Positions 1 to 38,592 of a stretch of 38,592 bases of DNA are shown in pieces. The stretch is from Candidatus Omnitrophota bacterium. GTDB lineage: Bacteria; CG03. The stretch covers positions 1 through 38,592 of the forward strand of contig VMTH01000160.1 of the NCBI GenBank assembly GCA_013791745.1, given 5' to 3'. The translations under genes were made by a program, and so were the position numbers. The notes under the pieces are model-generated. The model ran no database searches, had not been told where the DNA came from, and was given only the letters and a program-made list of their open reading frames with translations. Position 1 is the stretch's first letter. Each line of letters begins with the position of its first letter.

Positions 1-567
1 ACTGGCAATATCCTGAAGAACAACTCCCACGCTCAATTTTTCAGCCGGTTTAAAATTCATGCCCGCATCAAAACCGAAACCCGCCGCTGAATTGTTGTCA
101 ATAGACGAAGATAAATATTTCAGATTCATTCCCGCGCTGGCCTTATCATATTTCTTCGCGTAAGTGGCAGCTAATGACATATCGCTTGAATCAAACGAAT
201 CCCCCGTAAGGGAGGGTATTCCCGCCGACAGAGTCGCTCCGGGAATATCGCTCACTCCCGCGGAAAGTGCCGAAAACGCGAGCGCTCCGTTCCCCAGAGG
301 CATTCCATAGGAAAGCCACTGCATGCTCCTGCTGTTTGAAAGCATTGCCGTCATAAGGCTGACCTTACTTCCTTCAAGCGAAGCGATGCCCGCGGGATTA
401 TAATAAGCCGCCGCAAGATCGTCGCTGACACCGGCGAAAGCAGAGCCCATGCCCATGGCTCTGGCCGACACGCCCATTCTCAAAAACGGCATCGCGTCCA
501 CAGAACCCGCGTGAACAAGAGCTACTCCCAAAAAGGCGATTCCCAAAACAGTAATTATTTTTTTCAT
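1..567 (-). CDS. PorV/PorQ-type (UPF0164) outer-membrane barrel, C-terminus beyond window
   Basis: The first 189 codons of a minus-strand gene are open up to the window edge. The start is ATG at 567, preceded by a GGGGGGA ribosome binding site. An in-frame ATG ten codons upstream lacks such a site. Residues 1 to about 21 form a signal peptide (MKKIITVLGIAFLG then a VHA-like cleavage region). The mature N-terminus carries the PorV-family signature: SARAMGMGSAFAGVSDD followed by AAAYYNPAGIASLEG. Alternating beta-strand sequence follows. In known type IX secretion systems, PorV is the outer-membrane shuttle that binds the C-terminal domain of cargo proteins. Here the gene lies 59 nt downstream of the 2126-residue CTD protein, so it is the likely partner of that protein (inference). 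The C-terminal part is not in the window. Confidence 0.85.
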   Translation of the reverse strand, partial: MKKIITVLGIAFLGVALVHAGSVDAMPFLRMGVSARAMGMGSAFAGVSDDLAAAYYNPAGIASLEGSKVSLMTAMLSNSRSMQWLSYGMPLGNGALAFSALSAGVSDIPGATLSAGIPSLTGDSFDSSDMSLAATYAKKYDKASAGMNLKYLSSSIDNNSAAGFGFDAGMNFKPAEKLSVGVVLQDIAS

Positions 568-626
568 TATTTCCCCCCGTGCGCTTCCATTATTCATATA
601 TACATCCTGCGTTTTCATAAGGGCGC

Positions 627-3600
627 TCATCTGAGTAAGGCGGCCTTAATCACCTTGCTGTCGGTCCCCTGCGAAGTGCCGGCTTCAATTCTTATAAGAT
701 AAACACCGTTCGCGAGAAGCTTGTTTCCGTCGGTGCGGCCGTTCCAGAAGACATCATTCCCGTTGCTGAGAGAATTCGTCTTTGATGTGTACACAAGTTT
801 GCCTCCGAAGTCATAAACTTTGAGCGTTACAAAAGCATCCGCCGTCATATTGACTTTGATCTGAGCGTCATCTCCTGAAGACGGATCATAAGGATTCGGC
901 GCGATAAAAGCGCTATTTATTCCCACCGCTCCGCCGACAGTAAAAGAAATTGACTGCGTGGTTGATATTCCCTGCTCGTTTGTTGCCGTTATAGCAAGCG
1001 TGTGTGAACCGTCGGAAAGCTGAAGGCCCGGCCTCACTTTGTACTTGGCCGCAGTTGCTCCGGATGTATTGAGCGCCTCCTCAACGTCAGCATTTGCATT
1101 GACAATATTTTCATCAACCAGTCCGTTGCCGTCATTGTCAATTCCGTCGCGGTAAGCCTCATCATCGAATGAGGCAGTCCTGTCAACGCCGTCAAGCAGC
1201 ACTTTCACTTCTCTTATAGCCGAAAAGCCGTCCAGAATATCAGCCTCAATTATCGGAGACTTTCCAGCCATCCCGCCGTCGCCCGGCGACACAAATGCCA
1301 CCGCTGGAGCCGCGTCTATAATGGCAAGCTGAAACTTGGTAAAATGGCTTGTCCTGAAGTCAACCGTGTTGTTCACTATATCGCGGTTAACATTTGTTAT
1401 CCCTTCCGAAGACCATCTGGAATTTACAGTATCCCAGTAAGCCACTCCCAGTTTTGTCTCATCAGCGCCCGCAAGCTCATTATCCCTGTATGAGAATGTG
1501 ATGTCGCAAGTATTTGAAGTCTGGAAAGCTTCAGGTTCTGAAAGAACAAACTCCCAGGGCTCGCCGACCAAAGCTGTCACAATTGAAGCCTGCGTTGAAG
1601 GCACGGCAGATGTTGAAGCCTGATACACTATAAGCGTACTTTCATTTTCCAGATTAGCGTTAAAATCAACATCAACTATCCTGCCGACATTGAGATTGGC
1701 GCCATCGGGCTGAAAAGCTGAAGATTCGGAAGCTATTATCATATCCTCCGAAATATAATTACCGCTTGCGTCAATGGCTGTCACAAGGATCCTGACATTA
1801 CCGTCATTCTCCATTATCTCCGACATATCCACGCTCGCCGTATAAGGAGAAGCCGCCCCGATGACCGTGAGATAACGGTCAACATTAGTAACTCCATCTG
1901 TGGTCATCAGGCGGACCGTGATATTAGTCAGAGCCTGCGCGGATTTGATCTCCAATGTGCCTGTGGCTGTTAACTCCGTACCCGCGTAAGTTGACCCCAG
2001 TGTGACATTAGAAAGCGCCAGGTTCATCAACTTAGCCGTGGTCTTATAAACAATGACATTTCCCGCTGAATCGCGTTTTACTTCCACGCTGTAAACAGGA
2101 GCGATGGAATCATCCTGCTCAAGGCCGCCGGATTCAACGCAGATAGCCCTCAGCTCATAAATCCCTGAAACCGGCGCAAAGTTTGTATCGCAGGTCCACA
2201 GATCCCCTGCTTCTCCGATAGCGGCGCCTTTGGTGCTTCCTGACCAGTAAGTCCAGGAAGAACCCGGCACTCTGTATTCCACATTGATCTCGCTGGAACC
2301 CGCCGCGTTAACGAGTTCGTCGTATTCAATCATAGAAATAACGCCCGCGGCTGATATCTCTGTTATCGCCGCCGGCTTTACTATCGGTAAAACCGTGTCA
2401 ACCGTTATAGTAACAGTAACCGGGGACGGATCAGCGTTGCCGTCATCATCAACAGCCAGCGCCCTTAGATCATAACTGCCGTTTGACAGCGTTATTCCGG
2501 CGGGAGGGAAGTTGGCTGTGTTAGTCACAGTGGTAGCGCTTTCGCCGACAGCGGTGTCCCCTGCAAATGTCAACCAGTCCGGTGATGCCGATGCTTTGTA
2601 CTGATAGTAGATAACTCCAGAGTCGGTATTCGCCGCCCTGTATTTGACGGTGATAAGCTCGCCCGCGGTCACCAGGGCATCGCCTGAACGCACCTCAAGT
2701 CCGTCAACAGCGACGATCGAGGCCGGATTCGGCGTAACATCCTTGTAATTAACATTTTTCGTGACAGCATCAGTCCTTCCGCTTTTATCTTCAAGAGTAG
2801 CGGTAAAAACTTCCTGCTGATTATCCACAAAAACAGTGACATTCAGACACACCGTTCCCGAAAATCTATACGGATCAGCCGCTGTGCCCGCACCCGTCCA
2901 TGAAGTTACTGTATTCGCCGGAGACCATCTGTAATTAGCCGCAGGAATACCACCGCCAAGTGTTATTTCCAAATTGTCTATATCCGGGCTCAGTGTTGTA
3001 ACCGACCAGGTATAAGCCGTTCCCATATTGAGATTTATTTCCGTAGAAATTGAACTGTTCATCTCAAAACTGAGGATTTCAGGATCCGTAGCGTCAAGAA
3101 TAACATTTCTCACGGCTGACTCTCTAAAATTCCCGGCTTCGTCAACAGCCACCGCCTTAATAAGACAATTGTTTATATCGTTGCTAAAAGCCATTGCGCC
3201 CCAGTTCTGAGTCCACTCATCATCAGTGGTGTCCTCATTAGCTATCCTTGTCCATATGTAACCGCCGTCCAGAGAATACATAAAGTACGCATAAGCATTC
3301 TCCGTATCCGCTGTATCCGCAACCTGAGCATAAAGATCTATCCCGGCGCTCGTGTCAATCCGTTCGTTCTCAGCCGGTGAAAGTATGCTCACGGAAGCCG
3401 GAGCCGAATTATCCACCGATAAAGAAAAAATAGCCGGTGCGGAATCGGATATGCCCCTTGAGTCCTTAGCGACCGCCCTCACACCATAAGAACCATCGGA
3501 CAGACCGCTCACATTCCATACGGCTGTAAAAGGCGCTATGATTATTCTTGAAGCGCCGCCACCTGTGGCATCCTGCTGGTCCATATCCTCAAATGATACG

Positions 3601-6600
3601 CTGGAACCATCCGCAAAAGCAACATCAAACTGATAATCGTATGTCGCCGGAACCAGCGGAACGGTCACAGTCCAGCTTGAGCCGTGGAATTTCATAGACC
3701 TGTCATATGTGTTGTCTGTACAGTTGAATAACACGCCCGTTACCACGGTTGTGTCAATAACGACATCACCGCCGACGGTGTCCTGCTCCTGAATATATTC
3801 CATCAAGTCGGCGTAATCAAATGTAAAAGTCACATTTGTAGGCGTATTTGCCGTCGGATCACTGTCCGTGGCAATATCCGTCCATGAACCGCCTGAGGGC
3901 TTGTATTGAAATTTAACACTGGCGAAATCAACATTCCCTGTTACCCCGAGAGACGCGCAGAGAACCGCCTGCTTGCGAATGCGGCGGCCGGATATAATAA
4001 CCGTATTATTGCTTGCCGGATCAATCACTGCCTTGGGAGCGAGAGCCGCTTTGAGCTTCACCTGAACCCAGCCCGCTGAAACGATAGAAGACGGAGTTGT
4101 CATATTACTCAGCGCGTCCCACGCTTTTATTCTTATATCATAGGTGGTTTCCGCAAGGCCCGTTGTGTCCCAATTCGCTTCCCAAACCTGGTTTGTTGCG
4201 GTTTCCGCTGTTGTAAGATCTATCCAGGCCGCGGCTGTAGACACCTTATACTGGAAGAGCGCGCCGACAGCTTCATCTTCCACTGTCGCCTGAAGTTTAT
4301 TGTTTGAAGCCGAATAAACGACGGGGATTTGATCGACTGCCGGATTGGACGCATGATTGTAATTTACCACGATTCCCGCGTTGGGCACATCAACCAAAGT
4401 CATAATGTACGAATCCGGCCCGGCCTTAACCACGCCGTCATTACCTATGACAACCCATGGCCCGGAAGTATCAGTTACCGTAAGCTTTATGGCTTTTGAC
4501 TTATCAAAGTTAGCTCCGGCCGGACAGTAAGTTATATTGCCCGCTTTGTCCTCGGCGGAAAAATAATAGTAATAAGTCCCTTCTGAGCCGGAAGTCAGCA
4601 TTTCCTGTCTGGTATACCTGCCGAAAACCGCAATATCGGCGGAAAGATTTTCACTACCCGCGGGCGCGCCGTTGGAATCAACATAATATACTTTGACAGC
4701 GTCGCCGTCATTGGATATACCGTTTGTGTCGCTGGCATCAATTTCCAGCGTAAAATAAGTCCCTGTCCCTGCCTCGGCGGGGGCCGTCACCGTTGACACG
4801 GAAGGAATCGTTGTATCATAAATAAAAGACCTTGCTACCGTTGCCGTATTCCCCGCGTCATCAGCCGCTACAATGGACACCGAATATGTTCCGTCGTTAC
4901 TGCCGTCATTTTTAAGCGCTACCGGTATCTGGCATGTAAAACGGTTGTATATATGTCTCGGATTTGTGCCGCCGCCGGTATCCACATCACCCGTCAATGT
5001 CACTTTCGGATAAGGAGAATTATTGGCGCCGTAAACCCAAGTTCCCGCCGCGCCGGAAATCGTCACCGTTGAAGCGTCTATCGCGGGACTGCTTGCGTAT
5101 GAACCCGGCCCATCGACATAAATATCTTCAATCATCAGAGTTAATTTACTGACTTTATCCGTAACCAGGGCCGCGTAATTTACCGACGCCGCTTTTACCG
5201 GCCAGAAAGAAGCGGCTCCTGAAACGCTTGAAGGGTCAAGCCAGTTCGAACCCATAACCTTCTCCGTGCTGTCGGTTTCACCGTCGTTGTCCGTATCTGT
5301 CATTGTCGGAGAAGTCTTATCAACATTGAACGCGCGGGTCGCCGCGGCCATAGCGTTATCGAGAACGTCCTGCGCCTCAATTTTCACCGTATAAGCTCCG
5401 TCGGGAAGCGGGGTTGCCGGCGTATATGTCACCGTATAAGAACCCGTTACGGCTGAATAAACGCTCGTATGCGTCACAGGCGTATAAGCGTTAGCGCCCT
5501 GTTTAATCAGCATCACTATTTCGGAACTGTCAACGCCCGAAAGGCCGTAATCGCCCACGGTTGCCGATATGGCCGGTGAGCCATGTCTTAAAGTCGCACC
5601 CGCCGAAGGAGATGTAAATACCGCGGTTTGCGGCACCTGCGCGTCATAAATAAAATTTCCCGCCGACGGATAATTGGCAGCCGCCATAGAAGCCGGATGC
5701 CCCGCTAAATCGCTGGCGTATATTGTCCAAGAATAAACCGTACCTGAAACAAGAGCGCCGAGAGTGGAACCGCCATCCCAATTGCTTGTTAAATTAAGCG
5801 AAGTCGTGGATTTTCCTATTGTATAGTTATTTGTCTGGCCGCCGAAATTTGAGGAAGTCGCCACAACCATCACATAATCCTTTAAATGCGCTTCGCTGGA
5901 AGCCGTCCATGAAAAAACAGGGGTTTTTGTATTCGCGTGAGCGCCGTTGACGGGCGAAGTCAGCGAAACCGCTTCCGGCGTCTTGCTGTCAAGATATACT
6001 TTAAAACTTGTATCCCACGACGATGTGTTGCCCGCGCCGTCCTTAACCTTTATCCCGAAAGTAAGAGGATATGTCCCGTCTTTCCCCGTATTCACCGTAG
6101 AATTGTCTATGGTATACTGCACCTGGAATACTCCGCCGCCGAGGCTTGAAAAGCTTGTCGTGCCGGAACCGAGAGAACCAATAACCGAACCCGCTGAAAT
6201 TTCTATACAGTTGTTCAAAGTGACAACCGCAACATCTCCCCTCAAATTATTAGCCGTTTCGGCTACGCCGTTTTCCGCCACATATATGTTTACGTCAATC
6301 GTATCACCGACTTTGTAAACATTATCAGTCTCATTATTGCTCACCGATATCGTCGTGCCGTCGCTGGCATCCGGCGACCATGGTACCGCTGTTATGGCAG
6401 GAGCAAGGGTATCCGCCGTCATAACCGTGCCGTTGGCGGCGAGCGTCGGCTGAAGATCGGCGGCGCCGGTTAATCCTACAACAAGCTCACCCGCGTTATC
6501 AAGTTCCGCGCGGAACCGGTCGCCATCACCGATGCCGGATGATGTGCGCATGCAGACATAAAAATAGTTCGTATTCTGCAGCGTCACGGGACTGTTAAGC

Positions 6601-7007
6601 GTCAGTTTAACCGCTTCCGGCGATGCGCCTGTCCAAACCGCAGGCAAAAAAGTTGCCGCCCTCAGCGTTTCTATTCCGGTTCCTTCCCACTGGGAATTTG
6701 AGGAATCCTGATATAAGACTAAACCGCCGGCGGACAGGGTCAGCAGATCTGCGGAGGCATCAAAGCCCAGAACATTTGAAAGCGTGACCGTAATTGCATT
6801 AACGGTATAACCCGGTGTTGCATCGTTTGTTGAAATATCAATTCTGAAAAGAGGCACAACGCCGCTTCCGGCTTTTACAACCGCCGGTAAGGCGACTGTT
6901 GAGGTCGAACCCGCCGGAATACCGACCATATTCACGGCGCTTGTATTGAAAGCAAACGAACCTACGGCAAAAAACAACAAACCTAAAACAATTTTTTTAA
7001 AAGACAT
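627..7007 (-). CDS. Giant exported Ig-repeat surface protein with FlgD-like C-terminal domain (2126 aa)
   Basis: A signal peptide (MSFKKIVLGLLFFAVGSFAF) is followed by about 2000 residues of bacterial Ig-like repeats. About ten units carry the pattern DG-T/S-Y-x5-A-x-D-x-x-GN, for example DGTYSVSIVAADDAGN and NGSYDLRALAVDDDGN. Two Asp-rich, calcium-binding-type loops are visible: DTDNDGETDSTE near residue 569 and DGIDNDGNGLVDE near residue 1950. The last 90 residues or so match a FlgD-Ig/type IX-like sorting domain (LKVYDFGGKLVYTS, then VFWNGRTDGNKLLANGVYLI) and end in KVIKAALLR. The protein is probably displayed on the cell surface as an adhesin or matrix protein; no catalytic domain is recognised. 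It has its own candidate promoter and is followed by a PorV-type barrel. The signal peptide and tail are clear, but the precise role is unknown. Confidence 0.85.
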   Translation of the reverse strand: MSFKKIVLGLLFFAVGSFAFNTSAVNMVGIPAGSTSTVALPAVVKAGSGVVPLFRIDISTNDATPGYTVNAITVTLSNVLGFDASADLLTLSAGGLVLYQDSSNSQWEGTGIETLRAATFLPAVWTGASPEAVKLTLNSPVTLQNTNYFYVCMRTSSGIGDGDRFRAELDNAGELVVGLTGAADLQPTLAANGTVMTADTLAPAITAVPWSPDASDGTTISVSNNETDNVYKVGDTIDVNIYVAENGVAETANNLRGDVAVVTLNNCIEISAGSVIGSLGSGTTSFSSLGGGVFQVQYTIDNSTVNTGKDGTYPLTFGIKVKDGAGNTSSWDTSFKVYLDSKTPEAVSLTSPVNGAHANTKTPVFSWTASSEAHLKDYVMVVATSSNFGGQTNNYTIGKSTTSLNLTSNWDGGSTLGALVSGTVYSWTIYASDLAGHPASMAAANYPSAGNFIYDAQVPQTAVFTSPSAGATLRHGSPAISATVGDYGLSGVDSSEIVMLIKQGANAYTPVTHTSVYSAVTGSYTVTYTPATPLPDGAYTVKIEAQDVLDNAMAAATRAFNVDKTSPTMTDTDNDGETDSTEKVMGSNWLDPSSVSGAASFWPVKAASVNYAALVTDKVSKLTLMIEDIYVDGPGSYASSPAIDASTVTISGAAGTWVYGANNSPYPKVTLTGDVDTGGGTNPRHIYNRFTCQIPVALKNDGSNDGTYSVSIVAADDAGNTATVARSFIYDTTIPSVSTVTAPAEAGTGTYFTLEIDASDTNGISNDGDAVKVYYVDSNGAPAGSENLSADIAVFGRYTRQEMLTSGSEGTYYYYFSAEDKAGNITYCPAGANFDKSKAIKLTVTDTSGPWVVIGNDGVVKAGPDSYIMTLVDVPNAGIVVNYNHASNPAVDQIPVVYSASNNKLQATVEDEAVGALFQYKVSTAAAWIDLTTAETATNQVWEANWDTTGLAETTYDIRIKAWDALSNMTTPSSIVSAGWVQVKLKAALAPKAVIDPASNNTVIISGRRIRKQAVLCASLGVTGNVDFASVKFQYKPSGGSWTDIATDSDPTANTPTNVTFTFDYADLMEYIQEQDTVGGDVVIDTTVVTGVLFNCTDNTYDRSMKFHGSSWTVTVPLVPATYDYQFDVAFADGSSVSFEDMDQQDATGGGASRIIIAPFTAVWNVSGLSDGSYGVRAVAKDSRGISDSAPAIFSLSVDNSAPASVSILSPAENERIDTSAGIDLYAQVADTADTENAYAYFMYSLDGGYIWTRIANEDTTDDEWTQNWGAMAFSNDINNCLIKAVAVDEAGNFRESAVRNVILDATDPEILSFEMNSSISTEINLNMGTAYTWSVTTLSPDIDNLEITLGGGIPAANYRWSPANTVTSWTGAGTAADPYRFSGTVCLNVTVFVDNQQEVFTATLEDKSGRTDAVTKNVNYKDVTPNPASIVAVDGLEVRSGDALVTAGELITVKYRAANTDSGVIYYQYKASASPDWLTFAGDTAVGESATTVTNTANFPPAGITLSNGSYDLRALAVDDDGNADPSPVTVTITVDTVLPIVKPAAITEISAAGVISMIEYDELVNAAGSSEINVEYRVPGSSWTYWSGSTKGAAIGEAGDLWTCDTNFAPVSGIYELRAICVESGGLEQDDSIAPVYSVEVKRDSAGNVIVYKTTAKLMNLALSNVTLGSTYAGTELTATGTLEIKSAQALTNITVRLMTTDGVTNVDRYLTVIGAASPYTASVDMSEIMENDGNVRILVTAIDASGNYISEDMIIASESSAFQPDGANLNVGRIVDVDFNANLENESTLIVYQASTSAVPSTQASIVTALVGEPWEFVLSEPEAFQTSNTCDITFSYRDNELAGADETKLGVAYWDTVNSRWSSEGITNVNRDIVNNTVDFRTSHFTKFQLAIIDAAPAVAFVSPGDGGMAGKSPIIEADILDGFSAIREVKVLLDGVDRTASFDDEAYRDGIDNDGNGLVDENIVNANADVEEALNTSGATAAKYKVRPGLQLSDGSHTLAITATNEQGISTTQSISFTVGGAVGINSAFIAPNPYDPSSGDDAQIKVNMTADAFVTLKVYDFGGKLVYTSKTNSLSNGNDVFWNGRTDGNKLLANGVYLIRIEAGTSQGTDSKVIKAALLR

Positions 7008-7129
7008 TAAAGCCCCCTTTCTGTTAATTCGTGATATTCCGGCAGTTTTTTCGTTATCCGGAATTTTGTGACAAATCCGCTCACCGCCGGCTTATGTTTC
7101 GTGATAAACCTAACACTTCTCATAGCTCT

Positions 7130-7159
7130 TTTCTATCATTTTCAGCCAAAATTTGTCAA
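7130..7159 (-). promoter_or_regulatory. Sigma70-like promoter for the 2126-aa surface protein
   Basis: On the minus strand an exact TTGACA (7159-7154) is followed after 18 bp by TAGAAA (7135-7130), which matches 4 of 6 positions of the -10 consensus. A transcript would start near 7123 and have a 5' leader of about 115 nt before the ATG at 7007. The site lies in the 193-nt gap between the PorQ-like gene and the giant gene, the only gap above 100 nt in this part of the window. The leader also contains a 7-bp inverted repeat (7036-7042 with 7058-7064, ATTCCGG/CCGGAAT) of unknown role. An AGAAAGGGGG ribosome binding site lies just before the ATG. Confidence 0.4.
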
Positions 7160-7200
7160 GAGGAAAAAATTCCAGTGAAAAAAGGGAACCGCCCGCAATC

Positions 7201-8094
7201 TCAGAATTTGACGCCGACGCTCGTTATGTACGCGTAGCCCAGAGCGCCGTGCGGGAGAAAAGCGAAATCCGCGAAATAGCCCCCGTCCTGCCAGCCCAGG
7301 CCGAAACTGAGGTTCAGGTCATCCTGATAAGACGAACCTATTCTCAGCGTGAGATTTTTCTGCCGCTTGAATTCAATGCCGAGAAGATACTGTATCTTCT
7401 CATATCCGGTGAGTTTCACCTCGCTGACGAGATAGAACCTGCCCATTTTCTGAAGGGCGCCGATCTGCAAGGACCGGGGAAGTTCCTCTTTTTCATTTAT
7501 TATTTTTTTCTTTCCTCCGAAGTTCTCAACCACCGCGCCGAAAGCTGTCGTGCGGGAGGGCTGTGTCAAAAATCCTATATCCCACGCGTGATGATTGTAA
7601 TCATTACCGTAAATTTTCTGACTGAGCTGTTTGTATGTCACGCCCGTGACGGTGTAGCGTTTCAGGCGGAGGCCGTATGACATGCTCAGAACGCCGTATC
7701 TGTCCGTGAAATCTCCGAGCTTTTCACCTGCGGCATCCCGCGCCGTATCCTCAAAACTGTAATTCTGCCAGCTCAAACCGAAATGCCCGGCGTTGACTGA
7801 TGCGGCATTCTGCTTTGTTGACATATACCACGCGTTCTGGGAAAAAGACGCCGCTCTTTCCTGCTTAAAAGCCAGCATCGCGGGATTGACCCGCCAGCAA
7901 TCACGGCCCTCCCACAGCGCGGAGGCCCCGTTCATCGCCGCCAGCCGCGCCGACGCGGGTATCTTAAGAAAAGCGAAGCTCCTTGTGCCGGGGTCTTCCG
8001 CGAATGCTAAATGAATAAATAACAAAATAAAAATCAAAACCGCGGGTAGGCGAAAGCTGTGCGCAGTCTTTGGTTTCTCGGCTGTTCTTCTCAT
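7201..8094 (-). CDS. PorQ/PorV-like exported barrel (297 aa)
   Basis: An N-terminal signal segment (VLIFILLFIHLAFA) is followed by a degenerate PorV-family signature: SFAFLKIPASARLAAMNGAS, then CWRVNPAMLAF, where other members have YNPAGL. The rest alternates polar and hydrophobic residues with many Tyr/Phe and ends in ITSVGVKF, with a terminal Phe as is common for outer-membrane barrels. The length fits PorQ-type proteins (about 300-350 aa). Its ATG overlaps the stop of the lamin-tail/CTD gene by 4 nt (ATGA), so the two are probably translationally coupled. I infer it is the partner barrel of that CTD protein. The family assignment is moderately secure; a role in secretion is inference. Confidence 0.75.
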   Translation of the reverse strand: MRRTAEKPKTAHSFRLPAVLIFILLFIHLAFAEDPGTRSFAFLKIPASARLAAMNGASALWEGRDCWRVNPAMLAFKQERAASFSQNAWYMSTKQNAASVNAGHFGLSWQNYSFEDTARDAAGEKLGDFTDRYGVLSMSYGLRLKRYTVTGVTYKQLSQKIYGNDYNHHAWDIGFLTQPSRTTAFGAVVENFGGKKKIINEKEELPRSLQIGALQKMGRFYLVSEVKLTGYEKIQYLLGIEFKRQKNLTLRIGSSYQDDLNLSFGLGWQDGGYFADFAFLPHGALGYAYITSVGVKF

Positions 8095-8948
8095 CTTATT
8101 ATCGTCATCTTTCCTTTTGCTTTTCCCTTCAATGCCTTATAAACGATAAAATAATTTCCCGTGGCGACAATGCCGCCGTGCCTGTTCCTGCCGTCCCATT
8201 CGTTGGTGCCGGTCAAGCTGGCCACGAGCATCCCGCTCACATCATATATCTCCACGCTCGCGTTGAGCGAGCCCTTATCGGCCGGCGAGATGATCGTGCA
8301 GCTGTTTGAGCCCGTGGGCATAAAAGGGTTCGGCGCGCTGTAGCAGACGCTCTCCGTCCTGAAACTTCCGTAGTCTCCCGACTTCGGCGTGGGGAAAGAA
8401 TTCACATAAAAATCAGCGGCGTTATTGCCGGTGTCGGCTCCGGCGGGATCTCTTGTGAGGGATTCGCCGCTCCCTGCCTCCTGGGCGGCAGTTCCTCCCT
8501 CGCCGTAAACATAGTCCGGCGACACATCGTCATACGCCACCCGATCCATTTCCACATCCGCGGAATTCACCAGCCGTATTCCCTGCAGAGAGCTGTTGCT
8601 CATCTGCAGTTCATTGGAATATATGAAATCCGGATAGTCCGCGCCCCAGTCGTACCGTGTGTGCACCCGCGACTGCGTCATAAGAAAAAAAGATTTGGCG
8701 CCTATGACAAAACTCTTTGTCGGCGAAGAGATCGTTATAAAATCCGTGAAACTGTCAACGCTGTCCGACTTCTGTATCTTCCAGTTCGTTATGGTGATAT
8801 CGGCGGATGTGTTGTTGTAAAGTTCTATCCACTCATACCCCTCATCGCCGCCGTCGGGGTCATAGACGAATTCGTTTATCACGACGCTTCCGGCGAACAA
8901 TCTGCCGCATGCGACCAGGACCATGAATAAAAATAAAGCCCGCCTCAT
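8091..8948 (-). CDS. Lamin-tail-domain exported protein with FlgD-like C-terminal domain (285 aa)
   Basis: A signal peptide (residues 1 to about 19, ending RLFA) is followed by a bacterial lamin-tail domain (LTD). Its landmarks are VVINEFVYDP, EWIELYNNTSADITITNW and a C-terminal strand region up to about residue 165. The last 75 residues or so form a FlgD/type IX-like domain: SAPNPFMPTGSN, VEIYDVSGMLVASL, NEWDGRNRHG and GNYFIVYKA, ending KMTIIR. LTDs occur in many surface proteins and are thought to act as binding modules; the ligand is not known here. The gene overlaps both neighbours by 4 nt (ATGA), between a FadL-like barrel and a PorQ-like barrel. It is the smallest of the four CTD proteins in the window. 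Confidence 0.85.
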   Translation of the reverse strand: MRRALFLFMVLVACGRLFAGSVVINEFVYDPDGGDEGYEWIELYNNTSADITITNWKIQKSDSVDSFTDFITISSPTKSFVIGAKSFFLMTQSRVHTRYDWGADYPDFIYSNELQMSNSSLQGIRLVNSADVEMDRVAYDDVSPDYVYGEGGTAAQEAGSGESLTRDPAGADTGNNAADFYVNSFPTPKSGDYGSFRTESVCYSAPNPFMPTGSNSCTIISPADKGSLNASVEIYDVSGMLVASLTGTNEWDGRNRHGGIVATGNYFIVYKALKGKAKGKMTIIR

Positions 8949-10150
8949 AATCTCCAGTCCAGCGACACATTGAACATGTGCATGGACTCCTGAATTCTGG
9001 CGTCATAAGACGTGCTGAACTTCTGCCAGCTCTCCAGATAATTACGCCTGCCGTAAGCGTAGCCCAGATCCATGTACATGTTGGATGAGATGTAATATCC
9101 GAATCCGGCCGTAAGATATGCCCTCTCGACGGAAGTTTTCTCGTAAGAGGGAACGAAAGCCATTCCGTAACGGATCTGCAGGGTGCTGCTCAGATCATTC
9201 TCTATTCCGAGGTGATAAGACACCCTGTCTTTGTAATTGTGTTTTACACGCGTGACGGGATCGATAAAACTCATGTCCGACCAGAAGGTCTTTACAATGT
9301 CAAAATAAATAGAGGCCGAAACGGCGCCGGCCCAGATGTGGTTCACCCCGAAGACGAGTTTGCGCGGAAGATCCAGCTCGCCTTTATATTTCAGGCTGGC
9401 GCTGCCGCTTGTGTGTTTGACATCATAGTCGAGCCCCGCCGGAGCGGTGTACGCCAAACCGTAATTCCAAAGCCCCCTGTCCCTGTAAAGAGAAAAATTC
9501 GTGCGGCTCCCCGAAAAATCATATTCCCTTTTTTCCCGCTTCGTGGAGGCTTCGCTTGTGCCGATTATGCTCGTCTCAACCGACGGGCTCCCGCTTATTA
9601 TCTCATGAGTCATGCCCCATGCCCAGCCGCCTGAAAATTTTAAGGCCGCGGCAATATCAAAACTCCTTATATTCCCGGAACCCTTGTAATCAAATTTACC
9701 GATATAGCTCCCTCCGGAATAAGCTTCTTCCTCGTGTTTATAGGAAAAATTCATCAGTTGTATCATACCCAAACCCAGTCTCACCCTGTCGCTGAAAGCG
9801 AAAACAAAAGCCGTCTCCGGAACTTCAAACCAGGAATTGGAATTATAATACGCTCCGCCCTCATCGGCCGACCAGTCGTTATCGGGGATTATCCTTTCCG
9901 AGGCGATAACAAGGGGGAGAGAAAAATAAAACCTGCTCCCGTCAAAAGCCGACATAGACGCGGCATTGCTGAAAAGGCCCGTCGCGTTCTTCGCGGATGA
10001 GGCCGACGTTAAACCCAGAGCGAGGGATTTCGCGCCGCCGGAATACACGGGATCGCCCAGATCAAGCATCCCCAAATTGGTAAAAGCCGGCGCCGGAATT
10101 GCCAGTGCCGCCAGCAGCGCCGGAATTAAAATTTTTATCGTTTTTTTCAT
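8945..10150 (-). CDS. FadL/OMPP1-like outer-membrane barrel (401 aa)
   Basis: A signal peptide (MKKTIKILIPALLAALAIPAPAFA-type) is followed by GGAKSLALGLTSASS and LFSNAASMSAFDGSRF. This resembles the FadL/PorV plug region, in which Asn-Pro/Ala-Gly follows a glycine-rich segment. The remainder is beta-barrel-like with many aromatic residues and ends in NVSLDWRL. FadL-type proteins are about 400-450 aa and carry hydrophobic compounds across the outer membrane; the substrate cannot be read here. The gene starts 11 nt after the HhH-barrel gene, with GGGGG close to the ATG, and its stop overlaps the lamin-tail gene start. It could equally be a distant PorV-family member working with the CTD cargo. 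Confidence 0.65.
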   Translation of the reverse strand: MKKTIKILIPALLAALAIPAPAFTNLGMLDLGDPVYSGGAKSLALGLTSASSAKNATGLFSNAASMSAFDGSRFYFSLPLVIASERIIPDNDWSADEGGAYYNSNSWFEVPETAFVFAFSDRVRLGLGMIQLMNFSYKHEEEAYSGGSYIGKFDYKGSGNIRSFDIAAALKFSGGWAWGMTHEIISGSPSVETSIIGTSEASTKREKREYDFSGSRTNFSLYRDRGLWNYGLAYTAPAGLDYDVKHTSGSASLKYKGELDLPRKLVFGVNHIWAGAVSASIYFDIVKTFWSDMSFIDPVTRVKHNYKDRVSYHLGIENDLSSTLQIRYGMAFVPSYEKTSVERAYLTAGFGYYISSNMYMDLGYAYGRRNYLESWQKFSTSYDARIQESMHMFNVSLDWRL

Positions 10151-10161
10151 AATTACCCCCG

Positions 10162-12264
10162 TTAGAATTTAAAAATATATTTCATCTCAAATGTCTCAGC
10201 GACATCGTTCATCACATCTTCTCCGCTATATTCGTAAGTACCGTCGGTATAGTCGTAGGTGCCGTATTCAGGCATATAGAATTCCGGCGGATAATGATAC
10301 ATCTTTCTTGTGTATTTCACCGACACGCTCGCATTCTTTGAGAACTTCATGCTCGGGCTTATCGATATCATGGTGTACTTCTTCTTTCCGTCGCCGGGAT
10401 CTTTGGAGTAGCTGACCTTGGAAAGCAGCTGAAAGCTCTTAGTGAATCTGTATTTGAGCTCCGCGGAAGAGGCGCTGTCGACCCAGAGCCATCTATTATC
10501 CTGCATGAGCTGTCTTCTGTCATACTGCCACTTTATCCTCGCGTCAGCCGACGGGCTCCATGTCATCTGCAGCCGGAACTGATCTATCTCTTTCGGCAGC
10601 TGGTAATAATCGCTGGTGTCGTAGATCTTCATCTTGTCGTCCTCGTTCTGTATCGTATAACGGCACATCATCTTCAGTTTCTTCGTCACCGGATACTGGC
10701 CCTGGAGATAGGTCTTATAAAAAGTTTTGAGCATTATTTCTTTAAGCGGATTGAGCTCTCTCCATATCTCACCCGCCCATTTTATATTCAGTTTTTTAGT
10801 TTTCGTCGTCACCTCGGAAAACATCTTCTCGTAGGGGTTATCGCCGGAAATACGGTAATTGTAGTAATCGGAATCAAAACGGTGCAGGCCCAGAAGGAGC
10901 GTCGTGTAGGAAAAACTGTAAACGCTGGCGAACTGGAAGGCCTTGCCCAATTCCCTCTTCTTTGTTTTGTCTATATTGCTCTCATAGGCATCATGTACTG
11001 AAAGAGCATAATCCAGAAAAAATTTCCCGTTGCCCTGCGAGGTCTTAACGCCGGCGGAAAAAATATCGTTTCGGCCTCCGGAGAACTTGTAGCGTATGTA
11101 TTTTATATCCGTCTCGTCCCAGGCGGCAATATCCTCTTCTTCCATCCAGTCGTCAGCTCTTTCCACCGGCATGACTTCAGGTGAGAAGGTCTCGTGATAA
11201 CTGAGGAAATGCACCTCATAATTAGGGAAAGGCACAGACACATAAAAACCGCAGGCCTTGTCTTCCATATTGTTGACGAGATTGAATTTGTCCTGATTGT
11301 TGTAGGCGAAACTCACGCTGGAGGGCACTGACTTCGCGGTGCCGTCGGGATTGAGTTTGGCCGTGAGAAATTTGTCCGAATAGAAAGCCGCCCATGTCAT
11401 GTAAGGCATGGTCTTCTGAACGGCTATTCCGTAAAAACCGGCGTTTTTATTAGACGACCTGTAGGGCTCGACGCCTTTTTTTTCGCGGCTGACGGCGGAT
11501 ATCGTCTTTGAAACCGAGCCGAGCCCGAGCCCGCGCTCAAATGTGAGCTTGAACGCGCCGAGCACAAAAGTGTCAAACCCCAGATAATCTTTCGCGTAAA
11601 GATAATTGCTCACGAGATAATATCTGCGCAGATTCTCCCATGTCACCCCCTGCCCCCACGCGTCCCTTTTCACCGCGAAAGAAAGCTCCATGTTGGTGCC
11701 GTAAAAATACCTCAGCCGGGCGAGCTGGGATTCGGGATTGTGAAAATTTGAGGGAGCCTCCGCCTGGCTGTCGGAAAAAGGCATAGTCAGTTTCTGCGTG
11801 ATCCTGAGATCTCCTTTAAGCAATTCTTTCTCTTCTTCCACATAGACGGTCAAAAAAGGCCGTATCATCCTGTATATCTCATCCGTCATACCGGAAACAT
11901 CTTTGAGTTCTTCCACGTCCCTGAATCCGCCGCGGCGCACGCGGTGCCGTATTATCTCAACCACCACCCCCGGCGGTAGCATCGGGAGTTTCATAAGATC
12001 CGGGCGGTTTACGGTGTTGAGGTCAAGAGGATTGGCCCTGAAATCTTCAAGTTCCTCGGTGTCTATATCGTCAAAGCCTATTTTTTCGTCTTCAACATCC
12101 TCGACGATCTCGTCGTATATGTTCTCGAGCTCGTTTTCCGAGATGTCCGCGAAACAGGGCGCGGCAAAAAAAAGAATAACAAAAACGGATAGATATTTGA
12201 AAAACTGATTCAGCCCGACGGCTGCCATCCTCTCATACCGCATCTTGTCTCTTGCATACAGCAT
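10162..12264 (-). CDS. Exported helix-hairpin-helix beta-barrel protein (about 700 aa)
   Basis: The hydrophobic stretch FKYLSVFVILFFAAPCFA is a signal peptide. An acidic segment follows (ENELENIYDEIVEDVEDE), then a ComEA-like HhH domain at about residues 58-122 (PLDLNTVNRPDLMKLP, VEIIRHRVRRGGFRDVEELK, VSGMTDEIYRMI). The remaining 560 residues or so look like a large beta-barrel rich in Tyr, ending EMKYIFKF. The same acidic-HhH-barrel layout is known among uncharacterised Bacteroidota envelope proteins. HhH domains usually bind DNA without sequence specificity; whether this one does is untested. The start is uncertain: ATG codons lie at 12264, 12243 and 12228, and none has a strong ribosome binding site. 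All three keep the signal peptide. The gene begins 6 nt after the PorV-HhH-TPR gene. Confidence 0.8.
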   Translation of the reverse strand: MLYARDKMRYERMAAVGLNQFFKYLSVFVILFFAAPCFADISENELENIYDEIVEDVEDEKIGFDDIDTEELEDFRANPLDLNTVNRPDLMKLPMLPPGVVVEIIRHRVRRGGFRDVEELKDVSGMTDEIYRMIRPFLTVYVEEEKELLKGDLRITQKLTMPFSDSQAEAPSNFHNPESQLARLRYFYGTNMELSFAVKRDAWGQGVTWENLRRYYLVSNYLYAKDYLGFDTFVLGAFKLTFERGLGLGSVSKTISAVSREKKGVEPYRSSNKNAGFYGIAVQKTMPYMTWAAFYSDKFLTAKLNPDGTAKSVPSSVSFAYNNQDKFNLVNNMEDKACGFYVSVPFPNYEVHFLSYHETFSPEVMPVERADDWMEEEDIAAWDETDIKYIRYKFSGGRNDIFSAGVKTSQGNGKFFLDYALSVHDAYESNIDKTKKRELGKAFQFASVYSFSYTTLLLGLHRFDSDYYNYRISGDNPYEKMFSEVTTKTKKLNIKWAGEIWRELNPLKEIMLKTFYKTYLQGQYPVTKKLKMMCRYTIQNEDDKMKIYDTSDYYQLPKEIDQFRLQMTWSPSADARIKWQYDRRQLMQDNRWLWVDSASSAELKYRFTKSFQLLSKVSYSKDPGDGKKKYTMISISPSMKFSKNASVSVKYTRKMYHYPPEFYMPEYGTYDYTDGTYEYSGEDVMNDVAETFEMKYIFKF

Positions 12265-12270
12265 TTTGCG

Positions 12271-13725
12271 TCATTGTCCAATTTCCTGTTTGCATTTTTC
12301 AATAATACGCAGCGACTGGGGGTGGGAAGGATCTATTTCAAGTATTTTTTCAAATTCTGTTATAGCCTGCGAATATTTTTTGGCCTGATAGAGCTTCAGC
12401 CCCTTGAAATACATCTGTTTCTTCAGTTTCTCGGCTTCTTCAGGCGTTAATTTTTTCTCCGCTTCCTCTGGTTTTTCTTCCCTCACCGGCGGAGCGTATT
12501 CCAGCCCCTCCGGTTTCCCCGACGGCGCGGTGAGAGTTATATAATCCTTTATCTTATCAAACTGCTTCTTGGTAAAACGCGGCACCTTCAGCAGATCCTC
12601 TTTGGCCGTAAACTGCCCGCTGTTATTTCTGTAATCCACAATCCTGACCGCTGTCACCTTTCCTATGCCCGGCAGCGCGTCAAAATCGGCGACTTCCGCC
12701 TTGTTGATATCGGTAAGCTCCACGGGCTTCTCTCCCGGCGCGGCCTGCACGACCGTGCGCGGCCGTTTCTTTTCCTTTTTGTAATATTCCGTCGGGGCCG
12801 CCGACTCCCTTTTCTCCCCCCATCTTAAAGACGCCGAAAAAACATGCTGATTGTCGAGCACTTCATGCGTCTGGAAAGCGTAGTCAAAATCTATACGGTT
12901 GAGAATTATGCCGAAACCGAAAGAAGCCCTCTGCGGTTCCGGCTGAACGCCGAATCTAATGCAGAAAGCCGGCACCACATTTATCTCTGCGCCGAGCTTG
13001 ATAATATCCTCTTCCCTGTCGGCTGGCATATTCCAGTCAATGACCGTTATCAAACCCCTGAAAGGACGATAGCACAGGCTGCCGGTCAGATCCCTGTAGA
13101 GGGTTTCCGAAGCTATCTGGGGCCGGTTGAGGCCTCTTGAGAAAACGCCTATGGAAAGTTGTGTGGACACCACGCCCATCGCCCCCGCGTCAAAAGACAG
13201 CGCCGAAGCGCTGCCGCCGCCCTCTATTTGAAGGCCGAGGTTCCTGATATTATAACCGAAATAAGCGCCCGGAACGAGCATGAAACTGTGCGTGAAAATC
13301 AGTTCGCTTTCCTTATAGTATGACGCGCCGAAGGAAACATAGTTGAAAGCGAAGGATCCGGCCGTCTTTGTGGGGAGCATAAAACCCGCGCCGCTGTGTT
13401 TCATGTCGGCTTCGCCGTAAAGAGAGGTCTGCGAAAATGACAGCGCCGAGGCGCTCAAAAGATTAAGCCCGGCGGGATTGAAAAAAGGAGCGCTGTAATC
13501 ATTGGCAAGCGAAGTGTAGGCGCCGCCCATGGCCGCGGGGCGCGCGTAAAGAGGCTTGTCCTCAAAAGCGGCGTAAACATTGACGAAGGCGGCAAAGAGC
13601 AAAAGAAAAAAGGGAAAAAGGGGACGATGAAAAAGGGGACGATGAAAAAGGGGACGATGGAAAGTGATTTTCCGAGAAAACCAATAATTCCTAAAAAATA
13701 TTAAGGGCGTCCCAATATTCCTCAT
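12271..13725 (-). CDS. PorV-type barrel fused to a helix-hairpin-helix domain and a TPR (484 aa)
   Basis: Residues 53 to about 305 form a PorV/UPF0164 barrel with the family signature ARPAAMGGAYTSLANDYSAP and FFNPAGLNLLSAS. A ComEA-like double HhH follows at about 333-395 (VELTDINKAEVADFDALPGI, GKVTAVRIVDYRNNSGQF). After a charged linker, a TPR occupies 430-484 (YFKGLKLYQAKKYSQAITEF). The start is fixed by the ATGA overlap with the upstream CTD gene. This leaves an unusually long signal-peptide n-region containing FHRPL three times in tandem, encoded by a 15-bp DNA repeat. Fusion of a PorV-like barrel to an HhH is unusual as far as I know. It is the direct partner of the 322-aa CTD protein by position. 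The HhH and TPR probably face the periplasm (inference). Confidence 0.85.
   Translation of the reverse strand: MRNIGTPLIFFRNYWFSRKITFHRPLFHRPLFHRPLFPFFLLLFAAFVNVYAAFEDKPLYARPAAMGGAYTSLANDYSAPFFNPAGLNLLSASALSFSQTSLYGEADMKHSGAGFMLPTKTAGSFAFNYVSFGASYYKESELIFTHSFMLVPGAYFGYNIRNLGLQIEGGGSASALSFDAGAMGVVSTQLSIGVFSRGLNRPQIASETLYRDLTGSLCYRPFRGLITVIDWNMPADREEDIIKLGAEINVVPAFCIRFGVQPEPQRASFGFGIILNRIDFDYAFQTHEVLDNQHVFSASLRWGEKRESAAPTEYYKKEKKRPRTVVQAAPGEKPVELTDINKAEVADFDALPGIGKVTAVRIVDYRNNSGQFTAKEDLLKVPRFTKKQFDKIKDYITLTAPSGKPEGLEYAPPVREEKPEEAEKKLTPEEAEKLKKQMYFKGLKLYQAKKYSQAITEFEKILEIDPSHPQSLRIIEKCKQEIGQ
13615..13659. repeat. Three in-frame 15-bp tandem repeats inside a signal-peptide coding region
   Basis: The unit AAAAAGGGGACGATG (plus strand) occurs at 13615-13629, 13630-13644 and 13645-13659 without mismatch. 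Read on the minus strand it encodes the pentapeptide HRPLF three times. The first unit with its flank (AAAGGGAAAAAGGGGACG, 13609-13626) is identical over 18 nt to the minus strand at 34616-34599. This suggests a dispersed mobile or slippage-prone short repeat rather than protein-driven sequence. Confidence 0.85.
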
Positions 13726-14690
13726 AGTTTCCGTCCTATCGCCACCACCGTCTGTTCTTTGACGACGCCGCCGGTGTCCTGATCGGCGACTTCCACCGAA
13801 ATTATGTACATACCGCAGGGAAGAAACTGCTGATTGACGTCCCTGCCGTCCCAGATGTAATCGTAATGCTGGGCCAAAAATTCCTCACCCTTGACGATTG
13901 CCCTCACAAGGCGGCCCTTCGCGTCGTAGACGAGCACATTGACCCTCTGTTCCGTAACCGGAGCGCTCGGCAGATTGAAGACTATCCTGCACGATGAAGG
14001 TTTCCCCGCCGGAGTGGAATAGGGGAAAAACACTTTTAAAACATCGCCGGAATCGGGGTTAAAGGTTTTAAGGCCTATGGTTTTCAGATAAGCCGGCAAC
14101 GGATCATATGAAAACCTGACGGTGTCCACATAAACATCATTGTTGTTGTTCACTGTTTCCTTGACGGCTATATACACCTTAGCCCTGACGGCATTGGCAG
14201 GGGCCGCCATTCCCGGGGATGAGACAGAATGCCAACCGTCAAAAGTGCTGAGATTCGTTCCCGATATCAGCCCTGTGTCTTTTCCCAGATCATTACCTGA
14301 GGCGTCATACCATTTGACATAAAGCTGTATATCCGTGTGCTCTATTTCGCCGGCGGCGGCCTCGCTGGCGACATAAAAATGCGCGCTGAGCGAAAAAGCG
14401 TAATCATCCGAAGGTGACAAACTTCCCGTGGCCGTAACAAGGTTTATGGTATCGCTGTTGAGCGTCCGGCCGCTGAAAGCCGTTGTCGGATCCTTGAATT
14501 TGCAGGAATAACCGCCGTCGTTGCTATAGTCGCTTGAGGCGGTGATGCTGGTTGAATTCGCGCTCCATCCCGTCAGAGTGCCGTTATTAAAATTCTGATT
14601 GGTCAGCGATATGCTCAGCGCCCACGCCAATGACACAAACAGCGCAAACGCCGCGCCCGCGACAACAAATTTTAATTTTTTATTTCCCAT
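13722..14690 (-). CDS. Exported CBM-like protein with FlgD-like C-terminal domain (322 aa)
   Basis: A signal peptide (VVAGAAFALFVSLAWA) is followed at about residues 25-195 by a jelly-roll module resembling carbohydrate-binding domains of the CBM4/9/22 type. Its landmarks are NNGTLTGWSANST, SCKFKDPTTAFSGRTL, DIQLYVKWYDASG and ETVNNNNDVYVDTVRF. The same module occurs three times in the 2831-aa protein. Residues 210-322 form the FlgD/type IX-like tail (VNVLVYDAKGRLVRAI, YIWDGRDVNQQ, GMYIISVEV). AGAGGAGAA lies just before the ATG at 14690. The gene overlaps the HEPN gene upstream by 19 nt and the PorV-HhH-TPR gene downstream by 4 nt. It is probably a secreted surface protein; ligand binding is inferred from fold only. 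Confidence 0.8.
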   Translation of the reverse strand: MGNKKLKFVVAGAAFALFVSLAWALSISLTNQNFNNGTLTGWSANSTSITASSDYSNDGGYSCKFKDPTTAFSGRTLNSDTINLVTATGSLSPSDDYAFSLSAHFYVASEAAAGEIEHTDIQLYVKWYDASGNDLGKDTGLISGTNLSTFDGWHSVSSPGMAAPANAVRAKVYIAVKETVNNNNDVYVDTVRFSYDPLPAYLKTIGLKTFNPDSGDVLKVFFPYSTPAGKPSSCRIVFNLPSAPVTEQRVNVLVYDAKGRLVRAIVKGEEFLAQHYDYIWDGRDVNQQFLPCGMYIISVEVADQDTGGVVKEQTVVAIGRKL

Positions 14691-15025
14691 TTCTCCTCTT
14701 TTTTTATCTCTAAAAATAAAGTTTTCAAAACAACCGCCTCTTTTTTAGCCGCCGTCCAGATAATTTTCTCTTCTATACCAAAATAACCGTGGATCAGTTT
14801 ATCCCTCAAACCGGCAATTTCTTTCCACGGCACTTTTTTGTGCCTTTGACGCAAATCCGCCGATATATTTTTAACGGCTTCCCCTATATTTTCAAACGCT
14901 TTAAACACAGCATACTGAGTCTTGTTATCCTTTTTAAAACCGGCATAATTGAGACCGTCTATAAACTTACGAATCCTAGCCAAATCTTCCAGGATGCTCC
15001 GTATAAAAAATCGATCGTCCTTCAT
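14672..15025 (-). CDS. HepT-like HEPN RNase toxin (DUF86 family, 117 aa)
   Basis: The protein is all-alpha with the HepT catalytic motif RX4HXY visible as R74-DKLI-H79-G-Y81. The preceding helix (FENIGEAVKNIS) and the length fit DUF86/HepT. Known HepT proteins are ribonuclease toxins neutralised by a partner MntA nucleotidyltransferase, which AMPylates the tyrosine of the motif. The partner gene lies directly upstream with a 4-nt ATGA overlap, so this is a standard MNT-HEPN pair. Unusually, its 3' end overlaps the start of an exported CTD protein gene by 19 nt, which places the pair inside a long surface-protein operon. The region looks richer in A+T than its neighbours, consistent with later acquisition. 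Confidence 0.88.
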   Translation of the reverse strand: MKDDRFFIRSILEDLARIRKFIDGLNYAGFKKDNKTQYAVFKAFENIGEAVKNISADLRQRHKKVPWKEIAGLRDKLIHGYFGIEEKIIWTAAKKEAVVLKTLFLEIKKEEKWEIKN

Positions 15026-15345
15026 AAGACCGGAATTGCCTCTTTCATAATAGCTCTCTTTAAAAACACGGGAACGCTGCCTTCGGTGACAATTTCCACT
15101 TTCATCCCGAACAACTTTTCAAGTTTAAGCTCCAGAGAAAGCAGTTCCAGCAGGCCTTTTGTCTTTTTAAATTTGACAAGAAGGTCAATATCGCTGCCGC
15201 GCTTATGGTCCCCGCGGGCGCGGGAACCAAAAACAGAAATCTTTCCTATATCATTTTCGCGGCAAATTTCCCTCATTATTATCGCCTTATCCGCGCTTAG
15301 TTTTAACCCCGCGGCAGAGCGTTTGTTTTTCAATTTTATCCCCAC
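15022..15345 (-). CDS. MntA-like minimal nucleotidyltransferase antitoxin (107 aa)
   Basis: The nucleotidyltransferase signature GSX10DXD is complete: G40-S41 in SVFGSRARGDHKRG, with D52 and D54 in SDIDLL. Length and order (MNT before HEPN) match the MntA-HepT type VII toxin-antitoxin family, in which MntA transfers AMP groups to HepT. The start is GTG at 15345, directly next to the TAG stop of the upstream membrane-protein gene, with GAGGG a few bases upstream. No ATG gives a complete domain. The stop overlaps the HepT start by 4 nt. Confidence 0.85.
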   Translation of the reverse strand: MGIKLKNKRSAAGLKLSADKAIIMREICRENDIGKISVFGSRARGDHKRGSDIDLLVKFKKTKGLLELLSLELKLEKLFGMKVEIVTEGSVPVFLKRAIMKEAIPVL

Positions 15346-16146
15346 CTATGCCCTCGCCTTTTCGATTCTCGGCGGCAGCTTGATGCCTTTCATGTCAAAA
15401 AAACCCGCCACTATGGCTCCCGCGAAATAAATGACCCACAGATATGTGCCGTATCCGGTCACCAGCGCCGCGAAGCCCGCCACCACCATGGAACAGGCGA
15501 ATATTATGAGCGACACTTCCAGAAAATACCATTTCTTAGTCATCATGTTATAAATGGAATCCGGCGGGTAATTGTGCCTTTTGTGTCTGACAATTCCCGC
15601 CGCGAAAAGACAGAAACCCACTGGGGATATCCCCTGCACAAAAAGATGTATCAGCACGAGCTCAAGGCGCCTGGGGCCTTCCATAAACCATTGCGCGTCG
15701 TAAAGAGTGATGAAAGAATTCTGCGCGATTATTTTTGAGCCGTCAACCGCGGCTATGTTTATGAGCACGAATATCAGTCCCATAAAAGCGGCCACGATAA
15801 AAACGGCGGCCTGCACGATTTTCGGCACCTTCTTGTCTTCCGATGTCCAGTTGAAGATGGCCACAAGCAGCGACGGGGCGAACAGCGCTATCATCAGAAA
15901 CTGCCTCACGCAGTTCACCGCGAGCGGCGAAGGATGAGGCCCTATAATATTCTGCAGGGGCCTTGAAAGAAGCCACAGCCCCAGGGCGACATAAGCGTAG
16001 AAGGTCCCCTTTATGGTCAGCTCGCCCATGATGAGCGTGCGGCCGCGGTTGCTCTTTTTTATCTCATAAGCCATAGCGAAATAAACAAGGCCCGCTACCA
16101 CCGGCAGCGCGAGGTTCAGAATTATCAGCATAAGCCCCTCAATCAA
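15346..16146 (-). CDS. Polytopic membrane protein of unknown function (about 261-266 aa)
   Basis: About seven hydrophobic segments are visible, near residues 6-26, 45-62, 77-99, 110-132, 165-188, 208-228 and 232-248. The chain ends in a short basic tail. I recognise no family with confidence. The layout resembles seven-helix sensory input modules but no signalling domain is attached. The longest reading starts with TTG at 16146, whose GAGAAGGG is only one base away. An ATG at 16131 (residue 6) preceded by GAGGGG is at least as likely. The gene lies 6-21 nt after the SpoVG-domain gene, and its stop codon directly abuts the MntA start codon, so it belongs to the same operon. Confidence 0.7.
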   Translation of the reverse strand: MIEGLMLIILNLALPVVAGLVYFAMAYEIKKSNRGRTLIMGELTIKGTFYAYVALGLWLLSRPLQNIIGPHPSPLAVNCVRQFLMIALFAPSLLVAIFNWTSEDKKVPKIVQAAVFIVAAFMGLIFVLINIAAVDGSKIIAQNSFITLYDAQWFMEGPRRLELVLIHLFVQGISPVGFCLFAAGIVRHKRHNYPPDSIYNMMTKKWYFLEVSLIIFACSMVVAGFAALVTGYGTYLWVIYFAGAIVAGFFDMKGIKLPPRIEKARA

Positions 16147-16152
16147 CCCTTC

Positions 16153-17316
16153 TCAATACTCATCATCCGAAGCGCCGCCTCCCGATCCCGATTCCGAATC
16201 GTATTTGTCAGTGAGACTCTTCTCAACAACGCTTTTGAGCTTTTTGTCTTTGATCTCCACCTGGTTTATCCATGTGCCGCCGCCCTCGGGCGCGCGGGCG
16301 GGCCAGGAAACCCAGCCGCCCCATTTCCCTTCCATTATCTTGCATTCGATCTCGATCTTGTTGTTGAAAGTCATGGCGCAGAAAACCTTGAGCTTGCTGC
16401 CGCCGCGGGTGAAAGGAGAGTATTTTGACACCTTATACGATATCTGGCTTGAAGGTTTTGACGACGGCTCTTTTTTGACAATGGCGTCTGTCAACTCTTT
16501 TTCAAAAGCGGGGTCAAGGATCTTTATCTGCGGATAAACCTTGCCCCGTTTATTGACGTAGGCGGGAAAATCGAGCTTGGTGCGGCCGGCGATCTCCTTC
16601 ACCTTTATTTCCGATATTTTTATGGCGTTGTTGAGCACGACCGACGCTATGGCTTTCGTCGTGCCGGCGCCGCTCACAGGCGTCACCTCCACCTCTGTCA
16701 CCGTCAGCGGCAGGGATTTTCCGCCGGGGATTATTTCCGCCTCATAGGATGTTTCTTTCTCGTATTTTTCAATAACGCTTTTCTCTATCTTCTTCTTTAT
16801 TTCGGGCTTGATGAGGTCAACCTGTTTGACCCATTTGCTCCCGGATTTAGTGGAGGGCCAGGAAACCCACGGGCCCTTGCTCCCCGTCATGACCTTGCAC
16901 TCCACCTCCACCTCGTTATTGAATGTCACCGCGGAAAAGGCCTTCATGGACGATCTCTGCCCCTTGGGGTCATAGAGCGACATCTTTGACACCTTGTAGG
17001 AAAGCTTGCTGGATACGGAACCCGCGGGCTTGCCCATCTTTATGGCCGATATCACGCGGTCTTCCAGCGCCGAGTCTATGAATTTGACCTGCGGGAATAT
17101 TTTTCCGCCTTTTGACACATATATCGGCGGTTTTATCTTGATCTGGTCGCCTCTCTTGAGAACGTCTATCCCCGAAATCTTAAGATACCCGTCCAGCACA
17201 ACAGTGGCTTCCTTGCCATTTATGCTCACCTCTGTCACGCCCATGACGGCCGACGCTTTTGGCGCCGACGCCAGGACAAACATCAAGGCCAACATCAGTT
17301 TTATGGATCTTTTCAT
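16153..17316 (-). CDS. Exported protein with four tandem SpoVG-like domains (387 aa)
   Basis: A signal peptide (MKRSIKLMLALMFVLASAP, cleavage after about residue 23) is followed by four repeats of about 80 residues that look like SpoVG. Domain 3 (about 205-290) is clearest: VTEVEVTPVSGAGTTKAIAS, then EIKVKEIAGRTKLDFPAYVN and YPQIKILDPAFEKELTDAI. This lines up with the SpoVG pattern VTDVR...RAIASITLD...VAMPSK...DI. Domain 1 (24-97) resembles domain 3. Domains 2 (103-195) and 4 (293-375) resemble each other, with FSAVTFNN or FCAMTFNN and WVSWP. The whole is therefore a duplicated pair. SpoVG is normally a single-domain cytoplasmic DNA/RNA-binding protein, so a signal peptide and four copies are unexpected. 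A GGGGGAG ribosome binding site precedes the ATG. The function is unknown. Confidence 0.75.
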   Translation of the reverse strand: MKRSIKLMLALMFVLASAPKASAVMGVTEVSINGKEATVVLDGYLKISGIDVLKRGDQIKIKPPIYVSKGGKIFPQVKFIDSALEDRVISAIKMGKPAGSVSSKLSYKVSKMSLYDPKGQRSSMKAFSAVTFNNEVEVECKVMTGSKGPWVSWPSTKSGSKWVKQVDLIKPEIKKKIEKSVIEKYEKETSYEAEIIPGGKSLPLTVTEVEVTPVSGAGTTKAIASVVLNNAIKISEIKVKEIAGRTKLDFPAYVNKRGKVYPQIKILDPAFEKELTDAIVKKEPSSKPSSQISYKVSKYSPFTRGGSKLKVFCAMTFNNKIEIECKIMEGKWGGWVSWPARAPEGGGTWINQVEIKDKKLKSVVEKSLTDKYDSESGSGGGASDDEY

Positions 17317-17330
17317 TTCTCCCCCTTATC

Positions 17331-18368
17331 TCACTCCAAATCTATCTCTTCGCCTTTGTCTTCCCAAAGAATCTCTTTTTTCTCGGCTTTCTGCGGCTTT
17401 TCGCGAATAACCTTTTCTCCGCGCCTGAGCTTCAGCTCAAGACGGTGCGACACAACGGAACTTATTCCCGACGGCACGCTGTAAGCGTAATTAAACGCGA
17501 GATTGTCCTCACCGAAAACCTTCATATTGATACCGAACCCGAAAGAAATTTCGTCGTTATTATAACCGGCTCTCATCGCCAGCTTCTGGGAAATCCTCCA
17601 TTCAGAGCCGACACAGGTCGTTGTCTTATCCCCCCAGTCCTGAGCCCGTATATCCTGAGCGACGGCAAGAGTGAATTTTCCGTTTGTAAAATCCCCCGCG
17701 AAACGCATAATGGACGGCACCTCGTCCTTATCATATATCCCTATATCCGCCGGCAGCATGTTCTGATAAGTGATCGCGGCGTTGAGCGTCCGCGAGAGAG
17801 CGGCCCTCATTCCTATGTCCGCGGTGAGAGCCGAAGCGCCCCACGCGGAATCAAAAGTCTTGTCTCCCAGCGACATCGTCCTGTCGTCGGGGAAATATTC
17901 GTGAGAGAGCTGTTTGAGAGTGACGCCCGTCTGAAAACGCTCCGACACCCTGTATGACAGAGCCGCGGAGAGAGATGTTTCCTGATAGAGCTTATCTTTG
18001 CTGTCTCCAGCCGCGAACTGGGTGTAGCTGATCCCGAAAACGCCTTTCGTATAAACGGGGATCGCGAAAGAAAGCGCCGTCGTGTTGAAATCCACATTCA
18101 GCAGGCCCGAGAAAGGGTTGTGGTAATAAACCGACAACTCCGGATTGCTTATATTTTTCAAACCCGCGGGATTATAGAATATGAGGTCGGGGCTGCCGTA
18201 CATCGTGGAATATGCCCCGCCCATCGCCGCGCCGCGCGCCGACAGGCCCGTGTCAAAAAACGCCGCGAAAGAACGCGATGTCAAAACTGACAGACAGCAG
18301 ACAGCGATGACTAAAATCAATCCTGCCGCAGAAGCGCTGTTCCTGTTTGTTATTTTGCTATTCATCAT
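17331..18368 (-). CDS. PorV/UPF0164-type outer-membrane barrel (345 aa)
   Basis: A signal segment (AAGLILVIAVCCLSVLTSRSF) is followed by the full family signature TGLSARGAAMGGAYSTMYGS and LIFYNPAGLKNISNPELSVY. Repeated amphipathic strands run to about residue 310. A charged C-terminal tail (REKPQKAEKKEILWEDKGEE) extends beyond the barrel, where most members end in an aromatic strand. The start overlaps the stop of the 2831-aa CTD protein by 4 nt (ATGA); the second ATG, one codon on, is also possible. By analogy with type IX systems it would bind the CTD of that cargo in the outer membrane, but this is not shown by the sequence. It is the best conserved PorV-like protein here. Confidence 0.88.
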   Translation of the reverse strand: MMNSKITNRNSASAAGLILVIAVCCLSVLTSRSFAAFFDTGLSARGAAMGGAYSTMYGSPDLIFYNPAGLKNISNPELSVYYHNPFSGLLNVDFNTTALSFAIPVYTKGVFGISYTQFAAGDSKDKLYQETSLSAALSYRVSERFQTGVTLKQLSHEYFPDDRTMSLGDKTFDSAWGASALTADIGMRAALSRTLNAAITYQNMLPADIGIYDKDEVPSIMRFAGDFTNGKFTLAVAQDIRAQDWGDKTTTCVGSEWRISQKLAMRAGYNNDEISFGFGINMKVFGEDNLAFNYAYSVPSGISSVVSHRLELKLRRGEKVIREKPQKAEKKEILWEDKGEEIDLE

Positions 18369-21300
18369 TTTACCACGATTATCACGCCGGTCGCTTTCGC
18401 TCCGCCGGCGCCGAATGACTCATAAATATAAGCGCCGCTCTCAACCATCTGCGAGGCCGGCACCGCTGCGGATGTTTCCCTGTCCGCGCCGTACCACACT
18501 ATGGGGGATGTCGCCGGAGCGCTTGTTGTCAAAGTGACAACTTCTCTTCCCCTCGGGTCATATATTTTCACTCTCACCGCCTCATCAAAATTAATTCCGC
18601 CAGGAATTCTGGCAGTCAGAAATCTCTGAACGGGTTTTATGCCGTCAGCTTTTGTCGCAAAAAGAGCAAACCTCGACAAGTGCGGAAATTTGAAAGTCAA
18701 AGTGTTAGCGGAAGTATCCATATCACCGCCTATAAAACGCCACACATGGTTTCTCTCGTCAAGGAAATAAGCTTTAAGCCTCGCCTCCGCCACGCCAGCA
18801 AGGGTTCCATTCTCAAGATCCACCGCTCCGTCATTGTTCAGGTCAAGATAAAGCAGCGTTATTGAAACAGGATTCGCGAATGCCACATCCATGTCATAAC
18901 CGGAAGCGTCCTTGGCGTCTATGTCCCAGCAGATAACCGGCATCCCGCCGTTTATGGAAACATCCACCCTCTCATCATCCAAACCCTTCGGGAAAGAATA
19001 CGACGCCGCGGCAGCGAGGGGAATAACCGTCTGGGTTATTTTCAAACCGGACGGCGTTGTCCCGTCAACGGCTCCCATGTATATGCTCACCGCTCCGTCC
19101 AAATCATTGCCGTCCGGCAGGGCAAATGTAGAACCCTGATCCCATTCCGTGGAACTGCTCCGGCTTACTGAAACCTGGATATTTTCCGTTTCAAATTTTC
19201 TACCGCTGCCCTCGTATTTTATCTGATAATAGAAATTTGAGCTGCCTATAAAGGATACCGGGATTGTGACATCCGCGCTTTTAGGAGTAGCTGTCCATCC
19301 CACTGTAAAATCGGAATTTGTTAATATCGCCGTTGCCCGGGCGACTCCTGTCCTGAAATACTCAACTTCCAGTGTATCCACTGACTGCGCGGCGTTGAGT
19401 TCAAAAGAAAAGCTCATATCATTTCCGATCATGCAAATTTCACGCGGAAAGGGAACGGGCGACACAATAACGGGGATTGCATAGTTAAGAACTGTTATTT
19501 GACAGTAATCCGCACTTGTGTTGGCCGCTTTATCAACCGCCCACACTCTGTAGTAATATGTGGTTCCCTCTGTCAAATCATTGCTTGTCCAGGACAAACT
19601 TGTCGTGCTGCCGAGAGCGACAAACGCGCCAATGTCGCCCACCCTCCGGCTGACATTATAATAATCAATATCCAGCGGTCCCGCAAGCCAGAAAATCGTC
19701 GCCGTTGTGGAAGATGTTCTGATCCATGCAATATCGGCCGCGACCGGCGCGTCCGGAACAACATCTATAACAGTCAAAGTTTCTAAATTGCTTTCGGCTG
19801 AGGGATTTCCCGCCTCATCCTCCGTTTTCAAAAGAAAATAATAAAGTTCACCCGGATAAAGCCCCATTAATTTATGTGAGCACAAAGTGCCCGGCGCGAT
19901 ACTCGTGGACGCGTAATATTCATACTCCATTGAAGCCCACACCGAGGTAACAGATGAATATCTTATCCGGAATAAACCGTCTATTATGTTCCCTATTGTG
20001 CCGTCGTCGCCGGGAGCGGTCCATGTGAGAAGGACATTGCCTTCCTCATCTTTGTCAAAAGGAGAACCCAAATTCACAGCGTTCAAATCAGCGACAGCGG
20101 CGGGGGATGTGGAGTCGTTCCGTATTCCTTTTGTCGGCCTTGAAAAACGCCAGTCATCTATGGCATTTCCCGTATTATCGCTGTCATACGAATTTTCATC
20201 CCGCGCCAGAGAATAACCGACAGCGCCCTGCGACCAGTCAACCATATTGGTGTTGGCAATGTAAGACAAAGCCGAAGGGTGATTAGCGGGCTCCGAAATG
20301 GGCGACCACTGATGAGCCCAGTAGCATTCCACATAAGTGTCGTCCCAGCTTTCCGGACTAAGCGACACCGCTCTATCGGAATAAAGAACGGCGTCAACGA
20401 CATTTCTATCGCTATCGGCAAGAATAACAGCCCCTTCGGCATCGTTAAACTGCGCGTAATCAAGATAGAGATCGTAATAACCGTTGCCGTTGGTATCAGC
20501 CGGCGGCGTTTCATCCGTGCCGCTTGAGCCGAAATTCATAACCACATAGGAATCAGGCGGCAGAAAATAGTATGTTGTCGGAATTATTTTTATCGGCTTG
20601 AAATAATCCTGTCCCGATGATTTTAAGTAGTGCAGATAGACTATCCAGCCGCTCAAATTCACAGTGCCGCCGCTGGCATTGTAAAACTCAATCCAATCCT
20701 TGCCCTCCGCGTTTATCGGCGAAATTTCGTTAATAACAACAGGCGAACCTGTTATATCCGTGGCAACCGCGCCAGTCTGCCCACCTGTTGAAAGAGGCCC
20801 CTTATTGCCCTGTTCATCCTCCGCCCTTACCGCTATGTAATATTTCTCGCCCGGTTTAAACTCTCCTATGATGTGATCCTGCTGCGTGCTTGTTGACCCC
20901 GGAATCCAGAAAATGTCCGCTGTGGATTCTTTGTCGAATTCCAGCCTCATTCTGTCTTTCGCGTTTTCCTTAGAAGCGTAAGTAATGAGCGTTGCCGCCT
21001 TGAAATCCGATTCCGTGACGATAGGATATTCGCTGTACCTCGCGTCGTAGGAACTAACCTCGCCTCCGGCCAAACCGTCGTCGCCTACATTTGAAAAAAT
21101 TATTCTCAGACTTCCTCTGTACGGTCCGGGCGTGACGAAAAGATCTGCTATCTGGCCGGGCGCGGTCACATCTATCGCCGCGGTCAGGAAATTAGCGCTG
21201 CCCTGCGTTTGAGCTTCGGCAATGGACCACTCATTTCTGGAAGGATTCGTGCCGTCGGTGGAATTACCGTCCCTGGCGATTGAATAGCCCTTTATGCCGA

Positions 21301-24300
21301 ATTTCCACGAAACGCAGTAATCCTCAACCGCGCTGTCATTCTTGCCGTCGGCCTCCACGCCGAACCACTGGCCCGATAAAACCGCCGTATTGTATTCCAG
21401 CCGGCCGTTTTTGGCGGGCGAAAGTTTGAAAGCGTATTCGGATTTTCCGGGATAACCCACAAGATCGCCCACCCATTCATTAGTACTGCCTTCTTTATCG
21501 GCGACGCACACGGCGTCAATAATAGTTTCGGCCGCGAAAGGATTCCTCAGAGTTATCATAATGTCCGCGGGAGAAGTCGGACCGGAAGGAATCCCCCCCA
21601 CATCGGCGTAAAAATCGCGATAACCGTTACCGTTTATGTCTCCGCTGACATCGTCTTCGTCGGCCAAAGAAGAATTGAAGTGAAGAACAATATAAGTCCT
21701 GCTTTGAAAAGTAAAATCGGGAAAAGTTTTAAAGAGAGAATTGTTTATATACACTTTCCATGTTTTGATATTCACGGTGCTCGAAGAGTTGTAAAACTCT
21801 ATCCAGTCATTATCAGATGATTCGGACGGGGCCACCTCGTTTATCCTGACGAGGGAACCGACAAAACCCTCTTTCGCTCTGGCGAAAGCCTGCGTGCCGG
21901 ATGCGATCTGTCCCGCGCAATTTTCATCTATTGCCGACATATTTCCGCTGGCGTCTATGGTCTTCAGCGCGAACCAGTAAGTGACGCCCGGCCGCAGATT
22001 CAGTGTTTTTTGCTGCGTGGCGCCCACCGGCGATACCGTCCAGTATTCCGGCATCTGGTCATACACGGTTGATAACAGCCACCATTCGGCCGCGCCGGTC
22101 GTGACAGGAACCGTGGCAAAGATCACTTCATAGCTCGCGCCCGTTATATTATCATACAAAGTACCATCATCGCCCGGAGCCGTCCAGCTCAGGATTATCT
22201 CGCCCGGATTGCTTCCGGCAGCCGCGCTCAAGTCGGTTATTGCCGCGGGAGGCACGGTGTCAACAAAGGCCGCAATGCCGTCAGCATATAAGTCATTATT
22301 GTTACCCACGCTTTCTTTGACCTGAATTGAGAACACGGCACTGGCCGCGTTTGAGGGCGCGATAACATCCATATATTTGAGTTCCCATGCGCCGAAAGCG
22401 CTCAGAGTAATTTCCGATGATGTGGATGAAGACAGGAAAACCCCGGCGTTATCCCGCCAGCTCACATGAATAAGTATTTGAGTATTTCCCACCGAGCCGC
22501 CGTTATTGTCAAGATAAAAATACCCCCCGACAGTGTAAGTGGAACCTCCTGTTGCGGAAGCGGCCGAAGAATTAAGCTCCCGCCCCGAATAAGCTGTTGT
22601 CGGATCGTTAAATTTGCAGGAATAAGTGCCGAATTTTTTATAAGAATCCGATTGAGTAATGCTTGTGCTCGCCGAATTCCAGCCCACAAGGGCAGGACTC
22701 AGCTCAAATCCGGCGTTCGCTATTCTCAGAAGATTATTATATCCCTTGGAATACGCCCTGTTTTTGTTGTCGGCGTAATCGCTCTCATTCCAGCCGCCCC
22801 AGATCGGATCGCCCGGAACGCCGTTATCTTTCGCTTTTATCGCGAAATACCAAGTCGTCCCGGGTGCTAGCCCGCTCACGACGCGGCTTCCGGAAAGCCC
22901 CTCCACGGAACCGGGGACTATCGGCGTCCAGCTCTGCGTATACGTATAAATGTTCGCGGAATCAAAGTTGGCGGAAGTGATCTGATTCTGTGAATATTTC
23001 ACAAGATAACCATCGGCGGTTCCGCCTCCTGCCCCGTCGTCACCCGGCGCCGTCCAGACAAGATTAACCGTTCCTATCACAGAACCTGTCAAAGCCGTCA
23101 AATCGTCTATATCCGCCGGCGGGATAGGATCCGACGGCGCCTTAAAAGCCGTAGCGTGCGCCTGTGTCGTTGACGATAACGAAAGCGTATCTGTCTCAGA
23201 CACATTGAATGACGAATCATAAGTGACTATCGCGAAATAATAAGTCACACCAGCTGTTAAAGAACCGATAGTGGCTGACACCGTTTCTCCGGGATCTTCA
23301 GCAACCATCTGTAAATCAATATATCCCTGATTTGAGGTATTCGTCCACCATGTTGCCGTGTCCCCGTCAACGACAAAATCAACCGACCAGCCGATGATGT
23401 AAAAGCCGCCGGTATTACTGCCAGTTGTCCCGTCGCTTCCCGGAGCTGTCCAAGTCAGATCCACCTCACCGTTGCCCGAACCTGTCAGTGCCGACAAATT
23501 AGTAATCGCCCCGGGAGCCACATTATCATATACCAGTTCCACATCATCCACATATGCGTGGTTATTATTGTCCACAGATTCCTTCGCTTCAATTTCAACC
23601 GCAACTCTCACCGCTCCGGCTGGAGCTGTAGCTCCAAAACTTATCTGTTCCCAGGTATTGAAAGCCGCGAGTGTTATATTGCCCGAAGCATCCGTCGGCA
23701 ATAATGCGCCTGTGTTATCATACCAGCGCACATTTATCTGGAATTGAGCTTCGCTTATCGCCCCTGCGATCTGTTCAACATAAGCCCAGGCTGAAGCCAG
23801 ATAATAATTCCCTGCCATTACGCTTGGTGTAGAGGACACAATGCCCCTGTATGAATAAGCACTTGCAAGAGTAACAAATTTACAGGACTTTGCGCCGGAG
23901 TGTACAACAGTATTTTCTATTAAAATGCTGCCGGCCGTGCCGTCTTTAGTCCACGAGGAAAAATCGTTTTCAAAACTGTAATTACGGTCATAAAGCAAAC
24001 TGCTCGTGTTAGGCGACCAGCCCGGCGGGGGCGGGGCGGGAGCGGCGGTTGAGGCGTAAGCTTTCGCCTGCGTTACGCTTGAGGTCGACTTCGCTCCATA
24101 GACAGAATCATTGCCGCTGGAATCGTATGCCTCTATTGAAAAATAATAAGTTGTTCCCGCCGTCAGGCCCGTTATCGTCGCTGTTTCCGGTTTACCCACA
24201 GCCGCCGTGGCTCCGGTGCTTCGTATTATAATATTTGCCGACTGCCACCATGAGGTGACATTTTCAGTATATGCGGCTACGCTGTAAGTCGCCATTGCTA

Positions 24301-26860
24301 TAAGGTAATGGCCTCCCGAAAGATTATTAAGAGTGCCGTCGTCGCCCGGCGCGGTCCAGGTCAGATCCACTTCGCCGCTGTTCGTTCCCGTCGCCGCCGC
24401 CAAATCCGTCACCTGCCCGGGATCAGTTGTATCGGGAGCGGAATAAACCGAGTTCGCTGACCGGGGCGTGCCGTTTATGACAACAGCCCCCGAATCCAAA
24501 CCATTCTTTGTTATGGTATCGTTATTAGCCCAATTCGCCGCGCTGTTTCCGGAAACCGTCGGGTCTATCCTTTCCATTGTTTTTTTCGGAACTGTGTTGG
24601 AACCCGCAAACCAAGCGACCGCAGAGCAGTCAACCGAATCTATTAATGTATCAGTGTTATCGTAAAGCTTGAGACTGTCTGCGGGGGGGCCATTTACTAA
24701 TCCTATGCCTATTACAATATCCGCCACTACATCCGTTGCTAACTCTTGATCTTCTATAAGGTAGTAGCTGCCCGACGCAATAGACCCTGCTAAATCATAC
24801 TTGGTCACATCGTCATCCATTATATACCAGCCCGTAAGATCAATAGCGCCAGCTGTATTATTGTAAAGTTCAATCCACTCATCGTTAGCATTTGTATCAG
24901 TTCCCATCCATGCTATTTCATTTATTACAACGCTACCCGCTCCTGCCACAGCAGCCGTGGCTGTCAGTGTTGTGATCGCCGTGTCAAAGGCGGTCATTAC
25001 TTCGTCGCCGTTATAGGCCCACACGCGGAAATAATAAGATGTGTTTCCGCTCAAACCCGTGACAGCCGTCGTGTTCGCCGTCAGGCCGCTCGCGAAAGCG
25101 ACGGGCGTTGATACATTGGAACTGAAATCATTCTTTGTGGAATACGAAAGGCCGTAGTTGGTATAACCCGGATTGCTGTTTATAGCCCATGTTATCGTCA
25201 CGCTCGACTGAAAAACACCCGAAAAATATGTGCCTGTTGACGGATTTGCCAGCGTCCATGTCGTGGCCGCAGACGAAAGAGCGCTTTCACCCGCCGAATT
25301 GCTTGAAACAATTACCCTGTAATAAGAAGTGTTGATTGTAAGATTTGTTTCCGTCCATTCCAGCACATCGGCGGCAAGCTCCTTGCGTATGGAAGAAGTA
25401 TTCGTAGCATATTTTATTCTGTAGCCCGTTTCGCCGTCAACATCAGCCCATGTCCACTTTATCGTCGTGGATGACAGCCCCGCGCCAGCCCATGAACCCG
25501 GAATCGCGGGAGGCGTTATATAAGGAAAGGCGCTCACATAAGCGTAAGCGCTTGAAAAAACAGTGCTGAAAAGCCCGTTCGCGGCATCATCCCCCCAGTC
25601 ATAAGTGGTGATTCTGTAATAATATGTGTTGAAATTAATCAGCGGACTCGTCGAGGGATATGTGCTATATCCGGCAGACACATTTGAGGAAAAAATAATA
25701 CTGCTGAAATCCCCGACAGGATACGTCCCGAATGACGAAACCTCCACGATGTAATGGTCAATATCAAACGCCGACGGTTCCGTCCAGCTAACAGTTAATT
25801 GTCCATCGGCGGGTGTTGAGTTCACGGCGCTGACGATATCCGGTTTCAGGTCGCAGGCGGGAGCCGTGCTTTTCGTGTTAAAGGCGCCGTAATTCCAGAC
25901 AGAAGTATTGGAAGCGTCGTCCGTCACCGTCACGGCGAAATAATACGTCGTCCCCGGATAAAGCCCTGTCATCGTATAACTGTGTTCCGACCACTCCGTT
26001 GTATAAGCCGTTGATTTCACAATCTTGTACAAAGTGTAAGGCGACTGCGATACAGCGCTCAAAGCCGCCGTATCCGTGAGCGTGTATGTGGCGGCGTAAA
26101 TAGTAAGCGACCCGCTCGTAATATCACCGCTCGTCCCGTCGTCGCCCGGCGCCGTCCAGACAAGGTTCACTTTACCGTCGGCGTCACCCATTAGCGCCGT
26201 CAGATTACTTATCCCGCAGGGCGGAATGTTATCTGCCACAACTGCTTCTATAAATTCCGCATCATCGATATAAATATCGTTGTCATTCCCGCCTGTCTCT
26301 TTTCCGCTTATCAAAAACCTTGCCTGCGTAGCGGTTGCGGGAGCGGTAATAGTTGAAAATATCAACTTATTCCATACAGTAAATGTGGACAGCGTAAGGT
26401 CTCCCGATACCGGCTCTGACGACAATAAAACGTCGCTTGCGTCATACCATCTAATTCCCAGCTGAATCTGAGTCTCACTAATTACCCCGGCTACAAGACT
26501 GACATAAGCCCAAGCCCCGACATAATAACCTGTCCCGGCGGTCACAGTTACTGTTGAAGAAAGAACATACCTTCCCGTATAAGCAGTTGTCGGATTATCA
26601 AATTTGCAGGAACGGGTGCCCCTGACATTTACTTCATTACCATCAATAAGAGTGTTATTTGTAGCCCCTCCGCCATTTTCTTCCCAGCAGAGGTCATCTG
26701 CAAGAAGAGCGTCGCTTTCAAAACCGTAATGCCATCTGTTGTCAACTGTATTCGGAAGCAGATTTGCCGCGAAGACGGGAACAGAGAAAAGCAGCAGTGA
26801 AAGAATGGGGACGGTTCCAATTCTTTTCAGCAGTGTTTTGATTAAATTTTGCTTTTTCAT
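18365..26860 (-). CDS. Giant exported multidomain protein: CBM-like, FN3 and lamin-tail modules with FlgD-like C-terminus (2831 aa)
   Basis: A signal peptide (LKRIGTVPILSLLLFSVPVF) is followed by a CBM-like jelly roll at about 34-210 and four FN3 domains to about 635. A lamin-tail domain covers about 641-803 (VVINEIAWMGTDTN, DEWIELYNNTAG). Then come FN3 and a second CBM-like module (953-1113), two FN3 and a third CBM-like module (1375-1532). FN3 plus lamin-tail domains near 1667 and 2038, two further FN3 and a C-terminal beta region follow. A FlgD/type IX-like tail occupies 2740-2831 (VKIYDPRGREVVTL, GAYIYESFG). Many FN3 units share the acidic loop WTAPGDDGT. No enzyme domain is recognised; adhesion or glycan binding is inferred. 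The start overlaps the HEPN stop (ATGA) and the stop overlaps the PorV start (ATGA). Confidence 0.88.
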   Translation of the reverse strand: MKKQNLIKTLLKRIGTVPILSLLLFSVPVFAANLLPNTVDNRWHYGFESDALLADDLCWEENGGGATNNTLIDGNEVNVRGTRSCKFDNPTTAYTGRYVLSSTVTVTAGTGYYVGAWAYVSLVAGVISETQIQLGIRWYDASDVLLSSEPVSGDLTLSTFTVWNKLIFSTITAPATATQARFLISGKETGGNDNDIYIDDAEFIEAVVADNIPPCGISNLTALMGDADGKVNLVWTAPGDDGTSGDITSGSLTIYAATYTLTDTAALSAVSQSPYTLYKIVKSTAYTTEWSEHSYTMTGLYPGTTYYFAVTVTDDASNTSVWNYGAFNTKSTAPACDLKPDIVSAVNSTPADGQLTVSWTEPSAFDIDHYIVEVSSFGTYPVGDFSSIIFSSNVSAGYSTYPSTSPLINFNTYYYRITTYDWGDDAANGLFSTVFSSAYAYVSAFPYITPPAIPGSWAGAGLSSTTIKWTWADVDGETGYRIKYATNTSSIRKELAADVLEWTETNLTINTSYYRVIVSSNSAGESALSSAATTWTLANPSTGTYFSGVFQSSVTITWAINSNPGYTNYGLSYSTKNDFSSNVSTPVAFASGLTANTTAVTGLSGNTSYYFRVWAYNGDEVMTAFDTAITTLTATAAVAGAGSVVINEIAWMGTDTNANDEWIELYNNTAGAIDLTGWYIMDDDVTKYDLAGSIASGSYYLIEDQELATDVVADIVIGIGLVNGPPADSLKLYDNTDTLIDSVDCSAVAWFAGSNTVPKKTMERIDPTVSGNSAANWANNDTITKNGLDSGAVVINGTPRSANSVYSAPDTTDPGQVTDLAAATGTNSGEVDLTWTAPGDDGTLNNLSGGHYLIAMATYSVAAYTENVTSWWQSANIIIRSTGATAAVGKPETATITGLTAGTTYYFSIEAYDSSGNDSVYGAKSTSSVTQAKAYASTAAPAPPPPGWSPNTSSLLYDRNYSFENDFSSWTKDGTAGSILIENTVVHSGAKSCKFVTLASAYSYRGIVSSTPSVMAGNYYLASAWAYVEQIAGAISEAQFQINVRWYDNTGALLPTDASGNITLAAFNTWEQISFGATAPAGAVRVAVEIEAKESVDNNNHAYVDDVELVYDNVAPGAITNLSALTGSGNGEVDLTWTAPGSDGTTGSNTGGFYIIGWSVDFVVDGDTATWWTNTSNQGYIDLQMVAEDPGETVSATIGSLTAGVTYYFAIVTYDSSFNVSETDTLSLSSTTQAHATAFKAPSDPIPPADIDDLTALTGSVIGTVNLVWTAPGDDGAGGGTADGYLVKYSQNQITSANFDSANIYTYTQSWTPIVPGSVEGLSGSRVVSGLAPGTTWYFAIKAKDNGVPGDPIWGGWNESDYADNKNRAYSKGYNNLLRIANAGFELSPALVGWNSASTSITQSDSYKKFGTYSCKFNDPTTAYSGRELNSSAASATGGSTYTVGGYFYLDNNGGSVGNTQILIHVSWRDNAGVFLSSSTSSEITLSAFGAWELKYMDVIAPSNAASAVFSIQVKESVGNNNDLYADGIAAFVDTVPPAAITDLSAAAGSNPGEIILSWTAPGDDGTLYDNITGASYEVIFATVPVTTGAAEWWLLSTVYDQMPEYWTVSPVGATQQKTLNLRPGVTYWFALKTIDASGNMSAIDENCAGQIASGTQAFARAKEGFVGSLVRINEVAPSESSDNDWIEFYNSSSTVNIKTWKVYINNSLFKTFPDFTFQSRTYIVLHFNSSLADEDDVSGDINGNGYRDFYADVGGIPSGPTSPADIMITLRNPFAAETIIDAVCVADKEGSTNEWVGDLVGYPGKSEYAFKLSPAKNGRLEYNTAVLSGQWFGVEADGKNDSAVEDYCVSWKFGIKGYSIARDGNSTDGTNPSRNEWSIAEAQTQGSANFLTAAIDVTAPGQIADLFVTPGPYRGSLRIIFSNVGDDGLAGGEVSSYDARYSEYPIVTESDFKAATLITYASKENAKDRMRLEFDKESTADIFWIPGSTSTQQDHIIGEFKPGEKYYIAVRAEDEQGNKGPLSTGGQTGAVATDITGSPVVINEISPINAEGKDWIEFYNASGGTVNLSGWIVYLHYLKSSGQDYFKPIKIIPTTYYFLPPDSYVVMNFGSSGTDETPPADTNGNGYYDLYLDYAQFNDAEGAVILADSDRNVVDAVLYSDRAVSLSPESWDDTYVECYWAHQWSPISEPANHPSALSYIANTNMVDWSQGAVGYSLARDENSYDSDNTGNAIDDWRFSRPTKGIRNDSTSPAAVADLNAVNLGSPFDKDEEGNVLLTWTAPGDDGTIGNIIDGLFRIRYSSVTSVWASMEYEYYASTSIAPGTLCSHKLMGLYPGELYYFLLKTEDEAGNPSAESNLETLTVIDVVPDAPVAADIAWIRTSSTTATIFWLAGPLDIDYYNVSRRVGDIGAFVALGSTTSLSWTSNDLTEGTTYYYRVWAVDKAANTSADYCQITVLNYAIPVIVSPVPFPREICMIGNDMSFSFELNAAQSVDTLEVEYFRTGVARATAILTNSDFTVGWTATPKSADVTIPVSFIGSSNFYYQIKYEGSGRKFETENIQVSVSRSSSTEWDQGSTFALPDGNDLDGAVSIYMGAVDGTTPSGLKITQTVIPLAAAASYSFPKGLDDERVDVSINGGMPVICWDIDAKDASGYDMDVAFANPVSITLLYLDLNNDGAVDLENGTLAGVAEARLKAYFLDERNHVWRFIGGDMDTSANTLTFKFPHLSRFALFATKADGIKPVQRFLTARIPGGINFDEAVRVKIYDPRGREVVTLTTSAPATSPIVWYGADRETSAAVPASQMVESGAYIYESFGAGGAKATGVIIVVK
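20001..26165 (-). repeat. Repeated FN3-encoding DNA segments inside the giant gene
   Basis: A near-identical stretch encoding WTAPGDDG (plus-strand core CGTCGTCGCCCGGCGCGGTCC) recurs near 20001, 22163, 23036, 23423, 24345 and 26137 with few changes. The copies show that FN3 modules were duplicated recently enough to keep DNA similarity. Such copies could recombine and change the length of the gene. Confidence 0.65.
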
Positions 26861-27249
26861 TTTTTTAAAACTCTATATACTTCTTTCCTGAATTCCTTCA
26901 CTATTTCCAGCGCTTCATCCGCGAGAATTTTGTTGACAAGGAAAACTTCTTCATAGTCAACCAGCAATCGTTTTTTTGAAAGCATGCTGAAATACCCGGA
27001 ATATTTTCTATCCACTATGCCTGTTTTAACAAAATACAAAGCGAATTGATTTCCCGCCGCTTTATGGGACTTTACGACTATTCCCTTTGAAATCAGCAGA
27101 GCTTTTGCGAAATATAAATAAACATAATACGCTTTAGACAGGGAATCCTCAAAAAATTTCTGCTTGTACAAAACTTTACAAGCCAACAAACTTTTTTCAG
27201 CTTTTTTCAAAAAATTGCTGATGTTTTGATTTTTTAATTTCGTGTCCAC
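26857..27249 (-). CDS. HEPN-domain protein (about 130 aa)
   Basis: The protein is all-alpha with features of the broad HEPN family: the helix FFEDSLSKAYYVYLYFAKAL, then KSHKAAGNQFALYFVKTG and a basic-aromatic helix KKRLLVDYEEVFLVNKIL. Unlike the HepT-type copy at 14672-15025, no RX4HXY motif is visible, so RNase activity cannot be assumed. The reading frame is open up to a TTG at 27306. I prefer GTG at 27249 because AGAAGG lies 9 nt upstream and the overlap with the nucleotidyltransferase gene is then only 16 nt. Its stop overlaps the start of the giant CBM/FN3 gene by 4 nt (ATGA). It pairs with the MNT gene upstream. Confidence 0.78.
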   Translation of the reverse strand: MDTKLKNQNISNFLKKAEKSLLACKVLYKQKFFEDSLSKAYYVYLYFAKALLISKGIVVKSHKAAGNQFALYFVKTGIVDRKYSGYFSMLSKKRLLVDYEEVFLVNKILADEALEIVKEFRKEVYRVLKK

Positions 27250-27584
27250 AGCGCTTTGCCTTCTCTTTCTATTTCCCTTAAAAAAAGAGAACCCTTCCTG
27301 TAGCAATTCTTAAATTCCCCTTCTGTGTAAGTTACGACGGATAAATCCACATAATATTTTTCAAGTATTTCAGCAATTATAGCATAAATGGCTAAATCCG
27401 CCTTCTTTCTGTTTCTTACAATTGCCAGCATATCTATATCCGAACCCCTTTTACAGTCGCCCCTTGCTTTTGAGCCGAATAAAGTCACGCTTTTGACCTC
27501 ACTACCGGCTTTTGTGTTCAATGTATTTTTAAATTCATTCAAAGCGGCAATCTCTTTTTTATTAAATATTTTTTTATTTTTCAA
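27234..27584 (-). CDS. MNT-type minimal nucleotidyltransferase (116 aa)
   Basis: The GSX10DXD signature is complete: G37-S38 in TLFGSKARGDCKRG, with D49 and D51 in SDIDML. The rest fits a single MNT domain. Such proteins act with HEPN partners, as antitoxins or as modifying subunits. The start is TTG at 27584, which overlaps the TGA stop of the ORF6N gene (TTGA). No alternative in-frame ATG gives a complete domain, so expression probably depends on coupling to ORF6N translation. The region looks A+T-rich compared with the surface-protein genes. Confidence 0.83.
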   Translation of the reverse strand: MKNKKIFNKKEIAALNEFKNTLNTKAGSEVKSVTLFGSKARGDCKRGSDIDMLAIVRNRKKADLAIYAIIAEILEKYYVDLSVVTYTEGEFKNCYRKGSLFLREIEREGKALWTRN

Positions 27585-28084
27585 AATCCCATCTTCCCCT
27601 TCGGTTTCAAAGGCGGCGGCAATAACAGCTTTTTTAATGCTTGGAAAATAACCGCTATTTTTTTATCATGCTCACCGTATTTTCTTTCCAGGGCATCTAC
27701 CTTTCTCAATAATTCGCTGTGACTGAGGGCCAATTGTTTTAACTTCGAAAACACCCGCATTATGCTGATATTTACCAATATTGCTCTTTCACTATTAAGC
27801 ACGCCTGAAAGCATAGCTACGCCCTGCTCTGTAAAAGCAAACACATTGGGAGCGTGTTTTATTTTGGAACTTATCACAAATTGTGATAAGTTCCTGATTT
27901 CATCTCGCGTGAGAGAAAACATAAAATCCCCAGGAAATCTCTTTATGTTGCGCCTTACAGCCTGATTCAATACTCTTGTTTCCACACCGTACAATTCCGC
28001 AAGGTCTCTGTCCAGCATAATCTTTTCCCTTCTGATAAGATAAATCTTTTTCGCTATAATTTCAACCGGCACTAAATTACTCAT
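27581..28084 (-). CDS. ORF6N-domain DNA-binding protein (167 aa)
   Basis: The N-terminal 100 residues or so match the ORF6N domain of phage antirepressor-like proteins: KKIYLIRREKIMLDRDLAEL, YGVETRVLNQAVRRNIKRFP, FMFSLTRDEI and FTEQGVAMLSGVLNSERAI. A basic helical tail follows (residues 115-167). ORF6N proteins are thought to bind DNA and are common in phages and bacterial genomes. A strong GGAGG lies 8 nt before the ATG. It is the first clear gene of the long surface-protein operon and overlaps the MNT gene by 4 nt, so it may regulate the operon or its MNT-HEPN module (inference). Confidence 0.88.
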   Translation of the reverse strand: MSNLVPVEIIAKKIYLIRREKIMLDRDLAELYGVETRVLNQAVRRNIKRFPGDFMFSLTRDEIRNLSQFVISSKIKHAPNVFAFTEQGVAMLSGVLNSERAILVNISIMRVFSKLKQLALSHSELLRKVDALERKYGEHDKKIAVIFQALKKLLLPPPLKPKGKMGF

Positions 28085-28191
28085 AGAAAACGCCTCCGTG
28101 AAATTAAGGCAGTAGAGGCAAAAATAAAAGCATTGCCCGCTTTTTTGGCTGTTTCAATGGCAAACAAAGGTCTGGATATCTTTATAGGCAT
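28081..28191 (-). CDS. Possible leaderless small ORF (36 aa) upstream of ORF6N
   Basis: The ATG at 28191 opens 36 codons (MPIKISRPLFAIETAKKAGN, then a short hydrophobic part and SRRRFL). They end in TGA, which overlaps the ORF6N ATG by 4 nt, the same ATGA junction used throughout the operon. The -10 box at 28203-28198 places the likely transcription start at or next to the A of this ATG, so the mRNA would be leaderless; no ribosome binding site is present. The ORF6N ribosome binding site lies inside this ORF. It may be a coupling leader peptide, a small protein or chance. I recognise no family. Confidence 0.3.
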   Translation of the reverse strand: MPIKISRPLFAIETAKKAGNAFIFASTALISRRRFL

Positions 28192-28197
28192 TGTTGA

Positions 28198-28227
28198 ATT
28201 ATAACAAAAATCCGCTGATCAGCGCAA
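28198..28227 (-). promoter_or_regulatory. Extended -10 promoter at the head of the surface-protein operon
   Basis: On the minus strand, TTGCGC (28227-28222) is followed after 18 bp by a perfect TATAAT (28203-28198). TGT stands just before it, giving an extended -10 (TGTTATAAT). The spacer start overlaps the 12-bp palindrome CGCTGATCAGCG (about 28213-28224), which could be an operator or the remains of a weak terminator for the gene upstream. This is the only strong promoter-like sequence before the 15-gene chain that ends at 7201. Confidence 0.6.
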
Positions 28228-28259
28228 GCTCACGCATAGGGGGGACACAGGGACGCGGA

Positions 28260-29882
28260 TTATTTTTTTTCCCAGGTTTTTTTTATGAGCCTTTCAAAAA
28301 TTTTCACGATCTCCGGGTCAAATTGCGTGCCGGATGCTTTTTTTATCATTTCAAGCGCGGCCTTCGGCGAATAAATGCGGCTGTATGACCTTTCGGAAAT
28401 AAGAGACTGATAAACATCCGCCACGGCTATGATCCTGGAACCCATAGGGATGTCCGTGCCCTTTAATCCTGTGGGATAACCTTTGCCGTTCCACCACTCA
28501 TGATGATGCAGGATGAGCGGCACAATGGCGCTAAGCCCGTGCACACCCTTTAGTATGTCGGCGCCTATCTGAGAATGTCTTTTTATCTCGTTGAATTCCG
28601 CCTCGCTCAGGGGTCCCTTTTTCTTGAGGAGATTCCCGCTTATCCCTATTTTCCCGAGGTCGTGGAGTATGGCCGCCTGCCTGAGGTCTTCTCTTTCTCT
28701 GGATGAGAGCTCCAGCGCGCCGGCTATCATAGTGGCGTAATAAACGGTTTCCTCAACATGCTCACCCGTGTAAAGGTCCTTGAATTTTATGGTTTTCGCG
28801 AAAGCGAATATGGCTTCCACGAGGCCCTGGCTGGATCTTTTGCTCAATTTCTGTATGGTCGACTGAAGATCTTTTATGTTAACCGTTTTGCTGGAAGCTT
28901 CCTTTATTATGGACGGCCTGTCTTCGGCCTCCGCCGCGCTGTAGACCCTGTTACCGCCGTCCTCTTTGGCCTTCATCATTATGCTGTCGGCGAGATCTAT
29001 CAGCGCCATCCCCTTAGACACATCGTCTTCCGGGTAAGCGGCGGCGCCTATGCTCACCTTGATCTTTATTTTCTGCTCCGTCCATCCGAAATAATAAACG
29101 GCCAGTTTTCCAAGGATCCTCTGCGCGAGAGAAAAGGCGGTTTTGCGCGAGGCGCCGGGAAGGATTATCACGAACTCTTCCCCGCCGAACCTGGCCACAA
29201 CATCATATTTCCGCACCTCGCCCTGAAGGACTTCAGCGAATTCCTTGAGTATCATATCTCCGTATTTATGCCCGTACACGTCATTGATGGATTTGAAATA
29301 ATCTATATCGAGCATCAAAATACCCAGCGGGCGAAGGATTCTTTTGGCCCTGAAAAATTCCGATTCAACGGTCTGCGCCATATATCTGTGATTGAAAAGG
29401 CCCGTGTGAGAATCCACCAGCGCCATCCTCTGAAGGCTGTGATTGCTTTTGAGCAGCTGCTCGTTCACCGCCTCAAGTTTGGCCGTCGCGGCCTTTTTCT
29501 CCGTGATATCCACAATGGCCGACACCAGCACATCGGCGGCGCCGGCTTTCATCCTGTTGAGAATGACATTGGCGAAGAATTTCTTCCCTCTGATTTTTTT
29601 GTACAGCCACTCAAATGTACAGTCTCCGTTTTTGAGAGCCTGCGCGATGAATTTATCCGCGGCCTCGGAAGACAGCGCGCCGTCCGGCTGTTTTTTTGGC
29701 GACAGATCATAGAAAGAACAGTTCGTGAATTTTTTGAGGCTCCCGCAGCCGAACATTTTAAGCGCCTCTCTGTTGCCGCTTATAAACCGGCCGTCCGCAG
29801 AGAGAATGATGAGGGCACAGCCGGAAGAATTATAAATCGTCTCAAAAAGAGATTCGTTAAAGATCGCCTTATTTTTTTTCAT
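28260..29882 (-). CDS. PAS-GGDEF-HD-GYP cyclic-di-GMP turnover protein (540 aa)
   Basis: A PAS domain (about 8-125) is joined by a short coiled linker to a GGDEF domain (about 150-315). The active-site GGEEF is at 233-237 and an RxxD inhibitory site (RKYD) lies five residues upstream. An HD-GYP phosphodiesterase domain follows (about 350-530) with H407-D408 in ILHDLGKIG, then HHHEWWNGKGYPTGLKG. Both catalytic signatures look intact, so the protein could make and degrade cyclic-di-GMP, switched by the PAS domain and the I-site. No membrane segment is seen, so it is probably cytoplasmic. Its start overlaps the Gfo/Idh gene by 14 nt. A GGGGGGACACAGGGACG motif lies directly after the stop codon. 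Confidence 0.93.
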   Translation of the reverse strand: MKKNKAIFNESLFETIYNSSGCALIILSADGRFISGNREALKMFGCGSLKKFTNCSFYDLSPKKQPDGALSSEAADKFIAQALKNGDCTFEWLYKKIRGKKFFANVILNRMKAGAADVLVSAIVDITEKKAATAKLEAVNEQLLKSNHSLQRMALVDSHTGLFNHRYMAQTVESEFFRAKRILRPLGILMLDIDYFKSINDVYGHKYGDMILKEFAEVLQGEVRKYDVVARFGGEEFVIILPGASRKTAFSLAQRILGKLAVYYFGWTEQKIKIKVSIGAAAYPEDDVSKGMALIDLADSIMMKAKEDGGNRVYSAAEAEDRPSIIKEASSKTVNIKDLQSTIQKLSKRSSQGLVEAIFAFAKTIKFKDLYTGEHVEETVYYATMIAGALELSSREREDLRQAAILHDLGKIGISGNLLKKKGPLSEAEFNEIKRHSQIGADILKGVHGLSAIVPLILHHHEWWNGKGYPTGLKGTDIPMGSRIIAVADVYQSLISERSYSRIYSPKAALEMIKKASGTQFDPEIVKIFERLIKKTWEKK

Positions 29883-30834
29883 TAGCCTCGGCGGTATTTT
29901 TAATATTGTCCATTATGCGCAGAACCAGACGGAGGGCGTTGAGCCCGTGACGGCCCGACACGAGGGGTGATCTCCCTTCTCTCACGCAAGTTATAAAATC
30001 ACGGAGCTCTTCGGCGAGAGGCTCGGTTTTCCTTATGCGGGGGCGCTTCACCTCGATGTCTTTTATGCTCTCAACCTGATCTTTTTTCTTGCGGTAAACC
30101 GTGAATTTCTGCTTGCCGTAATCCAGCGAAATATACCTGTCCGACTCAAAAACCCTTATTTTTCTTTCCGCCTTATAGGATATGCGCGAGGCCGTGACGG
30201 TGGCCACACAACCGTTCTCAAACTGTATGCGGCAATTGGCGATGTCCTCTTTTTTTGACAGCACAGCGGCCGCGGTGGAATCTATCTTCACCACTTTTGA
30301 CCTGACAAAGCTGAGTATTATGTCTATGTCGTGTATCATCAGATCCATCACAACACCTATATCCAGCGACCTCTGCGGATAGGGCGATATCCTTATAACC
30401 TCTATGTATCTCGGGTTGTTGATATATTCCCGCGCGGCTATGACGGCGCCGTTAAAACGCTCCACATGCCCGACCTGCAGTATCACATTTTTGGAATCCG
30501 CGATATTCACCAGTGAGAGCGCCTCGTCGGGATCGGCGGTTATGGGTTTTTCCACGAGCGCGTGCACGCCGTTTTCCAGAAACTTTTTTGCCACCTCGTA
30601 ATGATGCACCGTGGGAGTGGCGATGTTGACGGCTTCCACTTTTCCTATGAGTTCCTCGGGATTCGGGAAAAAACGCGTTCCGTATTTTTCGGCTATTTTG
30701 CGGCCGGCCTTCTCATCCGTGTCGGAGACGCCCACCAGCTCCACGCCTTCCATTAAGGAGTAAAGCCGGGCGTGATGCTGGCCGAGATGGCCCACGCCGA
30801 CAACCGCGGTTTTAATGACCCTGTCGTTTCCCAT
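29869..30834 (-). CDS. Gfo/Idh/MocA-family sugar (nucleotide) dehydrogenase (321 aa)
   Basis: The N-terminal Rossmann motif AVVGVGHLGQHHARLY binds NAD(P). The family motif ALVEKPI (with the EKP signature) and GHVERFNG follow, with a C-terminal alpha/beta substrate domain. Family members oxidise sugars or nucleotide sugars, including steps in lipid A and O-antigen sugar synthesis. The exact substrate cannot be read here. I start at ATG 30834: the longer frame from a TTG at 30870 runs through a terminator hairpin and would add 12 residues without homology. A TACAAT box 8 nt before the ATG suggests a leaderless or nearly leaderless transcript. The 3' end overlaps the GGDEF gene by 14 nt. Confidence 0.88.
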   Translation of the reverse strand: MGNDRVIKTAVVGVGHLGQHHARLYSLMEGVELVGVSDTDEKAGRKIAEKYGTRFFPNPEELIGKVEAVNIATPTVHHYEVAKKFLENGVHALVEKPITADPDEALSLVNIADSKNVILQVGHVERFNGAVIAAREYINNPRYIEVIRISPYPQRSLDIGVVMDLMIHDIDIILSFVRSKVVKIDSTAAAVLSKKEDIANCRIQFENGCVATVTASRISYKAERKIRVFESDRYISLDYGKQKFTVYRKKKDQVESIKDIEVKRPRIRKTEPLAEELRDFITCVREGRSPLVSGRHGLNALRLVLRIMDNIKNTAEANEKK

Positions 30835-30842
30835 GGTTTCGC

Positions 30843-30848
30843 ATTGTA
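30843..30848 (-). promoter_or_regulatory. Candidate -10 box for the dehydrogenase gene
   Basis: TACAAT on the minus strand (5 of 6 to consensus) ends 8 nt before the ATG at 30834. It directly follows the T-run of a terminator. The -35 region 17 bp upstream (TTTGCC) is poor. If used, the mRNA would start at or within a base or two of the ATG. Confidence 0.3.
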
Positions 30849-30849
30849 C

Positions 30850-30879
30850 AAAAAAAGCCGCCCGCGGCAAAGCCGCGGC
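30850..30879 (-). terminator. Intrinsic terminator after the BatA-like gene cluster
   Basis: On the minus strand a GC stem CCGCGGC/GCCGCGG (30878-30872 with 30868-30862) has a TTT loop. It is followed by GCGGC and seven T residues (30856-30850). The GCGGC can also pair with the first GCCGC, which puts the stem directly against the T-run. It should end transcripts arriving from the DUF58/BatA genes and insulate the dehydrogenase gene. Confidence 0.7.
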
Positions 30880-30895
30880 ATAAAAAATCTATATA

Positions 30896-31061
30896 TTCCC
30901 CGAAAAGTAGCTTTAGAGCGATATAGGAAAATTTAGGAGAAAAAATCGTTAAGAAATTTCGCGTGTCTGAGACTCTGCGTTAAGCAGGGGCGAGTTGCGG
31001 AATTTTAGATTATTTATCCGTTAAAAATTTTCCGTCTAGCGAAAAAGCTCTTTTCGGGGAA
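30896..31061. repeat. MITE-like imperfect inverted repeat, about 165 bp
   Basis: The ends are inverted copies. CCCCGAAAAG (30898-30907) pairs with CTTTTCGGGG (31050-31059). After one bulged T, AGCTTT (30909-30914) pairs with AAAGCT (31044-31049). GGAAAATTT (30926-30934) pairs with AAATTTTCC (31025-31033). A weaker match continues inward (30936-30962 with 30997-31019). The centre can form CTCTGC/GCAGGG around GTTAA. The whole intergenic segment can therefore fold into one long hairpin. It has no ORF. It could be a miniature inverted-repeat element or a structured RNA. No clear target-site duplication is visible at its ends. Confidence 0.7.
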
Positions 31062-31082
31062 ATGCGAAACTTCGCCTTATAT

Positions 31083-31107
31083 GGCAGCAGCGAAAAATCG
31101 CTATGCC
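31083..31107 (-). other. Hairpin spanning the BatA-like stop codon
   Basis: GGCA (31083-31086) and AGCGA (31089-31093) pair with TCGCT (31098-31102) and TGCC (31104-31107) around an AAAA loop. The TAG stop of the BatA-like gene (31103-31101) lies in the stem. There is no T-run after it on the minus strand, so it is not a standard terminator. It may protect the 3' end or cooperate with the inverted repeat just downstream. Confidence 0.4.
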
Positions 31108-33023
31108 GAATGATTGAGTTTGTAGGCCAGCGCTATTTCCGCGCAGAGGAGCATTATGAAAAGCAGCAAGGCCATATCCGACAGGTTTTTGCCCCGCAGT
31201 ATATGGGCGATCTCCGCTTCAGGGTTCTTTATGTCAAAAACATCAGACCCCTGAAAAAGTTTTTTTATTTCAGCGCTCGTCATGACGGAAAGATCGTTTT
31301 CCTCGCCGCGACCGAGATTAACCGCTATGCGGCCGGAGACGCCTTTACCCGACACATCATAAAGGCCCGGATCCTCAACGGGAACGCTGAGCCCCAAGCC
31401 GTCAGGCCCGGCTTTGACTTCAACCTCAATGCCTCCGAAACTCAGTGAGGCCCCCGCGGGAAGAGATATCCTCTCGCCCACAAAATAATTGCGCCGGAAC
31501 TCTTTTCTCTCGTAAACAAAATACTCAAGAGACCTTAAAAAGAACGGGGGGAAACCCGCCACAACGGGAAGATTGGAAAAAGTCATATCCGCCGGCATCG
31601 AAAAAAGCATCACGGCGCCCTCACCGAAACGCACAGCGGAAGAAAGAGTTTCGCCTCCGGCTTTTATGAGCTCGAGCGCGTCTTCCCTGCATCTGACGGG
31701 AAAAAATTTTAAAACACTGAGTTTACCGTAATGCTCCTCGCCGAAATCATCGCCGGCCCAGGGCACATCAAGTGAAATACCCCCCTCTATCGCCTGCTCC
31801 TTTACGGGATATATACGGCCGGGGAGAAGATCCGCAAGCTGACTGTTCAACACCTGCGCGGAACTGTCATCGTCCGGGAACAGTATGAGCAGCCCGCCTT
31901 TGGCGACCCATGCGCGCAGCGCCCCGGACAAAGCGGACGAAATAGCGTTCGGCGCCGTAATAACCGCGGCGCGGGCCGCTTTTAGTTTTTCGCCGAACAG
32001 GGAGGAATCGGAAATCGCCTCGGCGCTGAAAAGCGAAGAACGCTCTATCATCTTCCTGATAAAGTAAGCGCCGTCTCTGTCGAGCGCCCCTCCACCGGCT
32101 CTCAGGACGGGGATGGAGGTTTTTTCCCTGTCCGGGCGGGAATAAAAAAACACATTGTCATCCGTCAGAACATCAGCGTTATCAAGCTCTACCCTGCCCG
32201 ATAAATATTCTCCCGGCACCGTTATGGCCGCGGACACTCCGGATGCGGGAATGGTGTTGATCCGTTCCGTCCCGCTCCAGGCGCTGAGAGCATATTCCTC
32301 TTTCCCGCCGGGAAAGAGCGAGGGGAAAACAACAATGTGTTCGTCGTAGATCCCGCATGAGCGTACAAAAAAGTTTTTAGACGTTTCGCCCACACGCAGG
32401 CACAGGAGACGCGCATCGCGGGGAATGGCCGTTTCGCCCTTAAAAGAACCCGGCGAAAAATCCGATATAACAAATACCCGTTTTATGGTCCTGTTCTGCT
32501 CTAAAAATTTTGAGAGGCCATCTGAAAAACTCTCTGAAACGGCTGCCGGTTTTTTTTTCGCGAAAAGTGCGGCGGCGCCTTCCTCGCCCCTGCCCTCAAA
32601 AGAAAAACCTTTATTGAACACAAAAACCGAAGGGTTCTCTTCCCCGAGGGCTCTGACGATCTCCCCTGCCGTGCGGCAAGCGTCTTCCCACAGGGTGGAA
32701 CCTCTATGCGCCCTGTTCATAGAATAGGAATGATCAGCGAAAACGGCCGCCGCACCCGGCGACGCGGCCTCTTTTTTTCCGAGCACAAAAGACGGCCCCG
32801 CGAAATACATGACAAGGAAAAACAGAGCCGCCGTCCTTATCAGGAGCAGGAGGATGCTCATAAGATTGAAATCGGTGGTTTTACTCAGGGCGTCTTTCTT
32901 GAGCAGGCGGATTGACGGAAAAACATATATCACCGCTTTTTTTCTGCTCAGAAGATGTATCAGCGCGGGGAGCGCCGCCAGCGGAAGATAATATAAAAAC
33001 TCGCTCCGTAAAAATCTCAGCAT
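31101..33023 (-). CDS. BatA-like VWA membrane protein (640 aa)
   Basis: The N-terminus matches the aerotolerance-type domain: FLYYLPLAALPALIHLLSRK, then a second membrane segment at about 54-75. A VWA-like domain follows with the metal-site motif DxSxS intact (D97-HSY-S101 in FADHSYSMNR). A central region (about 350-400, AWVAKGGLLILFPDDDSS) resembles the glutamine-amidotransferase-like fold of this family. A C-terminal membrane helix (LLLFIMLLCAEIALAY) ends the protein, so most of the chain is extracytoplasmic or held between two membrane anchors. Its ATG overlaps the DUF58 stop by 1 nt (TGATG). DUF58 and BatA genes usually occur with a MoxR AAA+ ATPase. None is in this window. Confidence 0.82.
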   Translation of the reverse strand: MLRFLRSEFLYYLPLAALPALIHLLSRKKAVIYVFPSIRLLKKDALSKTTDFNLMSILLLLIRTAALFFLVMYFAGPSFVLGKKEAASPGAAAVFADHSYSMNRAHRGSTLWEDACRTAGEIVRALGEENPSVFVFNKGFSFEGRGEEGAAALFAKKKPAAVSESFSDGLSKFLEQNRTIKRVFVISDFSPGSFKGETAIPRDARLLCLRVGETSKNFFVRSCGIYDEHIVVFPSLFPGGKEEYALSAWSGTERINTIPASGVSAAITVPGEYLSGRVELDNADVLTDDNVFFYSRPDREKTSIPVLRAGGGALDRDGAYFIRKMIERSSLFSAEAISDSSLFGEKLKAARAAVITAPNAISSALSGALRAWVAKGGLLILFPDDDSSAQVLNSQLADLLPGRIYPVKEQAIEGGISLDVPWAGDDFGEEHYGKLSVLKFFPVRCREDALELIKAGGETLSSAVRFGEGAVMLFSMPADMTFSNLPVVAGFPPFFLRSLEYFVYERKEFRRNYFVGERISLPAGASLSFGGIEVEVKAGPDGLGLSVPVEDPGLYDVSGKGVSGRIAVNLGRGEENDLSVMTSAEIKKLFQGSDVFDIKNPEAEIAHILRGKNLSDMALLLFIMLLCAEIALAYKLNHSA

Positions 33024-33937
33024 CAGATAAAAGAGAAACCCGCCTTAAAGAGCCCTTCGGGGATCTCATCCTCGGGACGCGATGAGACAGTGAATCTGAA
33101 ATATCCGCAGCCGCAATTTTTCAGGGAATTTTCAATCCCCGATACAAAATCGCTGAACTGGCGGCGGTAAGACGCGGCTGAACGGAGGGAATTTATCGTG
33201 ACGCGTTCGCGCGTTTCGCTGTCCACAAAAGTGAATTTTCCGCCGGCGGGCAGCTCGCGCTCGGCGGGGTCTGTCACATGGAGCACCATGAAATTGTGCT
33301 TCTGTTTTATGAAAGTCCTGATACTCCTGATGATCCCGTCGCTGTCTGTGAGCATATCCGATATGAGGATAACAAGCGTTTTTCTTTTTATTTTAGCTCC
33401 GAGAAGATCCATAGCGGAAGCCACCGCCGTTCCTCCCGACGGCTCTATAGAAGCGATGGCGTTTAAGACACTGACCAGATTTCCCGCGGAGCGCGACGGG
33501 GGGAAATACTCGTCCACGCCGGTCGAAACCGCCGAAAAGGCCATGCTGTCGCCCCGCTTTGTTATAAGGTAAGCCAGCGTGCTGGCTATGATGCGGGCAT
33601 AATCATATTTACTCATAGCGCCGGAAGCGAAATTCATTGATTCCGACCTGTCCAATATCAGGCAGGAACGCATGTTTGTTTCCTGTTCAAACTGCCTGAC
33701 ATAAAATCTTTCGCAGCGGGCGTAGACTTTCCAGTCAAGATGCCTTGTGTCGTCACCCTGCGCGTAAGGCCTGAAAGATGAGAATTCGGATGAACATCCT
33801 CTGAAGGGGGATGAATGGCTGCCGGCAACGGTGCCTTCGCTTATTTTTCTGCCGGCGAAGTTCATTCTGGAGATCTTCGCGATTATTTCGGGCCGCAGGA
33901 ATTTACTTTTCAGCTTTGGGGAGGAGGTTTTCGGCAT
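33023..33937 (-). CDS. DUF58 domain protein (304 aa)
   Basis: The DUF58 signature is complete: EFSSFRPYAQGDDTRHLDWK, then RFYVRQFEQETN. It is followed by a VWA-like fold with DxSxS (D96-RSE-S100) and a second aspartate in ILISDMLTD. The N-terminal FLRPEIIAKISRMNF agrees with family starts, so I keep the ATG at 33937 although it overlaps the TPR gene by 35 nt. DUF58 proteins act with MoxR ATPases and VWA membrane proteins in an envelope-related chaperone-like system whose targets are mostly unknown. The downstream BatA-like gene is its expected partner. Confidence 0.9.
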   Translation of the reverse strand: MPKTSSPKLKSKFLRPEIIAKISRMNFAGRKISEGTVAGSHSSPFRGCSSEFSSFRPYAQGDDTRHLDWKVYARCERFYVRQFEQETNMRSCLILDRSESMNFASGAMSKYDYARIIASTLAYLITKRGDSMAFSAVSTGVDEYFPPSRSAGNLVSVLNAIASIEPSGGTAVASAMDLLGAKIKRKTLVILISDMLTDSDGIIRSIRTFIKQKHNFMVLHVTDPAERELPAGGKFTFVDSETRERVTINSLRSAASYRRQFSDFVSGIENSLKNCGCGYFRFTVSSRPEDEIPEGLFKAGFSFI

Positions 33938-34562
33938 ATTGTGCCCATTTAGTTCCCTGCGCTCTTCCTTTGATAACCTCTATGTAGGCGGCCGCCTGGT
34001 CAGGCTTGCCGGTAACGGTGAAGATCCGCGCCATTGAAAGATACACTTCCAGAGCGAGATGATGCCTGTCGTGAAGCTCAATAAATTCCTGATAAAAAGA
34101 CATCGCCTCGTTAAATTGGCTGAGTGACTCTTTCGCTTTCCCCTGAGCGTAGATGATATTTGGCATTATTTCTTTTGCCGCAACGGGACGGGCTTCGGAA
34201 TAAATCTTGAACGCGCCCTCATAATCCTCTTTAATAAACAGGGCGTCGCCCTTGATGTAGCGCGCGAGCGCGTGCGTTTTCGCGGAATGCTGTTGCTCCG
34301 ATATTATCTTATCGCACAGGCCGAGAGCGAAATCGGGATTGGAGTAGATATTCGTTCCTGCCCTCAGGAGAGCGGAATAAGACGCGTCCCTGTTTTTCAG
34401 GTGCGCGGAAAGCAAAAGCCCCCCAAGTATAAGCACCGCGATGAACCCGAGCGCGAAAGAAAGCGCTTTCTGCGGCTTCTCTTTCACAAAACTTTCCGCT
34501 GCCGTCGCGAAAGAAACCAGAGGATCGCGCCTCACCTCTTTTTTTACCCACTGTCTTGCCAT
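33903..34562 (-). CDS. TPR protein with one N-terminal membrane anchor (219 aa)
   Basis: A basic N-terminus is followed by one membrane helix (about 33-52, ALSFALGFIAVLILGGLLLS). Several helical pairs with TPR spacing come next (for example ARYIKGDALFIKEDYEGAFK and NEAMSFYQEFIELHDRHHLA). The layout is like YfgM-type periplasmic TPR proteins of about 200 residues. The soluble part should face the periplasm and serve protein-protein contacts. The gene lies directly before DUF58 and may take part in the same envelope function. An AGAGAGG ribosome binding site precedes the ATG. Confidence 0.75.
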   Translation of the reverse strand: MARQWVKKEVRRDPLVSFATAAESFVKEKPQKALSFALGFIAVLILGGLLLSAHLKNRDASYSALLRAGTNIYSNPDFALGLCDKIISEQQHSAKTHALARYIKGDALFIKEDYEGAFKIYSEARPVAAKEIMPNIIYAQGKAKESLSQFNEAMSFYQEFIELHDRHHLALEVYLSMARIFTVTGKPDQAAAYIEVIKGRAQGTKWAQYAENLLPKAEK

Positions 34563-34598
34563 TTTAACCTCTCTTTACCCCGCCTATTTTATTAAGGA

Positions 34599-34616
34599 CG
34601 TCCCCTTTTTCCCTTT
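34599..34616 (-). repeat. Dispersed GGGGACG-type short repeat
   Basis: AAAGGGAAAAAGGGGACG on the minus strand is identical over 18 nt to plus-strand 13609-13626. Here it starts at the stop codon of the GAF-PAS gene and fills part of the 52-nt gap to the TPR gene. It is followed by GTCC, so GGACGTCC forms a small palindrome. Confidence 0.7.
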
Positions 34617-35499
34617 ATGGCAGGCCCTGGATTTTTGTCAGGTCCTGGAATATTATTCCGCTGCCCAGAACTTTGCCGCCGTCGCTTTTCATCAATATCG
34701 TGCCGTAACCCACTATGAGCTTTTCACCCGTGTTTTTCCTTGTGTTGAGTATAAGGCGGTTGCCGGTTTTGCCCGTCGTCATCACCTCTTTCAGCACACC
34801 GACCAGTTCGGACTGCATTTTGAAGGTATCCTCAACCCGCATATCCTGCACGCTTGAAACAAAACCCAGTATTTGAGCGGCAGCGGTATTGAATTCAAGT
34901 ATTTTTCCGGCCTTGTTGATTGATATGAAACCTCCGGGTATGCCGTTGAGCACGCTTTTTATCATATTGTTTTTGTTGGTGAGTTCCGTAAAAAGAGCGA
35001 TGTTCCTTATCACGATGGATATTATTCCGGCCAGTGCCTGCGTGAAATACATGTCGTCCTGGCTGAAATTGCCGGATCTTTTGTTGACGATTTCAAGCAC
35101 GCCGATGGTTTTCATCCGCGATATCAGCGGAACGCAGATGATATTTCTCGTCTGGTAACCGGTCTTTCTGTCCACGGCATGCAAAAATTTGGGGTGGGAA
35201 TAAGGGTCATTCAGCAATACGGCTTTGCCGGTGGAAAAAACCCAGCCGGCTATCCCCTCGTTCACGGGTATAACTTTGAGTTTCCGCAGGACTTCCTTTG
35301 CCGTGCCCTCAACCGCGTAGAATTTCAGATAATCATTATCCGCCGAGACTAAAAGCACCGACATCCCCTCCGCGCCTAATATTTCGCATGAGCGCTTCAA
35401 AATCTGCGAAAAGACTTCGTTTTCCTTCAGGGAAAAACTTATACGGGAGCACATCTCGTCAAGCGCTCTCAAATGTTTCTGAAGATCATTTTCCGCCAT
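34615..35499 (-). CDS. GAF-PAS sensor protein without output domain (294 aa)
   Basis: A GAF domain (about 20-170) shows NEGIAGWVFSTGKAVLLNDP, YQTRNIICVPLI and GVLEIVNKRSGNFSQDD. A PAS domain follows (about 180-290: VLNGIPGGFISINKAGKILE, FNTAAAQILGF). No kinase, GGDEF or DNA-binding domain is attached, so it must act by protein contact or be a remnant. I start at ATG 35499 because GGGAGGA lies 8 nt upstream. The longer frame from 35523 contains that ribosome binding site inside it. The gene follows the tRNA by about 40 nt. Confidence 0.88.
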   Translation of the reverse strand: MAENDLQKHLRALDEMCSRISFSLKENEVFSQILKRSCEILGAEGMSVLLVSADNDYLKFYAVEGTAKEVLRKLKVIPVNEGIAGWVFSTGKAVLLNDPYSHPKFLHAVDRKTGYQTRNIICVPLISRMKTIGVLEIVNKRSGNFSQDDMYFTQALAGIISIVIRNIALFTELTNKNNMIKSVLNGIPGGFISINKAGKILEFNTAAAQILGFVSSVQDMRVEDTFKMQSELVGVLKEVMTTGKTGNRLILNTRKNTGEKLIVGYGTILMKSDGGKVLGSGIIFQDLTKIQGLP

Positions 35500-35539
35500 A
35501 ATATTATTCCTCCCAATCTTCATTGATCACCAAATCTTA

Positions 35540-35612
35540 TGCCCCTGGGGCGAATCGAACACCCGGCACGTAGTTTAGGAAACTACTGCTCTATCCACTG
35601 AGCTACAGGGGC
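35540..35612 (-). tRNA. tRNA-Arg (anticodon CCT)
   Basis: The minus strand folds into a full cloverleaf. The acceptor stem is GCCCCTG/CAGGGGC. The D arm has GCTC/GAGC and the anticodon stem GTAGT/ACTAC around TTCCTAA, giving anticodon CCT. The variable loop has 5 nt, and the T arm is GGGTG-TTCGATT-CGCCC with one G-T pair. The discriminator base is A at 35540 and the 3' CCA is not encoded. The 5' base (35612) is the last base of the dehydrogenase TAG stop codon, so the tRNA is probably cut out of that transcript. Confidence 0.95.
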
Positions 35613-36868
35613 TATAATTTAAATATCTTCGCGCTCTTCCTGCCGGAAAAAGTGTTGCGCAGGTCAAAAATCCGCTTTGAATTTTTGAGTATGAGATCAT
35701 AATCAAAATGGCTGTGGTCGCAGGCTATGACAACCATGTCCGCTTTTTTAAGGATATCGGCGGAAAGTTTTTTAATTCTCTTCCCGGGCACATCCCCGTA
35801 GGTTATAAGATCGTCGTACCACACGACATTCGCGCCCATCTCATCAAGCTCGCTTATCAATTCCAGCGATGGCGATTCTCTCGTGTCGGACACGTCTTTT
35901 TTATACGCGGCGCCGAGGATGATTATTTTACTGCCTTTCACGGATCTTGAGAATCCGTTGAGTATCATCGCGAGCTTCATCACGGTGAAATGAGGCATGG
36001 CTCCGTTGATCTCCGAAGCGAGATCTATGAACCTCGTATAAAAATTCAAAGATTTCATCTTCCACGAAAGATAAAGAGGGTCTATGGGTATGCAGTGCCC
36101 TCCCAGTCCCGGCCCGGGATAAAAAGGCATAAAACCGTAGGGCTTGGTCTTGGCCATATCCACGATCTCCCACACGTCAAGGCCGAGGCGGTCCGATATC
36201 TGCGCCATCTCGTTTATGAGCCCTATGTTGACTGCCCTGAAAGTGTTCTCCAGGAGTTTCACCATTTCGGCGGCTTCAAGCGACGATGCCCTCACAATGT
36301 GCTCGATCGCGAGGCTGTAATAGGAAACGGCCTTGTCAAGAGACGCTTTGTTTATCCCTCCGATGACCTTGGGCGTGTTTTTCACATTCCACTTTTTGTT
36401 GGACGGGTCTATTCTTTCAGGAGAAAAAGCGAGAAAAAAATCCTTGCCCGCCTTGAAGTTTTTTCTCTCAAGGATGCCGCAGACGACTTCTCTTGTCGTG
36501 CCGGGATATGTCGTGGACTCCAGCACGACGACGGCGAGTTTTTTGATATGATCCTTTATTTTTTCGCAGGATGATATGATATATGAAATATCGGGGTCCT
36601 GGGTTTTTCTCAAAGGCGTCGGCACGCATATCGCTATACAGCCGCAGTCTTTGATGATGCTGAAATCAGTAGACACCGTCAGCAACCCCTTACGGTTGTG
36701 CTCTTTTATCTCGGAAGATTTGATATCGCCCACATAGCTGATGCCCTTTTTCAGCATAGAGACTTTCTCACCGGATATATCAACGCCGTATACATGAGCG
36801 CCTTTCTCGGCGAAAGCGCAGGCCAAGGGCAGCCCCACATAACCAAGTCCCACAACAGCTATTTTCAT
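35612..36868 (-). CDS. UDP-sugar dehydrogenase of the UDP-GlcNAc/ManNAc 6-dehydrogenase type (418 aa)
   Basis: The NAD-binding motif VVGLGYVGLPLA is at the start, FSPERIDPSN in the middle, and the catalytic cysteine is Cys259 in PGPGLGGHCIPIDPLYLSW. This matches WecC/WbpA-type enzymes, which oxidise the C6 of a UDP-N-acetylhexosamine to the uronate in two NAD-dependent steps for surface polysaccharide synthesis. The exact sugar cannot be fixed from sequence. A GGAGG lies 6 nt before the ATG, and a good promoter lies in the 65-nt gap to TonB. The gene is followed without gap by tRNA-Arg. No other polysaccharide genes are adjacent. Confidence 0.9.
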   Translation of the reverse strand: MKIAVVGLGYVGLPLACAFAEKGAHVYGVDISGEKVSMLKKGISYVGDIKSSEIKEHNRKGLLTVSTDFSIIKDCGCIAICVPTPLRKTQDPDISYIISSCEKIKDHIKKLAVVVLESTTYPGTTREVVCGILERKNFKAGKDFFLAFSPERIDPSNKKWNVKNTPKVIGGINKASLDKAVSYYSLAIEHIVRASSLEAAEMVKLLENTFRAVNIGLINEMAQISDRLGLDVWEIVDMAKTKPYGFMPFYPGPGLGGHCIPIDPLYLSWKMKSLNFYTRFIDLASEINGAMPHFTVMKLAMILNGFSRSVKGSKIIILGAAYKKDVSDTRESPSLELISELDEMGANVVWYDDLITYGDVPGKRIKKLSADILKKADMVVIACDHSHFDYDLILKNSKRIFDLRNTFSGRKSAKIFKL

Positions 36869-36900
36869 ATGATTCCTCCGTTTACGGCTATATTCCGGTT

Positions 36901-36928
36901 ATTGTAGCACTTTTTACAAAACTGACAA
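36901..36928 (-). promoter_or_regulatory. Sigma70-like promoter for the UDP-sugar dehydrogenase and tRNA
   Basis: On the minus strand TTGTCA (36928-36923) and TACAAT (36906-36901) each match 5 of 6 consensus positions, with 16 bp between them. The predicted start is about 25-30 nt before the ATG at 36868. The site lies between the TonB stop and the dehydrogenase start. Confidence 0.6.
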
Positions 36929-36933
36929 AATGT

Positions 36934-37626
36934 TTATTTCAGTTCGAAGCGGACATTGAGAATGCCCCACTGGTCTATCTGCGCCTCGTCCGCGCCCAGC
37001 GGCACGAAGAGCCACTTCTTAACGGTATCAACCGCCGAGCGGTCCAGCTCTTCCGAGCCGCTCGTCTTCTCAATAATAACGCGTTCAATGATACCGTCGG
37101 CGGACACCCAGAATTTCACCGTCGTCTCGCCTGAAATACCGGCCAGCTGAGCGGAGCGGGGATATTCGGGATAAATCCTCCTGAGCACCGCCCTGTTGGA
37201 TATGGGTCCGGATATCTGGAAACTCTGACCCTCTTTTCCCTCAAAAAACGGGAGCATTTTATCGGGCAGCGGGGTTTCAATATCAGATTCTTCCTCAAAG
37301 GCGGATATGTCGGGACTTGACTCATCCCTGATTTCAGGCGCGGGCATGGACATATTCTTCTCGGGGGAGATCTTCGCCGCGGGCACCGGCTCACCCTCGC
37401 CGGGCGTCCATGTCCGCACGCGCTTTTCTGTCTTTTGCGCCCGGCGCCGCTGACGCTTCAGATCCTGAGGCACGGTGGACATTTCAGCGCTGAGCGAAAC
37501 CTCCATAAAACGCATGGGCGCTTTTATGGCCAGATACGGCAGCGCAAGAAAAAAAGCGGCGTGAAGAAGTAGCGAATAGACGAGATCTCTCTTCATACCA
37601 GCGCCCTTGACCGGATCCGCCGTCAT
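36934..37626 (-). CDS. tonB: TonB-family energy transducer (230 aa)
   Basis: A single N-terminal membrane helix (LVYSLLLHAAFFLALPYLAI) is followed by a Pro/Glu/Lys-rich periplasmic linker and a TonB C-terminal domain at about 150-230. Visible landmarks are YPEYPRSAQLAGISGETTVK, FWVSADGIIERVII and DTVKKWLFVPL. TonB passes the energy of the ExbB-ExbD motor to outer-membrane transporters. ExbD and ExbB lie directly upstream. The start is ATG 37626 (2 nt after the ExbD stop) or ATG 37596, which gives the more usual MKRDLV start. No TonB-dependent receptor is in the window. Confidence 0.9.
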   Translation of the reverse strand: MTADPVKGAGMKRDLVYSLLLHAAFFLALPYLAIKAPMRFMEVSLSAEMSTVPQDLKRQRRRAQKTEKRVRTWTPGEGEPVPAAKISPEKNMSMPAPEIRDESSPDISAFEEESDIETPLPDKMLPFFEGKEGQSFQISGPISNRAVLRRIYPEYPRSAQLAGISGETTVKFWVSADGIIERVIIEKTSGSEELDRSAVDTVKKWLFVPLGADEAQIDQWGILNVRFELK

Positions 37627-37628
37627 TA

Positions 37629-38027
37629 TCAGAACCCGCCCTTGGGCTCCGTGGCTATAACCAGCCTTTCGGCGCCCGAAAGTTTCGCCATGTCCATCAC
37701 CCGCACGACCATACCGTGCGGCACATCCCTGTCCGCCTTTATTATCGCCATCTTCTCCCTGGCCGCCGCAAGCGCTATGCTCAGCACCTGAGGCAGTTCT
37801 TCTATTGTCACCTTCGCGTCATTGACGAAAAGCGAGCCGGAAACGGAAATATCCACTATCACCGAGCGGCCCAGGTCTATTTCCGTTGACACCGCCTTGG
37901 GAAGGCGCAGCCGTATTCCCGGCTGAACAATAAAGGCGCTTGATAGCATGAAGAAAATAAGCAGAAGAAAAACAATATCCGCCATGGGCGTGGTGTCCGG
38001 CATCTGGAATTTTTTGCGGCGTCTCAT
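37629..38027 (-). CDS. exbD: ExbD/TolR-family motor protein (132 aa)
   Basis: One membrane helix carries the conserved proton-path aspartate (D17 in TTPMADIVFLLLIFFML). The periplasmic domain follows (IRLRLPKAVSTEI, VIKADRDVPHG-like KADRDVPHGMVVRVMDMA). Length and layout are typical of ExbD/TolR. The ATG overlaps the ExbB stop by 4 nt. With TonB directly downstream, ExbD is the better name than TolR. Confidence 0.92.
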   Translation of the reverse strand: MRRRKKFQMPDTTPMADIVFLLLIFFMLSSAFIVQPGIRLRLPKAVSTEIDLGRSVIVDISVSGSLFVNDAKVTIEELPQVLSIALAAAREKMAIIKADRDVPHGMVVRVMDMAKLSGAERLVIATEPKGGF

Positions 38028-38592
38028 TGCGCCCCGCCGGAGGTTTTTCTCACTTTTGACGCCCTGATGAGCTCATGCGTGGCAAAATCTATCTCGTTGA
38101 CAAAACCGTCCACCCTGTTTTCAAAATACCTCACGGATATCACCGTCGGCACCGCTATCAGAAGTCCCGCAGCCGTTGTCAGGAGCGCCTGGGATATGCC
38201 GCTTGCCACTATCGCGGGAGAGGACGCTCCCGCCTGAGCGATGTTGTTAAAGGCCGCTATCATTCCCGTGACAGTGCCGGTGAAACCCACGAGCGTTGAA
38301 ACGGAGGCTATCGTGGAAAGAGTGGAAAGATGCGCTTCCAGCCGCGGCATTTCTTTGAGCTCCTGAGACTGGAAAGCCTCTTCCATGACATCCGCGCCTT
38401 CGGAATAATAGGAAAGCCCGGATTTTATAACCGCGGCCAGCGGCCCGACTTTTTCTTCGCAGAGGGAAACAGCGCTCTCCGGAGAACCCGCCCTGATATA
38501 TTTCAGGACGCCGCTTATGAGCGCCGGGCCGTCAATACGGCATGACTTGTAAAATCTCAATCTGTTGATTATGATCGCTATCGCCGCCACGG
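38024..38592 (-). CDS. exbB: ExbB/TolQ/MotA-family channel protein, N-terminus beyond window
   Basis: The frame is open to the window edge, so the true start lies outside; a GTG at 38590 is internal. The C-terminal core is typical: EAHLSTLSTIASVSTLVGFT, then GTVTGMIAAFNNIAQAG and QALLTTAAGLLIAVPTVISV, the two channel helices. A basic tail (RASKVRKTSGGAQ) ends the protein. ExbB pentamers surround ExbD and use the proton gradient to drive TonB. About 189 residues are present. Family members have about 210-240 residues, so some 20-50 are missing. Confidence 0.9.
   Translation of the reverse strand, partial: VAAIAIIINRLRFYKSCRIDGPALISGVLKYIRAGSPESAVSLCEEKVGPLAAVIKSGLSYYSEGADVMEEAFQSQELKEMPRLEAHLSTLSTIASVSTLVGFTGTVTGMIAAFNNIAQAGASSPAIVASGISQALLTTAAGLLIAVPTVISVRYFENRVDGFVNEIDFATHELIRASKVRKTSGGAQ

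Follow-up and report, generated by a model that had tools for sequence, protein, structure and literature searches.

The window, that is, the whole stretch of 38,592 nt that was analysed (a contig of a Candidatus Omnitrophota assembly of 2.0 Mb, 97% complete), carries on its minus strand an operon-like series of genes, from position 26860 down to 7201, that overlap or are separated by gaps of at most 15 bp. The series begins with a gene for a protein of fn3 repeats and lamin tail domains (LTD), followed by genes for a PorV-type barrel, for a protein with four SpoVG domains (the array protein), for a multi-pass membrane protein (the membrane partner), for a nucleotidyltransferase/HepT pair, for a CBM/FlgD-Ig protein, for a PorV barrel with a ComEA-type helix-hairpin-helix (HHH) domain, and for a further HHH protein, whose long remaining part is probably a barrel as well. 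On the 3' side of the latter are genes for a FadL-type barrel, for a lamin-tail protein and for another PorV-like protein. The coordinates of these genes, as well as of the parts of the array protein, are given in Table 1. We found no Pfam match for the last protein of the series and no Pfam or NCBIfam family match for the membrane partner.

Table 1. Features of the SpoVG-array operon; positions are those of the window, residue numbers those of the array protein.
Feature	Position	Strand	Evidence
Four-domain SpoVG protein, predicted to be exported (array protein), 387 aa	16153..17316	-	Pfam SpoVG E=1.1e-23; homologues in 13/16 phylum genomes
Signal-peptide-like start, residues 1-23 (ASA/V)	17248..17316	-	Direct reading; comparison with cytoplasmic SpoVGs
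Domain D1 (A type), residues 25-98	17023..17244	-	43% identity to D3, E=6e-14; groups with A-type domains
Domain D2 (B type), residues 104-190	16747..17007	-	Pfam SpoVG best stretch 120-187; own-genome scan E=7.6e-10
Domain D3 (A type), residues 204-284	16465..16707	-	Own-genome scan E=2.0e-7; profile stretch matching PDB 2i9x
Domain D4 (B type), residues 292-373	16198..16443	-	AlphaFold2 pLDDT 90.4; Foldseek top ten all SpoVG
Secreted 2831-aa protein, fn3 repeats and lamin tail domains	18365..26860	-	fn3 4.6e-38; LTD 2.9e-32, three stretches
PorV/FadL-type outer-membrane barrel, 14 bp upstream of array gene	17331..18368	-	NCBIfam PorV_fam 2.3e-19, below cut-off
Multi-pass membrane protein (membrane partner), 6 bp downstream of array gene	15346..16146	-	
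Exported carbohydrate-binding-like and FlgD-Ig protein	13722..14690	-	CBM_4_9 2.2e-7; FlgD_ig 1.6e-6
PorV-family barrel with ComEA-type HHH and TPR	12271..13725	-	HHH_3 1.4e-16; TIGR00426 (ComEA region) 3.4e-10; PorV_fam 4.3e-15
Exported ComEA-type HHH fused to long, probably beta-barrel, part, 700 aa	10162..12264	-	HHH_3 4.8e-12; TIGR01259 2e-5
FadL-type outer-membrane barrel	8945..10150	-	Toluene_X 3e-10
Exported lamin-tail-domain protein, type IX-like C-terminal domain	8091..8948	-	LTD 6.7e-16; CHU_C 8.3e-5
Exported PorV-like barrel-group protein, last gene of tight run	7201..8094	-	Similar to L033, L082 and L086 barrels

The array protein is a member of the Pfam SpoVG family (PF04026), with a score of 83.5 bits compared to the curated cut-off of 29.6. 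In a six-frame scan of its own genome domains D2 and D3 each reached significance singly, and a search of the PDB with a profile of 11 homologues returned SpoVG structures as the only significant matches (2i9x at 1.2e-9, 2i9z and 2ia9). The assignment of D1 as a putative SpoVG-type domain rests on its likeness to D3. An AlphaFold2 model of D4 alone showed the EEEE-H layout of SpoVG, a four-stranded sheet followed by a C-terminal helix, and the ten best Foldseek matches of this model in the PDB were SpoVG chains (TM 0.64-0.76, probability 1.00). Since the D4 alignment included rows of canonical phage SpoVGs (ordinary viral proteins used solely to give the alignment depth), the model confirms the assignment and is not a fully independent proof of it. 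A full-length model made from four close rows had a pLDDT of 35 and was discarded; alignments of the D3D4 pair and of D1 with phage SpoVGs, in which rows were split or shifted by MAFFT, were not used for modelling. With the NCBIfam equivalog model of SpoVG (NF009749) the array protein scored 60.4 bits, below the cut-off of 108; that model describes a single cytoplasmic domain, while the array protein has four domains and an export-type N-terminus.

The four domains, of 73-87 residues each, follow one another in the order A-B-A-B. The comparison of the domains within the protein paired D1 with D3, as well as D2 with D4 (46% identity, E=9e-27), and no cross-match between the A-type and the B-type domains was reported in it. 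Therefore, the array is a duplicated pair. The initial annotation, made from the sequence of the window, had described four SpoVG-like domains arranged in just this way, and had named a structure prediction with a different fold as an outcome that would speak against it; the domain searches, the D4 model and the conservation of the protein over the phylum all agreed with that description.

The N-terminus of the array protein is MKRSIKLMLALMFVLASAPKASA, followed by VMGVTEV, with a putative cut between residues 23 and 24. Read by eye, the leader has positive charges first, then a charge-free core of 13 residues, and ends with ASA, an AxA site, at residue 23. All three elements, the n-region, the hydrophobic core and the AxA site, are conserved in the relatives, in line with the signal peptide that had been proposed at the outset. 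Plain hydropathy did not separate exported from cytoplasmic SpoVGs, and the length of the charge-free core was used as the criterion instead. A charge-free run of at least 11 residues near the N-terminus was observed in 24 of the 26 related multi-domain proteins, while in 20 of 21 cytoplasmic SpoVGs this run was at most 9 residues long. The two multi-domain exceptions were L031, in which a single glutamine interrupts the core, and L085, a tandem two-domain SpoVG of genome G149 (L085:4066-4623) that has no leader, is apparently cytoplasmic and stands outside the exported family. By the positive-inside rule, the SpoVG domains of the array protein are predicted to lie outside the cytoplasm whether the leader is cleaved or not.

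The initial annotation had called for a search for other exported proteins with several SpoVG domains, and such proteins turned out to be numerous. The four-domain array was found in 13 of the 16 genomes examined of the source phylum, a count that includes two genomes (G002 and G012) with arrays in pieces at contig ends. In G006, where no array was found, one contig starts within the partner gene, followed by the same genes downstream; the absence there is probably due to the contig break. Besides the array, the genome of the window has two ordinary SpoVG matches, on contigs C57 and C124, as separate genes; the exported array is thus an addition and not a replacement. Outside the phylum, in a sample of 386 genomes, two-domain A-B relatives with an export-type start were present in 14 genomes of eight families (f35, f62, f71, f121, f148, f190, f203 and f223); two of the f35 relatives carry lipobox-like cysteines (VVSC and LTAC).

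A tree of single domains, which was built on few columns and is reliable for the deep A/B split only, had a branch with 100/100 support. On one side of this branch were D2, D4, the B domains of the two-domain proteins and canonical SpoVG; D1, D3 and the A domains of the two-domain proteins were all on the other side. In every lineage, therefore, the exported unit is an A-B pair, and the simplest account of the four-domain array is a doubling of this pair. The origin of the array may lie in an exported pair, as the exported two-domain versions found elsewhere suggest. The claim that SpoVG had been put to a new, extracytoplasmic use is therefore well supported at the sequence level, with the A-B pair and the export signal recurring in eight further families.

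No relative of the exported array was found on viral contigs. On the other hand, 41 viral contigs (L100-L140) encode ordinary single-domain SpoVG relatives; the cytoplasmic form is thus carried by phages. In a separate case (L082, contig C112 of G130) a highly divergent exported SpoVG pair of 170 aa was observed about 3 kb away from an ordinary SpoVG gene on the same strand, with a gene for a LysM-carrying barrel protein between the two.

Gene neighbourhoods showed two kinds of recurrent association, the first of them with the membrane partner. The partner gene is adjacent to the exported SpoVG gene in f1, f2, f203 and f148. Among the 386 genomes, 15 had a strong-scoring partner, and 13 of these 15 also had an exported SpoVG, compared to a background of 27 in 386 (P=3.5e-15); counted by family, the co-occurrence was 7 of 7 (P=2.5e-10). 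In G130 and G267 the partner is located within 1 kb of ComEC instead of beside an exported SpoVG. The partner, SpoVG and ComEC are therefore linked by two separate routes.

The second association was with genes of a DNA-handling type. In f3, f4 and a part of f6, exported PLD-type proteins and exported metallo-beta-lactamase proteins are encoded close to the exported SpoVG gene, the latter matching the C-terminus of ComEC/Rec2 (E=2.7e-40). ComEC itself lies on the same contig as the exported SpoVG, 7-16 kb away, in G009, G014 and G223. The neighbours in f190 include PLD, LTD, barrel and HHH-barrel proteins, with ComEC at a distance of about 7 kb; in f203 a metallo-beta-lactamase protein is found on one side of the SpoVG gene and the membrane partner with an HHH-barrel protein on the other. 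In f71 (G080) the exported SpoVG gene and the start of ComEC share 4 bp, and just upstream lies a gene for a ComEA-size HHH protein (HHH_3 7.4e-19). The ComEC protein of this locus (L073:1096-4365, 1089 aa) has an SNase-like domain (7.7e-10) near its N-terminus in addition to the Competence and metallo-beta-lactamase domains. In f35 the gene for a SpoVG lipoprotein adjoins one for a 1917-aa fn3-PLD-LTD protein, and in f148 the membrane partner is followed by an LTD protein and a barrel.

An HHH_3 gene was found at most 6 kb from the exported SpoVG gene in seven families, with a chance of about 0.005-0.03 each, and of 0.5-5% when given per genome; the combined value of 5e-13 means no more than 'far beyond chance', since the 6-kb threshold was chosen after the loci had been inspected and the product omits families with no HHH gene or with broken contigs. 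The surroundings of the exported SpoVG in f62, f223, f121 and f148 yielded no HHH gene, and in f62 and f223 neither a DNA-handling kit nor an adjacent membrane partner was seen. DprA, ComEC and a secretin are present as well but widespread; the occurrence of DprA and secretin, both nearly universal, was dropped as uninformative. Across unrelated lineages, the gene clusters around exported SpoVG have the look of an envelope kit for binding, cutting and importing outside DNA. Of the 'surface-protein operon' of the initial annotation, the envelope operon stands, though a DNA-handling one rather than a generic set of surface proteins.

Distant SprA-like proteins of about 1700 aa (SprA belongs to the type IX translocon) were detected in eight of nine genomes checked, with E-values down to 5e-25, all below the curated cut-off; examples are G000:C77, G009:C8, G014:C37 and G157:C389. 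With the CHU_C/Por_Secre_tail C-termini and PorV barrels found alongside, they possibly make up a divergent type IX-like system.

Cytoplasmic SpoVG is a dimer in the B. subtilis crystal, and a complex of 55-60 kDa was reported for S. aureus. In the latter species DNA binding needs an adjacent basic doublet next to the helix, K50-R51 (PMC3688583), and in Listeria the cytoplasmic protein binds RNA (PMC4959528). The exported B-type domains keep this doublet by half: at least one basic residue occupies the doublet positions in 32 of 34 domains and both do in 3 of 34, with WP-A-R or WP-S-x-K where SpoVG has MP-S-K/R-K/R. The A-type domains have no basic doublet. In the array protein, invariant tryptophans (W150, W153, W162 and W338) stand where cytoplasmic SpoVG has F/M. 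The pI of the mature exported proteins varies from 4.7 to 10.1 and the net charge from -22 to +50; a basic surface is therefore not a trait of the family, and consistent basicity was dropped as support for DNA binding. The sequence neither proves nor excludes nucleic-acid binding by exported SpoVG, and the case for it rests on the family and on the neighbours.

From the export-type start, the domain identity, the A-B layout, the conservation and the neighbourhood, which are all read from the genomes directly, we infer the compartment, the binding of nucleic acid, its hand-over and its end use in transformation or nutrition. On the reading that we judge most likely, with a probability of roughly 0.55, exported SpoVG acts in the envelope as a nucleic-acid-binding receptor for DNA or RNA and serves DNA uptake or the processing and scavenging of extracellular DNA. 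The array protein would be made with a signal peptide, cross the inner membrane and work, as a single chain of two A-B pairs, either in the periplasm or on the cell surface. There it would capture extracellular DNA (or RNA) and pass it to the ComEA-type HHH proteins of the same operon that are linked to outer-membrane barrels, to the ComEC channel, and to exported PLD nucleases or ComEC-type metallo-beta-lactamases. In uptake or scavenging it would thus serve as a periplasmic DNA receptor, either an additional one or an alternative. The broader proposal, to which we give slightly less than even odds, is that exported A-B pairs form a widespread, so far undescribed class of periplasmic or surface DNA receptors in uncultured phyla, as a part of a DNA-import or extracellular-DNA-scavenging machine with the new membrane partner family, HHH-barrel fusions and ComEC-type enzymes.

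We place second a role of the array as a protein-protein scaffold or chaperone of the envelope that has lost nucleic-acid binding; we regard it as unlikely, at about one chance in four. Its clients would be the large fn3/LTD surface proteins or the PorV-type barrels, perhaps together with type IX-like secretion. The weakened doublet, the invariant tryptophans and the wide range of pI are in agreement with such a role, as are the SprA-like proteins and the plentiful PorV-type barrels and FlgD_ig/CHU_C/Por_Secre_tail C-termini in the operon. A scaffold, however, leaves unexplained the recurrent ComEA-type, ComEC, ComEC-type metallo-beta-lactamase and PLD neighbours, which come back in lineages whose surface proteins differ (f71, f190, f203 and f35). 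It is rather improbable that the conserved tryptophans (WxxWP) bind a polysaccharide or peptidoglycan, with the array anchoring the envelope complex to the wall: the replacement of F/M by tryptophans and the CBM_4_9/FlgD-Ig protein in the operon would fit, but no known sugar-binding family matched the array protein and its solved relatives are SpoVG only. That the protein is an ordinary regulator of the cytoplasm or the inner face, its supposed signal peptide being no more than a hydrophobic N-terminal strand, has the leaderless tandem protein of G149 in its favor and is very improbable, given that in complete relatives the first domain is preceded by a hydrophobic extension with positive charges first and AxA or lipobox motifs, and that the neighbours are envelope proteins, while cytoplasmic SpoVGs start at the first strand.

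To our knowledge, SpoVG has been studied so far only as a cytoplasmic DNA/RNA-binding regulator; in the open-access literature we found no paper on exported SpoVG, on a 'SpoVG domain' architecture, or on SpoVG with Elusimicrobia or ComEC. The domain and the fold are known, with the B-type domains siding with canonical SpoVG, whereas the compartment, the architecture and the context are new: the protein is predicted to be exported, has one or two A-B domain pairs per chain, keeps other gene neighbours, and has in its B-type domains W for M before the conserved P. With ComEA, the periplasmic DNA receptor, the array protein shares the predicted export, the company of DNA-uptake-type genes and the proposed binding of DNA outside the cytoplasm. 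Unlike ComEA, it has no Pfam match to HHH, which sits on two neighbouring proteins of the operon. A functional precedent, with no similarity claimed, is ComH of Helicobacter pylori, a periplasmic DNA receptor other than ComEA that delivers DNA to ComEC (PMC6877725).

If true, an exported SpoVG branch in many lineages would be a clear change of compartment for a nucleic-acid-binding fold, and it would point to how uncultured outer-membrane-bearing bacteria move DNA across the envelope. An operon in which outer-membrane barrels come directly paired with ComEA-type domains, together with a new membrane partner, would supply concrete genes for a long-open step of natural transformation.

Some other features of the locus could be of interest. 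A scan for promoters and terminators gave results only modestly above those for shuffled sequences and was set aside. A PAS-GGDEF-HD signalling protein of the cyclic-di-GMP type is encoded upstream of the operon (28260-29882), and in f62 two GGDEF-related proteins are encoded directly 3' of the exported SpoVG gene. Pairs of MNT-like nucleotidyltransferase and HepT/HEPN-like genes occupy two operon junctions, one inside (14672-15345) and one at the head (26857-27584). Such pairs were also observed at the same or other junctions in the relatives L028, L031 and L098, as if the operon repeatedly took up toxin-antitoxin modules.
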